From an uncultured Pelagibacteraceae bacterium (GTDB lineage Bacteria > Pseudomonadota > Alphaproteobacteria > Pelagibacterales > Pelagibacteraceae), in NCBI GenBank assembly GCA_902577075.1, contig CACGXV010000006.1:1-64000 (forward strand): DNA of 64,000 nucleotides, written 5' to 3'. Of this stretch, positions 1 through 64,000 are shown in pieces (the first letter of the stretch is position 1; each line of letters starts with the position of its first letter). The notes beneath the pieces were generated by a model. That model saw only the letters and a program-made list of their open reading frames with translations. It made no database searches and was not told the DNA's origin. Position numbers and translations under genes: made by a program.

Positions 1-418
1 AACGGGTGTTAAGCACCTTAAGGATAAAAGTTTAGCTAACTTGTCTGGTGGAGAATTTCAGAGAGTGTTACTTGCCAGAGCAATATCAAAAAAACCAGAT
101 TTATTAGTTCTTGATGAGCCAGTACAAGGTGTTGATTTCACAGGAGAAATTGAATTATATGAACTAATCAAAGAGCTATCATTAAAACTAAATTGTGGGA
201 TTCTACTAATATCTCACGATCTTCATACAGTAATGAGTGCAACTGACCATGTTGTTTGCTTAAACGGTCATGTATGCTGCTGCGGGAGTCCGAGTGAAGT
301 TGCAAAAAATAGTGAATACAAAGCTTTGTTTGGTGAACAAGCTTCACAAACTTTAGCAATTTACGAACATAAACATGATCATGTTCACACTACAGACGGA
401 GAAATAAAAAAAAAATAG
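1..418 (+). CDS. znuC: Zinc ABC transporter ATP-binding protein ZnuC (5' end outside window)
   Basis: ATPase subunit of the ZnuABC high-affinity zinc importer, acting on the cytoplasmic face of the inner membrane. The frame is open from base 2, so the listed TTG start at 41 is simply the Leu of the ABC signature (LSGGEFQRV) and the Walker A half lies left of the window. Walker B (LLVLDEP) and the switch His (ISHDLH) are visible. The C-terminus carries a His-rich tail (HKHDHVH), common in ZnuC and fitting zinc handling. It is followed after 1 bp by znuB and then by zur, so the metal assignment is supported by context. Confidence 0.9.
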   Translation, partial: TGVKHLKDKSLANLSGGEFQRVLLARAISKKPDLLVLDEPVQGVDFTGEIELYELIKELSLKLNCGILLISHDLHTVMSATDHVVCLNGHVCCCGSPSEVAKNSEYKALFGEQASQTLAIYEHKHDHVHTTDGEIKKK

Positions 419-419
419 T

Positions 420-1223
420 ATGTTAGATGATTTTTTTATAAGAGCACTAGTTGCAGGGATAGGTATTGCTTTTGTTGCAGGCCCTCTTGGTTGCTTTGTT
501 GTATGGAGGAGATTATCTTATTTTGGTGATACACTTGCCCACTCTGCATTGCTCGGTGTAACAATTGCATATTCATTAGAATTTAATATCGCTGTTTCAA
601 TATTTTTAATTTCATCGGTAATTGCATTAATTTTAATACAACTACAAAGAAAAACTAATCTACCAAGTGATGCATTGTTAGGTCTTCTAGCTCACTCATC
701 ATTGGCAGTTGGATTAGTGGTTATTGGATTTTTAACCTTTATTAGATTTGATATAATGGGATTACTGTTTGGAGATATTTTAGCAGTTAACAAAAAAGAC
801 TTGTTTATTATATGGTTTGGTGGCGCTTTAATATTAATAACTTTAAAAATAATCTGGAAACCATTATTTGCATCTACAGTTAATTATGAATTAGCTGAAG
901 CAGAAGGTTTAAATCCTGATAGAGCAAAAGCGGTGTTTACAGTCTTATTGGCTGCAATAATTGCCATTTCAATAAAATTAGTTGGAGTTTTATTAATCAC
1001 TGGAATGTTAATTATACCAACTGCTATGGCTAGAAATCTTTCAGATAATCCACAAAAAATGGTTATTTTTTCAATAATTGGAGGATTGTTATCAGTGTTT
1101 ATAGGATTGTTCTCTTCGTTAGAATTCAATACACCGTCTGGTCCATCCATAATTGCTGCAGCTCTTGTGTTGTTTATTTTTTCATTACTTAAAGTTAAAC
1201 AAACGATACAATTGAAAAATTAA
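420..1223 (+). CDS. znuB: Zinc ABC transporter permease ZnuB
   Basis: Membrane subunit that forms the zinc channel with ZnuC. The 267-residue protein is almost entirely hydrophobic, with about eight predicted membrane segments, and belongs to the ABC-3 permease family, for which the WRRLSYFGDTLAHSALLG stretch near residues 29-46 is typical. It starts 1 bp after the znuC stop, so the two are translationally coupled. A manganese or iron specificity cannot be excluded from the permease alone; the His-rich ZnuC tail and the zur neighbour favour zinc. Confidence 0.9.
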   Translation: MLDDFFIRALVAGIGIAFVAGPLGCFVVWRRLSYFGDTLAHSALLGVTIAYSLEFNIAVSIFLISSVIALILIQLQRKTNLPSDALLGLLAHSSLAVGLVVIGFLTFIRFDIMGLLFGDILAVNKKDLFIIWFGGALILITLKIIWKPLFASTVNYELAEAEGLNPDRAKAVFTVLLAAIIAISIKLVGVLLITGMLIIPTAMARNLSDNPQKMVIFSIIGGLLSVFIGLFSSLEFNTPSGPSIIAAALVLFIFSLLKVKQTIQLKN

Positions 1224-1247
1224 TGGAATATTATAAAAAATAATTAA

Positions 1248-1640
1248 ATGCAAAAACAAGAAACATTAACTAAAAACCAAAAAATAATTTTAGATTTAAT
1301 TGAAAAATCTGATCAACCATTAAAAGCATACTCAATTTTATTTGATGTTAAAAAAAAAGGTATTAATGCTCCTTTGCAAGTTTATAGAGCGTTAAAAAAA
1401 CTAGTCAAAATCGGAAAAATTCATAAAATAGAAAGTAGAAACGCTTTCATCGCTTGTAAAAATTCTAAATGTCAAATTGCTAATGCTACTATTTTTTCAA
1501 TTTGTGAAAGTTGTGAAGATGTAACTGAAATTCATGATCATAAATTATCAGAACATCTAAGAGATTTTAAAGATAATAAAGGAATGAAATATAATAAATA
1601 CAATTTAGAATTTTTTGGTCTGTGCAAGAAATGCGTTTAA
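1248..1640 (+). CDS. zur: Zinc uptake regulator, Fur family (Zur)
   Basis: Fur-family metalloregulator of 130 residues that should repress zinc uptake genes when zinc is bound. An N-terminal winged-helix DNA-binding half is followed by a dimerisation half with the structural zinc cysteines CESC (86-89) and CKKC (126-129) and an HDH metal-ligand stretch (96-98). It is close behind znuB (24 bp) in the same direction, which makes Zur more likely than Fur. It probably controls its own operon, but the operator would lie upstream of znuC, outside the window. Confidence 0.85.
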   Translation: MQKQETLTKNQKIILDLIEKSDQPLKAYSILFDVKKKGINAPLQVYRALKKLVKIGKIHKIESRNAFIACKNSKCQIANATIFSICESCEDVTEIHDHKLSEHLRDFKDNKGMKYNKYNLEFFGLCKKCV

Positions 1641-1643
1641 AAA

Positions 1644-2237
1644 ATGAAAATTGAATATTATTTTAGTGTCCTATCTCCGTTTAGTTATTTAGGAGCTGAT
1701 AGATTTACAAAGATAGTAAGCAAATATAATTTAGAGGTTATAGAAAAACCACTTGATTTAGTTGGCGAAATATTTCCAAATACTGGTGGATTGCCAGTTC
1801 CTAAAAGACATCCTGCTAGACAAAAATATAGACTTGTAGAACTGGAGAGAATTTCAAATAAACTAGGTTTGCCGATTATTAAAAAGCCAAAATTTTTTCC
1901 ACCTAAAGACCCACACTTACCAGCAAAATTTGTAATAGCTTCAAATAAATTGGGTAATAAACTTCATTTTGGAAATGAATGTTTAAAATATTTATGGTCT
2001 ATGGATAAAGATCTTTCTGATCACAATACACTTCAGGAAATTTGTGAAAAATTAAATTTAAACTTTGAAGAAATGAAGAAATTAGCTTTATCTGAAGATG
2101 TAAACTTGGAATATCAAAAAAATTCAAAAGATGCGGTTGATAATGATGTATTTGGCGCTCCTTCGTATGTCTTAAATAATGAGATTTTTTGGGGTCAAGA
2201 TAGATTAGATTATCTTGAAGATGCATTAAATAAATAA
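1644..2237 (+). CDS. 2-hydroxychromene-2-carboxylate isomerase-like DsbA/kappa-GST family protein
   Basis: Thioredoxin-fold protein of 197 residues in the DsbA / kappa-class GST / HCCA-isomerase family. The N-terminal strand and SPFSYLG motif (residues 11-17) supply the Ser that contacts glutathione in kappa GSTs, and the FGAPSYV cis-proline loop sits near residue 170. There is no CxxC, so it is not a disulfide oxidase. It lies 3 bp after zur and may be co-transcribed. Substrate unknown: naphthalene-type HCCA isomerase activity is the family name, but a general glutathione-dependent reaction is as likely. Confidence 0.75.
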   Translation: MKIEYYFSVLSPFSYLGADRFTKIVSKYNLEVIEKPLDLVGEIFPNTGGLPVPKRHPARQKYRLVELERISNKLGLPIIKKPKFFPPKDPHLPAKFVIASNKLGNKLHFGNECLKYLWSMDKDLSDHNTLQEICEKLNLNFEEMKKLALSEDVNLEYQKNSKDAVDNDVFGAPSYVLNNEIFWGQDRLDYLEDALNK

Positions 2238-2361
2238 TTTAAAATTAATAAATTTTATTAATAATTTAATTAAGCATTAATAGAAACTAATTTTAACAAA
2301 TCTTTAAAATAATATTATCATAATTTAAAATGGTAATAAATTTAAAAAAAAAGGAGAGAAA

Positions 2362-2601
2362 ATGACTGCAAATATCAGAATATTAAAATGGACAAGCACA
2401 GTTTTGACGCTTTTAGGAATATTAACTTTTTATTTAGATTACTATCCTTATAGCATGATACCTCACAGTTTAGGTATAATCGGTTGGACTATTGTTGGTA
2501 CCATTACAAAGGATAAACCTTTATTAACAAATTTTTCACTACAAATCCCGATAATGATTGCAGGTATAATTAAGTATTCTTATACAACTGGGTTATTTTA
2601 A
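2362..2601 (+). CDS. Small two- or three-segment membrane protein, unknown function
   Basis: A 79-residue hydrophobic protein with segments near residues 10-28, 33-50 and 58-75. It has a clear Shine-Dalgarno (AAGGAGAGAAAATG) after a 124-bp AT-rich gap, so it is probably its own transcription unit. I do not recognise a function. Its stop overlaps the end of convergent phnM by 4 bp. The strong ribosome-binding site and compact coding sequence argue that it is real. Confidence 0.65.
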   Translation: MTANIRILKWTSTVLTLLGILTFYLDYYPYSMIPHSLGIIGWTIVGTITKDKPLLTNFSLQIPIMIAGIIKYSYTTGLF

Positions 2602-3734
2602 CTTACTTGGATTCCGTTTGACCAAACATTTTTTACAACTGGTAAATTTTGATAAATTTTAAACCTTATTAAATCTGCTCTCTTATTATTGTCAATGGAA
2701 CCCCTGTCATTTAAATTTGTAGCTATAGACGGAGCGTGACTAGCTGCTGCAAATGCTTTTGGAAGATTATCAATTTCTAAACCCCATTTGACAACAGATA
2801 TAATTAATGATGATGGAATATAATCTGAGCTTAAGATATCTAAACAATCATTTTCTAAGAGTTCTTTTGCAGATATATTGCCAGAGTGTGAACCTCCTCT
2901 AAGTAAATTAGGAGATCCCATCATAACTTTAATATTGTAATCTTTAGAAGTTTTGGCTGCTTCTAATGTTGTTGGAAATTCAGCCAATTTTACTCCATAT
3001 TTATTTGAATTATGAACATCATTTTCTGTGGTATCGTCGTGACTAGCCAAAATACAATCATATGATGATTTAAATTCTAAAATTTTATCTATGTGTTTCT
3101 TGCTATTTTTTTTTTGAAGATTTTTTAAGTGATCAAAATGAATTTCCATTTCATTTTCTGTCATACCGTGTTTAATTGAAAGATATTCTTTGTACTTATC
3201 TATAACTCTAAATTGCCTCTGACCTGGTGTATGATCCATTATACTAATCAGTTTTACATCGTGAGTTTCATTGTATTCGTCTAATTCATCAATCAAATTC
3301 TCCGAACAAGTTTCAGCTCTTAAATGTATTTTGTGATCAATCTTGAGAATATTATCTTTTTTGAAACTTGAAATTATATCCGAACAGTTTTTTGCATATT
3401 TTTTATATTTTCCTGTTTTTTCAATAGAACCAACTCTTAATGCATCAAAAACTGTAGTTATTCCAACAGATGCTAATTCTCTATCATGAGATAAAATTGC
3501 ATTTTCTACTGGAAATGAAACTTTAGGTCTTGGTGTCATGTGTCTTTCAAGATTGTCAGTATGTAATTCAACCAATCCTGGCGAAATATAATCTTTTTCG
3601 CAGTCTATAGAACTTTTGTTATTACTTAATCCACTACTTATATCGACAATCTTGTTATCTTTAATCCTGATATGACCATGAATGATTTCATCTTTTTTAA
3701 TTATCATGGCATTGTTTAAAATATATTCATGCAT
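2598..3734 (-). CDS. phnM: Alpha-D-ribose 1-methylphosphonate 5-triphosphate diphosphatase PhnM
   Basis: Amidohydrolase-superfamily enzyme that releases pyrophosphate from ribose-1-phosphonate 5-triphosphate, the step after PhnGHIL couple phosphonate to ATP. The metal motif LHTDNLERH lies near residues 57-65, followed by MTPRPKV, typical of PhnM, and a SHDD motif near residue 240. The ORF-track start at 3737 is a GTG directly before an ATG (3734), which I prefer (378 aa). Unlike other C-P lyase genes it is separated from phnN by the opposite-strand DUF1045 gene, so it needs its own promoter; a candidate Pho box sits 22 bp upstream of the start. Confidence 0.92.
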   Translation of the reverse strand: MHEYILNNAMIIKKDEIIHGHIRIKDNKIVDISSGLSNNKSSIDCEKDYISPGLVELHTDNLERHMTPRPKVSFPVENAILSHDRELASVGITTVFDALRVGSIEKTGKYKKYAKNCSDIISSFKKDNILKIDHKIHLRAETCSENLIDELDEYNETHDVKLISIMDHTPGQRQFRVIDKYKEYLSIKHGMTENEMEIHFDHLKNLQKKNSKKHIDKILEFKSSYDCILASHDDTTENDVHNSNKYGVKLAEFPTTLEAAKTSKDYNIKVMMGSPNLLRGGSHSGNISAKELLENDCLDILSSDYIPSSLIISVVKWGLEIDNLPKAFAAASHAPSIATNLNDRGSIDNNKRADLIRFKIYQNLPVVKNVWSNGIQVS

Positions 3735-3756
3735 CACTTTTTAATACACATGAATT

Positions 3757-3774
3757 GTTACAAATATTTTAAAT
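3757..3774 (-). promoter_or_regulatory. Possible Pho box upstream of phnM
   Basis: On the minus strand this reads ATTTAAA-ATAT-TTGTAAC. The second half-site matches the local YTGTAAY repeat fully (7/7), the first only 4/7. Spacing of 4 bp and orientation towards phnM fit the better boxes at pstS and phnX. It also lies in the divergent control region of the DUF1045 gene. AT-rich background makes this tentative. Confidence 0.35.
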
Positions 3775-3809
3775 TAGAGAAAATTTATATAAGTATTATA
3801 AGTTGAATT

Positions 3810-4523
3810 ATGAAAAAATATTCTAGATACGCTATTTATTATGCACCTCCAAAAGAGAGTAGTCTAGAAGAATTTGGCAGATATTGGTTCGGTTGGGATC
3901 CACTTAATGCAAAGTTAATAAATAACAAACATAGAATTAATTATCTAAACAGATTTGGAATTAAAAACTTAATAAACATAGATAAAAATGTTTTAATTGC
4001 AAAGAAATATGGGTTTCACGGCACACTTATTCCTCCTTTTAAACTAAACAAAAATTATAGTACCAATACATTATTTAAAAAAACTGAGGAAATAGCAAAA
4101 AAATTCAAAAAATTTAAATTTTATAAATTTAAATTAAAAAAAATGAATAATTTTTATGCTTTTGTTCAAAATAAAAAAAATAATAACATTAATAAGTTAT
4201 CAAATAGACTAGTTAGAGAATTATTTAAATTTAGGTCACCTCTTACAAAAAAAGAAATTGATAGAAGAAATCCCTCTAAACTAAGTAAATTACAATTAAA
4301 TATTTTATATAAATGGGGATACCCCTATTTAATGTCAGAATTTAATTTCCATATGACCCTTGCATCAGAGGTCACAGGAAACAAATTGTACCTTGAGTTA
4401 AAAAAAATTGAAAGAAACAAAGAAATCATTTTAAATGAAATAAATAATTTTGATAAAATATATATATTTGGTGAAAACCAAAAAGGAATGTTTGAGAATT
4501 TAGAAAATTTTTCACTTAGCTAA
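3810..4523 (+). CDS. DUF1045 phosphonate-operon protein, 2H phosphoesterase superfamily (candidate PhnP replacement)
   Basis: A 237-residue protein with two HxTx motifs, HGTL (70-73) and HMTL (181-184), the catalytic signature of 2H phosphoesterases, which hydrolyse cyclic or 2',3'-type phosphodiesters. DUF1045 proteins are known companions of C-P lyase operons. The pathway needs a phosphodiesterase (PhnP in E. coli) to open 5-phosphoribosyl 1,2-cyclic phosphate after PhnJ, and no PhnP (metallo-beta-lactamase fold) is seen here, so I infer this enzyme does that step. It is on the opposite strand to its neighbours, with its 3' end overlapping phnN by 12 bp and its 5' end divergent from phnM. 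Confidence 0.82.
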   Translation: MKKYSRYAIYYAPPKESSLEEFGRYWFGWDPLNAKLINNKHRINYLNRFGIKNLINIDKNVLIAKKYGFHGTLIPPFKLNKNYSTNTLFKKTEEIAKKFKKFKFYKFKLKKMNNFYAFVQNKKNNNINKLSNRLVRELFKFRSPLTKKEIDRRNPSKLSKLQLNILYKWGYPYLMSEFNFHMTLASEVTGNKLYLELKKIERNKEIILNEINNFDKIYIFGENQKGMFENLENFSLS

Positions 4524-5048
4524 AATTATTTTTTTCAATTTATTTGCACCTGTAGCTATTGATTTATTATTATTTATAGTTATTATATTTTTCGGTAGTA
4601 AATTAATTTTTCTTTTTATCCTTTTATTAATTGATTTTTTGTCTTCTCTAGCTCGATTTACAAGTCTCTTTTTAATAATTGTTGATGGGGCAATAATATT
4701 AATTATTTTAACGTTATTAACTTTTTTTTTTACTTTAAAAAGTACTTTTCTTGATCCATTAAAAATTACTGTTTTACCTTCCTCTATTTTTTTTATTTCC
4801 TTAAATGGAATACCGTATGAAAAACCATGAGCTTTCCAGTAAACAAAGAAATGTTTTTTTAAAATCTTATCTTCAAAATTTTTAATTGATATGCTGTAAT
4901 GATCTTCATTTTTAATATCTTTTTTCCTAGTAATGTACCTTTTTACCAAAATGGAATTAGGAATTTTTTTAATTACTTTTTTTAATAAAGTATCTTTTCC
5001 TGATCCTGATGGTCCAACGACTACGATAAGCTGACCGTTATTTTGCAT
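4512..5048 (-). CDS. phnN: Ribose 1,5-bisphosphate phosphokinase PhnN
   Basis: Phosphorylates ribose 1,5-bisphosphate to PRPP, the last step that returns the C-P lyase sugar carrier to nucleotide metabolism. It is a 178-residue guanylate-kinase-like P-loop protein with Walker A GPSGSGKD at residues 12-19. It overlaps the end of phnL by 11 bp, so it is the last gene of the phnGHIJKLN transcript. Its 3' end overlaps the convergent DUF1045 gene by 12 bp. Guanylate kinase is the main alternative, excluded by context and length. Confidence 0.9.
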   Translation of the reverse strand: MQNNGQLIVVVGPSGSGKDTLLKKVIKKIPNSILVKRYITRKKDIKNEDHYSISIKNFEDKILKKHFFVYWKAHGFSYGIPFKEIKKIEEGKTVIFNGSRKVLFKVKKKVNNVKIINIIAPSTIIKKRLVNRAREDKKSINKRIKRKINLLPKNIITINNNKSIATGANKLKKIILAK

Positions 5049-5715
5049 CTGATATTTTTGTAATATCTATTTCCCTAGCATTTAAATATTTACGTGAATA
5101 TTCATCATGAAAAATACCAATTATTGAAGATCCACTATCCTTTTTTTCATTAATCAAATTCAAAACAATATCTTTGTTAACACTATCTAAACTAGCAGTT
5201 GGTTCATCTAGTAATAAACATGGATAATTTCTAATCAGTCCTCTAGCAACATTAACTCTTTGTTGTTCTCCACCTGAAAAAGTTAGTGGCGATAAATTCC
5301 ATAAGTTTTTATCTATATTAAGTTTTAGTAAAATTTTTTCAGCTTTTTCACGAACTTCATCTTGATCTGAATTTATTTCTAATAAGGGCTCCATAACAAT
5401 TTCAATTGTAGGAACACGAGGTATCACTCTTAGAAATTGACTAACATATCCTATTATATTTTTTCTAAGTTCAATAATATTTCTCGGATATGTATGATCT
5501 ATGTTGTGATTATTAATTTTAATTTGTCCTGATTGAAAAACATAGTTTCCATAAATCATTTTTAAAATACTAGACTTTCCAACACCTGATGGTCCTGTTA
5601 ACGCTACAATTTCTCCAGGATTAATTTTCAAATTCAAATTATTAAAAACTAATATGTTTGTTTTGCCCTGATTATGAAGTGTAAATTTTTTTGTAATTTT
5701 ATTTAGTTCAATCAT
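5038..5715 (-). CDS. phnL: C-P lyase ABC-type ATPase subunit PhnL
   Basis: A 225-residue ABC ATPase with Walker A GPSGVGKS (41-48), signature FSGGEQQRVN and Walker B LLLDEPTASLD. PhnL belongs to the C-P lyase machinery and is needed together with PhnGHI to form ribose-phosphonate triphosphate; no permease is attached to it here. It lies between phnK (2-bp gap) and phnN (11-bp overlap). LolD-type transporters look similar, but the position between phnK and phnN settles the identity. Confidence 0.92.
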   Translation of the reverse strand: MIELNKITKKFTLHNQGKTNILVFNNLNLKINPGEIVALTGPSGVGKSSILKMIYGNYVFQSGQIKINNHNIDHTYPRNIIELRKNIIGYVSQFLRVIPRVPTIEIVMEPLLEINSDQDEVREKAEKILLKLNIDKNLWNLSPLTFSGGEQQRVNVARGLIRNYPCLLLDEPTASLDSVNKDIVLNLINEKKDSGSSIIGIFHDEYSRKYLNAREIDITKISDAK

Positions 5716-5717
5716 TT

Positions 5718-6485
5718 TTAAACCTGTAATACTGAACTAACTAATAACTGAGTATAAGAATGTTGCGGATCATCTAATACCTGATCACAAAGTCCAGACT
5801 CAACAGCCTCCCCATTTTTCATAACAATAATTTTATCAGCTAACAATCTAATCACTGCTAAATCGTGAGAAACGATTACAACTGATAAATTTAATTCTCT
5901 AACTAATTTTCTTAACAAATCTAAAATTTTTGCTTGAACAGAAACATCAAGACCTCCTGTTGGTTCGTCCATGAAAATTATTTTAGGACTCGTAACCAAA
6001 TTTTTTGCTATTTGTAATCTTTGCAACATTCCACCAGAAAATGTTCTTGGAAAATCATCTACTCTACTTTTATCGATTTCTACTTTATCTAACCATTTAA
6101 AAATAGTTTGCCTAATATTTCCATAATTTCTTTGTCCAATCGACATTAATCTTTCACTAATATTTCCACCAGCACTTACATCTAATCTTAAACCGTCTCT
6201 AGGATTTTGGTGAACAAAAGCTAATTCAGTTCTTATCAATAACCTTTTCAATGACTCAGATATTTCTAGAAAATCAATCGTTTCATTACCTGTTTCAATT
6301 AAGATTTTTCCACTATCAGGAATAAGATTGCCTGATATGGAATTTATAAAAGTTGTTTTTCCTGAGCCAGATTCTCCTACTACACCAACGACTTCCCCAG
6401 GATATAATGTCAAATTCATATTTTTGCATCCCACTTGATTACCGTAATATTTGTTTAAATTATGAACTGACAAAATTGGTTGCAT
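5718..6485 (-). CDS. phnK: C-P lyase ABC-type ATPase subunit PhnK
   Basis: A 255-residue ABC ATPase that docks on the PhnGHIJ core complex in E. coli. Walker A is GESGSGKT (37-44), the signature FSGGMLQRLQ, Walker B IIFMDEPTGGLD and the switch region VSHDLAV. It resembles dipeptide/nickel importer ATPases but has no permease partner here. It begins directly after the phnJ stop with no gap and is followed by phnL. Confidence 0.93.
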   Translation of the reverse strand: MQPILSVHNLNKYYGNQVGCKNMNLTLYPGEVVGVVGESGSGKTTFINSISGNLIPDSGKILIETGNETIDFLEISESLKRLLIRTELAFVHQNPRDGLRLDVSAGGNISERLMSIGQRNYGNIRQTIFKWLDKVEIDKSRVDDFPRTFSGGMLQRLQIAKNLVTSPKIIFMDEPTGGLDVSVQAKILDLLRKLVRELNLSVVIVSHDLAVIRLLADKIIVMKNGEAVESGLCDQVLDDPQHSYTQLLVSSVLQV

Positions 6486-7367
6486 TTAATTATTTTCCAT
6501 TCTTTGATTACAATAATTTGTATCTGAACATATAAATGATCTATTACCGTCATCATCAGTAATTATTTCATCTAAAAAACTCTCATTTGATCCACAAATA
6601 GAACATTTATGAGGTGCCTTTGAGGGATCAAATGGATAATCTTCAAAATCAAGACTCGTTACTTCAGTATATGGTGGTATTGCATAAATTCTTTGTTCTC
6701 TTCCTGCTCCAAATAATTGAATAGCAGGGTTATTGTTCATTTTTGGGTTATCAAATTTTGGAATAGGTGATGGGTCCATTATATATCTATCATTTGTCTT
6801 TACCGGATAAGCATATGCTGTTTCTATATGACCATTTTTGGTAATATCTTCATATAACTTTACATGCATAATTCCATATTCTGATAGTGCATGCATTTTT
6901 TTAGTTTCTTGATATCTTGGTTCTAAAAACGCAAGAGGTTCTGGTATTGGAACCTGATAAACAAGTATTTGTTTTTCTTTTAACTTTTCTTCTGGAATTC
7001 TGTGTCTTGTCTGAATTATCGAAGCTTGGCTTGTTTTTTCTGTGGTCTTAATATTAGCAGTTTTTTTAAAGAAATTTCTAATTGAAACTGCGTTTGTAGT
7101 ATCATCTGCTCCTTGGTCAATAACTTTTATCACATCGTCAGTTGTTAAACATGACGATGTTACTTGAACCCCTCCTGTTCCCCATCCGTATGGCATAGGC
7201 ATTTCTCTAGATGAAAATGGAACTTGATAACCTGGTATACAAAGAGCTTTAATCAAAGCTCTTCTTATCATTCTTTTTGTATTTTCGTCTAAATAAGCAA
7301 AATTATAAATTTCATCTTGAGCTGCAACAGTATTTTTTTTATTTTTAAATTTAAGTACGTTGTTCAT
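6486..7367 (-). CDS. phnJ: Radical-SAM carbon-phosphorus lyase PhnJ
   Basis: The enzyme that breaks the C-P bond of ribose-1-phosphonate 5-phosphate, using a 4Fe-4S cluster and S-adenosylmethionine; with methylphosphonate the product is methane. The unusual C-terminal cysteine pattern CX2CX21C is intact (C255, C258, C280), and a fourth cysteine, C286, matches the E. coli Cys272 that forms the thiyl radical. At 293 residues it is close to the usual length. Its start overlaps phnI by 17 bp. Confidence 0.97.
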   Translation of the reverse strand: MNNVLKFKNKKNTVAAQDEIYNFAYLDENTKRMIRRALIKALCIPGYQVPFSSREMPMPYGWGTGGVQVTSSCLTTDDVIKVIDQGADDTTNAVSIRNFFKKTANIKTTEKTSQASIIQTRHRIPEEKLKEKQILVYQVPIPEPLAFLEPRYQETKKMHALSEYGIMHVKLYEDITKNGHIETAYAYPVKTNDRYIMDPSPIPKFDNPKMNNNPAIQLFGAGREQRIYAIPPYTEVTSLDFEDYPFDPSKAPHKCSICGSNESFLDEIITDDDGNRSFICSDTNYCNQRMENN

Positions 7368-8430
7368 TTTTTTTATACTCTTCTCTAATTTTTCTTACTA
7401 AATCCAATTCCGCCTGAAAATCTACATAATGAGGTAATTTGATATGTTCTAAAAAACCTGTGGCTTGAATATTATCACAATGAGATATAACAAATTCTTC
7501 ATCTTGAGCAGCAACACCTAAGTACTCCTCACCAAATTCTTTCCATCTCATTGATCTGTCAACCAAAGCCATAGAAATAGCTTTTCTCTCTAATTGACCA
7601 AAAACTAAACCATATCCACGGGTAAATTGAGCAGGTATTTTTTTACTACCTTTAAATTGGTTTACTGACTCACACTCAGTAAACATGACATCAGCAATAT
7701 TTATTTCTATACCTAATTCTGGAATTTCAAATTGAACCTCAACGTAACCAGTTCTTAATTCACCAACAAATGCATGATTTCTAGCATACCCTCTCTGTGT
7801 TGAATAAGCTAAACCAAGAAGAAAACCTTCATCTCCTCTTGAAAGAGATTGCAATCGTTCAGATCTTGTTAAAGGAAAATTAATTGGGTTTCTTGTAATA
7901 TCTTTAGATGTTTTGCCACTAGGTATTTCTTTCTGAATTAACCCTTCTTTATTTAAAAAGCTTAAAACATGCGGGATTTCTTTATCATCATATTTTTCAA
8001 TCTTAGCTTTTTCATACTCACCATCAGCAAGAAGTTTGAAGTCAAGTAAACGGTGTGTGTAGTCAAATGTTGGGCCTAACTTTTGTTTACCTGGGATATC
8101 TTTAAATGTTGCAGATATTCTTCTTAGACATAACATTTTGCCAGTTTCGATAGGTTTGCTTGAACCAATTCTAGGTAAAGTAGTTCTATATGCTCTCATT
8201 AGAAAAATTGCTTCAATCAAGTCACCTCTAGACTGTTTGATTGCAAGAGCAGACAAATCTTTGTCATATAAAGATCCTTCTGACATAACTCTATCAACAC
8301 TTAAAGTTAGTTGTTCACTAATTTGTTTAATATTTAGTTCTGCTATATTTACATCCCCTCTTCTTATTTCGGATAACCAGGAATGTGCGTTATTTATTGC
8401 CTTTTCCCCACCTTTTACTGATACATACAT
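7351..8430 (-). CDS. phnI: C-P lyase core subunit PhnI
   Basis: PhnI (359 residues) carries the nucleosidase/phosphonate-transfer function of the PhnGHIJ core: with PhnG, PhnH and PhnL it displaces adenine from ATP to make ribose-1-phosphonate 5-triphosphate. The start MYVSVKGGEKAI and the internal RGYARNHAF region are typical of the family. It lies 1 bp after phnH and overlaps phnJ by 17 bp, so these subunits are likely made in step. Confidence 0.95.
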   Translation of the reverse strand: MYVSVKGGEKAINNAHSWLSEIRRGDVNIAELNIKQISEQLTLSVDRVMSEGSLYDKDLSALAIKQSRGDLIEAIFLMRAYRTTLPRIGSSKPIETGKMLCLRRISATFKDIPGKQKLGPTFDYTHRLLDFKLLADGEYEKAKIEKYDDKEIPHVLSFLNKEGLIQKEIPSGKTSKDITRNPINFPLTRSERLQSLSRGDEGFLLGLAYSTQRGYARNHAFVGELRTGYVEVQFEIPELGIEINIADVMFTECESVNQFKGSKKIPAQFTRGYGLVFGQLERKAISMALVDRSMRWKEFGEEYLGVAAQDEEFVISHCDNIQATGFLEHIKLPHYVDFQAELDLVRKIREEYKKNEQRT

Positions 8431-8431
8431 T

Positions 8432-8986
8432 TTATAGCTCTCCTATTTTCAATGATCTTGGTATTGAATAAAATTTATCATTATCAACAAAATAAAAATC
8501 AAGTCCTAATGGAAATTGCTGGTTATTTTTTTTTATAATCTCTCTATCAGGTAAAAATATACTTTTAGAACTTTTAATACCAGGACCAGTAATTATGGCA
8601 TTTGGTTTTTCAAATTTAGACTGGCAAATAATAGTGCACGATTGATCAGGATTTTGCTCATCACCCTTTTTAAATTCATCTAATGGTAAAAGATCATCCC
8701 AAGTACCAATTGCAAAATTTGCATTTTTTTTATCTGTAATATTTGCACCTGTATTAAATTTAACCCAATCAATAGTTTCTGGATTGTTAATATCACGACC
8801 TAAAAAAATATTCGAATAACTGTCACAAAAAGTTTTTATAATTGAACAACTGGCTGAAAACATTTTTGAAGGCGAATTTATACTGTCTAATATTTCGATC
8901 GAACCAGGATATGAAGTTGCAAACAAAATACTTCTAAAATAATCAGCACTTGTTTGAGAATTATTTTTTTTAGAAACAACTTCCAT
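8432..8986 (-). CDS. phnH: C-P lyase core subunit PhnH
   Basis: A 184-residue PhnH, structural subunit of the C-P lyase core and a distant relative of PLP-dependent transferases without the cofactor. The N-terminal FRSILFATSYPGS stretch matches the family pattern FR..M..M..PG. It lies 3 bp downstream of phnG and 1 bp upstream of phnI. I assign it by this motif, length and position; taken alone it would be harder to name. Confidence 0.92.
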   Translation of the reverse strand: MEVVSKKNNSQTSADYFRSILFATSYPGSIEILDSINSPSKMFSASCSIIKTFCDSYSNIFLGRDINNPETIDWVKFNTGANITDKKNANFAIGTWDDLLPLDEFKKGDEQNPDQSCTIICQSKFEKPNAIITGPGIKSSKSIFLPDREIIKKNNQQFPLGLDFYFVDNDKFYSIPRSLKIGEL

Positions 8987-8989
8987 AGA

Positions 8990-9433
8990 TTATTTATCCT
9001 CACCTCTTACCAAGGTAAAAAAATCAACTTTAGTAGCTTCTGTTTTAGATAATATTTCATTTCTTTTGTTATTTTTATATTTAATTAATTTATCAATTAT
9101 ATTTCTTTTAATTATTTCTTTTTTTTCAGTTTGCATCAATGCATCACACAAAGCTGCAATTTTGGATTTATATTTATTTCTACCTTGAACATAACCATGT
9201 CCTTGAATTTTTTTATCTAAACTTAATGAACATCTCGTTATAGTTACTTCTCCAACATTAAAATTATCACCTGTGACGCCTGCTTTTCCTTGAACCATAA
9301 CACTGCCAATCTCAGGTTCTCTTAACCAATTATATTCTATTTTCATATTTAAATTGTCCCAAAGCGATATTAGATAATTTTCATCTGCTGTTGCTAAATA
9401 ACTTAACCATTGTTTTCTTGATTCATTTTTCAT
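8990..9433 (-). CDS. phnG: C-P lyase core subunit PhnG
   Basis: PhnG, 147 residues, first gene of the C-P lyase transcript. The ORF-track start at 9445 is a TTG; the ATG at 9433 (MKNESRKQWLSYLA) fits the usual PhnG N-terminus, where R.xW...LA is conserved, so I use it. The VQGKAGVTGDNFNVGEVTITRC core is characteristic of PhnG. It diverges from phnF across about 66 bp, which must hold both promoters. Confidence 0.93.
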   Translation of the reverse strand: MKNESRKQWLSYLATADENYLISLWDNLNMKIEYNWLREPEIGSVMVQGKAGVTGDNFNVGEVTITRCSLSLDKKIQGHGYVQGRNKYKSKIAALCDALMQTEKKEIIKRNIIDKLIKYKNNKRNEILSKTEATKVDFFTLVRGEDK

Positions 9434-9438
9434 AATAC

Positions 9439-9458
9439 TATACAACTAGACAAGTACT
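9439..9458. promoter_or_regulatory. Possible PhnF operator in the phnG-phnF divergent region
   Basis: On the minus strand the stretch reads ACTTGTCTAGTTGTATAG, with a TTGT-CTAG-TTGT arrangement next to the phnG start. HutC-type GntR regulators often bind sites containing TGTCTAGACA-like cores, and the divergent phnF gene is the obvious candidate to bind here. The inverted symmetry is poor, so this is only a position to test. Confidence 0.25.
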
Positions 9459-9499
9459 AAAATTAAAAATAATTTCAATATATTATTTATTAAAATTTT

Positions 9500-10210
9500 A
9501 TGACAACAAAAGATTTGCTTTGGAAGGAAATATACAATTCAATCAAAAGAGAAATTGTTTTAAATAAGTACAAAATTAATAAAAAGTTAGATTCTGAGAA
9601 TGACTATGCAAAACAATTTAATGTCAATAGACACACTATAAGAAGAGCTTTTAAAGAACTTAAAGATGATAATTTAATATATTCAAAAAGAGGTCTTGGA
9701 GTATTTGTTAAATCATCAAAAATTAATTACTCAATTAGTAAAAACGTACGATTTACCGAGAATATACTTCAAGAAAACCAATCTGTAAGAATTGAAATAA
9801 AGAGTTTTGATATTGCTGAATGCAATCCTTTTGAAAAAAAAGAACTCAATTTAAAAAAAAATGATAAAGTTACACGCATAAATAGCATAGGTTTTGTCAA
9901 CAAGTCACCTTCTGTTATAACCTTCAGATCAATTCCTTATACAAAATTTCCAAAATTTATTAATCTTTTTGTTAAAAAACAATCAGTAACAAAAGCTTTT
10001 AATTTATTGAATATCAAATCAATTAAAAGATCAAAAACTCTAGTCAATGCAGAAATTGCAGACAAAATAAAATCAAATTTATTAAATATAAATGAGGGTG
10101 AAGCATTATTAAAAACTACATCTGTTAATGTCGATTTTAAAAACAATCCTATAGAGTTAAGTGAAAGTCATTTTATTGGATCTAAAATTCAATTTTTAAT
10201 AAAAAATTAG
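9500..10210 (+). CDS. phnF: Phosphonate operon regulator PhnF, GntR/HutC family
   Basis: A 236-residue transcription factor with an N-terminal GntR winged helix (about residues 8-70, containing NRHTIRRAFKELKDDNLI) and a C-terminal UTRA ligand-binding domain. Divergent placement next to phnG is the classical PhnF position, implying local control of the C-P lyase genes. The ligand is unknown; a phosphonate or a pathway intermediate is the usual suggestion. It is followed by 107 bp and then phnC on the same strand. Confidence 0.88.
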   Translation: MTTKDLLWKEIYNSIKREIVLNKYKINKKLDSENDYAKQFNVNRHTIRRAFKELKDDNLIYSKRGLGVFVKSSKINYSISKNVRFTENILQENQSVRIEIKSFDIAECNPFEKKELNLKKNDKVTRINSIGFVNKSPSVITFRSIPYTKFPKFINLFVKKQSVTKAFNLLNIKSIKRSKTLVNAEIADKIKSNLLNINEGEALLKTTSVNVDFKNNPIELSESHFIGSKIQFLIKN

Positions 10211-10230
10211 ATTTTCTACCTTAGGTTTAA

Positions 10231-10248
10231 ATTTCATATAACTTAAAC
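10231..10248 (+). promoter_or_regulatory. Weak Pho-box-like repeat upstream of phnC
   Basis: The sequence ATTTCAT-ATAA-CTTAAAC has the 7-4-7 layout of a Pho box and lies about 70 bp before phnC. The first half matches the classical CTGTCAT at 5/7 and the second at 4/7. In such AT-rich DNA this is weak, but the phnCDE importer is a normal Pho regulon member and has no better site upstream. Confidence 0.25.
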
Positions 10249-10317
10249 AAAATTTAAAAGATTCATTAATAATATTTTAACATTTATTAAAGATTAGAGG
10301 ATTAATAAATTCCTCAA

Positions 10318-11142
10318 ATGATTATAAAAAAAGTAAACAAATTTTTCGGTGATAATCATGCCGTTAAAAACGTTTCTTTTGAGGTTAACAAACCTCAAAT
10401 GATAGGAATCATAGGTAGATCTGGGGCTGGTAAATCAACATTACTAAGAATTATAAATCGACTCACTGACGCAACAGATGGGTCGATTGAAATTGAAGGT
10501 CAAAATATTCTAGATTTAAAAAGTAAGGAAAAGAGATCATGGCAAAGAAACTGTGCAATGATTTTTCAACAATTTAATTTAGTCCCACGATTAGATGTTC
10601 TAACAAATGTAATATTAGGCAGATTAAACTATCAGGGCTCATTTAGAGCATCTTTAAAAATGTTTTCTCGAGATGAAAGAGCTGATGCTCTGATTTTACT
10701 CAATAACTTAGGTATGGCTAACACTGCTCTCCAAAGAGCTGAAACATTATCTGGAGGTCAACAGCAACGTGTAGCTATATGCAGAGCTTTGATGCAAAAT
10801 CCTAAAATGATTTTAGCAGATGAACCAATTGCATCTTTAGACCCAATGAATGCAAGAATGGTAATGGAGTCATTAAGAAAAATTCATGATGAAAAAAATT
10901 TAACGGTCATTTCAAATCTTCATACACTTGATACAGCGAAAACTTATTGTGATCGAATTATTGGAATGAAAGATGGTGAAATAGTCTTTGATGATTTGCC
11001 TGAAAAATTATCTGATAAACTTGCAAGAGAAATTTATGGTGCAGAGGCTGATGAAGCTTTTGAACCACAAGTAACATCCACTGAGCTTAAAACAAAAAAA
11101 AAGATAAATGGAGATGTTGAGAAAGAATTTGCAACTGCATGA
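10318..11142 (+). CDS. phnC: Phosphonate ABC transporter ATP-binding protein PhnC
   Basis: ATPase of the PhnCDE phosphonate importer, 274 residues. Walker A is GRSGAGKS (33-40), the signature [11 protein letters not shown], and Walker [14 protein letters not shown]. The switch reads ISNLHTLD rather than the common VTHD, as seen in PhnC proteins. The last 30 residues are charged and variable. First gene of the phnC-D-E-E2 unit, 60 bp ahead of phnD, which has its own strong ribosome-binding site (AAAGGAGATAATT). Confidence 0.94.
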
Positions 11143-11202
11143 GATCAATAACTCATCGTTACAAATAAGTCGTTAGACTAAAATTATAAAAAGGAGATAA
11201 TT

Positions 11203-12153
11203 ATGTTTAATAAACTAACAAGAGTTATTGCACTTTTGGCTATGGTGTTTTTTTCAACTCAAGCTAATGCAGTAACTTACACAGGTCCAAAAATGGACTT
11301 AAGTAAACACCAACCAGAATTTAGAGTTGGTTTTTTAGGTGACGAAGCAGCTCAAGATATTATAGCTAGAAATGAATGTTTCATGCCGTATATCGAAGCC
11401 GCTTATGGTGTACCTGCTAAATTCTTTACATTTAAAGATTACGCAGGAACAATGGAGTCGATGCTAGGTGGTAATCTAGATTACACATGGTTTGGTTCAT
11501 CCGGATATGCGGGTATGTATCTTAAAGATCCAACTGCAGTAGTACCAGTACTAACAAGAATGCAGCCAACAGGTGATATGGGTTACTACTCTGTTGCAGT
11601 AGCAACTAAAGCATCTGGAATTAAATCAATGGCAGATCTTAAAGGTAAATCTTTTGGTTGGGCTGACCCTAACTCTACATCAGGTTTTTTAATTCCTTCA
11701 ATTGAATTAAAGGCTATGGGTATGGACCCAGATACATATTTTTCAAAAACACAGTTTTCTGGAGGACATGAAAACAATGTATTAGCGGTAATGAATGGTG
11801 ATGTTGATGCTGGTGTAACATGGGTATCTGGTGTTGGTAGCTGGGAAGAAGGATATTCGTCAGGGAATTTAAGAAAAATGGTTGATAAAGGGATTTTAAA
11901 TATGGACGACATTGTTCAAATTTGGTCTTCAAAATTAATTCCTAATGGTCCAATTGTGATGCCTACTTTTTTACCTGTTAGAGCACACCAAGTAATGATT
12001 GGTTTAAAGCAATGGATACACGAGAACGATCCAAAATGTAGCGAAAACGTTGCAAACGGGATTGTAAAAAAATGGGTTCCGGTGGATCATTCTTTTTACG
12101 AATCAGTTGTAGCTGCAAGAAAAGCTAAAATTGAAGCGCAAAAAAATAATTAA
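11203..12153 (+). CDS. phnD: Phosphonate ABC transporter substrate-binding protein PhnD
   Basis: Periplasmic binding protein, 316 residues, with a signal peptide cleaved after about residue 23 (TQANA). The PhnD/SsuA-like fold is indicated by RVGFLGDEAAQDI, the WFGSSGYAGMYL region near residue 100 and KSFGWADPNSTSGFLIP. Ligand may be 2-aminoethylphosphonate, methylphosphonate or another alkylphosphonate; sequence reading cannot decide. A strong hairpin directly after the gene should make phnD mRNA more abundant than the permease mRNA. Confidence 0.94.
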   Translation: MFNKLTRVIALLAMVFFSTQANAVTYTGPKMDLSKHQPEFRVGFLGDEAAQDIIARNECFMPYIEAAYGVPAKFFTFKDYAGTMESMLGGNLDYTWFGSSGYAGMYLKDPTAVVPVLTRMQPTGDMGYYSVAVATKASGIKSMADLKGKSFGWADPNSTSGFLIPSIELKAMGMDPDTYFSKTQFSGGHENNVLAVMNGDVDAGVTWVSGVGSWEEGYSSGNLRKMVDKGILNMDDIVQIWSSKLIPNGPIVMPTFLPVRAHQVMIGLKQWIHENDPKCSENVANGIVKKWVPVDHSFYESVVAARKAKIEAQKNN

Positions 12154-12166
12154 TTAAACCCCCTAT

Positions 12167-12203
12167 AATCAGAGGCAAAGACTGTAAATCTTTGCCTCTG
12201 ATT
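12167..12203 (+). terminator. Terminator or attenuator hairpin between phnD and phnE
   Basis: A perfect 15-bp stem (AATCAGAGGCAAAGA with its exact complement) encloses a 7-nt loop and is followed by TATTTTT. It lies inside the operon, so it is probably a partial terminator or a 3' mRNA stabiliser that lets the binding protein be made in excess over the permeases. Confidence 0.85.
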
Positions 12204-12217
12204 TATTTTTAAAAATT

Positions 12218-13072
12218 ATGACAAAAGCCTTACCTGCCAACCTAGAACAAATTGAAGTTAATTTAAAAAAATTAACAAACCAGAGAACTAGGTCCTCGCT
12301 ACTTGGAATTGCAATTCTAATATTAATTTTTTTTGGTGGTACCTTGGTATCGTTAGAAGCAAATGCAGGGTCTTTTGGAAGAGGTATAGCTAATTTTTTT
12401 AACTACCCTAGAGATTTATTTGTAGACACTTTTGAGATGGGATGGAAATATTGGCCAAGAGTTATTAAGTATATTCCTGAATTAATTATTACTTTAAATA
12501 TTGCTTTATTTTCAACTTCTATAGGTTTTATTTTAGCAATTATATTTGCAATTTTTTCAAGTAGGAATCTAATTAGAAACAAAAAAGTTATTCAATTTAC
12601 AAAATTTTTAATGGATGTGACAAGATCATTTCCAACATTAATAATAGCAATGGTGTTTTTATATCTAATGGGTAAATCATCTTTACCAGCTGTAATTGCT
12701 ATAACAATACATACTGCTGGAGCACTTGGTAAATTATTTACAGAGGCTATAGAAAATTGTGATGGAAAACCTATTGAAGGTTTAAGTTCTGTTGGTGCAA
12801 CTTGGACACAGAAGATAAGATTTTCAGTTCTTCCCCAGGTACTACCTTTGTTTTTAAGTTATGGAATATTGAGGTTAGAAATTAATGTTAGAGAATCTAC
12901 AATATTAGGTTTTGTTGGTGCAGGTGGAATTGGAGAAATGTTAGCGGCTCTAATTCAGTGGAATTATGGAGCTGATGTTTTAGCGTGTATGTTCTTACTG
13001 GTTGGTACGATAATTGCATTAGATTATTTGTCTGCATATTGGAGACATAAATTAATTGGAGCAAATCAATGA
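12218..13072 (+). CDS. phnE: Phosphonate ABC transporter permease PhnE (first copy)
   Basis: A 284-residue inner-membrane permease with about six membrane segments. The ABC coupling (EAA) loop near residues 180-205 contains EGLSSVGATWTQKIRFSVLPQ. It overlaps the second permease gene by 4 bp (ATGA), so the two chains are coupled and probably form a heterodimeric channel with PhnC and PhnD. The ligand preference is not visible. Confidence 0.92.
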   Translation: MTKALPANLEQIEVNLKKLTNQRTRSSLLGIAILILIFFGGTLVSLEANAGSFGRGIANFFNYPRDLFVDTFEMGWKYWPRVIKYIPELIITLNIALFSTSIGFILAIIFAIFSSRNLIRNKKVIQFTKFLMDVTRSFPTLIIAMVFLYLMGKSSLPAVIAITIHTAGALGKLFTEAIENCDGKPIEGLSSVGATWTQKIRFSVLPQVLPLFLSYGILRLEINVRESTILGFVGAGGIGEMLAALIQWNYGADVLACMFLLVGTIIALDYLSAYWRHKLIGANQ

Positions 13073-14469
13073 GTTCTAGTTTAGCTATTCAAAGAGAAAA
13101 TATTCGTAAATTATTTCCTGACACATTTAAACAAGCCAGAAAGAGTAGATTAAGAGGCCAAATAATTTTTTTTCTCGTCTTAGTATATTTAATAGTAGGT
13201 TTTTTTACTTTAGATGTTGTTGATATCCCAAAAAAATGGAAACCACAAAATGCTGCTATGTTTGTCTTAGACACATATGCACACAAAGATCATGTAACAA
13301 TGAAATGGGAAAATCATGAGGATATTAAAATAGCTTTTGAAGGAAATTATAGAAGTGTTTATGGAAGAGATAATCTTGATAAATCAATTCCAGATTGGTT
13401 TTACAAAAATTCTGATAATGTTGGCAATGTAGTTGAGTTTAATAATAAAGGTAAGGCAATATTATACAAAGATAAAGTCGAGATTGTAAATTTTCCAAAA
13501 TATGAGAGAGATTTTACCATAAAATTAAATTCTAATGGTAAACCTTACCTTGTAGGTTCAGAGGATTTGGTCATAGAAGATTTAAAAGGTTTTAGAATCA
13601 CAGAAAATAGAGTTGAATTTAGACCAACTTTGTATGAGAGAATTCAAGTATATCCAAAAAAAGTTGAAATTCATCGTTACAGTATCGGATGGAAATATTT
13701 TTGGTTTGATTTCTCAAGTCCGTTAGAACCATATACCTTTTTCGAAGCACTAGGTTTGACTTTTTCTAAAGAAAGAGTTGTTCCTGAAATGTCTAATTTA
13801 AAACTTTTCTTAACAGAGATTAAGGATAATGAAGCATTTATGCACGGTAGAGTTTGGTGGGCAATGCTCGAAACAATAGTTATGGCTGTATTAGGGACAA
13901 TGTTTGCTACGGTAATGGCTCTGCCCTTGTCATTCCTTGCTGCATACAACGTTACACCTATTAAAGCTCTAAGATTTACGTTAAGAAGATTATTTGATAC
14001 TTTAAGAGGAATAGACTTTTTAATTTGGAGTTTAATATTTTTAAGAGCTTTTGGTCCAGGACCCTTCACTGGTATTTTTGCAATTGGTTTTACTGATACA
14101 GGTACTTTAGGTAAATTATATTCTGAAGCAATTGAAAATACTGAGAAGAAACAACAAGAAGGAGTTCAATCTACAGGGGCTAGCAAATTTCTACAACATA
14201 GATTTGGTATAATTCCTCAAATACTTCCAATTTTTGTATCTCAATCCTTATACTATTTAGAGTCAAATACTAGAGGAGCCGTAATAATAGGTGCAATGGG
14301 TGCAGGAGGAATTGGGTTACAATTTTTAGGTGCGCTAGCTACTGGAAATGATTTTGAAAATGTCGCCTACATGGCAATATTAGTTTTGGCTGTAGTAATA
14401 TTTATGGATAGATTATCTGCTTGGCTTAGAAGAATATTAATTGGATCAGATCAATTAATTGTAAGGTAA
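13069..14469 (+). CDS. phnE2: Phosphonate ABC transporter permease PhnE2, with a long N-terminal periplasmic insert
   Basis: A 466-residue permease, much longer than its 284-residue partner. After a first membrane segment (about residues 28-50) there is a stretch of about 200 mostly polar residues, predicted periplasmic, before the canonical permease core starts near residue 260. The coupling loop contains EGVQSTGASKFLQHRFGIIPQ. Gene pairs phnE/phnE2 are known in marine alphaproteobacteria; the role of the insert is not known to me. It is the last gene of the transporter unit. Confidence 0.9.
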   Translation: MSSSLAIQRENIRKLFPDTFKQARKSRLRGQIIFFLVLVYLIVGFFTLDVVDIPKKWKPQNAAMFVLDTYAHKDHVTMKWENHEDIKIAFEGNYRSVYGRDNLDKSIPDWFYKNSDNVGNVVEFNNKGKAILYKDKVEIVNFPKYERDFTIKLNSNGKPYLVGSEDLVIEDLKGFRITENRVEFRPTLYERIQVYPKKVEIHRYSIGWKYFWFDFSSPLEPYTFFEALGLTFSKERVVPEMSNLKLFLTEIKDNEAFMHGRVWWAMLETIVMAVLGTMFATVMALPLSFLAAYNVTPIKALRFTLRRLFDTLRGIDFLIWSLIFLRAFGPGPFTGIFAIGFTDTGTLGKLYSEAIENTEKKQQEGVQSTGASKFLQHRFGIIPQILPIFVSQSLYYLESNTRGAVIIGAMGAGGIGLQFLGALATGNDFENVAYMAILVLAVVIFMDRLSAWLRRILIGSDQLIVR

Positions 14470-14536
14470 ATAGAAAAAATACCTTTATCAAAAATTTTTC
14501 TAGAAATTTTAATTTAGGAATTTAAAAAGATAAAAA

Positions 14537-14965
14537 TCAATCTTTCCAGAATTTCCACCAAGGTTTTTCTTCCTTTGTTATTTCATTATTGTCAACAACA
14601 ACTTTAGTTATAGATGGATCCTCTCCATCTACTAATCCTGCTCTAGCAGTTGTTTTAGCGTCTTCTAATTTTAGTTTTGCCTCAAAAACTCTATTTTCAT
14701 TACACAATTTCATGCCCTCTTTCATTAATGCTTCTGCCTCAGATGCTTTTTCGGGACTAGATCTTGAAATATCATTTTTAACAGTGGCTCTTAACATAAG
14801 TACGCCAGGGTCTTCACAATTCCCTATTTCATTTTTAAATGTATCCTCAGTATTTTGTGAATAACTACTGCCGGCTTGTTGCTCTGTTATTTTAGCATGA
14901 TTTTCAGCTTGAGTAATAGAAATTGTGGATAAAGTTAATATAAATGAGATTAAGATTTTATTCAT
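14537..14965 (-). CDS. Small secreted protein of unknown function next to the phosphonate importer
   Basis: A 142-residue protein with a good signal peptide (MNKILISFILTLSTISITQA, cleaved near residue 20). The mature part is acidic and helical, has two cysteines (in GNCEDP and KLCNEN) and ends in the aromatic stretch KPWWKFWKD. Residues 55-110 may form a helical hairpin. I recognise no family. It sits convergent to phnE2 with a 67-bp gap and divergent to the MFS gene. Nothing in the sequence ties it to phosphorus except its position. Confidence 0.7.
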   Translation of the reverse strand: MNKILISFILTLSTISITQAENHAKITEQQAGSSYSQNTEDTFKNEIGNCEDPGVLMLRATVKNDISRSSPEKASEAEALMKEGMKLCNENRVFEAKLKLEDAKTTARAGLVDGEDPSITKVVVDNNEITKEEKPWWKFWKD

Positions 14966-15019
14966 AATAATCTATTAACTTACTTTTGTTAAAAAAATGT
15001 TAAAGAAATAAAAAAATTT

Positions 15020-16192
15020 GTGAAATATTTGTCTGCATTTTTAATAGGTATATCAGTTACCTTTTGTTACAGCAGTTGTATGTATCTGTTCTCAGCGTTG
15101 TTGCTAACTTGGGAAAATGAACTTAGTATCTCAAGGAATAATTTAACCTTTATTTATTCTCTAGGCTTAGTTGTGCATAGTTTACTTTTACCTTTTCTAG
15201 GTAAGATTGTAGATAGAAATCTAAGTTTTCCAATGATGTGGACCAGTCCTATACTGTTAGGACTAAGTGTAATTTATCTTTCATCAGTAGATACATATGG
15301 TGGATTTTTACTTGCTTGGATACTTGTCAGTGCAACCTCGGGTGGCTGTCTTTATACGATGCTTTTTAGTGTCATTACTATTAATTTAAAATCAAAGGCC
15401 AAAACATCTATTGCAATAATTACTTTATTTGCTGGATTTGCAAGCACATACACATTTCCTACTGCTACTTATTTAACAGAACAATATGACTGGAGGTTTA
15501 CTGTATTTATTTTTGGAATATTAAATATATTGATTAGTTCACCAGCTAATTATTTTGGTTTCAAAAATATAATTATAAAAGAATTTAAAAAAATTGAAAA
15601 GAAAACAGATCAAAATTCAAAGCTTAAAATAATACTTAAAGATTATAGATTTTGGTTATTTAGTTTTTCATTGTTTGTTATTGGATTTAATATTGGTGCT
15701 ATTACAACTCATGTAATTCCAATGTTGCAGGAAAAAGGGATGAGTCTATCCCAAGCTGTATTGACAGCATCTCTGTTTGGACCAGGACAAGTAATAGGTA
15801 GAATTTTAGTTATGATATATGGAGGTGATAAGTCAAATTTAAAATTATTTGTAATTTGTTTTTACTCGATGGTAGTTGGAATGATATTTTTATACTTTAT
15901 AAATATTAATCATTACTTAGCATTTTTATTTGTTTTATTTAATAGTTCAGCATATGGCAGTATGGCTATTTTAAAACCTTTGGTTCAAAATGATACTTTT
16001 GGCCAAAAAAACTTTGGCAATATTCATGGTATTTTAGCTTTGCAATATATGATTGGTAGTATTGCTGGTCCATGGATTGGTTCGTTGGTATGGAATGTAG
16101 GAGGATATGATTTGTTAATATTAGTATTTTTTGTTTTAGCAATATTTGGTAACTCGACAGCAATTTTTTTAAACAAAAAAAAGTTTATTTAA
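15020..16192 (+). CDS. Major facilitator superfamily transporter, substrate unknown
   Basis: A 390-residue protein with about 12 membrane segments and a central cytoplasmic loop near residues 185-210. The FLGKIVDRNLSF loop after the second segment fits the MFS motif A position. It begins with GTG and its end overlaps the convergent PhnZ-type gene by 8 bp. The position suggests, but does not prove, transport of an organophosphorus compound. Related MFS proteins carry monocarboxylates or oxalate/formate. Confidence 0.75.
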   Translation: MKYLSAFLIGISVTFCYSSCMYLFSALLLTWENELSISRNNLTFIYSLGLVVHSLLLPFLGKIVDRNLSFPMMWTSPILLGLSVIYLSSVDTYGGFLLAWILVSATSGGCLYTMLFSVITINLKSKAKTSIAIITLFAGFASTYTFPTATYLTEQYDWRFTVFIFGILNILISSPANYFGFKNIIIKEFKKIEKKTDQNSKLKIILKDYRFWLFSFSLFVIGFNIGAITTHVIPMLQEKGMSLSQAVLTASLFGPGQVIGRILVMIYGGDKSNLKLFVICFYSMVVGMIFLYFININHYLAFLFVLFNSSAYGSMAILKPLVQNDTFGQKNFGNIHGILALQYMIGSIAGPWIGSLVWNVGGYDLLILVFFVLAIFGNSTAIFLNKKKFI

Positions 16193-16736
16193 AGCTTCTC
16201 TCTACGTGTTTGTAAAAATAATTTATATTTGGAATTTCTAAATTTTCAATTTTAGCAAGATCATCATATTTTCTTAATCTAACTGCATCTTGCATAAAAG
16301 GTTGTTTAATAAATTCGTTTGCTTCCTCTTTGGAAAAACTTCCTCCTTGGACATCTAAACTTCGTTTTGAAGCAATAGATAAAGACTCATAATAACCTTT
16401 TTCACAATAAACCAAATATCTTTTAGCCGGAACATGTCCTTTAATTAATATTGTAACATCTTCTGGAAAAAATCTAGAAAGAAAAAGAGATCCTGAATTT
16501 TCATGCTTTTTATCTATTCCTTTTTTTATGGCTTCTTTGTCATTATTAATTAAGTGACCAATATCATGGAATAGGGCTGCAGTAATAAAAAAATGGTTTT
16601 CATTATTTTTTTTTGCCAATAATGCGCATTGAATTGCATGTTCTAGTTGTGAAACTTTTTCATTTCCATATTGTTTGTCTGATCCAATTTCTTCTATAAT
16701 TTTAAATAAATTGGCAATATTTGACATATTATCCAT
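16185..16736 (-). CDS. phnZ: PhnZ/TmpB-type HD-domain mixed-valent diiron oxygenase
   Basis: A 183-residue HD-domain protein of the phosphonate-associated family that includes PhnZ, which cleaves 2-amino-1-hydroxyethylphosphonate to glycine and phosphate, and TmpB, which acts on the trimethylated analogue. The expected ligands are present: H33, the HD pair H57-D58 (in FHDIGHL), H78, H101 and D158, close to PhnZ numbering. The N-terminal YGNEKVSQLEHA and the KRYLVY and QGGSFSKEE stretches are family hallmarks. The partner dioxygenase (PhnY/TmpA) is not in the window. A good Pho-box-like repeat lies 22 bp upstream. Start could be residue 4 instead. Confidence 0.85.
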   Translation of the reverse strand: MDNMSNIANLFKIIEEIGSDKQYGNEKVSQLEHAIQCALLAKKNNENHFFITAALFHDIGHLINNDKEAIKKGIDKKHENSGSLFLSRFFPEDVTILIKGHVPAKRYLVYCEKGYYESLSIASKRSLDVQGGSFSKEEANEFIKQPFMQDAVRLRKYDDLAKIENLEIPNINYFYKHVERSFK

Positions 16737-16758
16737 TATATTCTTTTAAATTAAAAAT

Positions 16759-16776
16759 GTTTCAGTTTTATTACAA
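16759..16776 (-). promoter_or_regulatory. Pho-box-like repeat upstream of phnZ
   Basis: Minus strand TTGTAAT-AAAA-CTGAAAC: two 7-mers with a 4-bp spacer, 7/7 and 6/7 against the local YTGTAAY repeat and pointing towards phnZ. A TTTAAT-type -10 can be drawn just downstream, leaving a very short leader. The same layout is seen at pstS. Confidence 0.6.
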
Positions 16777-16834
16777 TTTAGATTTAGTACTCATTAAGTA
16801 TAGAAAAAATATTTTATAGTAATAAAAGTTAAAA

Positions 16835-17290
16835 ATGAAAAAACTTTTATTTGTTTGTACTGGCAATTCTCACAGAAGCATATTGGCCGAAAGTGTAGTT
16901 AATAAATTTCATAAAAATAAATTTATTGGTTACAGTGCGGGTAGCAAACCATCTGGAATAATTAATAAATATGTCATTAAGTATCTAAATGAAAATAATT
17001 TTGATACAAAAAATCTGTCATCAAAAAACTTCAACAAATTCTTGAATGAGAAAACAACCTTTGATCAGGTATTTACTGTATGTAACAATGCTAGTAATGA
17101 AGTTTGTCCAGTCTGGCCATCCCCTGAAAAAATAGTTCATTGGGATATTGAAGATCCTGTTTATATCATTAATGAGTTAGAGAAGAGTGATAAACCAAAT
17201 AAAGAAGAGCTGATTTCAACAGAAATACATAAAACTTATTCCAATTTAGAAACAAGAATTAATGATTGGATAAAAAATTATGAAATATAG
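16835..17290 (+). CDS. arsC: Arsenate reductase, low-molecular-weight phosphatase type (thioredoxin-coupled)
   Basis: A 151-residue LMW-PTP-fold protein. The phosphate/arsenate loop CTGNSHR (C8-X5-R14) and two further cysteines, C83 and C91 (in VCNNASNEVCPVWP), match the redox triad of Staphylococcus-type ArsC, so it is an arsenate reductase rather than a tyrosine phosphatase. His13 replaces the more usual small residue in the loop. It overlaps the aquaporin gene by 11 bp. Arsenate enters through phosphate transporters, which explains its place in a phosphate-scarcity region. Confidence 0.87.
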   Translation: MKKLLFVCTGNSHRSILAESVVNKFHKNKFIGYSAGSKPSGIINKYVIKYLNENNFDTKNLSSKNFNKFLNEKTTFDQVFTVCNNASNEVCPVWPSPEKIVHWDIEDPVYIINELEKSDKPNKEELISTEIHKTYSNLETRINDWIKNYEI

Positions 17291-17957
17291 TAAGTTTTTT
17301 CTTGGAGAGTTTATTGGTAGTTGTTTCCTTGTAATGATTATTGTTGGCTCAGGAATAATGGCTGAAAATCTTACAAATGACACAGGTATTATGCTTTTAG
17401 CCAATACTATAGCAACTGGCGCAGGACTTTTTGTGCTAATTACTGTTTTTAGTGATGTTTCAGGAGCACATTTTAATCCATTTGTAAGTCTAGCAATGTT
17501 TCTTACAAAAAAATTAAAAGGAAATTTATTACCCACATATATATCTGCGCAAATTTTAGGTTGTTTGTTAGGTGTAGCACTTGCCAATTTCTTTTTCGAA
17601 CATCAAATTTTTGAATTATCAACAAAATCAAGGGACGGAATAAATATATTTACATCTGAAATTGTAGCAACATTTGGATTGATACTGATAATTTTTGGAT
17701 CATTAAAGAAAGGAAGTGTGGTAGTGGCCTCATGTGTAGCTTTTTATATCACTGCTGGTTATTGGTTTACATCATCTACATCATTTGCAAATCCTGCTGT
17801 AGCAATAGCGAGAACATTTACAGAAAGTTTTACTGGAATTAATTATATGTATACTCCAGTTTATATATTAGCAGAAATTATCGGTGCACTTTTTGCTGTA
17901 TTTGTGGCTAAAAAAATGCTTTTCAATAACAGAACAAGAGATAAAACTATCTCGTAG
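17280..17957 (+). CDS. aqpS: Aquaglyceroporin of the AqpS type, probably arsenite exit channel
   Basis: A 225-residue MIP-family channel with six membrane segments and two half-helix motifs. The first is HFNPF (N66-P67-F68) instead of the usual NPA, the second is FANPAV near residue 163. It is joined to arsC by an 11-bp overlap. In Sinorhizobium an aquaporin with ArsC lets arsenite leave the cell without a pump, and I infer the same here. Glycerol transport is a possible second role given the nearby glpD and ugpQ. Confidence 0.85.
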   Translation: MKYSKFFLGEFIGSCFLVMIIVGSGIMAENLTNDTGIMLLANTIATGAGLFVLITVFSDVSGAHFNPFVSLAMFLTKKLKGNLLPTYISAQILGCLLGVALANFFFEHQIFELSTKSRDGINIFTSEIVATFGLILIIFGSLKKGSVVVASCVAFYITAGYWFTSSTSFANPAVAIARTFTESFTGINYMYTPVYILAEIIGALFAVFVAKKMLFNNRTRDKTIS

Positions 17958-17992
17958 AAAAATTGAACCTATAAGATTTAAGGTCAATTTTC
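17957..17992. terminator. Shared terminator hairpin between aqpS and the DUF1868 gene
   Basis: The sequence GAAAAATTGAACCT pairs imperfectly with AGGTCAATTTTC around an AT-rich loop, starting at the aqpS stop codon. It sits between convergent genes, so it may serve both strands. Confidence 0.5.
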
Positions 17993-18067
17993 TAAATCAG
18001 TTTTTAAAAAATTTATTGAATATTAAAGATTAAAATAATAATGAAGAATATCTATAAGTAAAAACTA

Positions 18068-18787
18068 TTACAGGCTAGAAGGATTAATACTTTCAAACTC
18101 CAGCATGTTTTTAAAGGTACACATTTCAGGTTTTGTGAAAGTAATTTTTGGAAATTTTTTAATAAAATCAGAGGATAATTGTTTATTAAATTTAATTAAA
18201 TTTTTTATTTCAGTCTCATTAAGTTGTCTCAAGATATAAGCTAATGTAACATGGAAAGTATATCTTTGATGATTTTCAAATTTAATTTTCAATAAATTAC
18301 TTAGTTCATCTCTACAATTTCTTAAAATTTTTTCGTCCTCCTCAGAAAAGGGTTCTAAAACAATGCTGTAACCACCAAAAAATGTTTTTAGTTTTAAATT
18401 GATTTCTTTTGGAAAATTATAGTTTTCAATTCTTTTATTTAATTGAATAGCTATATCTTTGTAATCCATATCAAGATCTATATCTGTTGGCCAATAATAA
18501 GTATTTTTTGTATTTAAATTACAACAGTCAAATAATGTCATATGAAAACTAGATGGAGGTAAATAGGAATAAGTTTTTTCAGGATTAAAATTTTCTAAAT
18601 TTTTTTGAAAACCAATAATTTGATCAGATAAATATGTATTAAGAGGAATATTACAAATTATTGTGCACCCTGGAAATGGTAAAGGTTTTCCTTTATCGTC
18701 AAATTTATTTTCTGCACCTTTTAAACTATACCCTCTAAGTTTACCTGCTAAAAATTGCTCTTGGTTATTAACTATATTTAAATCCAT
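18068..18787 (-). CDS. DUF1868-type 2H phosphoesterase
   Basis: A 239-residue protein with two HxTx motifs, HMTL (82-85) and HVTL (180-183), spaced as in 2H phosphoesterases of the DUF1868 type. Such enzymes hydrolyse cyclic or linear phosphodiesters. It lies 9 bp downstream of ugpQ on the same strand, so it is probably the last gene of the ugp unit. I infer a role in breaking down a phosphodiester brought in or made by the glycerophosphodiester route, for example a cyclic glycerophosphate; the substrate is not known. It is the second 2H enzyme in this window and not obviously close to the DUF1045 protein. Confidence 0.75.
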   Translation of the reverse strand: MDLNIVNNQEQFLAGKLRGYSLKGAENKFDDKGKPLPFPGCTIICNIPLNTYLSDQIIGFQKNLENFNPEKTYSYLPPSSFHMTLFDCCNLNTKNTYYWPTDIDLDMDYKDIAIQLNKRIENYNFPKEINLKLKTFFGGYSIVLEPFSEEDEKILRNCRDELSNLLKIKFENHQRYTFHVTLAYILRQLNETEIKNLIKFNKQLSSDFIKKFPKITFTKPEMCTFKNMLEFESINPSSL

Positions 18788-18796
18788 TAAAATAAA

Positions 18797-19720
18797 CTAA
18801 AACCAGTTTATATTTTCTTTATCACAAAGTTCTTTCAGCCTTAATGGATAGTCTGTCATGATACCATCTACACTATACTCAATCATTTTTAACATATCGT
18901 ACTCTTCATTAACTGTCCAAACGTTCACTGGCAAATCTTCCTGATGAGAAATTTCTACTAGTTTTTTTGTAATATCTTTATGGTATGGATGCCAAGCCTT
19001 TCCACCTTGTGATTTTATAATTTTTGGTAACTCATATTTTTCAAAAAAAGGTAAGAAACTCATCCATGGAGATCTATTGTAAATTGTATTTTTAATTTTA
19101 ATTCCTGTCTGTTGTTGAAAACTTAAATAAGCTCTTGAAATTTCAGGGTAATGATTTTTGATTTCTGTCAGTGTTCTCCAATCAAATGAAGAAATGATTA
19201 TTTTATTTTGTAAATTTGATTTATTTACTTCTTGCATAACAAGTTTTACCATTTCCTCTGGGGTTGGAGTTAAATTTTCCTCGTCAGGTGTAGATTTAAT
19301 TTCTAAATTTATTAATAAATTTTCAGATTTGTTTTTTGAAGATAATTCTAATAACTCAGAAAGTTTTGGTATCTTTTGATTTTCTAAAGTTTTTTGATTA
19401 ACAAATCTTCTTCCATATCTAGATAATTTATTTAAAGCCCCAACATCAAATTTTAAAAGCTCATCGTCACTTAAGTCAAATATTATTATATTTTCATCCG
19501 TTATCCAATTTCCCTCATTATCTTTTGTAAAACTTGGATCTAATCTAAAGTCATGTGTAATCACAGGAATAAGATCTTTGGAAATCAAAATATCTGTTTC
19601 GTATGCATTAATATTGTTTTTAAATAAATATTTAAAACTTTCTAAAGTATTTTCAGGAAGATCTCCTCTAGCGCCTCTATGGCCATAAATTTTAATATAA
19701 TTTGGCTTTGATAAAATCAA
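18797..19720 (-). CDS. ugpQ: Glycerophosphodiester phosphodiesterase UgpQ
   Basis: Hydrolyses glycerophosphodiesters to glycerol-3-phosphate and an alcohol. The GDPD motif HRGARGDLPENT (residues 14-25) and metal-binding ETD (near 41) are intact, and the C-terminal VWTVNEEYD and GIMTDYP are typical. No signal peptide is seen, so it is cytoplasmic. The start is a TTG 2 bp after the ugpC stop (TAA); no ATG lies near the N-terminus, so translation is probably coupled to ugpC. It sits in the usual ugp operon position. Confidence 0.9.
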   Translation of the reverse strand: MILSKPNYIKIYGHRGARGDLPENTLESFKYLFKNNINAYETDILISKDLIPVITHDFRLDPSFTKDNEGNWITDENIIIFDLSDDELLKFDVGALNKLSRYGRRFVNQKTLENQKIPKLSELLELSSKNKSENLLINLEIKSTPDEENLTPTPEEMVKLVMQEVNKSNLQNKIIISSFDWRTLTEIKNHYPEISRAYLSFQQQTGIKIKNTIYNRSPWMSFLPFFEKYELPKIIKSQGGKAWHPYHKDITKKLVEISHQEDLPVNVWTVNEEYDMLKMIEYSVDGIMTDYPLRLKELCDKENINWF

Positions 19721-19722
19721 AA

Positions 19723-20775
19723 TTAATTTACTCGATTACCATTAGATTTATCAAAAACATAATAATTGTTATCATTTATGTTCAAAGATAATTTACTTCC
19801 TTTTTTAATAATTTGACTTCCAGAACATCTAAAACAAAAATCTTTTTTATTTTTTATTTCTCCATAAATCAAATTATCTGAACCTAATTGTTCTACCAGA
19901 TCTACAGATAAATTTATTAAACCTTTATCAGTTTGCGACATATGCTCTGGCCTAATTCCTAATATAACTGGTCCATTAAAATCACTTGTAACATTATTAA
20001 TTTCAAAACCTTCTGAAGTAAGAGTTTTATTTTTTAATTCTCCTTCAAGAAAATTCATCTGTGGCGAACCTATAAATCCTGCGACAAACATAGATTTAGG
20101 ATTATTATAAATTTCTATCGGTGTTCCAAGCTGCTCAATAAGGCCATTATTTATTACTGCCAGTCTATCAGCTAAGGTCATAGCTTCTACTTGGTCATGA
20201 GTTACAAATATACTTGTCACTCCAACTTTTTGCTGAAGTTTTTTTATTTCAAGCCTCATTTGTATTCTTAGTTTTGCATCTAAATTAGATAATGGCTCAT
20301 CAAATAAAAATATTTTAGGACTTCTTACAATAGCTCTTCCCATAGCAACTCTCTGCCTTTGACCTCCTGACAACATGGATGGTTTTCTTTGCAAGTATTC
20401 AGAAATTTGTAATAGCTTTGCTGCCTCATTAACTTTTTTTTCAATATCTTCTTTTGAAATACCTCTATTTTTTAATCCGTAAGCCAAATTGTTGTAAACA
20501 TTCATGTGAGGATAGAGTGCATAATTCTGAAAAACCATCGCAACATCTCTCTCTGAAGGGTCAACTTTATTAATTAATATTCCATCAAGATTTATATTAC
20601 CTTCAGTTATGTCTTCTAACCCAGCAATCATTCTTAAAAGAGTAGATTTTCCACATCCGCTTGGTCCAACAAAAACCATGAATTCACCATTTTCTACATT
20701 CATACTTGTCTCATGAACAGCTTTAGTTCCGTTTGGATAGATTTTAGTAACTTTATTTAATTCTAAAAAACTCAT
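19723..20775 (-). CDS. ugpC: sn-Glycerol-3-phosphate ABC transporter ATPase UgpC
   Basis: A 350-residue CUT1-family ATPase with Walker A GPSGCGKS (38-45), signature LSGGQRQRVAMGRA, Walker B IFLFDEPLSNLDA and a C-terminal TOBE/regulatory domain of about 110 residues. It directly abuts ugpE with no gap. It energises uptake of glycerol-3-phosphate and probably glycerophosphodiesters. MalK and MsmX are near relatives; the neighbours make it UgpC. Confidence 0.93.
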   Translation of the reverse strand: MSFLELNKVTKIYPNGTKAVHETSMNVENGEFMVFVGPSGCGKSTLLRMIAGLEDITEGNINLDGILINKVDPSERDVAMVFQNYALYPHMNVYNNLAYGLKNRGISKEDIEKKVNEAAKLLQISEYLQRKPSMLSGGQRQRVAMGRAIVRSPKIFLFDEPLSNLDAKLRIQMRLEIKKLQQKVGVTSIFVTHDQVEAMTLADRLAVINNGLIEQLGTPIEIYNNPKSMFVAGFIGSPQMNFLEGELKNKTLTSEGFEINNVTSDFNGPVILGIRPEHMSQTDKGLINLSVDLVEQLGSDNLIYGEIKNKKDFCFRCSGSQIIKKGSKLSLNINDNNYYVFDKSNGNRVN

Positions 20776-21627
20776 TTATTTCTCTGTTTGAATTAATCCT
20801 TTTATGAACCATTTTTGCAAAAATACTACCACTAAAACTGGGGGGATCATTGATAAAATAATATAAGCAAATCTCTCTGCTGTTCTTGGTAAAGCAACTC
20901 CCTCATAACTTTCAGTAAATATAATTTTCATTCCCATTACTACAGTCCAATATTCCTCACTCGTAGTCATTATTAACGGCCATAAATATTGACTATATCC
21001 GTATACAAACATGAATATAAACATCGCTGCAATCATTGTTTTAGATAATGGAACTAAAAAATCTATAAAAAATCTCCAACTATTTGCACCATCTAATTTT
21101 GCTGATTCAAGTAATTCATCAGGTATAGTTTTATAAAACTGTCTAAAAAAAAAGGTAGCGGTGGCTGATGCAACCAATGGAAGAACAAGACCTGTGTATG
21201 AATTAGTTAAACCTAAATCTGATACAATCTTATAACTTGGAAAAATCCTAACCTCCAGAGGCACAAGTAAAGTAATAAAGATTAACCAAAAAATTGGTAC
21301 AGCTAATTTGAATCTAAAATAAACTAAAGCATAAGCTGACATTGCTGAGATAATTACTTTAAGGGTTGCAATTCCTAAAGCCATTATAAAGCTATTTATA
21401 AACATTTTTGCAGCAGTCACTTCCTCTGACCAACCACCCTTCTCATTTAAAACTTCGTTATAATTTCTTGTTAATTGATCGCCAAGACCAAATTTCATTC
21501 CCTCTTTTAAAATAGTTACAGTATCGTGGGTAGAGCTAGCAAATGATAACCAAATCGGAATTACCATTAATAAAACACCTAGTATAAGTACAATGTGTGC
21601 TAAAATTTGTGATAATTTAATTTTCAT
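20776..21627 (-). CDS. ugpE: sn-Glycerol-3-phosphate ABC transporter permease UgpE (copy 1)
   Basis: A 283-residue permease of the MalG type with about six membrane segments and coupling loop ELLESAKLDGANSWRFF. It overlaps the next upstream copy by 4 bp. The two copies share long identical protein stretches, from FFRQFYKTIPDELLESAKLDGAN onward, so this is a tandem duplication. This copy has an additional loop near the C-terminus (FTESYEGVALPRTAERFAYII) which the other lacks. Confidence 0.92.
   Translation of the reverse strand: MKIKLSQILAHIVLILGVLLMVIPIWLSFASSTHDTVTILKEGMKFGLGDQLTRNYNEVLNEKGGWSEEVTAAKMFINSFIMALGIATLKVIISAMSAYALVYFRFKLAVPIFWLIFITLLVPLEVRIFPSYKIVSDLGLTNSYTGLVLPLVASATATFFFRQFYKTIPDELLESAKLDGANSWRFFIDFLVPLSKTMIAAMFIFMFVYGYSQYLWPLIMTTSEEYWTVVMGMKIIFTESYEGVALPRTAERFAYIILSMIPPVLVVVFLQKWFIKGLIQTEK
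21089..21141. repeat. 53-bp perfect repeat shared by the two ugpE genes, copy 1
   Basis: This segment is identical, including third codon positions, to 21907-21959 in the neighbouring ugpE copy. It encodes the permease coupling loop (QFYKTIPDELLESAKLDG). Identity ends abruptly on both sides, as expected after gene conversion or strong selection on this loop. Confidence 0.9.
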
Positions 21628-22445
21628 TTGTCTTGAAAGATCCCTTTAATAAAATATTTTTGTAATACAATTATGATTAATACTGGTGGTATCATTGACA
21701 TGATGACGAATGCAAATTTGTTAACGATTGATCCAGACATCATCTTTAATCCCATGACAACAGTCCAATATTGTTCAGAAGAAGTTACTAATATCGGCCA
21801 TAAATATTGATTATAACCGAATACAAACATAAATATGAACATTGCAACAATCATTGTTTTTGACAATGGCACTAAAAAGTCAATAAAAAATCTCCAAGTA
21901 TTTGCGCCATCTAATTTTGCTGATTCAAGTAATTCATCAGGTATAGTTTTATAAAACTGCCTAAAAAATAAAGTAGCTATAGCAGAAGCTGAAATTGGAA
22001 TAATTAGTCCCCAATATGAGTTTACTAAGTTAAGTGTAGACATAACAGAATAGGTAGGAAAAATTCTTAACTCCAGAGGGACTAGTATAGTAATAAAAAT
22101 TATCCAAAATAACAATGTTGCATATTTCACTCTGAAATAAACTAAGACATATGCAGTCATAAGAGATGAAATAACTGATACAAACGCAACTCCAGTTGCC
22201 ATTAAAAAACTATTTAAAAACATCTTTAATGCAGTAATTTCTTTAAAAAAACCACCCTCATATAATAAAACTTTCGTATAATTCTCTAAAAACTTATCTC
22301 CTAAAAAAAATTGAAGACCTTGGGTATTAATAATCGAAGCTGTATGAGTTGAGCTTGCAAAAATTAACCACACAGGAATTATCATAATGAAAATGCCTAT
22401 CAAAAGAATTAAATGAGAAAAGTTTGATGAAAAATATCTAATCAT
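21624..22445 (-). CDS. ugpE2: sn-Glycerol-3-phosphate ABC transporter permease UgpE (copy 2)
   Basis: A 273-residue paralogue of the neighbouring UgpE, with about six membrane segments and the same coupling loop (ELLESAKLDGANTWRFF). It starts 1 bp after ugpA and overlaps ugpE by 4 bp. UgpA could pair with either copy, giving two forms of the importer, or the copies may prefer different ligands. Both reading frames are intact, so neither looks like a decaying copy. Confidence 0.9.
   Translation of the reverse strand: MIRYFSSNFSHLILLIGIFIMIIPVWLIFASSTHTASIINTQGLQFFLGDKFLENYTKVLLYEGGFFKEITALKMFLNSFLMATGVAFVSVISSLMTAYVLVYFRVKYATLLFWIIFITILVPLELRIFPTYSVMSTLNLVNSYWGLIIPISASAIATLFFRQFYKTIPDELLESAKLDGANTWRFFIDFLVPLSKTMIVAMFIFMFVFGYNQYLWPILVTSSEQYWTVVMGLKMMSGSIVNKFAFVIMSMIPPVLIIIVLQKYFIKGIFQDK
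21907..21959. repeat. 53-bp perfect repeat shared by the two ugpE genes, copy 2
   Basis: Identical to 21089-21141 in the other ugpE gene; see that entry. The flanking DNA (gcgccat here versus gcaccat there on the plus strand) differs on one side by a single silent change. Confidence 0.9.
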
Positions 22446-22446
22446 T

Positions 22447-23325
22447 TTAATTGTAATGTATTTTCCCTTCTATGTATCTAAATTGAAAAATTGTAATAAC
22501 TAAAACAATCAACATCATCATAATTGATTGAGCACCAGCACTTCCTAAGTCTAACCCCCTAAATCCGTCCATGTATGCTTTATAAACAAGAGTTCTTGTT
22601 TCACCTGAGGGTGCACCAATTGTTGTAGTGTCAATTATTCCAAAAGTATCAAAAAAAGCATAAGTTATATTGATAATGATTAAAAAGAAAGTTGTGGGCA
22701 TCAATAGAGGGAAAGTGATTGTCCAAAATCTTCTGAAACTACTTTTACAATCAATTATCGATGCTTCAATGACAGATTGTTGTATTGCTTGAAGACCGGC
22801 TAAGAAGAAAATAAAATTAGCACTTATTTGTTTCCATGATCCTGCTATTATTAAGTAGATATAAGAATCAAAAACACTTTCATACCAATTAAAACCCCAT
22901 AAATCGTTAAATAGATGATACAATAATCCAAATCTTTCACTAAAAAAATAATTTGCCATAACACCCACCACCGCTGGCGCAATAGCATAAGGCCAAATCA
23001 AAAGAGTTTTGTAGGCACTTTTTCCATGCATTACATTATTGGCTTGTACAGCAAGTAACAATCCAATGGCTCCTGTAACAAGTGTAATCACAAAGCTATA
23101 AATAATAGTAAACTTAAAAGCTATTAAATAAGCCGGGTCATCAAAAATAAATAAAAAATTATCAAACCATACAAATTGTCTTCCAAATCCAAATGCATCT
23201 TGCATGGTAAATGCATCTCTAAAAGTTTGTATTATTGGCCAATATAAAAATATTAATAAAATACCTAGCTGTGGTGCTAAAAAAAAATACTGTGAATAGT
23301 TTGATTTAAACTGAACTTTTTTCAT
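22447..23325 (-). CDS. ugpA: sn-Glycerol-3-phosphate ABC transporter permease UgpA
   Basis: A 292-residue MalF-type permease with six membrane segments. The PYAIAPAVVGVMANYFF stretch and the coupling loop EASIIDCKSSFRRFWTITFPLLMPT (near 185-210) fit UgpA; an Asp-Cys-Lys occupies the usual D-G-A position of that loop. It follows ugpB after 48 bp that contain a hairpin, so the permeases are probably expressed at a lower level than the binding protein. Confidence 0.93.
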   Translation of the reverse strand: MKKVQFKSNYSQYFFLAPQLGILLIFLYWPIIQTFRDAFTMQDAFGFGRQFVWFDNFLFIFDDPAYLIAFKFTIIYSFVITLVTGAIGLLLAVQANNVMHGKSAYKTLLIWPYAIAPAVVGVMANYFFSERFGLLYHLFNDLWGFNWYESVFDSYIYLIIAGSWKQISANFIFFLAGLQAIQQSVIEASIIDCKSSFRRFWTITFPLLMPTTFFLIIINITYAFFDTFGIIDTTTIGAPSGETRTLVYKAYMDGFRGLDLGSAGAQSIMMMLIVLVITIFQFRYIEGKIHYN

Positions 23326-23333
23326 AAAATAAA

Positions 23334-23359
23334 TAGGAGGGTATATTAATACCCTCCTA
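23334..23359 (-). terminator. Hairpin between ugpB and ugpA (partial terminator or mRNA stabiliser)
   Basis: TAGGAGGGTAT pairs with ATACCCTCCTA around a short AT loop. There is no clean T-run after it on the minus strand, so an mRNA 3'-end stabiliser is as likely as a terminator. The GGAGG in the stem also lies only 9-14 bp before the ugpA start, so folding could mask or mimic its ribosome-binding site. Confidence 0.65.
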
Positions 23360-23373
23360 ATTTATATTATTTT

Positions 23374-24681
23374 TTAAAGAGTCTTAGCAAATTGTTTTAA
23401 CAATTTAGCTGCACCCTTATCCATGTTCTTTAATCCTTTTTCGATTGATATTTTGCCATTTAACATTGGCTCAACATTTTCGTAAATTACTTCACGAATT
23501 TGAGGCCAGTTACCAGCTCTATATCCACCAGGAATAGTTGAACCTTCTAAGCTTAATTGTTCACCAACAGCTTTGTGATATGGAGAAGCTCTATAAAAGT
23601 TTATAGTTTCAGCTAATTCTATACCACCTTTAGTTACAGCAGAATAACCTGTCATGTTGTGATAGTATAAATCCATTTCAGGAGAACCCATAAATTCTAT
23701 GAATTTAGCAAGTCCTTTATACTCTTCTTCTGTATGACCATTTAAGATCCAGTTTGCTGCGCCACCAATAAATGTTGGATACTCTTTGCCACCAGTTACT
23801 GAGTCCCAATAAGGAATATGATTAACTGTAAAATTTGGAACAACACCTTTCATTCCACCAAATGATGCAGCAGATCCAAACCAAAAAGCAGCCTCACCTG
23901 CTATAAATGGTGCTTGATTATCTCCCCAAGCTCTTCCTTTATAGCCGTAGAGACCTTTTTCGTACCATTCTTTTACTTTTTTCCAATGATAAACAAATGC
24001 ATCTGTTTCAGCAAATAAAGTTTTTGTCGGAACAGCATCGTAACCATTGTTTCCATCTGTCATAAGGAGATTATGTCTTGAAAAGAAATTTTCTGTCCAG
24101 ATCCAAGGAGAGTGACTTTGAACTAAAGGAATATATCCAGCAGCTTTAATTTTTGGAGCCATAGCCTCAAATTCTTCATAAGTTTTTGGAACTGATTCTA
24201 TTCCTACTTCTTTCAATATGTCCATATTTGCATACATTAAGCAAGTTGAACTATTAAAAGGAACACCTATCATTTTTCCATCAGAGTCAGCATAGAAGTT
24301 TTTAATTCCAGGAATATAATTATCTGCATCTACTTTAATTCCATATTTCTCAGCCATATCTTCAAAACCAATAACAACGCCATTTTTAACTTGGGCTACC
24401 ATAATTGCAGCACCAGCATCGTAAACCTGTGAATAATGTGGTTGGTCTCCCGCTCTAAATGCAGCTATAGTTGCCGCCATGTTATCTTCATAACTTCCTT
24501 TACCTGTAGGAATGACGGTGTATTCATCTTGTGAAGCATTAAATCTATTTGCAATTTCAATAATTACATCACCAAGAAATCCACTATTTCCATACCACCA
24601 ATGAATTTCTGTCTTTGAATAACTGTGTGATGTAAAAGAGAAAGTAAATAGAATTGTTAAAACACTCAATATTTTTTTCAT
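23374..24681 (-). CDS. ugpB: sn-Glycerol-3-phosphate binding protein UgpB
   Basis: A 435-residue periplasmic binding protein with a signal peptide (about 22 residues, cleaved near SHSYS). The mature start EIHWWYGNSGFLGDVI and GKGSYEDNMAATIAAFRAG resemble UgpB, where WWY and the Tyr/Trp pocket bind glycerol-3-phosphate. First gene of the ugpB-A-E2-E-C-Q unit. The 138-bp region to divergent glpD carries a Pho-like repeat and a palindrome. Confidence 0.93.
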   Translation of the reverse strand: MKKILSVLTILFTFSFTSHSYSKTEIHWWYGNSGFLGDVIIEIANRFNASQDEYTVIPTGKGSYEDNMAATIAAFRAGDQPHYSQVYDAGAAIMVAQVKNGVVIGFEDMAEKYGIKVDADNYIPGIKNFYADSDGKMIGVPFNSSTCLMYANMDILKEVGIESVPKTYEEFEAMAPKIKAAGYIPLVQSHSPWIWTENFFSRHNLLMTDGNNGYDAVPTKTLFAETDAFVYHWKKVKEWYEKGLYGYKGRAWGDNQAPFIAGEAAFWFGSAASFGGMKGVVPNFTVNHIPYWDSVTGGKEYPTFIGGAANWILNGHTEEEYKGLAKFIEFMGSPEMDLYYHNMTGYSAVTKGGIELAETINFYRASPYHKAVGEQLSLEGSTIPGGYRAGNWPQIREVIYENVEPMLNGKISIEKGLKNMDKGAAKLLKQFAKTL

Positions 24682-24701
24682 TTTACCTCTTTGTTTATTT
24701 A

Positions 24702-24718
24702 TTATTCATTATGAATAA
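24702..24718. promoter_or_regulatory. 17-bp palindrome upstream of ugpB
   Basis: TTATTCAT-T-ATGAATAA is a perfect inverted repeat around one base, 21 bp before the ugpB start and inside the ugpB-glpD divergent region. It may be an operator, but AT-rich palindromes arise easily by chance. Confidence 0.3.
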
Positions 24719-24727
24719 ATTATTTAT

Positions 24728-24745
24728 ATTAAAGTATCGTTAAAT
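24728..24745 (-). promoter_or_regulatory. Probable Pho box upstream of ugpB
   Basis: Minus strand ATTTAAC-GATA-CTTTAAT, matching YTGTAAY at 5/7 and 6/7, with a third in-phase 7-mer AAGTAAT (5/7) four bases further upstream. It lies 46 bp before ugpB and points towards it. The ugp operon is a standard Pho regulon member in other bacteria. Confidence 0.45.
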
Positions 24746-24819
24746 TTTGATTACTTAAATGTAAAAATATATAATGTTTCTAAAAGAGGTTGTATATTTT
24801 AAAACAAATCATAATTAAA

Positions 24820-25971
24820 ATGTCTAAAATATTCGATTTATTCATAATAGGTGGCGGTATAAACGGTGCAGGTATTGCAAGGGATGCTGCGGGTAGAGGT
24901 TTATCAGTTTGTTTAGCTGACAAAGGTGAGATTGGTGGAGCAACTTCATCCTGGTCAACGAAATTAATACATGGTGGTCTTCGTTATTTAGAAAATTATG
25001 AATTCAAATTAGTTAGAGAATCTTTAAAAGAAAGAGAAATTGTTTATAAAATTGCTAAACATATTTCAAAACCCATTCCTTTTATAATTCCTTATGCAGA
25101 TAAAATTCGACCAGCCTGGTTAATTAAAATTGGTTTATTTTTGTACGATAATTTAGGTGGCAAAAGTAATATACCAAAATCAAAAACATTTGATCTTAGA
25201 AAAAAATTTTCAAATATTCTTAAAGAAAAATACAAAACCGGTTTTCAATATTTTGATATACAAATTGACGATAAAAAATTAACGAAATTAAATACCAAAG
25301 ATGCAAAAAGAAATAACGCTAAAATACTAGAATACAACAAAGTTAAAAAAGCTGAAATTATTGGCAATGAATGGATTATTAGTCTTGAAAATGGTGAAAA
25401 AGTAAAGTCAAAAATTTTGATTAATGCATCTGGACCATGGATAAATGAAACCTTAAATAAAAATATAAAAATTAAATCTAAGAAAAAAATTAGATTGGTT
25501 AAAGGAAGTCATATTATTACAAAAAAATTGTACAAAGAAAATGTTGCGTTCACATTTCAAAATACTGATAAAAGAATAATATTTGTAATACCTTACAAAG
25601 GGAAGTTTTCTTTAATTGGAACAACTGAAGAAGAGGTGAAATCACCTGAAAATAAAGGAATATCAAAAAAAGAAATTAGATATTTAATTAGTTCAGTAAA
25701 TAATTACTTAAAAAAACAAATAACATCAAAGGACATCTTAGATACATATTCTGGGATAAGACCTCTAATTGAAGATTTTAAAACAGCCTCAAAAGTCACA
25801 AGAGATTATGTTTTTGATCTAAAAATTATAAAAAAATTACCTTTATTGAATATTTATGGAGGAAAACTTACCACCTACAGAAAATTGTCTGAAAAAGTCC
25901 TTATTGATCTTGAAAAATTTTTACCTAAAACAAAAAAAGGTCCATGGACACACAAAAAGAAGCTTTTTTAA
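24820..25971 (+). CDS. glpD: Glycerol-3-phosphate dehydrogenase GlpD, lacking the C-terminal domain
   Basis: FAD-dependent oxidoreductase converting glycerol-3-phosphate to dihydroxyacetone phosphate. The FAD motif IIGGGINGAGIARDAAGRG is at residues 9-27, and GlpD stretches TKLIHGGLRYLE, VKGSHIIT and YGGKLTTYRKL are all present. I start at ATG 24820; the listed 24790 start is TTG. The protein ends at WTHKKKLF, where other GlpD proteins read LPGG and go on for about 110 residues (DAO_C helical domain). Only 38 bp separate it from phnX, so the domain is deleted, not frameshifted. The catalytic half is complete, and it may be functional. Confidence 0.85.
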   Translation: MSKIFDLFIIGGGINGAGIARDAAGRGLSVCLADKGEIGGATSSWSTKLIHGGLRYLENYEFKLVRESLKEREIVYKIAKHISKPIPFIIPYADKIRPAWLIKIGLFLYDNLGGKSNIPKSKTFDLRKKFSNILKEKYKTGFQYFDIQIDDKKLTKLNTKDAKRNNAKILEYNKVKKAEIIGNEWIISLENGEKVKSKILINASGPWINETLNKNIKIKSKKKIRLVKGSHIITKKLYKENVAFTFQNTDKRIIFVIPYKGKFSLIGTTEEEVKSPENKGISKKEIRYLISSVNNYLKKQITSKDILDTYSGIRPLIEDFKTASKVTRDYVFDLKIIKKLPLLNIYGGKLTTYRKLSEKVLIDLEKFLPKTKKGPWTHKKKLF

Positions 25972-26009
25972 TTTCCATAGTCTTAAAAAATGCTTTTCAT
26001 TAAGTAATT

Positions 26010-26804
26010 TTATTTAATTCTAGTTTGAATTATTTTGATAATTTTAGGTAAATCTTTAATTGTATCTATTACATAGTGAGCGCCTACTTTCTTAAATTTA
26101 TTCTTGATCTTTTTTCTAAATTTAGTTTTATCTTTAAAAGAAAGTCTATTAAATTCGACTTCTGTTTTACCAAATTCATTACCTGAAAATATAACACCCA
26201 CTACCCACATCCCAGCATTTACTCCCTCTAACAATCCAGGAATAGTGTCATCAACTTTTATACAATTTGATCCCTTGGTAATATTTAATTCAGAAAAAAT
26301 TTTATATATTATTTCAGCTGAGGGTCTTCCAATTTTTGTGTATGAAGAACTATATGACACATCAGGTATAAATCTTTGTTTTTTTAGTTCTGGCAATATA
26401 ACATTTAGAATTTCTTCTGAATATCCGGTATTGATTCCTATTTTTATTTTTTTGTTTTTTATAAAATCTAAAGTTTTTTTACTTCCTGATATAAATTTTG
26501 AATGTTTCTTAATTATTTTTTTTAATTCTGGATTAAAAAGTTTAAACAATTTATCAATATCTTTATCTGTTGGTTTTGATTTAAATTTTTTTTTCCACTG
26601 CGAATTAATTTTTCTTGTTGTTAGCAATGCTTTTATATGGGCTCGTTTTTCAATACCCATTGGTCCTATGGCTTGTTCTCGTGTAATTTTAATTCCAAAC
26701 CTATCAAATAATTCTATAAGAACTTGAGATGGCGCAAGGCTTCCAAAATCTATTAATGTGCCAGCTAAATCAAATACAATTCCTTCTATATTGGAATTTT
26801 TCAT
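26010..26804 (-). CDS. phnX: Phosphonoacetaldehyde hydrolase PhnX (phosphonatase)
   Basis: HAD-superfamily enzyme that splits phosphonoacetaldehyde into acetaldehyde and phosphate. The PhnX signature FDLAGTLIDFGSLAP carries nucleophile D12, with Ala in place of the usual second HAD Asp, and K53 in MGIEKRAH is at the Schiff-base lysine position of the Bacillus enzyme; D186 in the KVDDT loop is also at the family position. At 264 residues it is normal length. Its usual partner, the 2-aminoethylphosphonate transaminase PhnW, is not in the window. The best Pho box of the window lies 117 bp upstream. Confidence 0.92.
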   Translation of the reverse strand: MKNSNIEGIVFDLAGTLIDFGSLAPSQVLIELFDRFGIKITREQAIGPMGIEKRAHIKALLTTRKINSQWKKKFKSKPTDKDIDKLFKLFNPELKKIIKKHSKFISGSKKTLDFIKNKKIKIGINTGYSEEILNVILPELKKQRFIPDVSYSSSYTKIGRPSAEIIYKIFSELNITKGSNCIKVDDTIPGLLEGVNAGMWVVGVIFSGNEFGKTEVEFNRLSFKDKTKFRKKIKNKFKKVGAHYVIDTIKDLPKIIKIIQTRIK

Positions 26805-26921
26805 ATGTTTTTTTTCGAATCTTTTAATTAAAATTTAATATTTGAAATTAATCATATCTTTAATTGAATAATAATACTGATTTTATTGCTGTTTATTTTG
26901 ATTTTAACTTGTTTTATTAAT

Positions 26922-26950
26922 GTTACAAAAATATTACAGATTTATTACAT
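26922..26950 (-). promoter_or_regulatory. Triple Pho-box repeat upstream of phnX
   Basis: Minus strand shows three 7-mers, ATGTAAT, CTGTAAT and TTGTAAC, each separated by exactly 4 bp (11-bp period). This is the cleanest copy of the local repeat and points towards phnX, with a TAAAAT -10 candidate about 20 bp downstream. On the plus strand it directly abuts the ATG of the TPR gene. Confidence 0.7.
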
Positions 26951-27502
26951 ATGCTGAAAATACTAAATTTCTTATTGATAATTTCAACAGTATGTTTGAC
27001 TTCAGCAGCAAAAGCAAATGAGTTAGATTTAAACAAACTTTTGAGTAAGTTAAAAGATTGTAATACACAAAGTGATGCAAAAATTTTAGAAAAAAGCATA
27101 TGGAATTTGTGGGAAACACATCCATCTAATTTTCAATTAACTATTGATTTAAAAGAAGGTTCAAGACTAGTTCAAAATGGAAATTATATAAGGGCATATA
27201 GGATTTTTAGTAAAATTATAGAAAAAGATCCTAATTGGGCTGAAGCTTGGAATAGACGTGCAACATCTTTATATTTTATGGGTAAGTATAAAAAATCACT
27301 TAGAGATATTGATATGGTCTTAAAACTTGAAAGCAGGCATTTCGGTGCTCTAATTGGAAAAGGACAAGTATACATGGAAATGAAAGATTACGAAAAAGCC
27401 TACACTAGTTATTTAGAAGCTTCATATATAAACCCAATGAATACTGATACAATAAATCAAATAAACAAAGTCTCTAAATTAATTAAAGAAAAAACAATAT
27501 AA
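26951..27502 (+). CDS. Secreted TPR-repeat protein
   Basis: A 183-residue protein with a signal peptide (cleaved after about residue 23, AAKANE) and at least two or three TPR units: ILEKSIWNLWETHPSN region, then AYRIFSKIIEKDPNWAEAWNRRATSLYFMGKYKKSLRD and ALIGKGQVYMEMKDYEKAYTSYLEAS. It should be periplasmic and mediate protein contacts. There is no Shine-Dalgarno: the base before the ATG is the end of the triple Pho box, so the mRNA may be leaderless, and PhoB binding could repress it. Function otherwise unknown. Confidence 0.8.
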   Translation: MLKILNFLLIISTVCLTSAAKANELDLNKLLSKLKDCNTQSDAKILEKSIWNLWETHPSNFQLTIDLKEGSRLVQNGNYIRAYRIFSKIIEKDPNWAEAWNRRATSLYFMGKYKKSLRDIDMVLKLESRHFGALIGKGQVYMEMKDYEKAYTSYLEASYINPMNTDTINQINKVSKLIKEKTI

Positions 27503-27550
27503 TTACTTTATCTGTAAAATATCTTTAATATTATTAAAATATAATAACTT

Positions 27551-28051
27551 ATGAATTATTTGAAAAATATTAAGCTTACAAATAATATAACTTTAATTAA
27601 TAAGCCATTCAAAAAAAAAGAATATTATCATTTCTTAAAAACCTCTGATTTATCTTTGGTAGTTGCGGAAATTAAGAAAAACGTTTTTGTTCTAGTTAGT
27701 CAAAAAAGAATTCCAGTTAATAAAATCAACTATGAATTTCCATCTGGTATGATTGATAAAGGAGAAAATTCTATAAGTGCTGCTTGTAGAGAATTTTATG
27801 AGGAAACAGGATATAAAATATTAGGAAGACCAAAAAAATTATTTACAATTAATTGTGAGCCAGGAAGGTTAACAACTAAAATATACTGCTATTATTCAAA
27901 TAGAATAATTAAAAAAAAAGGACCTGAGAAAGCTATTAAAATTCATTTTCTGTCTAAAGAAGAAATAAACAAATTAATTTTAAATGAAAAATTTTGTAAT
28001 GCCTCTCATGTGGCTTCATTTTTTAAAGTTATAAAGGTGCCTACAAAGTAA
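27551..28051 (+). CDS. Nudix hydrolase, ADP-ribose pyrophosphatase-like
   Basis: A 166-residue Nudix protein with a complete Nudix box (GMIDKGENSISAACREFYEETGY, split here as GX5EX7RE then EETGY, residues about 66-88). It hydrolyses a nucleoside diphosphate linked to another group; the NudF-like ADP-sugar class fits the EFPSGMI start. It follows the TPR gene after 48 bp and ends in a terminator, so both may form one unit. Exact substrate unknown. Confidence 0.83.
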   Translation: MNYLKNIKLTNNITLINKPFKKKEYYHFLKTSDLSLVVAEIKKNVFVLVSQKRIPVNKINYEFPSGMIDKGENSISAACREFYEETGYKILGRPKKLFTINCEPGRLTTKIYCYYSNRIIKKKGPEKAIKIHFLSKEEINKLILNEKFCNASHVASFFKVIKVPTK

Positions 28052-28060
28052 GCACCTTTT
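28033..28060 (+). terminator. Terminator after the Nudix gene
   Basis: AAAGGTGC pairs with GCACCTTT followed by TATAAG, starting inside the last codons of the Nudix gene. It lies between this gene and convergent ppx, and the AAAGGTGC arm also works from the other side. Confidence 0.7.
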
Positions 28061-28154
28061 ATAAGAGAAAATAATGATTTCGTTAATGTAATTAATGATG
28101 AAATATTACTGATAAATTAATAAAATATTAAATCTAATTTAAATTAACATTAAA

Positions 28155-29663
28155 TTAATTTGAATAAATTACCCTAGGATCTAAAAATAATTCTCTTGCT
28201 AAAGCTTTGAATTTTTTCGTAACTTGTTTTGAGATTATCTCTTGATGCTGCGAAGGTATTTTTAAAAAAACAGCATTTCCTCTTTTATAAAGTTTAAATT
28301 CTTCTAAAAAAATTGTAGATATTGATGTAAGAGAATTAGCAAATCTTAAGGCTGCACCAACTTGTTTGCATGAATATATCTCGTTGTTATTTAAAAACGT
28401 TAAGTATTCTATCTTTGGGTTGTATTTTATACTGCAATATCTCCAGTAACAAGAAAGTGCCAATTGTATTCTTTCTTTATGTGAAAGTTTTAATAAAGGC
28501 GTATTTAATGTTTCTTGAAAAACCAACTCTGCTTTTTGGAATGCTCCCAAACCCCAATCCATATGACTTAGTACGCAAGATAGATGAAGCAATTTTTGAT
28601 TAAAATGCTCATTTCCCTCAAATATAGGTTTTATAAAATCAAAATATTTCTTATATGTAGATCCTAAATCGCCTCTTTTTTTTGAAATATGCTCTAATGA
28701 TTTATTAAAAACAAAATTACTATCTGAGTTTTTAAATAAATCTTTGGCAAGAGATCCTTCTCTAATACCGCTAATTGAGCAAATAACATTTTTTGGATTT
28801 GCTATGTTCATAATTTCTTCTAGAATTATTGAGCTATAAGGAAGATAAGGCGTTCTAGACTTTGATATGTATTCAACTGATTTCAATTTAGATTTATTAA
28901 ATGAAGAAATTTTTTCTAAAAATTTTTTAAGTTTTTCATTTTCTACTGAGTATTGATGAATAATATGGACTGGATATTCATTTTGAAATAAGTGTAATTT
29001 AAACAAAGCTCTCCACGTACCTCCCACCAAATATAAATTATTAAATTTTTTTTTAGATAACCATTTTTCATCTCTTAAAAGATTTTTGAGATATTTAGGT
29101 AAATTTCTTTTTTTAACAATAGGATTGTTGATTAACCTTAATACACCAACTGGAAGTGATGTTTTATTTGTTACAACATTGTTTTCAACTCTAGCAAGCT
29201 CTAAACTTCCACCACCTAAATCAGCAACAAGTCCATCCACATTCTCAAATCCAATTTTAACGCCTTCAGCTGATGATTCAGCTTCTTCTTCACCAGTTAA
29301 AATATTTATATTTTTTTTAAATAAGTATTCTACTTCTTCAATAAAGGGCTTTGCGTCTGTAGCTTCTCTTAATACAGCTGTTGCAATAATTTTAAGGTTA
29401 TTAATTTTTGAAACATTAAGAATTTCTGAAAATCTTTTTAAAACTTTTAAAGCATATATCTTGCCTGATTTATGAAGTTTTTTTGATTTATCTAAGTTTT
29501 TACCAAGTTCACAAACTGCTTTTTCATTAAAAAAAGGTACTCTAGATGATGTAAAATCATCGTAAATTAACATTCTTATAGAATTTGAACCTATATCAAT
29601 AATAGCTAATTTTGATTGTCTTAATTTTAAATTTTGCTTATTTTTAATTACTTTAAGTTCCAT
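28155..29663 (-). CDS. ppx: Exopolyphosphatase Ppx/GppA family
   Basis: Removes phosphate from polyphosphate ends (or pppGpp in the GppA form). A 502-residue ASKHA-fold protein: IDIGSNSIRMLIYD (near residue 22) is the phosphate-1 motif and ADLGGGSLELARV the phosphate-2 motif; the C-terminal half is the HD-like helical region (LSHMDWGLGAF). Its start overlaps the end of ppk by 11 bp, so kinase and phosphatase are co-translated and the balance of polyphosphate is set in one operon. Confidence 0.92.
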   Translation of the reverse strand: MELKVIKNKQNLKLRQSKLAIIDIGSNSIRMLIYDDFTSSRVPFFNEKAVCELGKNLDKSKKLHKSGKIYALKVLKRFSEILNVSKINNLKIIATAVLREATDAKPFIEEVEYLFKKNINILTGEEEAESSAEGVKIGFENVDGLVADLGGGSLELARVENNVVTNKTSLPVGVLRLINNPIVKKRNLPKYLKNLLRDEKWLSKKKFNNLYLVGGTWRALFKLHLFQNEYPVHIIHQYSVENEKLKKFLEKISSFNKSKLKSVEYISKSRTPYLPYSSIILEEIMNIANPKNVICSISGIREGSLAKDLFKNSDSNFVFNKSLEHISKKRGDLGSTYKKYFDFIKPIFEGNEHFNQKLLHLSCVLSHMDWGLGAFQKAELVFQETLNTPLLKLSHKERIQLALSCYWRYCSIKYNPKIEYLTFLNNNEIYSCKQVGAALRFANSLTSISTIFLEEFKLYKRGNAVFLKIPSQHQEIISKQVTKKFKALARELFLDPRVIYSN

Positions 29664-31803
29664 CTTTAACCAACCTTAAGTTTAATTTTTTAGGTTTAAT
29701 TTTTAGTTTTGCCTTTCCTCTTCCTGATAAACTTGGATTATTCATGAAATAATCATGTGCAGAAAAAGAATCTTTTCGACTATATTTAATTTTTTGATAA
29801 TTTCCATTAGGATAAAGTTCCCAGCTCTGATTCGTGTCTAGATAATTGGCCATCATTATTTGGTCTAAAACCTGTTCATGAACAGTTTGATTTTCAATTG
29901 GCACGAGAAGTTCGACTCTTCTATCTAGATTTCTTGGCATCAAATCTGCAGATGAAATATAAACTTTTGCATTTCTGTTAGGCATTAATTTTCCATTTGC
30001 AAAACAATATATTCTTGAGTGTTCAAGAAATCTTCCAATGATACTTTTTACAATAATATTTTCCGATTTATTTTTAATACCAGGTCTTAAACAACATACA
30101 CCTCTTACAAATAAAGAGACTTTTACACCGACACTAGAAGCCTCATAAAATTTATCAATTATTTGTGAATCAACTAATGAATTCATTTTAGCCCAAATCT
30201 CAGCGTGTTTCCCTTTTTTTGCATTACTTATTTCCTTATCTATATTCTGATTTAAAGTTTTTCTTAAATTTACAGGTGAAATGGAAATTTTATTTAAATT
30301 TCTTGGTTTAGAATATCCAGTCACGTAATTGTAGAATTTTTCTACATCTGCAGCCATTTTTTTATCAGAGCTAAATAGAGATAAGTCTGTGTATATTTTT
30401 GCATTTACAGGATGATAATTGCCAGTACCTAAATGGAAATATGTTTGAATTTTACCACCCTCACGTCGATGTATTAGTGATGATTTAGCATGTGTTTTGT
30501 ATTTTGCAAAACCATAAACAATTTGAACTCCAGCTTTTTCAAGACTTCTTGCCAGCTGTATATTTGCTTCTTCATCAAATCTAGCTTTGATTTCAATTAA
30601 AGCAGTAACTGTTTTGCCATTTTCGGAAGCGCTAATTAATGCTTTAACAATTGGTGAATCTAAAGTAGTTCTGTACAAAGTTTGTTTAATAGCAATTACT
30701 TTTTTATCCATAGCAGCTTGATTTAAAAATTCAATTACAGCATCAAAAGTCTCAAATGGATGATGAACTATTAGGTCTTTTTTCTTAATTGTCTCAAAAA
30801 AATTATTATTGTATTCTTTTAATCTTTCTACTTCTCTTGGTGTAAAGTTTTTAAATTTTAATTTAGAATTTTTAATTTTACAAATTTGGTCTATATCCTG
30901 GATTCCAACTAAACCTGCTACTTCATAAATATAATTTGGATTAATTTCTAATTTATTTGTTATAAATTTTACAAGTTCTTTGTCGCTTTTTTCTAAAATT
31001 TCTAATCTAACAATATCACCAGTTCTTCTTCGCTTTAATGCTAGTTCAAATGATCTGACTAAATCCTCAGCCTCTTCTTGAATTTCTACATCACTATCTC
31101 TTATTACTCTAAATATCATTTTCTTTTCTAATAAATGATCTGGAAAAATTTCAGAGGCAAAGTAACCAATAACATCGTCTAGAACCAAAAATTTCTTAAA
31201 TGATTTTCCTCCATCTATTTCAATAAATCTTGATAAAGCTTTAGGAATTACGATAATTGAATTAAGAATTCTCTTTTTTTTCTTTTTCTTCAGCTTCATA
31301 ACTAAAGCTCTACCTTGATTAATAATAAATGGAAAAGGATGAGAAGGATCAATCGCTGATGGTGTAAGTAGAGGATAAATTTCTTCGTTAAATATTTCTA
31401 ATAATTTCTTTTTTTCTTTTGTGTTAAGGTTTTCTGGCTTAGTCAATAAAATATTATTTCTCTTCAGCTGATTTGATAGATTATTAAATATGGTATTTTG
31501 TTTATTTAATAGATTTTTTGTATCATTAATAACCATCTCCATCTGTTCTTCAGGTGTTAGTCCATCTGAACTTAGTGAGTCGACTTCTTGTTTAATTTGA
31601 CTGTATAGTCCAGCAACTCGAACCATAAAAAATTCATCTAAATTAGAGCCTGCAATAGATAAAAATTTTACTCTCTCATAAAGAGGATTTTCAATATTTT
31701 GCGCCTCTAACAGAACTCTATCGTTAAATTTTAACCATGATAATTCTCTATTTATATAATTGGATTTAAGCTCTTCTTTGTCTTGTTTTTTTAATGCAGT
31801 CAT
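29653..31803 (-). CDS. ppk1: Polyphosphate kinase Ppk1
   Basis: Reversibly makes polyphosphate from ATP. I start at the ATG 31803 (MTALKKQDKEELKSNYINRELSWLKFNDRV); the ORF-track form adds 36 residues that only read through the divergent sixA gene. The result, 716 residues, is normal. The autophosphorylated histidine motif KYKTHAKSSLIHR, HLGTGNYHP and the C-terminal MPRNLDRRVELLVP with phospholipase-D-like geometry are present. Only 13 bp separate it from sixA, so its promoter lies within sixA or vice versa. Confidence 0.94.
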   Translation of the reverse strand: MTALKKQDKEELKSNYINRELSWLKFNDRVLLEAQNIENPLYERVKFLSIAGSNLDEFFMVRVAGLYSQIKQEVDSLSSDGLTPEEQMEMVINDTKNLLNKQNTIFNNLSNQLKRNNILLTKPENLNTKEKKKLLEIFNEEIYPLLTPSAIDPSHPFPFIINQGRALVMKLKKKKKKRILNSIIVIPKALSRFIEIDGGKSFKKFLVLDDVIGYFASEIFPDHLLEKKMIFRVIRDSDVEIQEEAEDLVRSFELALKRRRTGDIVRLEILEKSDKELVKFITNKLEINPNYIYEVAGLVGIQDIDQICKIKNSKLKFKNFTPREVERLKEYNNNFFETIKKKDLIVHHPFETFDAVIEFLNQAAMDKKVIAIKQTLYRTTLDSPIVKALISASENGKTVTALIEIKARFDEEANIQLARSLEKAGVQIVYGFAKYKTHAKSSLIHRREGGKIQTYFHLGTGNYHPVNAKIYTDLSLFSSDKKMAADVEKFYNYVTGYSKPRNLNKISISPVNLRKTLNQNIDKEISNAKKGKHAEIWAKMNSLVDSQIIDKFYEASSVGVKVSLFVRGVCCLRPGIKNKSENIIVKSIIGRFLEHSRIYCFANGKLMPNRNAKVYISSADLMPRNLDRRVELLVPIENQTVHEQVLDQIMMANYLDTNQSWELYPNGNYQKIKYSRKDSFSAHDYFMNNPSLSGRGKAKLKIKPKKLNLRLVKDGT

Positions 31804-31816
31804 ATATTTAGATTTA

Positions 31817-32332
31817 ATGCGCGAATTATATGTCATGAGACATGCAAAATCTAGTTGGGAAGACCCAAATTTAAGTGATTTTGAAAGACCACTAAATAAA
31901 AGAGGCATCAAAAGTGCAAAAATTATAAGTGAATTTTTTGTTAAAAAAAAATACTCCTTTGACTACGTGCTTTTATCTTCATCAAAAAGAACAAAAAAAA
32001 CTCTAAATTTAATACTGAATAAAATAAATAAACCAAAAAAAATTAAAAGTTCCTCAAAACTCTATTTGGTTAATGAAAATGAAATAATAGCTAATATAAA
32101 AAATATCCATAAAAAGTTTAAGAAAGTATTGATAATAAATCATGAGCCTGCTCTTAAAAATTTAGTTATAAAATTAACTAAAAATAAAGATAATAGTAAT
32201 TTTAAACTATTAAATTATAAATTCCCAACTTGTGCATTTGCTAAAATAGTTTTCGATACGAATGATTGGATAAATATTGAAGAGAAAGGAATTATTTCTG
32301 AATTTGTAAGGCCTAAAGATTTAGTTATCTAA
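31817..32332 (+). CDS. sixA: SixA-type histidine phosphatase
   Basis: A 171-residue histidine phosphatase. The RHAKSSWEDPNLSDFERPLNKRG N-terminal motif (H9 catalytic) is typical of SixA, and the second His lies in INHEPAL. I start at ATG 31817; the longer ORF adds 19 residues overlapping ppk. E. coli SixA removes phosphate from phosphohistidine of phosphotransfer proteins. Its 3' end overlaps phoB by 12 bp. Whether it acts on PhoR-type proteins or on a nitrogen-PTS protein cannot be told. Confidence 0.82.
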   Translation: MRELYVMRHAKSSWEDPNLSDFERPLNKRGIKSAKIISEFFVKKKYSFDYVLLSSSKRTKKTLNLILNKINKPKKIKSSSKLYLVNENEIIANIKNIHKKFKKVLIINHEPALKNLVIKLTKNKDNSNFKLLNYKFPTCAFAKIVFDTNDWINIEEKGIISEFVRPKDLVI

Positions 32333-33004
32333 CGAATAGCCTGCAGATCTCACTGTGCGAATTAAATTTTCTAATCCACTAACATTTAAAACTTTTCTCA
32401 ATCTTCTTATGTGAACATCAACCGTTCTACTTTCTACATAAATATTTTCACCCCAAACATTATTTAGTAATTGTTCTCTTGAATAAACTCTTTTTGGATT
32501 TTTAATAAAAAAATCTAATAATTTAAATTCTGTGGGTCCCAAAATTATTTCCTTATCATTTCTATAAACTCTTTTTGCTAATCTATCAATTTTAAGGTCT
32601 TTAAATTCCACAACATCAGTTGATGACAAAGGTTTAGCCCTTCTTAACAAAGATTTAATTCTTGCATTTAATTCTTTTTGGCTAAATGGTTTAGTGACGT
32701 AATCATCGGCTCCAGTTTCAAATGCTTTTAATTTATCTTCCTCCTCTCCTTTTGCAGTAAGCATAATAATTGGAATGTCATTATATTTTTTATCCCTTTT
32801 TAACTGTTTACATATTTCAACACCTGATAAATCTGGCAACATCCAATCTAATAAGATTAAGTCTGGCATTTTTTGTTTTATTGATTTTAAAGAGTCCTCT
32901 CCATTTTCACTTGAAGAAACCTTATGACCTTCTTTTTCTAAATTATATTTTAATAAGGTTGAAATTGGCGCCTCATCTTCTGCAATAAATATGTGTGCAC
33001 TCAT
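32321..33004 (-). CDS. phoB: Phosphate regulon response regulator PhoB
   Basis: OmpR/PhoB family regulator, 227 residues. Receiver domain with phospho-acceptor Asp in LILLDWMLPDLSG (near residue 54) and Lys in VTKPFS, then a winged-helix DNA-binding domain ending in ESRTVDVHIRRLRKVL and IRTVRSAGYSL. When phosphorylated by PhoR it should bind the YTGTAAY-type repeats found in this window. It is the last gene of pstSCAB-phoU-phoB, sharing a base with phoU. Confidence 0.95.
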   Translation of the reverse strand: MSAHIFIAEDEAPISTLLKYNLEKEGHKVSSSENGEDSLKSIKQKMPDLILLDWMLPDLSGVEICKQLKRDKKYNDIPIIMLTAKGEEEDKLKAFETGADDYVTKPFSQKELNARIKSLLRRAKPLSSTDVVEFKDLKIDRLAKRVYRNDKEIILGPTEFKLLDFFIKNPKRVYSREQLLNNVWGENIYVESRTVDVHIRRLRKVLNVSGLENLIRTVRSAGYSLDN

Positions 33005-33705
33005 TACTTTGTTAATTCTGAATCGCTACCCTTGGGTCTTTCACCCTCTAAATAATCACCTGTAACTAAATAATATACTTGCTCAGCAATGTTTGTTGTA
33101 TGATCTCCTATCCTTTCAAGGTTTTTAGTAACAAATAAAAGATGTGAGCCATATTCAATATTTTCCATATTTGATTTAATTAATGAGATGACTTCTTCCA
33201 TACATTTATTTGTTAAATCATCAACTTGTTCATCACTCTCCCATACTGTTTGAGCTACATCGCTTGATCTACTTAGATAAGAGTCTAAAACAATTTTTAA
33301 TTGTTTTTGAACCAAAATGCAGATTCTACTCATTGCTTCAATTAAATTATTTGGCAAATGCGTATTTATAAGTTTTGTTCTTTTTGCAATATTTTTGGCA
33401 AGATCACCTATTCTTTCTAAGTCTGAAGACATCTTTAGAGCTGCAACTGTTTCTCTAAGATCCACAGCCATTGGTTGTCTTAAAGCAATTAAATTTACTA
33501 CCTCATTCTCTATCTGAGACTCAAAATTATCTATAACCATATCTGAATTTATAACATCATCAGCAAGGTTATGATCATTTGTTGATATTGCTTTCATTGC
33601 ATTACCTAAAGCGGTTTCGCAATTTGCCCCCATTTCAACTAAATCATTGTTTAATTTTTTTAATTGGTCTTCGTAAGATTTTACTGTGTGTGGTTTTTCA
33701 TTCAT
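33004..33705 (-). CDS. phoU: Phosphate signalling protein PhoU
   Basis: A 233-residue all-helical protein with two three-helix PhoU repeats, each with a metal-binding E/DxxxD-type motif (DLERIGDLAKNIAKR near 95-110 and NLERIGDHTTNIAEQ near 195-210). It links the Pst transporter to PhoR and keeps the Pho response off when phosphate is plentiful. It overlaps pstB and phoB by one base each. Confidence 0.95.
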   Translation of the reverse strand: MNEKPHTVKSYEDQLKKLNNDLVEMGANCETALGNAMKAISTNDHNLADDVINSDMVIDNFESQIENEVVNLIALRQPMAVDLRETVAALKMSSDLERIGDLAKNIAKRTKLINTHLPNNLIEAMSRICILVQKQLKIVLDSYLSRSSDVAQTVWESDEQVDDLTNKCMEEVISLIKSNMENIEYGSHLLFVTKNLERIGDHTTNIAEQVYYLVTGDYLEGERPKGSDSELTK

Positions 33706-34460
33706 TATCCAAACCTTCCTGTTATGTAATCCTGCGTTTGTTGTTGAGTCGGATTCTTGAATATCTTATCAGTAGAACCTACTTCAATCAATTTGCCAAG
33801 GTGAAAAAAACCAGTATTTTGAGAGACTCTTGCAGCTTGGGACATTGAGTGAGTAACAATTATTATAGTATGTTCCTTTCTTAATTCATCAATTAGCTCC
33901 TCTATTTGTGCTGTCGCAATTGGATCAAGAGCTGAACATGGCTCATCCATGAGTATTACCTCTGGCTTAATTGATATTGTTCTTGCAATACAAAGTCTTT
34001 GTTGTTGTCCACCTGATAAACCAGTACCTGGTTCGTGAATTCTGTCTTTTACCTCTTCCCAAAGTGCTGCTTTTCTCAAACTCTCTTCAACAATATTATC
34101 CATTTCACTTTTAGATTGAGCTATCCCATGTATCTCAGGTCCATAAGAAATATTCTCATAAATGGTTTTTGGAAAAGGATTTGGTTTTTGAAAAATCATT
34201 CCAACTTTTTCTCTAAGCCTTACAACATCTGTATCTTTTTGATTTATGTCATAGTCATTAATTTTTACGACACCACTGACTTTACAAATATCGATCACAT
34301 CATTCATCCTATTTAAACATCTTAAGAATGTTGATTTACCACAACCAGAAGGTCCAATAAGAGCAGTTACTTTATTTGCTTCGATATCCATATTGATATC
34401 AAATAAAGCTTGTTTCGCTCCATAATAGACATCAACATTTTTTGCTTCTATTTTATTCAT
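33705..34460 (-). CDS. pstB: Phosphate ABC transporter ATPase PstB
   Basis: ATPase of the high-affinity phosphate importer, 251 residues, with Walker A GPSGCGKS (near 36-43), signature [15 protein letters not shown] and Walker [14 protein letters not shown], all typical of PstB. The [25 protein letters not shown] end is diagnostic. It follows pstA after 3 bp and shares a base with phoU. Confidence 0.97.
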
Positions 34461-34463
34461 ATT

Positions 34464-35732
34464 TTAGTTCCATTTCTTTTCAAATTTATGTCTAATTAAT
34501 TGTGCTCCTAAATTCATAAATATTAGGAAAAATAATAATACCATTATGCAAGCAGACACTTTTTCTACAAATCCTCTTTCGGCACTCTCTGCCCATATAT
34601 AGATTTGAACAGGCAAGCTAGCTGCTGGATCCATAGGGGTTCCTGGTATTGTGTTAACAAAAGCAACCATTCCAATTAATATTAAAGGCGCTGTTTCACC
34701 TAATGCTTGAGCTAAGCCAATTATAGTACCTGATAAAGTTCCAGGTAAAGCCAAAGGCACGGTATGATGCATCGTCGTTTGCATTTTGCTAGCTCCCATT
34801 GCTAAAGCTGCTTCTCTTATACTGGGTGGAACAGCCTTCAATGATGCTCTGGCTGCTATTATAATTGTTGGAAGAGTCATTAATGAAAGGGTTATACCTC
34901 CAACTAAGGGTGTTGATCTAGGTAAACCAAATACAGCCAATAAAACACCTAATCCTAACAATCCAAAAACAATTGAAGGAACTGCTGCTAGATTATTGAT
35001 ATTTACTTCAATAAAATCTGTAAATCTATTTTTTGGTGCAAATTCTTCTAGATAAACTGCAGCTAGTAAGGCAACAGGAAAGGCAATTGACAGACAGACA
35101 AGTATGGAAAATAATGAACCCATAAATGAGCTTGCTATCCCCGCTAACTCAGCTTCTCTAGAATCAGCATTTGTAAAAAAACTGGCATTAAATTCACTTA
35201 TAATTCTTCCATCTTCATTTAATTTATCAAAAATTTTTAATTGATAATCAGATGCTCTTCTTCTATTTTCAGGTATATCTCTTGGATAATTTCCTTTAAA
35301 TACTTGATCTAAGTCGTCAGAGGCTGTTAATTTTACATCAACTGTTTTTCCAAAGCTATCAGGATTGTCTAGAAGATAATATTTTAATTCTCTCTCAAAA
35401 GTAAATGCAAACATTTTTTTTAATTCCATAATTTGATCCTCACTTGCATCTGGATCGAGAGTGATAAATGTTTCTATCCCAAACTCATAAAAGTCTGCAT
35501 CATTAATATCTTCGGTTGTTGGTTTTTTATCTGGATCCAAATATAATAAATCTGCATTATAATTGACTGGTATTACCAACCATGTTTTTTGAAATGCTGT
35601 GTAACCAGTAGAAAATATCTTTGTTAGAAATACCACTAGAAATAATAAAGCCATAAATATTGCAGCTTTACCGTAAAATTGAAATCTTTTTTCAGCTTTG
35701 TATCTTTTAATTAAACGTTCTTCTTTATTCAT
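34464..35732 (-). CDS. pstA: Phosphate ABC transporter permease PstA
   Basis: A 422-residue permease with six membrane segments in the C-terminal part and a periplasmic region of about 150 residues after the first segment (DUF3333-type N-terminus, common in alphaproteobacteria). The coupling loop reads REAALAMGASKMQTTMHHTVPLALPG. It overlaps the end of pstC by 8 bp. Confidence 0.95.
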   Translation of the reverse strand: MNKEERLIKRYKAEKRFQFYGKAAIFMALLFLVVFLTKIFSTGYTAFQKTWLVIPVNYNADLLYLDPDKKPTTEDINDADFYEFGIETFITLDPDASEDQIMELKKMFAFTFERELKYYLLDNPDSFGKTVDVKLTASDDLDQVFKGNYPRDIPENRRRASDYQLKIFDKLNEDGRIISEFNASFFTNADSREAELAGIASSFMGSLFSILVCLSIAFPVALLAAVYLEEFAPKNRFTDFIEVNINNLAAVPSIVFGLLGLGVLLAVFGLPRSTPLVGGITLSLMTLPTIIIAARASLKAVPPSIREAALAMGASKMQTTMHHTVPLALPGTLSGTIIGLAQALGETAPLILIGMVAFVNTIPGTPMDPAASLPVQIYIWAESAERGFVEKVSACIMVLLFFLIFMNLGAQLIRHKFEKKWN

Positions 35733-37107
35733 ATTTCTCTCTATATTTTTTCACAACAGATAAGGCAACAATATTTAAAACTAAAGTAACTATAAATAAA
35801 CTTAATCCCAATGCAAAAGCTGCTTGGGTTTTCGGATCCCCAAATTGTTGATCACCAATTAAGATAACAACAATTTGAGCAGTTATTGTTGAAGTGGACT
35901 CTAACGGATTAAGAGTTAGGTTTGCTGCCAACCCTGATGCCATTACAACAATCATTGTTTCACCAATAGCTCTAGAAACACCTAATAAAATAGATCCAAC
36001 AATTCCAGGTAAAGCAGCTGGAAAGATTACTCTTTTTATTGTTTCAGATTTTGTTGCTCCCATGGCATAGCTACCATCTCTAAGATTTTGAGGAACACTT
36101 GTAATTACGTCGTCACTTAAGCTTGATATAAATGGAATAATCATAATTCCCATAACACCACCGGCTGCCAGTGCGCTTTCTGCTGACACCTCTAATCCTA
36201 ATGATAATCCAAGGTCTTTTAAAAAAGGTCCAACTGTTAAAGCAGCAAAAAAACCATAAACAACAGTTGGAATTCCTGCTAAAATTTCAATGACAGGTTT
36301 CGCATATTGTCTTAAACGTTTGCTCGCATATTCCGCCATATAAATACCACTTAACAAACCAATTGGTATTGCAACACACATTGCAATCAAAGCTATAAAA
36401 AAGGTGCCTGCAAATATCGGAACCGCACCAAAAGTATCACTATACATTGATGGATCAAGTGCTTCACTTGCATCTCGAACAAAAGCTTTTGCAGGATACC
36501 AGTGCATTCCAAATACAAAATCAAATAGTGGGATAACTTGAAAAAATTCTATTGTTTGAAACAAAAGGGAAAAAATAATACCAATGGTTGTTAATATCGC
36601 TGCCAGTGATGATAAAAAAAATACTCCTTTAAGAAATATTTCAACTGGTTCTCTTGTTTTAGTGTTGTTTGAAATCTTTGTATACGCATAACCTGTTGAT
36701 GCAATTAATAATGATAAAACTATAACGACCTTAGACCACTTTGCTATGTCTCTAAAGTTTAAATATTTTTCTGCTGATCTTTGTAACTCTGCAGTAAGTT
36801 CTCCTGAATACTGGTTTCGAGAAAGTGATTTTACTTTTTCATAAAATAAATTCAACTCTCCTTCTAGAAGTCCTTGCGAAGAATAATCACTAAGTATAAA
36901 AAATCTTACTATGCTAGGTTCAAATATCGACCATAAAGCATACAAAAGAAAAGCGGGTGCGCCACACCATATAGCAAGATAGTACCCATAAAATTTTGGA
37001 AGAGCTGTTAACCGTTTGTTAGATTGAATTAAAATAGCTTTTTTTCTTCCAAAGAAGTAACTGGATAAAGCTAAAAGAACGATTGTTAAAAATATTACTG
37101 AATTCAA
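35725..37107 (-). CDS. pstC: Phosphate ABC transporter permease PstC
   Basis: A 460-residue permease, longer than the E. coli 319-residue form because of an N-terminal membrane segment and periplasmic domain (about residues 60-150). The core starts near residue 230 (FAGTFFIALIAMCVAIPIGLLSGIYMAEYA) and has the coupling loop RDGSYAMGATKSETIKRVIFPAALPG. It pairs with PstA and lies 79 bp after pstS, past a strong terminator. Confidence 0.95.
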   Translation of the reverse strand: MNSVIFLTIVLLALSSYFFGRKKAILIQSNKRLTALPKFYGYYLAIWCGAPAFLLYALWSIFEPSIVRFFILSDYSSQGLLEGELNLFYEKVKSLSRNQYSGELTAELQRSAEKYLNFRDIAKWSKVVIVLSLLIASTGYAYTKISNNTKTREPVEIFLKGVFFLSSLAAILTTIGIIFSLLFQTIEFFQVIPLFDFVFGMHWYPAKAFVRDASEALDPSMYSDTFGAVPIFAGTFFIALIAMCVAIPIGLLSGIYMAEYASKRLRQYAKPVIEILAGIPTVVYGFFAALTVGPFLKDLGLSLGLEVSAESALAAGGVMGIMIIPFISSLSDDVITSVPQNLRDGSYAMGATKSETIKRVIFPAALPGIVGSILLGVSRAIGETMIVVMASGLAANLTLNPLESTSTITAQIVVILIGDQQFGDPKTQAAFALGLSLFIVTLVLNIVALSVVKKYREKYE

Positions 37108-37131
37108 TTATTGGCTCCTTTAGATTTATAC

Positions 37132-37164
37132 AAAAAAAAGGGCCCAATTAATAGGGCCCCTTTT
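37132..37164 (-). terminator. Terminator or attenuator between pstS and pstC
   Basis: Minus strand AAAAGGGGCCC, then an 8-nt loop and GGGCCCTTTT with a run of T; one G is bulged. The stem is GC-rich in a very AT-rich setting. It falls inside the operon, so it should reduce pstCAB-phoU-phoB transcription relative to pstS. Confidence 0.85.
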
Positions 37165-37186
37165 GAGTTTGTTAACAAATATTATA

Positions 37187-38221
37187 TTACTCCATTGACA
37201 TTGCAGTAAGAGCTTTCGAATTATCTCTAACTGTTCTGTAAGTTGCTTTATCAAGTGGAACAAGTCCTATTTCCGCTAAGTAACCTCTTTTACCAATAGC
37301 TTTAGTTGTAGTGAATTCTTTTACAAATTCATGTAATCCTGGAATTACACCAACATGAGCTTTTTTTACGTAAAAGAATAATGGTCTAGCAACAGCATAA
37401 CTATAGTCTTGGATAGATTCTAGTGATGGTTGACCACCTTCTATACTTGCAGCTTGCAATTTATCTCTTGCGGCTAAGAAGTAACTAAATCCAAAGAAAC
37501 CAAACATTTCTTTGTCTTCCGATAATTTTTGAATAATTAAACTATCATTCTCTCCAACTTCAATAGCAGCACCATCTTCTCTGTAAAGTTTTTGTGGTTT
37601 TTTATATTTTTTATTTCCAGCTTCGAAACCTGCTTTGTATAATGCTTTAGCCTCTTTAGGCATACCTTTTTTCATTACTAACGAATTCCAAGCATCTCTT
37701 GTTCCGGATGTTCCTGGGGGAATCATAACTGAAATCTTTTGTTTTGGTAAACTTGGATCTATTTGATCCCATGTTTTGTATATGTTGTCTACTAATTTAC
37801 CATCAACAACTGAGTGTTTTGCTAAAGCTTTCCAAAGTTGTTCTTTAGTGAAGTTTACTGGTTCAGCGTCAACACTGTATGCTAAAGTAATACCATCGTT
37901 ACCGATAATAACTTCAACAATTTCATTAACACCATTTTTTTTGCAAAGAGCTTTTTCTTTATCTTTCATTGCTCTTGATGCATTTGTTATATCAGGGTGA
38001 GCTTCTCCTACACCTGCACAAAATAATTTTGCACCACCACCTGTACCAGTTGACTCGATTACTGGTGTTTTAAATCCAGTTTGCCCGAATCTTTCAGCAA
38101 CTATTGTTGCGTAAGGGAATACAGTAGATGATCCAACTATTTTGATTTGATCTCTTGCTTGAGCAATAGTGGCAACAGAAATGGCAACTATTGAAGCAAG
38201 GACTATAGTTAGTTTTTTCAT
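37187..38221 (-). CDS. pstS: Phosphate-binding protein PstS
   Basis: A 344-residue periplasmic protein with a signal peptide (cleaved after about residue 22, ATIAQA). The phosphate-loop region IKIVGSSTVFPYA at the N-terminus and STGTGGGAKLFCAG, PPGTSGTRDAW are typical of PstS. First gene of the Pst operon, preceded by a Pho box. Phosphate binding proteins in SAR11 are normally very abundant, which the downstream hairpin would allow. Confidence 0.96.
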   Translation of the reverse strand: MKKLTIVLASIVAISVATIAQARDQIKIVGSSTVFPYATIVAERFGQTGFKTPVIESTGTGGGAKLFCAGVGEAHPDITNASRAMKDKEKALCKKNGVNEIVEVIIGNDGITLAYSVDAEPVNFTKEQLWKALAKHSVVDGKLVDNIYKTWDQIDPSLPKQKISVMIPPGTSGTRDAWNSLVMKKGMPKEAKALYKAGFEAGNKKYKKPQKLYREDGAAIEVGENDSLIIQKLSEDKEMFGFFGFSYFLAARDKLQAASIEGGQPSLESIQDYSYAVARPLFFYVKKAHVGVIPGLHEFVKEFTTTKAIGKRGYLAEIGLVPLDKATYRTVRDNSKALTAMSME

Positions 38222-38290
38222 TTTTAATATCCTTTCGTGAATTAAATTTAATTAACGACTCGCTTAATAAATTTTATTGAGGACTCTAGT

Positions 38291-38308
38291 ATTACAAATT
38301 TGTTACAG
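38291..38308 (-). promoter_or_regulatory. Pho box upstream of pstS
   Basis: Minus strand CTGTAAC-AAAT-TTGTAAT, matching YTGTAAY at 7/7 twice, with a third in-phase 7-mer (ATTTAAC) four bases upstream. It is 69 bp before pstS and close to the classical CTGTCAT repeat. As pstS is a near-universal PhoB target, I used this site to define the local repeat. Confidence 0.75.
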
Positions 38309-38329
38309 TTTTGTTAAATAGGTAACTTT

Positions 38330-38962
38330 TTAGTTGTATTTTTTAGAGATGATTAAGGTATCATTATCTGCAGCTAAATCTCCTCGACAACGAATTGGGC
38401 TGACATTTTCACTTAGTGCTAAGCTCTTTGTTGGTCTTAAAGTAACTTCTAGTTGTATCATTGATATAAGGTCTTTTACTTGATTTTGATCATATTTCCA
38501 TGAAGGCCAACTTGTGGGGGTAGAAAAAGTAGTAATTATATAACTTGAGGCCCTATTAAAATTATAATTACTCTCATTTTGTTTTCTTAACAAATGATCT
38601 CTTACAGAAAAGAAAATATTTTTACATCTATGCATGTCAGACATATAATTTTCTTTTTTTAAGTTTTTGTTCATTGGGATTGATACAATCAAATCAATTG
38701 TATCTCTCCAGAATGAAGTTAAAACCTCAGTATAGATATGATCAACATTTACTTTGTCAGATGGAAAATGTTTATTGACAGTGCTTTTCGTATTTTCTAA
38801 GTCATTTTTCATTCTAAAAATACCAATATCAAATACAGTAAGTTGTTGGTTTCTTAAAAGTGTTGTAATGTCTTTTTTATTAGAAACTTCAGAGTAAGAA
38901 TTTGATATAAAATTAAAGAATAAGTAAGAAAAAATAAAAAAATTTATTATTATTTTTTTCAT
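38330..38962 (-). CDS. Secreted protein of unknown function between phoR and pstS
   Basis: A 210-residue protein with a signal peptide (about 24 residues, ending NSYSE). The mature part is mixed alpha/beta with two cysteines, in MHRCKN and PIRCRG, that could form a disulfide. I recognise no family. It lies between phoR (74 bp upstream) and pstS (about 108 bp downstream), on the same strand. Position implies a role in phosphate sensing or supply at the cell envelope, but nothing in the sequence proves it. Confidence 0.72.
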   Translation of the reverse strand: MKKIIINFFIFSYLFFNFISNSYSEVSNKKDITTLLRNQQLTVFDIGIFRMKNDLENTKSTVNKHFPSDKVNVDHIYTEVLTSFWRDTIDLIVSIPMNKNLKKENYMSDMHRCKNIFFSVRDHLLRKQNESNYNFNRASSYIITTFSTPTSWPSWKYDQNQVKDLISMIQLEVTLRPTKSLALSENVSPIRCRGDLAADNDTLIISKKYN

Positions 38963-39036
38963 TTAACAACCTTATTTAAAAAATCCGTTATTTACAAATT
39001 AAATTATATTGTGAAAATTGTTAAATTATATGAAGT

Positions 39037-40191
39037 TTATAATTCACTGGGTAAATGAATGTTAATTTCGGTTCCTTTACCATTAAGATTTTTTATTTCG
39101 TAATCACCTCTATGTTGAGAAATTATATGTTTGACAATTGCAAGACCTAAACCTGTTCCACCAACTTTCCTGCTCTCTTCAACATCTACTCTATAAAATC
39201 TTTCAGTTACCCTGTTAATTTGATCCTCGGGAATTCCAATACCTTGATCAGATACAGATATTTTAATTCCTTTTGTTATGAGTTTCCCTTTGCTTGGAGA
39301 AGCTAATATATTTATAGTTGATTTTTCTTTTGAGTATTTAATAGCATTGTCTAATAAATTAGAAAAAACTGTTATTAATTTATCTTCATCACCAATAACA
39401 TCACTTACATTACCTAAATTAATTTCAAGATTAATATTTTTTTCTTTTAAGCTAGTAAAATGAACATCTTTTACTTTTGTCAATACATTCTTCAAATTAA
39501 CTGGTTTGTCAGGTCTTATATGCTCCTGGAGTTCAATTCTGCTTAATATTAATAGATCACTTATTAAATTTTCCATTCTTTTGCTTTGTGAAGAGATTAT
39601 TTTAAGAAATTTTATCTTTGCTATTTCGTCATCTTTAGCAGGACCCTCTATTGTCTCTATAGCGCCTTTAATTGAAACAAGAGGAGTTTTTAATTCATGG
39701 CTAACATTAGCAACAAAGTCAGTTCTAAATTTTTGTGCTTTTGAAATTTCAGTAAGATCTTTTAAAAATAAAACAACAGAGTCTTTTTCTGTAAAAATTA
39801 CAGTTGGTCCAGGAATCACATAAATTCTGTAATACTGATATGAAGGCAAATTTATTTCTAAATCTAAATTACTGGTTTTTTTTGAAGACTTAACTTCTCT
39901 GATTTTTTCATCTAGATTAGGATTTCTTAAAATTGTGCCGAGATGTGTATTTAAAATATTTTTACCAAATCTTTTTTCGGCACTTGGATTAGCATATTTT
40001 ATAATATTTAATTTATCTAATGCTATAAATTGATCCTCTAATTCATCTAATATAAATGTTTTGCTATCATCCTTTTCATACTTTGAAATAATAATTTTAT
40101 CATCAGTATTTTTTTTATTTCTGTTTGAATAAATTATTATTAGTAGAAATATAATTACACAGATTAATAGTATTTCAAAGAGGCCAATCAT
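39037..40191 (-). CDS. phoR: Phosphate regulon sensor histidine kinase PhoR
   Basis: A 384-residue kinase: one N-terminal membrane segment (about residues 5-22), a PAS domain (about 50-150, LNIIKYANPSAEKRFG), the H-box VSHELKTPLVSIKG, then N-box (FSNLLDNAIKYS) and G-boxes (DQGIGIPED, GTGLGLAIV). It lacks a large periplasmic sensor, as expected for PhoR, which senses through Pst and PhoU. It sits upstream of pstS-phoB, separated by the secreted unknown. Confidence 0.93.
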   Translation of the reverse strand: MIGLFEILLICVIIFLLIIIYSNRNKKNTDDKIIISKYEKDDSKTFILDELEDQFIALDKLNIIKYANPSAEKRFGKNILNTHLGTILRNPNLDEKIREVKSSKKTSNLDLEINLPSYQYYRIYVIPGPTVIFTEKDSVVLFLKDLTEISKAQKFRTDFVANVSHELKTPLVSIKGAIETIEGPAKDDEIAKIKFLKIISSQSKRMENLISDLLILSRIELQEHIRPDKPVNLKNVLTKVKDVHFTSLKEKNINLEINLGNVSDVIGDEDKLITVFSNLLDNAIKYSKEKSTINILASPSKGKLITKGIKISVSDQGIGIPEDQINRVTERFYRVDVEESRKVGGTGLGLAIVKHIISQHRGDYEIKNLNGKGTEINIHLPSEL

Positions 40192-40262
40192 GATGTTCTA
40201 AAAGTTAAGTATATAATTAACATATTAAAAATTTAATATGCAATTATTTAAAATTTAGTTAC

Positions 40263-41267
40263 TTAATTAGGGGAGATATTATTAATAAAAATTTCTGCGG
40301 TTTTATCCCAAGTAAAGTTTTTAGAGTATTCTAGGCACTTTTCTCTTTCAACTTTTAGAGCTTTCATTGCGGATTTTTCTAAATCCTCATCTAAACAATT
40401 AATTTCACTATCTTTGAAAATATCTTTAGGACCAGGAACAGGAAATGCTGCAACTGGTGTACCACAACTGAGGGATTCACATATTACAATTGCAAAAGTA
40501 TCTGTTTTGCTTGGAAAGACAAAAACATCAGATGATGTAAAATATGAAGCTAATTCACCATTAGTTTTTTCACCCAAGAAGTGAGCATCTGGAAATTCTT
40601 TTTTTAACTTTTCAATATCTGGTCCTTTACCAACAAGAAGTTTTGTTCCTTCTAATTTTAGATTTAAAAAAGCACGAATATTTTTTTCAATAGCTACTCG
40701 ACCTACATAAATCCATATAGGCCTTTTATATTCTAAATTGATTTTTTTTGGATTTTTAAACGATCCATGATCAGCACCTCTTGTCCAAACAACCATTTTA
40801 CTTTCATCTACTCCAATTTGAATTAGTTCTTTTTTCATAGATTCGGTTGTAACCAAAATTTTTTCTGCTTTGTTATGAAAGTTGCTTAGGAATTTCTGTG
40901 ATAATTTTTCAGGAACCCAAGGTAAATATAATTTCATATATTTATCAAATCTTGTGTGAAAACTTGTGGTAAACTTTAGATTATTTTTAAGACAATATCT
41001 TCTTGCCATAAATCCTAAAGGACCTTCGGTAGCTATATGTATGGCTGAAGGATTTATTTTTTTTATTAAATGACTTACTCTTGGCCAAATATTCACAGAA
41101 AGTCTTATTTCATTATATTTAGGCATTGGTACAGTGAAGAAAAGTTGGGGATTTAAATACTCAACTTCGTGACCCATTGCTTCAAGTTTTTTTCCTGTTT
41201 CATTTAAAGTTCTTACCACACCATTTACTTGTGGAAAATAAGCGTCTGTTACAATTAATATTTTCAT
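40263..41267 (-). CDS. GT4-family glycosyltransferase, probable glycolipid synthase (Agt-type)
   Basis: A 334-residue GT-B glycosyltransferase. The N-terminus MKILIVTDAYFPQVNGVVRTL and the C-terminal donor region (VFPSKTDTFAIVICESLSCGTPVAAFPVPGP) place it in GT4. Its start shares a base with the PlcP-like gene upstream. In phosphate-starved marine bacteria this pair is known: PlcP cuts phospholipid heads and the transferase adds a sugar to the diacylglycerol, making glucosyl or glucuronosyl lipids. I infer this from the pair and its place beside phoR. Alternative: mannosyltransferase. Confidence 0.83.
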   Translation of the reverse strand: MKILIVTDAYFPQVNGVVRTLNETGKKLEAMGHEVEYLNPQLFFTVPMPKYNEIRLSVNIWPRVSHLIKKINPSAIHIATEGPLGFMARRYCLKNNLKFTTSFHTRFDKYMKLYLPWVPEKLSQKFLSNFHNKAEKILVTTESMKKELIQIGVDESKMVVWTRGADHGSFKNPKKINLEYKRPIWIYVGRVAIEKNIRAFLNLKLEGTKLLVGKGPDIEKLKKEFPDAHFLGEKTNGELASYFTSSDVFVFPSKTDTFAIVICESLSCGTPVAAFPVPGPKDIFKDSEINCLDEDLEKSAMKALKVEREKCLEYSKNFTWDKTAEIFINNISPN

Positions 41268-42085
41268 TATGATGCCTTTTTCAGACCTGGAGTTTCAATT
41301 ACTTCTTTATCTGAATTATTACGACTATCTGAAAATTCTTCTCTTAATTTATCCCAATAAATTATTTCAAACGTTCCATCAAAGTTTTCAACTAAGGCAG
41401 TACAAGACTCAACCCAGTCTCCACAATTTAAATAATTAACACCATCATAATTTTCATTTTGGGCATGATGAATATGCCCACAGATTATTCCATCAAATTT
41501 TTTTTTCTTTCCATATTCTGCAATTGTTTTTTCGTATTCTCCCATATATTTAACTGCATTTTTTACCTTATATTTAAGAAACTTTGCTAAAGACCACTGG
41601 CCTTTACCTCTTAGACGTCTAAAAAAGTTAATCACTACATTTAATTTCAATAGCATTTCATAGGCTATTGCGCCTAACTTCGACAACCATTTGGCATATC
41701 TCATAACACCATCCCAAGCATCACCGTGAACAACTAAATATTTTTTATTTAAAACAGACTGATGAATTACTCTATTGATCATTTTTATCTGTCCAAAATG
41801 CATAGGAATAAATTTTCGAAACACTTCATCATGATTACCTATAACGTAGTAAACTTCTGTTCCATGTCTTGCTTTTCTTAATATTTTTTGAATTACGTCA
41901 TTATGTTCTTGTGGCCAATAAAAATTTTTTTGAAGTGCCCAAACATCTATTATATCGCCTACACAGTAAAGTTTTTCTGATCTTGTATTTTTAAAAAATT
42001 CAAGCAATTTATTTGCTTGGCAACCTTTAGTACCAAGATGCACATCTGAAATGAATATACTTTTGTATTTTAATATAGGTTTCAT
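41267..42085 (-). CDS. plcP: PlcP-type metallophosphoesterase (phospholipid head-group hydrolase)
   Basis: A 272-residue calcineurin-like phosphoesterase. Metal motifs are DVHLGTKG (14-21), GDIID, GNHDE (near 86) and GHIHHA (near 205). It is easily annotated as UDP-2,3-diacylglucosamine pyrophosphatase (LpxH), but pairing with the GT4 gene matches the PlcP-Agt cassette described in Sinorhizobium and SAR11 for replacing phospholipids under phosphate stress. A Pho-like repeat lies 62 bp upstream. Confidence 0.85.
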   Translation of the reverse strand: MKPILKYKSIFISDVHLGTKGCQANKLLEFFKNTRSEKLYCVGDIIDVWALQKNFYWPQEHNDVIQKILRKARHGTEVYYVIGNHDEVFRKFIPMHFGQIKMINRVIHQSVLNKKYLVVHGDAWDGVMRYAKWLSKLGAIAYEMLLKLNVVINFFRRLRGKGQWSLAKFLKYKVKNAVKYMGEYEKTIAEYGKKKKFDGIICGHIHHAQNENYDGVNYLNCGDWVESCTALVENFDGTFEIIYWDKLREEFSDSRNNSDKEVIETPGLKKAS

Positions 42086-42147
42086 TTAATCCTTTTTTTT
42101 TAATTCAATTTGCACTAGAATCGTTTAATTCTTTGTGCCATAGTAAT

Positions 42148-42165
42148 GTTAAAGAAATATTAAAA
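42148..42165 (-). promoter_or_regulatory. Possible Pho box upstream of plcP
   Basis: Minus strand TTTTAAT-ATTT-CTTTAAC, each half 6/7 against YTGTAAY, pointing towards plcP with a 62-bp gap. It also lies directly before the divergent kinase-like gene, so it could affect both. The T-rich halves make chance matches fairly likely. Confidence 0.4.
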
Positions 42166-42171
42166 TTTATT

Positions 42172-43059
42172 ATGAAATATTGCATTATTTACAACAAAAA
42201 CGCTTCCTCTGGCAGAAAATCTAAATTTATAAAAAAAATTTCTGATGAACTTTCTAAGTATAACGATGTTTCTTTTTTTGAAACTGAGAGCGTGGATAAA
42301 GCAGAGGCAGTATTTAAAAATATTTCTAAGTTAAATATAGATAGACTTGTAGTTGCTGGAGGCGATGGTTCAGTATCATTTGCAATAAACAAACTTATTA
42401 AAAATAATTTTGTTCCAAAAAAAGATTTTGCTATTGGTTATATACCAGCTGGAACTGCTAATTTACTTCAAGCTGAACTAAATATGAGTAAAAAAATAAG
42501 TAAAATTGTTCAAATTTTACAATCAAACAATTTAAAACAAACTAATTTAGTAAAAATCAATAATGATTATTTTATTTTAATGGCAGGTATAGGTTGGGAT
42601 GCAACGATAGTCCATTCAATTAATAGTTCTCTAAAAAAACTGTTAGGTAAAATTATTTTTGGATATAAAGGATTGCAAAAATTTTTGTTAATGGAAAATC
42701 AAAAATTAAAAGTTAACATAGATGGTCAAAATCATATAGCTGACTGGGTGTTATGTTCTAATACCAATTATTATGCGGGTCACTACAAAATTAATAAAAC
42801 AAATATATTTGATAACAAAATTATTACTTATGTATTCAAAGACCTTACAAGAATAAAAATACTTTATTATATTTATTTGATTATTTTTTTTGGAGATTTA
42901 TCGAAGTCTACGAGTGTTATAACATCTTATTCCAGTGAGCTAAAAATTGATGGACAAGGAAAAAAAATTCCAATTCAAATTGATGGTGATAAATATCAAT
43001 ATTGTGATAACGTAGAATTAAGGAAATCAGGAAAATATTTTAACATATTAACAGCCTAA
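42172..43059 (+). CDS. Diacylglycerol/lipid kinase family protein (DagK catalytic domain)
   Basis: A 295-residue protein from ATG 42172 (MKYCIIYNKNASSGRKS); the listed start at 42133 is TTG and adds a less likely N-terminus. The DAGK motif GGDGSVSFAINKL and the IPAGTANLLQAEL stretch are intact. It would phosphorylate diacylglycerol or a related lipid. Divergent from the plcP-transferase pair, it could return diacylglycerol to phosphatidic acid and so oppose glycolipid formation. Exact substrate unknown. Confidence 0.82.
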   Translation: MKYCIIYNKNASSGRKSKFIKKISDELSKYNDVSFFETESVDKAEAVFKNISKLNIDRLVVAGGDGSVSFAINKLIKNNFVPKKDFAIGYIPAGTANLLQAELNMSKKISKIVQILQSNNLKQTNLVKINNDYFILMAGIGWDATIVHSINSSLKKLLGKIIFGYKGLQKFLLMENQKLKVNIDGQNHIADWVLCSNTNYYAGHYKINKTNIFDNKIITYVFKDLTRIKILYYIYLIIFFGDLSKSTSVITSYSSELKIDGQGKKIPIQIDGDKYQYCDNVELRKSGKYFNILTA

Positions 43060-43147
43060 CTTTTAAATAAGAGAATTTATCAAAAAATCATTTTACTAAG
43101 ATATTTATTTTAAATATAACTATTATAAAATTACACAGGAGGTCATT

Positions 43148-43357
43148 ATGAGTAAAAAGTTAAAGAAAAATGAAAAAAGAAAAAAAAAGGTTATCAAGTT
43201 AATAGAAAAACTTAAAAATAAGATCAATTTAAAAGAAAAAAAATTATCTAAAATTAATATTAAAATTGCAAGTATTGAAAAAAGAGTTGCTGAAAAAAAA
43301 TCAAAAAAACTAGCTAAAAAGAAGACTATCGAGAGTTCCGCATCTGTAAATAATTAA
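43148..43357 (+). CDS. Lysine-rich coiled-coil mini-protein with a perfect Shine-Dalgarno
   Basis: A 69-residue, very basic protein (Lys makes up more than a third), with a heptad-like pattern of Leu and Ile between about residues 17 and 50. No signal or membrane segment. The start is preceded by AGGAGGTCATT, a full anti-16S match that is unusual beside its neighbours, and the gene ends in a strong terminator, so it is a single highly translated unit. It could bind nucleic acid or ribosomes by charge; no family recognised. Confidence 0.7.
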   Translation: MSKKLKKNEKRKKKVIKLIEKLKNKINLKEKKLSKINIKIASIEKRVAEKKSKKLAKKKTIESSASVNN

Positions 43358-43369
43358 TTTCTAAATCTT

Positions 43370-43402
43370 CTTTCCCCTTTTTGTAATTAAAAAAGGGGAA
43401 AG
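43370..43402 (+). terminator. Terminator after the lysine-rich mini-protein
   Basis: CTTTCCCCTTTTT pairs with AAAAAAGGGGAAAG around a short loop. The arms work for both strands, but manC (minus) ends more than 100 bp further on, so the mini-protein gene is the likely user. The remaining stretch to 43522 is AT-rich and holds nothing I can name. Confidence 0.75.
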
Positions 43403-43522
43403 TAGTTAATCAACAAAATTTTAAAATTAAGGGGAAATAAAGATGTTTTATAATTTAAAATTTTATTAGAATTTTATAATTAATGTTGATGACAAAAATA
43501 TTTATAGATTATTACAATTTAA

Positions 43523-44731
43523 TTAAGGTTTATTTGCTCTACCATAAATGTCTTGATATCTAACAATATCAGTCTCTTTTAGAATTGAACCAACTTGAGC
43601 TTCCATAATTTTTACAGGTTTTTTTCCAGGATTTTGTATTCTATGAATTGCTCCTAATGGAATAAATATATGCTCATCAGGTTTTTTATTAATAATATTT
43701 TTATTTAAAGTTATTCTTGGATTACCTTTTGTAACTAACCAATGTTCTGCTCTGTGATGATGTTTTTGAAGACTTAAAATACCTTTAGGTTTAACTGATA
43801 ATTCTTTAATTAAAAACTCTTTTCCTTCGAATAAATTTAAATAACTCCCCCATGGTCTATAAAAAATATTCTTTTTCTTAAAGTGTTTTCTTTTATTTTT
43901 ATCATATATCTTGAGTATCTCTTTCCAACTACCAAGATCAGACCAAGGTATATCTAGTTTAATAGCATTAATTTTATTTGTTTTCTCAAGTATTGCATAA
44001 TCAAAAGATTTCTCGATTGATTTTTCAAAAGCTCTTTTATTTAAGTAGTAGGTATTATTTTTATATTTGCCTTTTTTAATTGCCTCAACACAACTTTTGT
44101 AAGTTTTATTTTGATATTTTTTAAAGTTATTAATAATTGAATCTTTTCTTAAATAAAACATGCCAGAATTCCAATAACCTTTTTTCTTAATTACTTCCTT
44201 TGCTTTTGATAATTTTGGTTTTTCAATAAATTTTGTAACTTTATTTATAGATTTAATTTTTTTAGTTAAAAAATATCCATATTCACTTGATGGGTTTGTA
44301 GGTTTTATTCCAAAAATAAATAAATTTTGATTATCTAAATTTGGTTTATTTTTTAAAAGGGATTTATTTAAAATATTAGACCTGTCAATTAAATGATCTG
44401 CTGCAAAAAACATTAATGGTTGCTCTAATGGAATATCCTTTATCAAAGCTGAAGCAAGGATTGCTGGAGCGGTATTTTTTTTAGCTGGTTCTAAAACTAT
44501 TTTAAACTTTTTTATTTTACTTTTTTTTAAAGCTAATTTGACTTGTTTTAAGTATTTTAGATTTGTGCTGATTATAGGAAAATCAAAAATTGGTTTATTT
44601 ATTCTCTCTAAAGTTTTTTGAATTAAACTCCATCCGCCAAAATCAATAAATTGTTTTGCTTGATGTTTTTTTTTATCTGGCCAAAGTCTTGTTCCTGCGC
44701 CACCACAAAGTATTACAGGTCTAATTTTCAT
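43523..44731 (-). CDS. manC: Mannose-1-phosphate guanylyltransferase / mannose-6-phosphate isomerase
   Basis: Makes GDP-mannose. The N-terminal nucleotidyltransferase motif ILCGGAGTRLWP (residues 7-18) is followed by a sugar-nucleotide fold, and the C-terminal cupin (RPWGSYLNL, LSLQKHHHRAEHWLV, IPLGAIHRIQNPG) is the type II isomerase domain. At 402 residues it is shorter than typical 470-residue ManC, with trimmed loops in the middle. Its start overlaps the ilvD stop by a base (TAATG), so they are translationally coupled although functionally unrelated. Confidence 0.88.
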   Translation of the reverse strand: MKIRPVILCGGAGTRLWPDKKKHQAKQFIDFGGWSLIQKTLERINKPIFDFPIISTNLKYLKQVKLALKKSKIKKFKIVLEPAKKNTAPAILASALIKDIPLEQPLMFFAADHLIDRSNILNKSLLKNKPNLDNQNLFIFGIKPTNPSSEYGYFLTKKIKSINKVTKFIEKPKLSKAKEVIKKKGYWNSGMFYLRKDSIINNFKKYQNKTYKSCVEAIKKGKYKNNTYYLNKRAFEKSIEKSFDYAILEKTNKINAIKLDIPWSDLGSWKEILKIYDKNKRKHFKKKNIFYRPWGSYLNLFEGKEFLIKELSVKPKGILSLQKHHHRAEHWLVTKGNPRITLNKNIINKKPDEHIFIPLGAIHRIQNPGKKPVKIMEAQVGSILKETDIVRYQDIYGRANKP

Positions 44732-46449
44732 TAAATATCAGCGTACGTTCTAACCTCGTTTTTACCACCTGGATGAGTTGGTGCACCTTTATAAGCAGGA
44801 CCAACCGTTTGTGCATATTTCCATAATGTTCCATTACCAAAATTCACTTTTCTTGGTTTCCATTTTTTGCGTCTTGCACTTAATTCCATCTTTGTAAGCC
44901 TTACGTTAATTGTGCCCTTTTTAGCGTCTATATCGATGATATCCCCATTCCTTAAAAGGGCTATAGGACCGCCTACGGAGGCCTCAGGGCCCACATGACC
45001 GATGCAAAAGCCTCTAGTAGCCCCAGAGAACCTACCGTCTGTAATGAGGGCTACTTTCTCCCCTTTCCCTTGACCGTAGATTGCTGCAGTTGTTTGAAGC
45101 ATTTCTCTCATTCCAGGACCTCCTATTGGTCCCTCATATCTGATTATAATGATGTCTCCATCTTTGTATTTTCTGTTTATTACCGCTTTGTAAGCAGACT
45201 CTTCATTATCAAAACATCTGGCTCTTCCTGTAAATTGTAATTTTTTCAAACCTGCAATTTTTACAATTCCACCTTCTGGTGCTAAATTTCCTTTTAATCC
45301 AACAACTCCTCCTGTTGGTGAAATTGGATTTTTATAAGATCTCATTACTTTTTGATTAGTTCTAAATTTAACATTTTTTAAATTTTCTCTCATTGTTCTG
45401 CCTGTAACCGTCATACAGTCTCCGTGAATGTAACCACCATCCATTAGAGTTTTTAATAACATTGGGACTCCTCCTGCTTCCCACATATCTTTTGCAACAT
45501 ATTTTCCACCAGGTTTTAAATCTGCAAGATAAGGTGTTCTTTTAAAAATTTTTGCAACATCCATTAAATCAAACTTTATACCAATTTCATTTGCGATAGC
45601 TGGTAGGTGCAATCCTGCATTTGTTGATCCACCTGTTGCTGCAACAATTGTTGCTGCATTTTCGAGAGCTTTTCTTGTTACTATGTCTCTAGGTCTAATA
45701 TTTTTTGCTAACAAATTCATTACAGCTTTACCGCTGTCTATTGCATATTTATTTCTTTCTAAATATGGCGCTGGCGTTCCTGCTGAGAAAGGTAAAGCTA
45801 ATCCTATTGCCTCAGAAACACATGCCATTGTGTTTGCAGTAAATTGTCCACCACAAGCACCTGCGCTTGGACATGCTTTTAATTCTAATTTTCTTAATGC
45901 ATGAGCTGTCATTTTTTTTGATGTATATTTTCCAACACCTTCAAATACATCTACAACAGTTACATCTTTACCATTAAATCTCCCAGGTAGAATTGATCCA
46001 CCATATATAAATACACTTGGAATATTTAAACGTACCATCGACATCATTAAACCAGGTAATGATTTATCACAGCCCGCTAATCCAACTAATGCATCATAAC
46101 AATGTCCTCTAACCGTAAGTTCAGTTGAGTCTGCTATTACATCTCTTGATATTAATGATGACTTCATTCCTTCATGACCCATTGCAATACCATCAGTTAC
46201 TGTAATAGTACAAAATTCTCTTGGAGTTCCGCCTGAAGCTTTAACTCCTTTTTTAACTGATTGAGCTTGTTTCATTAAATTTATGTTACAAGGAGCGGCC
46301 TCATTCCATGTTGAAACAACACCAACAAATGGTTTTGCTACATCTTTTTCGGTTAGATCCATTGCATAATAAAATGATCTTTGAGGGGCTTTATCAGCAC
46401 CTATTGTTGTGTGTCTACTTGGTAATTTCTTTTTATTAAATTTTTTCAT
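44731..46449 (-). CDS. ilvD: Dihydroxy-acid dehydratase IlvD
   Basis: Dehydrates 2,3-dihydroxy-isovalerate (or the methylvalerate homologue) in branched-chain amino-acid synthesis. A 572-residue Fe-S enzyme with cluster cysteines in [15 protein letters not shown] and [18 protein letters not shown]. It shares a base with both valS upstream and manC downstream. Grouping with valS is logical, since both concern valine. Confidence 0.95.
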
Positions 46450-49076
46450 TATAAACCTTTAAGAGTTAATTCTATTTTTTTAACATTTTTTTCAAGATTA
46501 GCAAAGTTGCTTTTCTCCTGCTCTACTATATTTTGTGGTGCACGATCTACAAAGGATTTATTTGACAATCTAACATCAATTTTTTTCATCTCTTCACTAA
46601 TTTTTGTAATTTTCTTTTCTAGTGTTGATTTGATCATATTTAAATCAACATCTTCATCAAAATATAATTTAAATAACTCACCACTTATGACTATACTTGC
46701 TGAAGGTTTGTCTAAATCTTTTTCATGAAAATTTTTAATTCTTCCATTTTTTTTCATTATATTTTCATTAGAAGATAAAAAGTTTTTATATTCTTTGTTT
46801 GTATTTTCTGTTGAAATTTCAATAAATGATCCAGGACTTATATTTAATTCATTTTTAAATGATCTAATTGATGTAATAAAATTGATGATATTATTTATCT
46901 CATCATTAGATTTTTTTTCATGATAATCATCTTCTAGCCAATTGGCATGCATCAAGTAATCTTTTCCATCTTTATCTAGCTTATTACTTAACCATATCTC
47001 TTCGGTTACAAATGGAATAAATGGATGAAGTATTATTAAAATTTCCTTAAAAACAAATGATGATGTTTGTCTTAACTCCTTAATATCTTCCTCATTTTCA
47101 GAGTTTAAAACAGTTTTGGATAACTCTAAATACCAATCACAAAATGAATGCCATACAAATTGATAAATAATTTTAGCTGCTTCATCAAATCTATAGTTTT
47201 TTAAACTATTTTCTGTGTCGTTTTTAACTTTTACAAGCTCAGATAGTATCCACTTATTAATTGTTAAGTTTATATTTTCAGGTTTTTTCACATCACCAAA
47301 ATCACACTTATTTTGTGTTAAAAAGTTATTTGCATTCCAAATTTTATTTAAAAAATTTCTGTAACCTTTAACCCTGTCTTCAGATAATTTTACATCTCGA
47401 CCTGGTGATGCCATTGATAAAAGTGTAAATCTCAATGCATCTGCACTATATTTCTCAATTAATTCTAAAGGATCAATTACATTGCCCTTAGATTTAGACA
47501 TTTTTTGACCCTTTTCATCTCTAACTAAAGCATGAACATATATATTTTTAAAAGGTTCCTTATCTAAAAACTGAGTTCCCATCATTATCATTCTAGCAAC
47601 CCAGAAAAATATGATATCAAAACCAGTAACAAGAACACTTGTTGGATAAAATTTTTCAACTTCTGGAGTTTTTTCTGGCCAACCTAAAGTCGCAAATGGC
47701 CATAGACCTGATGAAAACCAAGTGTCTAGAACATCTTCATCTCTTTTTAATTCCACATCTTTTGAATAGAAATCTTTTGCTTTTTTTTTGCACTCATCCT
47801 CATTTTCAGCTACAAATATTTTTCCATCAGGTCCGTACCATGCTGGAATTTGATGTCCCCACCATAATTGACGAGAAATACACCAAGGCTCAATATTATT
47901 CATCCATTGAAAATATGTTTTTGACCAATTTTCAGGAAAGAATTTAGTTTTACCATTATTTACTACTTCTTTTGCTTTAATTGCTAAAGTTTTAGCATCA
48001 ACAAACCATTGTTCTGTTAAATAAGGTTCAATAATAGAATTAGATCTATCCCCATAAGGAACTTTGTTTACTAACTTTTCTATTTTTTCTAAAAATTTAC
48101 CCTCTTCAAGATGTTCTAAGATTAATTTTCTTGCTGCAAATCTATCTAAACCTTTATATGGGTCAGGTGCATTGTCATTTATTTTTCCATCAGGCGTAAA
48201 TATATTAATTACTTCTAACTTGTTTCTTATACCTACATCATAATCATTAAAATCATGAGCTGGAGTAATTTTTACTGCTCCTGTTCCTTGTTCAGGATCA
48301 GCATAATCATCTGTTATTATTTTTATTTTTCTGTTTGCTAAAGGAATAATTACAAACTTCCCTACTAAATCTTTAAATCTATCGTCTTTTGGATTTACAG
48401 CTATTGCAGTATCTCCCAACATAGTTTCAGGTCTTGTTGTTGCAATTGTTATAAATTTATCAGAATTTTCTATAGGATAATTTATATAATAAAGTTGAGA
48501 ATTTACTTCACGCTGATCAACTTCTAAATCTGATATTGCTGTTTTTAAAACAACATCCCAATTTACAAGTTTTTTTGCTTTGTAGATTAATTTCTTATTA
48601 TAAAGGTCAACAAATACTTTTATCACTGACTTGGATAAATTTTCATCCATTGTAAAAGCATTACGAGACCAATCACAAGAACATCCAAGTTTTTTAAGTT
48701 GATTAATTATTATATCTCCATATTCATTCTTCCATTCCCAGACTTTTTCTATAAATTTTTCTCTACCTAAATCATTTTTTTTAACTCCTTCTTTTACAAG
48801 TTTTTTTTCAACTAATGCCTGAGTAGCAATTCCAGCATGGTCCGTTCCTGGTTGCCATAAAGTTTCATAATTATTCATTCTATGAAATCTTGTTAAAACA
48901 TCTTGAATAGAATTATTTAAGGCATGACCCATATGAAGGCTTCCTGTTACATTTGGTGGAGGAATTACAATTGAGAATTTTTTTGAATTTTCTTTAGGTT
49001 TAAATAGCTGGTTTTTTTCCCAATAATCGTAGATTTTATTTTCTACATTTATATGCTCATATTTATCAAAACTCAT
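46449..49076 (-). CDS. valS: Valyl-tRNA synthetase
   Basis: Class I aminoacyl-tRNA synthetase, 875 residues. The HIGH motif appears as [10 protein letters not shown] (near 48) and KMSKS as [14 protein letters not shown] (near 527). Editing domain [15 protein letters not shown] and a C-terminal coiled-coil arm (last about 70 residues) are present. First gene of valS-ilvD-manC; the 120 bp upstream to tRNA-Cys would hold the promoter. Confidence 0.97.
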
Positions 49077-49196
49077 TGATTTGTTTTATAAATTAATCAA
49101 ATTAATAAACAATAATGAAAATCATTGCTAAATTTATAGACTAATGATCAAAATGAATTATACAAAGATCGATTAACAAATATTTTTGTATTTGAT

Positions 49197-49270
49197 GGCA
49201 ACGTGGCGGAATGGTTACGCAGAGGATTGCAAATCCTTGTATCCCGGTTCGATTCCGGGCGTTGCCTCCA
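49197..49270 (+). tRNA. tRNA-Cys (GCA)
   Basis: GGCAACG pairs with CGTTGCC to make the acceptor stem, then discriminator T and an encoded CCA. The anticodon loop TTGCAAA gives GCA. The T-arm GGTTCGATTCC is normal. Length 74 nt. Confidence 0.95.
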
Positions 49271-49320
49271 AAAAAAGTATTGAGATAAGTTTTAAAAAAA
49301 GTAAGTTGTGAGAAAAATAT

Positions 49321-49396
49321 TCCTCGGTAGCTCAGTTGGTAGAGCAGTTGACTGTTAATCAATTGGTCGCAGGTTCGAGTCCTGCCCGAGGAGCCA
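49321..49396 (+). tRNA. tRNA-Asn (GTT)
   Basis: Acceptor TCCTCGG pairs with CCGAGGA, discriminator G and encoded CCA. The anticodon loop CTGTTAA gives GTT. The D-arm AGCTCAGTTGGTAGAGC and T-arm GGTTCGAGTCC are normal. Length 76 nt, 50 bp behind tRNA-Cys and probably co-transcribed. Confidence 0.96.
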
Positions 49397-49402
49397 AACT
49401 AA

Positions 49403-49774
49403 TTAAACAGCCTTTGTTATATTTATTTGTGAAAGTTGTAAATTCTTTCCAAATTTGATCTTTTGATCTTGAGTTAACTCTGAATAAACTTTAACTAAAA
49501 AGTTATAGTTTACATTCATATGTCCTTCTTTTGATTTTTCAAGATTTGCCAAATATTCAGAAAAATCCTCAAAGAAATAGCTAATAGGAACTTTTAAATA
49601 ATTAGAAAGTTGTAATAATCTTATTGAACTTACACCGTTAGTTCCTTTTTCATATTTTTGAATTTGTTGAAATGTTACATTTATTGCTTTAGCGACTTTT
49701 GTTTGGGTTAAACCTAAGGCTAATCTTCTTAACTTTAGTTTGTTACCAAGATGTTTATTAAAATTTTCTTCCAT
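49403..49774 (-). CDS. XRE-family helix-turn-helix regulator
   Basis: A 123-residue protein with an XRE domain in the first 70 residues (LGLTQTKVAKAINVTFQQIQKYEKG is the helix-turn-helix) and a helical C-terminal part of about 50 residues. The VTFQQIQKYEKG recognition helix is widespread in alphaproteobacterial SinR-like regulators. It sits alone, convergent to the tRNA pair. Target genes unknown. Confidence 0.85.
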   Translation of the reverse strand: MEENFNKHLGNKLKLRRLALGLTQTKVAKAINVTFQQIQKYEKGTNGVSSIRLLQLSNYLKVPISYFFEDFSEYLANLEKSKEGHMNVNYNFLVKVYSELTQDQKIKFGKNLQLSQINITKAV

Positions 49775-49840
49775 TTAAGACCCCTCTATAAATAAAATAT
49801 ATACGTGAGTTAATCTAAATAGAAAAGTTTATGCAAGTAA

Positions 49841-49876
49841 AATAATTTTTAAAAAAAATGGTTTTTTTAAATTATT
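49841..49876. terminator. AT-rich hairpin between the XRE gene and aapP
   Basis: AATAATTT-rich left arm pairs with AAATTATT right arm through A and T runs, with a 4-nt ATGG loop. It lies beyond the end of aapP (minus) and could end that operon; it also overlaps the possible promoter region of the XRE gene. All pairs are A-T, so stability is modest. Confidence 0.45.
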
Positions 49877-49919
49877 CTAAACCTGTCAAGTAACTTTTTA
49901 TCTTGTCTTTAGAATTATT

Positions 49920-50654
49920 TTAAAGAATTTGACTTAAAAAAAGCTTTGTTCTGTCACTCTTTGGATTAGCAAAGAACTCTTTCGTATCAGCCTTCTCAAT
50001 AATCATACCCTCGTCCATAAAAATGACTTCATCAGCTACTTCTTTGGCAAAACCCATCTCATGTGTAACAACAATCATTGTCATTCCACCTTTTGCAAGA
50101 CTTACCATTGCATCAAGTACTTCTTTGATCATTTCTGGATCTAATGCTGATGTTGGTTCATCAAATAACATAATTTTTGGCTGCATGCATAATGCTCTTG
50201 CAATCGCACAACGTTGTTGTTGACCGCCTGAAAGTTGTCCAGGAAATTTGTTTGCTTGATCATCAATTTGAACTTTTTTAAGTTGGTCTAATGCTAGTTC
50301 TTGAGCCTCTTTTTTTGGCATTTTTTTTACCCAAATAGGTGCAAGTGTGCAATTATCTAAAATTGAAAGATGCGGGAATAAATTAAATTGTTGAAAAACC
50401 ATACCAACTTCTGCTCTAATTTTTTCAATATCTTTAGTTTTTTCTGATAGCTCGTTTCCATCAACGATTATATCACCCTCTTGATGCTCTTCTAATCTAT
50501 TGATACATCTAATCAATGTTGATTTACCTGAACCTGATGGACCACATACTACAATTTTCTTATTTGCTTCAACTTCTAAATTAATATTTTTTAAAACTTG
50601 AAAATCACCAAACCATTTATTCATATTTTGAATTTTTATAATTGGATCTGACAT
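49920..50654 (-). CDS. aapP: General L-amino acid ABC transporter ATPase AapP
   Basis: A 244-residue polar-amino-acid type ATPase. Walker A GPSGSGKS (38-45), signature [15 protein letters not shown], Walker [14 protein letters not shown] and [21 protein letters not shown] are typical of AapP/GlnQ. Last gene of aapJQMP, 3 bp after aapM. It drives uptake of a wide range of amino acids, a major nutrient route for SAR11-type cells. Confidence 0.93.
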
Positions 50655-50657
50655 ATA

Positions 50658-51929
50658 TTATCTTTCAGTTTTATATTTAGCTTCTAAGTTATAACTATAT
50701 TTACTCATTGCATAGCATATAATCCAGAATATTATTGATGCAAAAATATATCCTTCCATGGCAAAACCTAACCATTTTGGATTTGTTTTTGCTAAAGCAA
50801 GCATCCCTGCTAATTCAGCTAATCCGACTACAAATATTAAAGGCGTATCTTTAACTAGTGCTAAAAACGTATTTGCTATTCCAGGTATAACTAATTTTAG
50901 AGCTTGTGGTAAAATTACAAAAATATGCATTTTCCAGTAACCCATTCCTAAAGATTTTGCTGCATCGTATTGACCTCTAGGCAATGATTGTAAACCTCCT
51001 CTAATAACCTCTGCACAGTAAGCAGCTTCAAATAATGTAATTGCAATAATTACTCTTACTAATTTATCCATAAAAAAATCTTCAGGTAAGAACATGGGAA
51101 ACATTACAGAAGACATGAATAAAACAGTAATTAAAGGAACTCCTCTCCAAAACTCAATGTAGCAAATAGATATATATTTTATAGCTGGAAGATTGGATCT
51201 TCTTCCCAATGCAAATATCATTCCTAAAGGAAAACAAAAAATTAGACAGAAAAAAGAAACTATAAATGTAAGAGACAATCCTCCCCATGCACCTGTTTCT
51301 ACCCATTGGAGACCGAACGATCCACCTGAGATTAAATAGTAAATAACTAGATAAGCTATTACTGGATAAATAATTACATAATATAATGCTAAATATTTTT
51401 TTAGATTTTCTTTCATAAAGTAACCAACAAATCCAAGTGCGATAACTAAAATGAACGCAGTATTAATTCGCCAATGAAATTCATTTGGATACATTCCATA
51501 CATAAATCTTCTAAACCAGACTTTAATATACGTCCAGCAAGCTCCTGTTCCTGTACAAGCATCTTTTGAATCACCTGATATATTTGCGTCTAAAATCATC
51601 CAACTTAAGGATGGGGGAAGAGCTTTAATGATTGAAAAAAGTATTAATAAAGTTAATACAGCGTTAAAGTTGTTAGTATTTATATTTTTGTTTAATTTAT
51701 CTAAAGTTTTATTTCCAGAATAATCAATTCTCATCATATTCAATCCAATCAATCCTAAGATTAAAGGAAACAACGAACTTAAAGAACCATGTAAAAAAGA
51801 TGTTAAATTTGTTTTAAGAAAAGCGTTTGAAATTACATCAATTAAACTTATTAAAACTAAAAAAGAACCAATTATAGAATAATTTTTAATATTATCTCTG
51901 TTAGGTTTTAAAAAATTTATTGTTTGCAT
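50658..51929 (-). CDS. aapM: General L-amino acid ABC transporter permease AapM
   Basis: A 423-residue permease with several N-terminal membrane segments before the His/Glu/Gln-type core (about residue 220 on). The core motif RGGLQSLPRGQYDAAKSLGMGYWKMHIFVILPQALK contains the coupling loop. The periplasmic loop with paired cysteines (DACTGTGACW) resembles AapM proteins. It shares a base with aapQ. Confidence 0.92.
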   Translation of the reverse strand: MQTINFLKPNRDNIKNYSIIGSFLVLISLIDVISNAFLKTNLTSFLHGSLSSLFPLILGLIGLNMMRIDYSGNKTLDKLNKNINTNNFNAVLTLLILFSIIKALPPSLSWMILDANISGDSKDACTGTGACWTYIKVWFRRFMYGMYPNEFHWRINTAFILVIALGFVGYFMKENLKKYLALYYVIIYPVIAYLVIYYLISGGSFGLQWVETGAWGGLSLTFIVSFFCLIFCFPLGMIFALGRRSNLPAIKYISICYIEFWRGVPLITVLFMSSVMFPMFLPEDFFMDKLVRVIIAITLFEAAYCAEVIRGGLQSLPRGQYDAAKSLGMGYWKMHIFVILPQALKLVIPGIANTFLALVKDTPLIFVVGLAELAGMLALAKTNPKWLGFAMEGYIFASIIFWIICYAMSKYSYNLEAKYKTER

Positions 51930-53080
51930 TACTTTTCTTTAATTTCAATTTTTTTGTTATACCAGTTCATTATTGCTGCAATAGTAAGGCTAATAGTTAA
52001 GTAGGTTAGCATTGTTATTGAGACAATTTCTATGGCTTTACCTGTTTGCATCAGTGCTGTTCCTGCAAATACAAGAACTAAATCAGGGTATGCAATAGCT
52101 GCTGCTAAAGATGAATTTTTAGTTAAATTTAAATATTGGTTTGTTGTTGGTGGAATAATAATTCTTAAAGCTTGAGGCATGATAACTAATTTTAGTACTT
52201 GATTAGGCGTCAATCCTACTGAGGCTGCAGCCTCCTTCTGGCCTTTACTCACACCTTCAATACCAGCTCTTACACACTCTGCTACAAATGTAGAAGTATA
52301 TAAAGATAAAGCCAATACTAGGGCTATTAATTCAGGAGGTAAACTTATCCCTCCTTCATAAATATAAGATATTTTTGACAGTTTTTTAAGCTGTGGTAGT
52401 TCAAATTCTAAACTCACTCCACCAAATAAAAAAGATAAAAGTGGTAAAATAATTAACAAAGCTATTGAATACAAGAGTACTGGAATTTGTTTACCTTGTG
52501 TATCTCTTAAATTATTTGCGTAATTTCTTAATACTATAATTGAAATTATTGCTGCTAAACCACAATACAAAAATACATTTAAATTTTCCCATACCATTGC
52601 AGGTATGTAATAACCTTTTACTGTCATATAGGTTACACCAAACCATGCATTAGCTTTTTCTGGCAAAGGCAATGCTCTCAAAGCAGCATAATACCAAAAG
52701 AAAATTTGCAATAATAATGGTATATTTCTAAAAAATTCTACATACCATGCTGCAGAATTTTTTATGAGATAATTTGACGATAATCTTGCTACGCCAATTA
52801 TTACTCCAAGTATTGTACAAAAAATTATGCTTATAAATGACACTAGTAAAGTGTTTAAAAGTCCAACTAGAAAGGCTCTAGCATATGAGTCTGAACCACT
52901 ATATTCAATTAAAGAAAACTGAACATCAAATGACGACTCTTGTGATAAAAACCCAAAACCAAAATCAATACCTCTATTATCCATGTTGGTCTGGGCATTG
53001 ATTGTTAAAAATCCAAAAATAAGAACAACAAATAGTACGGCTAAAATCTGAGGTAAGAATTTTTTTATAATGTTGTTCAT
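51929..53080 (-). CDS. aapQ: General L-amino acid ABC transporter permease AapQ
   Basis: A 383-residue permease partner of AapM with N-terminal extra segments. Typical stretches are WYVEFFRNIPLLLQIFFWYYA and the coupling loop EGVSKGQKEAAASVGLTPNQVLKLVIMPQALRIIIPP. It starts 63 bp after aapJ, beyond a strong terminator hairpin, so it is probably made at lower level than the binding protein. Confidence 0.92.
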   Translation of the reverse strand: MNNIIKKFLPQILAVLFVVLIFGFLTINAQTNMDNRGIDFGFGFLSQESSFDVQFSLIEYSGSDSYARAFLVGLLNTLLVSFISIIFCTILGVIIGVARLSSNYLIKNSAAWYVEFFRNIPLLLQIFFWYYAALRALPLPEKANAWFGVTYMTVKGYYIPAMVWENLNVFLYCGLAAIISIIVLRNYANNLRDTQGKQIPVLLYSIALLIILPLLSFLFGGVSLEFELPQLKKLSKISYIYEGGISLPPELIALVLALSLYTSTFVAECVRAGIEGVSKGQKEAAASVGLTPNQVLKLVIMPQALRIIIPPTTNQYLNLTKNSSLAAAIAYPDLVLVFAGTALMQTGKAIEIVSITMLTYLTISLTIAAIMNWYNKKIEIKEK

Positions 53081-53092
53081 TAGAGTATATAT

Positions 53093-53125
53093 AAAAAAAA
53101 GGGCTAGATATTTCTAGCCCTTTTT
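53093..53125 (-). terminator. Terminator or attenuator between aapJ and aapQ
   Basis: Minus strand AAAAAGGGCTAGA pairs perfectly with TCTAGCCCTTTTT around a 4-nt loop and is followed by more T. It lies inside the operon just after the binding-protein gene, as at phnD and pstS. Confidence 0.88.
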
Positions 53126-53143
53126 AAGTAATTTAGAATAAAA

Positions 53144-54184
53144 TTATCTTGCTGGTGGTACGTATAAAATTCCACCTTTAGTCCATAATTCGTTTGGACC
53201 TCTATCAGGTAGAATTCCAGTGTCAGCTATATTTCTCTTGTAACTTTCACCGTAGTTACCAACTTGTTTGATAATTCTTAAGTTCCAGTCGTTATCTAAA
53301 CCAAAAGCTGCACCCAATTCACCTTCAGCACCAACTAATCTTTTGATAGCTGGATTGTTTGAAGTTTTCATCATGTCAGCATTTGATGAGTTAACACCGT
53401 ACTCTTCTGCTTCGATCATAGTATTTAGTGACCATCTAACTATGTCTTCCCAAACAGAATCACCTTGACGTACAACTGGACCTAGTGGTTCTTTTGAAAT
53501 AGTTTCAGGTAATACTACGTGATCATCTGGAGCTGATAATTTTGTTCTTTGAGCAGCAAGACCAGATTTATCTGTTGTGTAAGTATCACATCTACCAGCA
53601 TCGTAAGCAGCTACGACTTCATCTGCTTTTTCAAAAACTACTGGCTCATAAGAAATTCCTCTAGAATCAAAGAAGTCTCTCATATTAAGCTCAGTTGTTG
53701 TTCCTAAGTTCGTACAAACAGATGTTCCGTTTTTAAACTCACTTGTAGATTTAATTCCTGAACCTTTTCTTACCATGAAACCTTGTCCATCATAGAAATT
53801 TACTCCAACAAAAGTTAAACCAATGTCAGCATCTCTAGATAGAGTCCAAGTAGTGTTTCTTGATAAGATATCAATTTCACCAGATGTAAGTGCAGTAAAT
53901 CTTTCTTTTGCACTTAAAGGAGTGAATTTAACTTTAGTTGCATCCCCTAATGTAGCAGCAGCTACAGCTCTACATACATCAACATCTATCCCTGTCCAAT
54001 TTCCAGACTCATCTGCATTTGAAAATCCAGGTAGACCCTGAGAAACACCACATCTTACAAATCCTCTTTTTTTAGTGTTCTCAAGAGTTTTTGATTTCTT
54101 AGCAGCCATTGTCTCTGTTGAAAATGCAAAAAGCACAGCAAACATAGCTACTAAAGAAGTCAATTGTTTTACTAATTTAAACAT
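53144..54184 (-). CDS. aapJ: General L-amino acid binding protein AapJ
   Basis: A 346-residue periplasmic binding protein with a signal peptide (cleaved near TETMAA, residue 27). RGFVRCGVSQGLPGFSNADESGNWTGIDVDVCRAVAAA is the typical AapJ start, and GEIDILSRNTTWTLSRD forms part of the ligand site. First gene of aapJQMP. Expected to be one of the most abundant proteins in such cells. Confidence 0.94.
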   Translation of the reverse strand: MFKLVKQLTSLVAMFAVLFAFSTETMAAKKSKTLENTKKRGFVRCGVSQGLPGFSNADESGNWTGIDVDVCRAVAAATLGDATKVKFTPLSAKERFTALTSGEIDILSRNTTWTLSRDADIGLTFVGVNFYDGQGFMVRKGSGIKSTSEFKNGTSVCTNLGTTTELNMRDFFDSRGISYEPVVFEKADEVVAAYDAGRCDTYTTDKSGLAAQRTKLSAPDDHVVLPETISKEPLGPVVRQGDSVWEDIVRWSLNTMIEAEEYGVNSSNADMMKTSNNPAIKRLVGAEGELGAAFGLDNDWNLRIIKQVGNYGESYKRNIADTGILPDRGPNELWTKGGILYVPPAR

Positions 54185-54223
54185 TATTTCTTCCTCTTTT
54201 ATTTATTTATTTGTTAACAAATT

Positions 54224-54245
54224 ATTCAAAAAGTAATTTTTGAAT
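54224..54245 (-). promoter_or_regulatory. Inverted repeat in the aapJ leader
   Basis: ATTCAAAAA and TTTTTGAAT form a perfect 9-bp stem with a 4-nt loop about 40 bp before aapJ; a palindrome ATTTGTTAACAAAT lies between it and the start. Either could be an operator or a leader structure. Nothing else in the 132-bp gap is recognisable. Confidence 0.3.
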
Positions 54246-54316
54246 GCTTGAGTAAAGCAGAAACTAATACAACCATCAACTGTAAAAATACCTCATCAAT
54301 GTTGACCAATTTGTGC

Positions 54317-54393
54317 TGGCGCGCCCTGAAGGATTCGAACCTCCGACCCACGGTTTAGAAAACCGTTGCTCTATCCAGCTGAGCTAAGGGCGC
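54317..54393 (-). tRNA. tRNA-Arg (TCT)
   Basis: Minus strand GCGCCCT pairs with AGGGCGC, discriminator G and encoded CCA. The anticodon loop TTTCTAA gives TCT, which reads AGA, the main Arg codon in this AT-rich genome. D-arm TAGCTCAGCTGGATAGAGCA and T-arm GGTTCGAATCC are normal. Length 77 nt. Confidence 0.96.
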
Positions 54394-54418
54394 TAAGACA
54401 TAACTTTATAATACTAAT

Positions 54419-55828
54419 TTAATTTTTGAAAAGAAATTTTTTGAATAAAATTAATATCGTTAGTAGTTCAACTCTGCCGATTATCATGAAAATTATTAAA
54501 TAAATCTTTGTTAAAAAAGATAGATTGTAAAAGTCAAAATTTGTAAGTTGGAACATAGTTGAATTAACAGTGTTCATTATTGTCAAAATAGAAAGTTTAA
54601 ATGAATTTTCAAATTTAATTTCAGAAAGGGTCAGAAGCAAGGTTAATAAAGATAAAGATATAATGAAAATAATTATAGAAAAAAAATATTTATCTATATC
54701 TGATTTATTTGTATTTTCATTAATCAATGTCACTCTATTAGAATAGATTTGATTTGGTTTTGTATGAGAAAGAAGATTGTTTATGGAAAATTTAATTAAA
54801 GTTAAAATTTTTATAACTCTAAGTCCTGAGCTTGTTGAAAAAAATGAACCACCAATAATAACCATAATGAAAAATATAAAAGTAAGATTGTTTGGTGTAT
54901 CCGAAAATGAAAAACCAATATTTGATACACTACTTGTTATAGCAACTAAAATAGTTGGAAAACTATTACTCGAATTTAAAAAAACAAATGAAAAAAAGAT
55001 TAAAAAAATCAAATAAATTAACAAATTAAAATCTTCACTCAAGAAACTAAGTTTTTTTCTGTTAAAAAAAATAAGATTATAGACTAAAAAAAGACTGAAG
55101 AAAGAAAGTAGCATTGAAAATGATAAAAGAATCTTGCTTAAATTGTTCTCAAACAAATAGTCAATATTGTTCACTGGTAAAAAACCACCAGAAGAAATTA
55201 TTGATAATGATAAATTAAAAGCATCAAAAGTCCTTAAATTTATAATTTTAAATAATATGAATATAAATAATGTTAATGATGAATAAATTACAATTATTTT
55301 AAATGATTGTTTAAAAATTTCACTTTTATTGAAAGATAAGTATTCTGTGAAAGATTGTTTTAAGTTTTTATCAAAAATTTCGATTAATAATAAAATTGAA
55401 AAAAGAAAATAAATTCCACCTATCCATTGTGAAGTCGATCTCCATAAAATTAGGCTTTCATCTAATTGCTTAATATTTTCAAAGATAGTAAAACCTGTCG
55501 ATGTAAATCCTGAAATTGCCTCAAAATATGAATTTAATAGTGTGATATTTTGAATGCCAAAATAGTAAGGTATTGAGATTATTAATGGAAATAAAAAATA
55601 ACCTAACAAAACAGTAAATATTTTTTCATATAATGAAATTTTCTTAACTTTTGTTCTGTTAAAAAATAAAATCAGAATTCCTAGGATAAGACTTATAACC
55701 AAGGTATATATGTAATTTTCAATATTAAAGAAAATATCAAAATAATTTGAATAAATAATATTAAAAAAAGAAAATATACTTATTAAAAATAAAAAGGCAC
55801 TAATATATATTGAGCTATATTTTGTCAT
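54419..55828 (-). CDS. trkH: Potassium uptake channel subunit TrkH
   Basis: A 469-residue integral membrane protein with about ten segments and four selectivity-filter-like turns; FEAISGFTSTGFTIFENI holds the first filter, and SSGGFLPVNN, ITSSVSNIGFSFSD and FFSTSSGLRVIKI are the others. It works with TrkA, whose gene lies 7 bp upstream. Last gene of ntrY-ntrX-trkA-trkH, next to tRNA-Arg. Confidence 0.93.
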   Translation of the reverse strand: MTKYSSIYISAFLFLISIFSFFNIIYSNYFDIFFNIENYIYTLVISLILGILILFFNRTKVKKISLYEKIFTVLLGYFLFPLIISIPYYFGIQNITLLNSYFEAISGFTSTGFTIFENIKQLDESLILWRSTSQWIGGIYFLFSILLLIEIFDKNLKQSFTEYLSFNKSEIFKQSFKIIVIYSSLTLFIFILFKIINLRTFDAFNLSLSIISSGGFLPVNNIDYLFENNLSKILLSFSMLLSFFSLFLVYNLIFFNRKKLSFLSEDFNLLIYLIFLIFFSFVFLNSSNSFPTILVAITSSVSNIGFSFSDTPNNLTFIFFIMVIIGGSFFSTSSGLRVIKILTLIKFSINNLLSHTKPNQIYSNRVTLINENTNKSDIDKYFFSIIIFIISLSLLTLLLTLSEIKFENSFKLSILTIMNTVNSTMFQLTNFDFYNLSFLTKIYLIIFMIIGRVELLTILILFKKFLFKN

Positions 55829-55835
55829 CTTAAAA

Positions 55836-57209
55836 TTAGACTGAACTAATTCTAAAAATATTTTCTACTATGGGTAGTTGATCTCTTTTAGATAATAGAA
55901 CAACCGTATCATCTTTTTGAAAAATATAACTTGAGCTTGGAATTTTAAAATTTCCATTACTTAATATTGCTCCTATTCGGATTTCATCTGGTAAGTTTGA
56001 ATCCTTTAACTGTTTATTAATTAATTCTGAAGTCTCTATAATATCTGCCTCTATCACCTCATATTCACCATTTGAAATTGTATAAGCATTTTCTATAGTT
56101 CCTTTATGAACATGTTTCAAAATACTCGAAACTGTGCTCATCCTTGGGTCAATCAAATCATCTATTTTAAGCGAGGATTGAAGTAATGAATAATTTGGCT
56201 TGTTTATAAGTGCCATCGTTCTCTTATCTTTAGAAAATTTTTCAACTATAACACTTACCATTAAATTATCCTCATCATCATTTGTAAGTGCTAATACAGT
56301 TTCAACTTCATCAATATTAGCCTCATTTAAAACTTCTTCATCCAAACCGTTTCCATTAATTACTATTGTATCATTTAATTCATTTGCGATATATTCAGCT
56401 CTGCTTTTATCCTTTTCAATTATCTTTACTCTTGCCGATTCAAATGACTGCTCAATGTTTTTGGCTAAATTAAAACCAATATTTCCACCACCGATTATTA
56501 GCATTTTATTTGAAATTTTTTCATTATGTCCGAAAACAGATAGTGTTTCTTGCATTTGAATGCTATTAACTACAACATATGCTTTATCATTAAGCTGTAA
56601 TTTGTCAGTTTTTTTCATTATTATAAATTTATCATTTCTGATAACACCAAGAATATAAGCGTTCAATTTAGGAAATTTTTTAGTGAGCTCATTTAAATTA
56701 ATTCCATGTATTGAACATTTTTCATCTATTAAAATTTCTAGTAGTCTAATTTTGTTTTCTGCAAAAGGAACATTATCTAATGCACCTGGAGCTTCTAATT
56801 TTCGTTGGATAGATTTAGCAATTTCGAGTTCAGGGGAAATTATATTGTCTATCGGTAAGTTTTCTTTACTAAATAAACCTGAGTATTTGGGATCAAGATA
56901 TTCTTGAAATCTAATTCTTGCAATTTTCTTTGGAACTTTAAACAAAGAAAAAGCTATTTGACAAATCAACATATTTATTTCGTCATTTCTTGTCACAGCT
57001 ATAATCATGTCAGCATCCTTAGTATTTGCTTTTTCTAATATTTCAGGTGAAGTAGCTTTACCAACGATTGCTTTGACATCTAAAGTTTCATTAATTTTTT
57101 GAATATCATCGCTTGATTGATCTATCATTGTGATTGAATGATTTTGTTCAATTAACATTTTTGCTATAGTTGAACCTACTCTTCCAGCCCCGCAAATAAT
57201 AATATTCAT
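55836..57209 (-). CDS. trkA: Trk potassium channel regulator TrkA
   Basis: A 457-residue cytoplasmic protein with two RCK modules: NAD-binding motif IICGAGRVGSTIAKML (residues 3-18) and the second Rossmann start ILIIGGGNIGFNLAKNIEQ-like MLIIGGGNIGFNLAKN near residue 236. Each is followed by a TrkA_C domain. Controls TrkH gating by nucleotide binding. Shares a base with ntrX, an arrangement common in alphaproteobacteria. Confidence 0.94.
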   Translation of the reverse strand: MNIIICGAGRVGSTIAKMLIEQNHSITMIDQSSDDIQKINETLDVKAIVGKATSPEILEKANTKDADMIIAVTRNDEINMLICQIAFSLFKVPKKIARIRFQEYLDPKYSGLFSKENLPIDNIISPELEIAKSIQRKLEAPGALDNVPFAENKIRLLEILIDEKCSIHGINLNELTKKFPKLNAYILGVIRNDKFIIMKKTDKLQLNDKAYVVVNSIQMQETLSVFGHNEKISNKMLIIGGGNIGFNLAKNIEQSFESARVKIIEKDKSRAEYIANELNDTIVINGNGLDEEVLNEANIDEVETVLALTNDDEDNLMVSVIVEKFSKDKRTMALINKPNYSLLQSSLKIDDLIDPRMSTVSSILKHVHKGTIENAYTISNGEYEVIEADIIETSELINKQLKDSNLPDEIRIGAILSNGNFKIPSSSYIFQKDDTVVLLSKRDQLPIVENIFRISSV

Positions 57210-58564
57210 TAATTTAAGTCTTTCACACCTAATAATTTTAGTTTTCTATGTAGTGCCGATCTTTCCATGCCAATAAATTTAGCAGTTTTAGATATATTTC
57301 CACTAAATTTTCTTAACTGAGAAATTAGGTATTGTTTTTCAAAAGTTTCTCTAGCCTCTTTTAAAGGTACAGTTAATGTTTCTGTGACAGAAAAATCATC
57401 TTCAACTGATTTTGAAAGAGATTCTTTGATTATATTCATTAATCTTTGATTGTCGTCTTCAGGAGATAATATTGCTATTCTCTCAATTAAATTTCTTAAT
57501 TCTCTGACATTTCCAGGCCAGTCATAATTTAACAAATAATTATTATCATGTATTTTAAATTTTTTAAAATTATTAGCCTCACATATATTTTCTATAAAAT
57601 AATCGATTAATATTGGTATATCATCAATTCTTTTATTAAGTGGATCAATATTTATATTAAATACATTTAATCGATGAAAAAGATCTTCTCTAAAATTTCC
57701 TAATTTTATCTCATTTTTAACATCTTTGCTGTTAGTACAGATAATTCTCACATCAACTTTTATATCGTGATTACTATTTATTCTTTTAAATTTTTGATCA
57801 ATTACAACTCTTAAAATCTTAGATTGAGTTTCTAGTGGAATTTCTGTGACTTCATCAATTAATAATATTCCTCCTGATGCTTTTTCAAGCGCTCCATAAA
57901 AAATAGAACCATCTTTCTTTTCCTCTCCAAATAATTCAAGCTCATATTTTTTAGCATCTAACAAGGCACCATTAATAATAATAAATGGACCATCCTTTCT
58001 TTTTGAGTTTTTATGTATCTTTCTTGATATTAGTTCTTTGCCTGATCCTGTAGGACCACTAATAAAAATTCTACTCTCAGATTTTGAAAGTTTATTTATT
58101 TGATCTTTTATAGAAAGAATATTTGAACTTTTACCTACAAGCTCAAATGTATGAAAAAGTTTTGTGTTTAAGTTTTTATTTTCATTTTTTAAATTATAAT
58201 TTTCTACAGCTCTATTTACAAAATTTAACAATCTTTCTTTATCAAAAGGTTTTTGAATAAATTCAAAAGCACCAGATTTTAATGAGTTAACAGCCATCTC
58301 AATATTTGCATGGCCAGAAATCATAATAACAGGTAAATCAGTATTTTTTTTTTTTATATGATCTAATAATAAAATCCCATCATTATCACCTTTATCAAGT
58401 TTTACATCTATAATTGCAACGTCTGGAAGTTTTTTGTCTATTTCTGTTAATGCTTGATTATAGTTTGCAGCTAGTCTTGTCTTATAACCTGAGTCTTTTA
58501 TTAATTCATCAAGAATAAATCTTATATCTGCATTATCATCTACAATTAATATTTCTGCTGACAT
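57209..58564 (-). CDS. ntrX: Nitrogen-type response regulator NtrX, without the sigma-54 contact loop
   Basis: A 451-residue regulator: receiver (phospho-Asp in VAIIDVKLDKGD, near 54), AAA+ domain (Walker A ISGPTGSGKE, Walker B GGILLIDEV) and a Fis-type helix-turn-helix (GNISKTAKFIGMERSALHRKL). Where sigma-54 activators have GAFTGA, this protein reads EEKKDGSIFYGALE, so it cannot be expected to act with sigma-54. NtrX of alphaproteobacteria often works with other sigma factors. Located 2 bp after ntrY. Confidence 0.92.
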   Translation of the reverse strand: MSAEILIVDDNADIRFILDELIKDSGYKTRLAANYNQALTEIDKKLPDVAIIDVKLDKGDNDGILLLDHIKKKNTDLPVIMISGHANIEMAVNSLKSGAFEFIQKPFDKERLLNFVNRAVENYNLKNENKNLNTKLFHTFELVGKSSNILSIKDQINKLSKSESRIFISGPTGSGKELISRKIHKNSKRKDGPFIIINGALLDAKKYELELFGEEKKDGSIFYGALEKASGGILLIDEVTEIPLETQSKILRVVIDQKFKRINSNHDIKVDVRIICTNSKDVKNEIKLGNFREDLFHRLNVFNINIDPLNKRIDDIPILIDYFIENICEANNFKKFKIHDNNYLLNYDWPGNVRELRNLIERIAILSPEDDNQRLMNIIKESLSKSVEDDFSVTETLTVPLKEARETFEKQYLISQLRKFSGNISKTAKFIGMERSALHRKLKLLGVKDLN

Positions 58565-58566
58565 TT

Positions 58567-60345
58567 TTATTTTATATATGGAATTATGATTTGAATTTTT
58601 GCACCATTTTTATGATTAAGAAATTTAATTGATCCTTCATGATCACTAATAATTTTATCTACAATTGATAATCCTAATCCAGTTCCTTTTTCTTTAGTTG
58701 TAAAATAAGGTTTTATTATATCTTTAGTTTTTTTATTTTTAAAACCTGTACCAGTATCAATAATATTAACGTTTATATAATCTCTTCTTTGTCTAATTTC
58801 TATATCTATATTTTTGTTAGTTTTGCTATCTTTTTCAACATTTTCTTGAATACTTTCTACAGAATTTTTCATTAAATTAAAAAACAATCTATTAAATTGT
58901 TCGTAGTCAAACTTTAAAACAACATCTTTATTTAAATGGTTAAGTAATCTAATTTTTATGGATGTATCAAATTTATTTATTAAATTTATATTTTCCTTGA
59001 TTACTAAATTCAAATTATTTGATTTAAATAAAGGCTTTGGCATTCTAGCAAAATCTGAGAATTCATTTACCAAATTTTCAATTTGTTTAATTTGCTTATG
59101 GATTGTTTTGAGATTGATTAAATACTTTTCTTGTTTTTCATTTTCAATATTTGGTAAATATTTAGTTTTGAGATTATCGATAGTTAATTGAATTGGTGTA
59201 AGAGGATTCTTAATTTCATGAGCTAATTTTCTTGCAACATTTTCCCAAGCTTCATGTCTTTCGTTTGTTAGTAATTTTTCTTGCTGATTTTTTAACCTTT
59301 CTATCATTGAATTAAAATTTTTATTAAGTCTTTCCATTTCAATATCAGCTTTTAAATCAGGTACTTTTGTGTCGAGATTTCCTTTACCAATCTTCTCTGA
59401 CGCGGTTATTAAATTATTAATTGAGATAAAAAATCTGGATGAAAATCTAATCGCTATTGTGATTGATAAAAATAATAAAAGCGTAACTAAAGTAATGTAA
59501 ATTATTGCGAATGATATTCTTATACCAAGATTCTGATTTTCAACAGTGTAATAAAAATTAACCGCTTCCTCAGATTTAATTAAATAATTAGAAATGTTTT
59601 TATCAAAATATTTTAGTACATATAAAAAGGTATTATCAAAATTTGATAGTCTTATCACTGCTGCAGATTTATTTTCAAAAGTATTGATTATTTTTAGTGG
59701 TCTGTCATCATTTTTGACCATTTGCATTGCTCTATCCTCAATTTTTCTATATTTCGAGTCTGCGGCTGATTTTATTAACTGACCATTAGCATTTATTAAA
59801 TGAAGTTGATCTATATCTCTTAAATATCTTTGAGTATTTAATATAAGTTGAAAACGATCAGGATTTGTTTTGTATAAATCTGAATATTTATTTAAATCGA
59901 ATGCAATCAAAACAATCTCTGATTCAATTTTATTTCTCTTTTCATCGACATAGTTTTTTGCAATTTCGTATGAATTATTAACTGCGGTTGTGATTTTTTT
60001 GTCGAAATATTTATCGAGAGCAAAAGAAAAAATAAACAACGAAAATATTGCAATTAATAATGACGGTATTAATGTGAAAAGTGCAAATGAAACTATATAT
60101 TTACTATTTGCTACTGATCCTCTCACATTAATGTTATTTTTAATTGAGTTTCGTATATCAACAAAAATTAAAATAAAAAATATAAGTACCAAAATGATGT
60201 TAGAAATTAGCAAAATTTCAAGGTTATCTTCATTAAGTTTTATAAAGCTTTTATCAATAAATGTTAAAAATGTTATAAAAGCTAGTGAAATTGTTAGTAT
60301 AAAAATAACTATGATAAACAAATTTCTTTTTAACAAAGCAAACAT
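58567..60345 (-). CDS. ntrY: Sensor histidine kinase NtrY
   Basis: A 592-residue membrane kinase: about three or four N-terminal membrane segments (up to residue about 115), a periplasmic sensing region, another segment near 280-300, a HAMP domain, and a kinase core with H-box KLAHEIKNPLTPIQL, N-box FFNLMKNSVESIQ and G-box DTGTGFKN and GTGLGLSIVDK. Partner of NtrX. Often linked to redox or nitrogen status. No NtrB/NtrC pair occurs beside it, unlike many other alphaproteobacteria. Confidence 0.93.
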   Translation of the reverse strand: MFALLKRNLFIIVIFILTISLAFITFLTFIDKSFIKLNEDNLEILLISNIILVLIFFILIFVDIRNSIKNNINVRGSVANSKYIVSFALFTLIPSLLIAIFSLFIFSFALDKYFDKKITTAVNNSYEIAKNYVDEKRNKIESEIVLIAFDLNKYSDLYKTNPDRFQLILNTQRYLRDIDQLHLINANGQLIKSAADSKYRKIEDRAMQMVKNDDRPLKIINTFENKSAAVIRLSNFDNTFLYVLKYFDKNISNYLIKSEEAVNFYYTVENQNLGIRISFAIIYITLVTLLLFLSITIAIRFSSRFFISINNLITASEKIGKGNLDTKVPDLKADIEMERLNKNFNSMIERLKNQQEKLLTNERHEAWENVARKLAHEIKNPLTPIQLTIDNLKTKYLPNIENEKQEKYLINLKTIHKQIKQIENLVNEFSDFARMPKPLFKSNNLNLVIKENINLINKFDTSIKIRLLNHLNKDVVLKFDYEQFNRLFFNLMKNSVESIQENVEKDSKTNKNIDIEIRQRRDYINVNIIDTGTGFKNKKTKDIIKPYFTTKEKGTGLGLSIVDKIISDHEGSIKFLNHKNGAKIQIIIPYIK

Positions 60346-60379
60346 AATTTAAATATACATTAAAAAATTTATAATAATC

Positions 60380-61486
60380 ATGAGTAATTGTTTTATACTA
60401 CTAGCTGCAGGCAAAGGTAAGAGATTTAAATCAAATAGTCCAAAACAATTTATAAATTATCTAAATAAACCCTTATTTATGCACTCTGTTAATAAGGCCA
60501 TTGAGTCAAAATTATTTAAAGCGATAATAATTGTGTCAAATGTACCATTAAAAAATATTAAAAATAAATCTATTAAAGTAATCAGAGGAGGTAGAGAAAG
60601 ACATAATTCATCACAAAAAGCATTAAAATTTATAAAAAAAATGAATTTCAAAAATGTATTTATTCATGATGCAGCACGACCAAATTTCTCTATTAAACTA
60701 TTAAAAAGACTCAATTCAAATTTGAAAAAGAATAGAGCCGTAGTGCCTTTTTTAAAAACTGAAAATTCAACCAAATATAAAATTAATAATAAAATACAAA
60801 ATCTAGACAGAAATAATTTGCTATTAACCCAAACTCCACAATGTTTTGATTTTAAAACTTTATATAATCTAAGTAAATTAAATAAAAAAAATGTTACCGA
60901 TGAAGCTTCAATATTTCTAAACAATAATCAAAAAATTAAATTTATAAAAGGTGAAGAAAATAACTTTAAAATAACCATTCAGTCGGATTTAAAAAAAATA
61001 AATCCCCAAAGTTACTATGGTATCGGTTTTGATATTCATAGATTAATTAAAAATAAAAAATTATATCTTGGAGGTAGTAAAATTCCATTTCATTCAGGTC
61101 TTCAAGGACACTCCGATGGCGATGTAATATTACACGCTGTTATCGACGGACTTCTTGGCGCAATGAGAAAAAAAGACATAGGCACGTTATTCCCGAGCAA
61201 TAAAATGAAATTTAAAAATATAAGATCACCTAATATGTTAACTCCTATTTTAAGAATTTTAGATAAAAATGGTTATAATATAAATAATTTAGATATTAAT
61301 TTAATATGTGAAAATCCAAAAGTATCAAAATACAGAAATAAAATAATTACTTCTTTGTCTAATTTGCTCAATATTAATAAAGATCAAATTAATTTAAAAG
61401 GTAAAACAGTTGAAAAATTAGGCTTGATAGGAAAGGAAAAAGCAATTGCGTGTGAAGCTATAGTCTCATTAAATTATTATGCTTAA
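60380..61486 (+). CDS. ispDF: Bifunctional IspD/IspF isoprenoid synthesis enzyme
   Basis: A 368-residue fusion for two steps of the MEP pathway. The N-terminal half is the MEP cytidylyltransferase (IspD; LLAAGKGKRFKSNSPKQF near 7-24, HDAARPNFS near 95). The C-terminal half from about residue 210 is MECDP synthase (IspF; GIGFDIHRLI and LQGHSDGDVILHAVIDGLLGA). The fusion is usual in alphaproteobacteria. It is divergent from ntrY over 34 bp and overlaps pgpA by 8 bp. Confidence 0.95.
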   Translation: MSNCFILLAAGKGKRFKSNSPKQFINYLNKPLFMHSVNKAIESKLFKAIIIVSNVPLKNIKNKSIKVIRGGRERHNSSQKALKFIKKMNFKNVFIHDAARPNFSIKLLKRLNSNLKKNRAVVPFLKTENSTKYKINNKIQNLDRNNLLLTQTPQCFDFKTLYNLSKLNKKNVTDEASIFLNNNQKIKFIKGEENNFKITIQSDLKKINPQSYYGIGFDIHRLIKNKKLYLGGSKIPFHSGLQGHSDGDVILHAVIDGLLGAMRKKDIGTLFPSNKMKFKNIRSPNMLTPILRILDKNGYNINNLDINLICENPKVSKYRNKIITSLSNLLNINKDQINLKGKTVEKLGLIGKEKAIACEAIVSLNYYA

Positions 61487-61973
61487 AAAAATAAATACTT
61501 TATTTGTTACAATGTTAGGAATTGGAAAATTATCAAGAATTCCTGGTAGTTATGCTTCTTTGGTAACGGTTATTTTTTTATATATATTGTTTCACATTTT
61601 ATCAGTACCAGCGGATGTATTTTTGTTTTTTTTGGTAGCTATTTTTATAATTTCACTTTTTGCAGTAAATTTATTTATTAAAGATTTAACTAATAAAGAT
61701 CCAAAAGAGGTTGTTATTGATGAATTTATTGGTCAATCAATACCCATTTGTCTTTATGAAATAGCCCATTCAGAAGTAACGGATCCAGCAAGGGTACTAA
61801 CCTTTTATTTTATAATGTTTATTCTTTTTAGAATTTTTGATATCGCAAAACCCTACCCTGTAAGTTATTACGATAAGAACTTTAAGAATAGCTTTGGTGT
61901 TATAATGGATGATATTTGTGCTGGTTTGTATGTAGTAGCAATTCTAGTCTTTTATATGATAATTACCTCATGA
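61479..61973 (+). CDS. pgpA: Phosphatidylglycerophosphatase A
   Basis: Removes phosphate from phosphatidylglycerophosphate to give phosphatidylglycerol. A 164-residue membrane protein with about four segments. IGKLSRIPGSYASLVTV and the metal-binding VIDEFIGQSIP, then MDDICAGLYV, are family hallmarks. It overlaps ispDF by 8 bp and cinA by 4 bp (ATGA). Confidence 0.92.
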   Translation: MLKKINTLFVTMLGIGKLSRIPGSYASLVTVIFLYILFHILSVPADVFLFFLVAIFIISLFAVNLFIKDLTNKDPKEVVIDEFIGQSIPICLYEIAHSEVTDPARVLTFYFIMFILFRIFDIAKPYPVSYYDKNFKNSFGVIMDDICAGLYVVAILVFYMIITS

Positions 61974-62440
61974 GTAATTTATTTTTAAAAATAGTAAAGT
62001 TACTAACTAAAAAAAAACTAACAGTATCATTTGCCGAATCTTGTACTGGAGGACTTTTAGCAAGTTCAATTACATCTATTAGCGGATCATCTAAGGTATT
62101 TAATATGGGGCTAGTGACTTATTCCAATTATGCAAAGGTAAAATTACTTAAAGTTCCAAAGAAAACTATAACAAAGTATGGAGCAGTTAGCTATGAGACT
62201 TGTCAATCGATGGTTAAAAATTTAAGTAAGATTAGTAAATCAAATATATCAATCTCTATTACTGGTGTCGCTGGCCCAAATGGTGGTACAAAAGAAAAAC
62301 CAATTGGGTTAGTTTACATAGGTCTTAAAAAAGGTAGCAAAACAATTATTAAAAAAAACTTATTTAGAAGTAAAAAAAGAAATTTAATTCAAAAAAGATC
62401 TGTTGAGCAAGCTCTTAAAATGATTTTGAATATATTATAA
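61970..62440 (+). CDS. pncC: Nicotinamide-nucleotide amidase, CinA C-terminal domain (PncC)
   Basis: A 156-residue stand-alone CinA C-terminal domain, which deamidates NMN to nicotinate mononucleotide for NAD recycling. AESCTGGLLASSIT (near 22) and ITGVAGPNGGTKEKPIG contain the catalytic Ser and Lys region. I start at ATG 61970, overlapping the pgpA stop; the longer ORF lies in pgpA's other frame. Its end overlaps the convergent COQ10-like gene by 6 bp. Confidence 0.9.
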   Translation: MSNLFLKIVKLLTKKKLTVSFAESCTGGLLASSITSISGSSKVFNMGLVTYSNYAKVKLLKVPKKTITKYGAVSYETCQSMVKNLSKISKSNISISITGVAGPNGGTKEKPIGLVYIGLKKGSKTIIKKNLFRSKKRNLIQKRSVEQALKMILNIL

Positions 62441-62872
62441 ACTTTCAGCTCTTTTCTGAAATGCATCAGCTATTTTTTCAAGACCAAATTCAAAAGATTT
62501 TGTCATTAAAATATTTAAAAATTTATTTTTGATTTCAAAATCAACATCAAAAATCACCTCTGTTAAGTCCCCTTGCTCTTGAAATTTCCAATTATTTTCT
62601 AGATAATTTAAAGGACCATCTATATTTGTTACAAAAATTGTATCATTTTTTTTATTAAATGTAACATCACTTTTATAGGTATCTACAAAAGGTCCTTTTC
62701 CAATTGTTAGATCTGCAACAATAAGTATTAGATCTCCTTTTTGTTTTCTTTCATGTACTTTTGAACCCTGACAGAATGGAACAAATTCAGGATATTTTTC
62801 AATATCTAAAACGAACTCTATGAGTTTGTCTTTTCTATTATCAATTAATCTCTTAACTGATGCTTTTGGCAT
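62435..62872 (-). CDS. COQ10/RatA-family START-domain protein (ubiquinone-binding)
   Basis: A 145-residue SRPBCC/START-like protein. DIEKYPEFVPFCQGSKV and PLNYLENNWKFQEQ fit the COQ10/RatA group, which binds ubiquinone or, in E. coli, acts on ribosomes (RatA). In alphaproteobacteria it normally follows lipA, as here (1-bp overlap), which favours the respiratory role. No antitoxin-type partner is seen. Confidence 0.85.
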   Translation of the reverse strand: MPKASVKRLIDNRKDKLIEFVLDIEKYPEFVPFCQGSKVHERKQKGDLILIVADLTIGKGPFVDTYKSDVTFNKKNDTIFVTNIDGPLNYLENNWKFQEQGDLTEVIFDVDFEIKNKFLNILMTKSFEFGLEKIADAFQKRAESL

Positions 62873-63804
62873 TAATGAATATTTTTTCTATTATTTTTAA
62901 GTTTATTAAAATCTTCATCAGCATGATAAGATGATCTTGTTAAAGGTGATGAAGATACTAATAAAAAACCTTTAGATTTTGCTATTTTTCCTAACTCTTT
63001 AAATTCATCTGGGTGGTAATACCTATTTAATGGAAAGTGCTTGGCTGAAGGTTGAAGATATTGACCTATAGTTAAGAAATCAACTTCTGCAGATCTTAGA
63101 TCATCCATAACTTGAATTATCTCATCTTTTGTCTCTCCAAATCCAACCATAATTCCTGATTTTGTAAAGACGTTTTCATTAAATTTTTTAGAATTTTTTA
63201 AAAGTTCTAAAGAACCAAAATATCTTGCTCCTGGTCTAACTTTAACGTAGAGACTAGGCACAGTCTCAATATTGTGGTTAAATACATCTGGGTTTGCCTC
63301 TAACACTCTTTTATAAGCTTCGCCTTTTCTTAAAAAATCAGGCGTTAAAACCTCAATTGTAGTATTAGGATTTTTTTTTCTTGTTGCAACAATAACATCA
63401 TGAAAATGATTTGAACCACCATCAGGAAGATCGTCCCTATCAACAGATGTTATTACAACATGCCTTAAATCCAATTTTTTAACAGCATTTGCTATTTTTA
63501 TTGGTTCGAATTGATCTAATTTTTCGGGCTTCCCTGTTTTTACATCACAAAATGCACACGCTCTCGTACATGTATCACCCATTATCATTAATGTTGCATG
63601 CCTTTTGCTCCAACATTCAGTTATATTGGGACAATTAGCTTCCTGGCAAACTGTTACAAGATTATCTTTATTAACAACTGTTTTAGTTAAAAAAAATTCT
63701 TTGCTATTTAATAGCTTGGATTTAATCCACTTAGGTTTCTTCTTAATAGGATTAATCGGTTTATTAACTTTTTCAGGGTGTCTTGGTCTATTTTTGATTT
63801 CCAT
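62872..63804 (-). CDS. lipA: Lipoyl synthase
   Basis: Radical-SAM enzyme that inserts two sulfurs into octanoyl groups of lipoyl domains. At 310 residues it has both cluster sets: the auxiliary [13 protein letters not shown] (three cysteines) and the radical-SAM [10 protein letters not shown], plus the C-terminal RSSYHAD motif with the needed Ser. It overlaps the ftsB-like gene by 17 bp and the COQ10-like gene by 1 bp. Confidence 0.96.
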
Positions 63805-64000
63805 TGTATTTGATTATATAGGTAGTCTCACCTTCTTTTCCAAATAAAAACTTTTCTCTTATTAATATTTCTATAAAATCTAGATCTATATTTTCTGTTA
63901 AAAGTGAATTTTTATGCTCTAAATCTTCTATTTTGTTATTTAGAGTAATTTGATCATTTTTTAGTTGCTCATAGATATCTTTCTTTTCCATGTAAGAAAT
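63788..64000 (-). CDS. FtsB/DivIC-like septum protein, N-terminus outside window
   Basis: Coiled-coil protein ([23 protein letters not shown]) followed by a short beta tail ([15 protein letters not shown]), as in FtsB/DivIC. The listed Met at 63991 is probably internal: the frame stays open to the window edge (ISY before it), and the expected membrane segment and linker would lie beyond. In many alphaproteobacteria this gene stands before pyruvate dehydrogenase genes; here lipA follows directly. Confidence 0.7.

Follow-up and report, generated by a model that had tools for sequence, protein, structure and literature searches.

Tandem ugpE permease genes in a SAR11 bacterium: an old duplication and a short identical tract probably left by silent gene conversion

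The locus described here lies in the genome of an uncultured Pelagibacteraceae bacterium (GenBank assembly GCA_902577075.1, contig CACGXV010000006.1), of which positions 1 to 64,000 were analysed; this whole stretch of 64,000 nucleotides is referred to as the window. It contains the gene order of a Ugp importer, ugpB-A-E-C with a glycerophosphodiester phosphodiesterase (GDPD) gene, in which the permease gene ugpE is present as two tandem copies, ugpE1 (E1) and ugpE2 (E2; Table 1). An earlier, sequence-only reading of this DNA had reported two intact ugpE genes overlapping by 4 bp, and both the open reading frames and their coordinates were confirmed. The subunits find their best matches among the Ugp models, although only UgpC exceeds its curated NCBIfam cut-off, while UgpA, UgpB and both UgpE proteins fall below theirs. 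UgpB has a single strong match per genome in all four genomes tested.

Table 1. Genes and sequence features of the ugp locus, in window positions
Feature	Position	Strand	Basis or remark
DUF1868 / 2H-phosphodiesterase-like gene	18068-18787	-	Next after the GDPD gene
Glycerophosphodiester phosphodiesterase gene, ugpQ-like	18797..19720	-	Pfam GDPD, 3.4e-38
ugpC, ATPase	19723..20775	-	NF008653, 514 bits (cut-off 432)
ugpE2 (E2), downstream, conservative permease copy, 283 aa; probable conversion recipient	20776..21627	-	ORF; NF008210, 284.5 bits (cut-off 297); dN/dS 0.02-0.10
Codons 240-248, nine positions of the periplasmic TM5-TM6 loop found in E2 but in no E1	20884..20910	-	Alignment with single-copy UgpE relatives
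Probable minimum original tract, ugpE2	21081..21150	-	Union of clade-A identical runs 478-533 and 487-547
53-bp identical tract, ugpE2 copy	21089..21141	-	
ugpE1/ugpE2 stop/start overlap, ATGA, 4 bp	21624..21627	-	Identical in all recovered pairs
ugpE1 (E1), upstream, divergent permease copy, 273 aa	21624..22445	-	ORF; NCBIfam UgpE NF008210, 235.5 bits (cut-off 297); Pfam BPD_transp_1; dN/dS ~0.05
Probable minimum original tract, ugpE1 (gene nt 478-547, 70 bp)	21899..21968	-	Union of clade-A identical runs 478-533 and 487-547
53-bp identical tract, ugpE1 copy (codons 163-179), EAA/coupling loop	21907..21959	-	
ugpA, other permease subunit	22447..23325	-	NF007852, 2.2e-76, 257.5 bits (curated cut-off 335)
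ugpB, substrate-binding protein	23374..24681	-	NF008211, 6e-78, 262.4 bits (curated cut-off 411)
FAD-dependent oxidoreductase, glpD-like		+	Diverges from the ugp genes

The DUF1868 / 2H-phosphodiesterase gene keeps its place behind the GDPD gene in the SAR11 loci examined. In two loci (L063:6726-7647 and L070:6726-7560) the GDPD gene matches as two separate out-of-frame pieces, which may reflect a frameshift or an internal deletion. Further phosphate-related genes lie near the ugp/glpD block (region 29653-38221), encoding polyphosphate kinase 1 (29653-31911), a PstA-like permease (34464-35732) and a PstS-like binding protein (37187-38221). At 16835-17957 a gene for a low-molecular-weight phosphatase-family protein, presumably ArsC-like, and a gene for a major intrinsic protein of the aquaporin family overlap by 11 bp; aqpS-arsC arsenic gene pairs occur in rhizobia, and this pair appears to resemble them.

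The two-copy arrangement has a narrow distribution and a constant form. When 397 Pelagibacteraceae genomes were searched, 35 gave an E1 match, all of them from the window's own genus, and both copies were found in 34 of these; in the remaining genome E1 lies 480 bases from the end of its contig. One ugpE match was obtained in each of 45 genomes from further genera of the family, and the seven such loci examined in full have the order ugpB-A-E-C-Q with a single E. This single-E ugpBAEC-Q operon of other Pelagibacteraceae genera (L140-L146) is a different operon and not the closest relative of that in the window. Of 52 genomes from a second alphaproteobacterial family, designated f32, which we take to be HIMB59-like, 37 carry both copies and three more have one match. 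Copy number in relatives, a point raised by the sequence-only reading, is thus two in the window's genus and most f32 genomes, and one in other Pelagibacteraceae genera. In all 96 distinct pairs E1 has 273 codons, E2 has 283 codons and the overlap is 4 bp. No related protein was found in the viral contigs searched for carriage by phage, and a literature search returned no description of a ugpB-A-E1-E2-C operon; the HIMB59/AEGEAN-169 literature examined does not mention ugp, nor does the main text of a 2025 PNAS paper on glycerol-1-phosphate mention SAR11.

The ugpE1/ugpE2 pair is old. A protein tree of E1 and E2 pairs with 34 single-copy relatives recovered an E1 clade (support 100/100) and an E2 clade (97/84), each spanning SAR11 and family f32, and united the two (100/100) with the single-copy genes outside; the single-copy genes closest to the pair belong to other families of Alphaproteobacteria and not to other SAR11 genera, with the caution that a long-branch warning applies to the deeper joins of this tree. 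A recent duplication was rejected, since silent sites are saturated, E1 and E2 form deep clades and divergence is not uniformly low. The stem of E1 is about four times as long as that of E2 (0.65 vs 0.15), and the TM5-TM6 segment compared has 49-50 residues in E2 and the nearest single-copy relatives vs 41 in every E1. The sequence-only reading was thus broadly correct that the channel parts diverge: a long stem branch and a nine-residue periplasmic deletion mark E1 as the divergent copy. Purifying selection is strong on both copies (dN/dS 0.02-0.10); relaxed selection on E1, or its decay to a pseudogene, was also considered and rejected, dN/dS being about 0.05 in three clades.

The genes shared with family f32 are unusually alike. 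Between the window and two f32 genomes (L180 and L181) protein identity is 90% for UgpB, 87-88% for UgpA, 88-89% for E2, 74-76% for E1 and 63-65% for UgpC, and 53-55% for valyl-tRNA synthetase. The UgpB proteins of the single-copy operons examined are only 31-47% identical, so slow evolution alone is unlikely to account for the likeness of ugpBAE1E2. The simplest explanation of these identities, judged against one housekeeping control, would be horizontal sharing of ugpBAE1E2 between SAR11 and the HIMB59-like lineage.

Over their whole length ugpE1 and ugpE2 have a DNA identity of 68% and a protein identity of 61%. Silent positions outside the loop described below are near saturation, so that a codon-by-codon alignment does not show uniformly low synonymous divergence. 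Within this background 53 consecutive bases are the same in both genes, silent positions included, exactly as first noticed, where the second-longest exact run is 16 bp. The tract encodes QFYKTIPDELLESAKLD (codons 163-179), and alignment with MalG places it on the EAA/coupling-loop segment. It had been described as lying exactly over the loop that contacts UgpC; the location in the EAA/coupling loop holds, but the tract covers only the N-terminal half, the C-terminal half (GANTWRFFIDF) differing in DNA.

For comparison between genomes the distinct pairs were sorted into three clades: clade A, with 29 pairs from the window and its close relatives; clade B, with 40 from other SAR11; and clade H, with 27 from family f32. 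Silent identity between paralogues at codons 162-179 is 0.93 in clade A, 0.56 in clade B and 0.67 in clade H, while orthologues of clades A and B have silent identities there of 0.66 (E1) and 0.55 (E2). Within clade-A genomes, therefore, paralogues are closer to each other in the tract than orthologues are; as the excess is confined to clade A and the A x B orthologues are low, it belongs to that clade and is not due to synonymous constraint. The gene conversion proposed in the sequence-only reading is supported by this contrast. The codons of E2 point the same way. Against seven of eight clade-B references, E2 codons within the tract are shared with the paralogue and the orthologue in ratios of 8-11 to 1-2, and those in the rest of the gene in ratios of 8:26 to 17:17 (Fisher p for tract versus rest 0.0005-0.025); the eighth reference, L097, gives a weaker 6:2 in the tract. 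With clade H as reference there was no clear signal in two of three cases, because silent sites are saturated. An artefact of single-cell assembly was rejected, since all 29 distinct clade-A pairs, drawn from many different genomes, carry the tract.

It might be argued that no conversion took place, and that strong amino-acid conservation combined with AT-rich codon bias allowed 17 codons to match by chance. About half of all paralogue codons match in any case (heterologous mean 0.53): among the 152 degenerate codons of ugpE1 and ugpE2 that encode identical residues, 92 are the same codon, the tract forming a run of 17, and a run of this kind was reached in 127 of 20000 permutations of the codon matches, for a p of only about 0.006. 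In a regional tree of 123 columns the join between the E1 and E2 genes of clade A has weak support (87/67), and holding all E1 genes in one group improves the score by 4.5 log units (AU p = 0.72); on its own this tree does not reject paralogue monophyly and is too short to decide. However, nearly the same protein loop is encoded in clades B and H with 56-67% silent identity, against 93% in clade A alone, and under a codon-specific null, based on E1 x E2 match rates between different clades, the tract of the window has p = 0.0028. The same scan gave p = 0.0009-0.0097 in 26 of 29 clade-A pairs and 0.010-0.04 in the other three; p was 0.06-0.80 in 36 of 40 clade-B pairs, with four pairs below 0.05, and above 0.16 in all 27 clade-H pairs. 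These per-genome values are moderate, and the clade-A genomes should be counted as one event rather than 29, but chance matching is an unlikely account of the tract.

Identical runs among clade-A pairs range from 35 to 61 bp, and their union covers positions 478-547 of the gene; the patch therefore probably measured 70 bp or more at first and has since begun to erode. Codons 173-174 read CTT GAA in E1 genes of SAR11 and also in clade-A E2, where the E2 genes of clades B and H mostly have TTG/TTA GAG, and differences between clades A and B at tract codons are more numerous in E2 than in E1. Both observations indicate that E1 was probably the donor and E2 the recipient. Four clade-B E2 genes (L097, L098, L113 and L114) are E1-like at codons 172-174, and two of the four clade-B pairs with p < 0.05 (L097 and L114) have their tract at the clade-A position; the event may accordingly be older than clade A, or repeated.

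We consider it likely that an ancient duplication was followed by a short E1-to-E2 conversion in the ancestor of clade A, which was tolerated as a silent by-product. The pair would go back to a single duplication of ugpE within a ugpBAEC operon, earlier than the sharing of that operon between SAR11 and the HIMB59-like lineage. E2 would have retained the ancestral form; E1, evolving at a higher rate, would have lost nine residues from the periplasmic loop between TM5 and TM6. In the clade-A ancestor some 53-70 bp or more of one copy, most likely E1, would then have been pasted over the other in the EAA loop by homologous recombination, at the site where the two genes are most alike, presumably since each protein has to fit a single shared ATPase. 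Recombination would require such similarity, and a transfer at this place could be tolerated since it changes no residue; the tract would now be eroding through silent substitution.

Within the tract the E2 proteins of the three clades are essentially alike, with an identity of 1.00 (rounded) for A x B and for A x H; K166R, seen in four clade-B genes, is the main exception. The transfer thus altered no residue of its probable recipient. Paralogues that lack the DNA tract are nonetheless 94% (clade B) and 89% (clade H) identical in its amino acids, so that the equality of the ATPase contact is accounted for by selection on the protein. These results bear on an adaptive form of conversion, already put forward in the sequence-only reading, by which selection retains the converted patch to hold the two UgpC-contacting loops equal while the remainder diverges. 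The position of the tract on the coupling loop, and the significant tracts at the same place in L097 and L114, which make recurrence possible, are consistent with such a role, but the E2 protein in the tract is essentially the same with or without conversion, the loops of clades B and H remain alike without it, and similarity alone predicts where the tract should fall. We regard an adaptive role as improbable, and the claim that conversion keeps the contact equal was not upheld.

A further alternative is that the tract arose by recombination with the allele of another strain and not between two copies in one cell. SAR11 recombines between strains, and in the regional tree the genes of L097, L098 and L113 are almost the same for E2 and more distinct for E1; the tract has the same position in all clade-A pairs, however, and some earlier step from paralogue to paralogue would be needed anyway, so this origin seems quite doubtful. 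Synonymous constraint, through an RNA element, a translation signal or a hidden gene for which both copies kept the ancestral DNA, would agree with the high silent identity of the tract within clade A but was rejected, being effectively refuted by orthologues that differ between clades as much in the tract as elsewhere (0.55 for E2 of A x B, 0.57 for A x H).

With a silent conversion as the preferred reading, the stable and more interesting feature of the locus is the second permease, E1, rather than the tract. In MalG a scoop loop participates in the transfer of substrate from the binding protein (PMC8134467), and the nine-residue deletion of E1 appears from alignment to fall in the corresponding loop. 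AlphaFold2 models of E1 and E2, built from 16-row alignments, were too poor to be used (mean pLDDT 40.5 and 37.5; pTM 0.25-0.26). A separate putative E1 channel that shares UgpB and UgpC with E2 would be a reasonable proposal, and two importer versions with a common binding protein, as envisaged in the sequence-only reading, would be plausible. We suggest, tentatively and as one possibility among several, a Ugp system with three permease subunits, in which E2 would form the ordinary UgpA-UgpE channel and E1 with UgpA a second channel (or a three-permease arrangement), taking substrate from the same UgpB in a different manner or serving another glycerophosphodiester. In two lineages of streamlined marine bacteria, which have little DNA to spare, this second and diverged permease is retained under strong purifying selection, and the ugpB-A-E1-E2-C operon raises the question why a single binding protein with a single ATPase should require two permeases as partners. 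The tract itself offers a clear small case of conversion located where paralogues must stay alike, in which matching DNA need not imply selection for matching.

Among known systems the closest is the Ugp ABC importer of glycerol-3-phosphate and glycerophosphodiesters (UgpBAEC with UgpQ), which the window resembles in its B-A-E-C-Q order and in its best matches to Ugp models; unlike it, the window has two ugpE genes, an E1 without nine periplasmic-loop residues, and A, B and E proteins below the curated cut-offs. Its operon is best described as a candidate Ugp-type importer of glycerol-3-phosphate or glycerophosphodiesters. Permeases of the MalG / SugB type (PDB 2r6g, 8ja7, 7cad) belong to the same family and their EAA loop aligns with the tract, but they are only distant relatives in sequence, and the E1 loop that matches the TM5-TM6 segment of MalG is shorter. 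For the tract, a precedent is found in the release factors RF1 and RF2, functionally distinct bacterial paralogues, where ectopic conversion is confined to the functionally shared domain 3 and was judged neutral by the authors (PMC4530459). In both cases the converted patch is limited to the part whose function the two paralogues have in common, although the ugpE tract is much shorter (53-70 bp compared to nearly the whole domain), its copies are tandem, and the residues of the recipient are unchanged.
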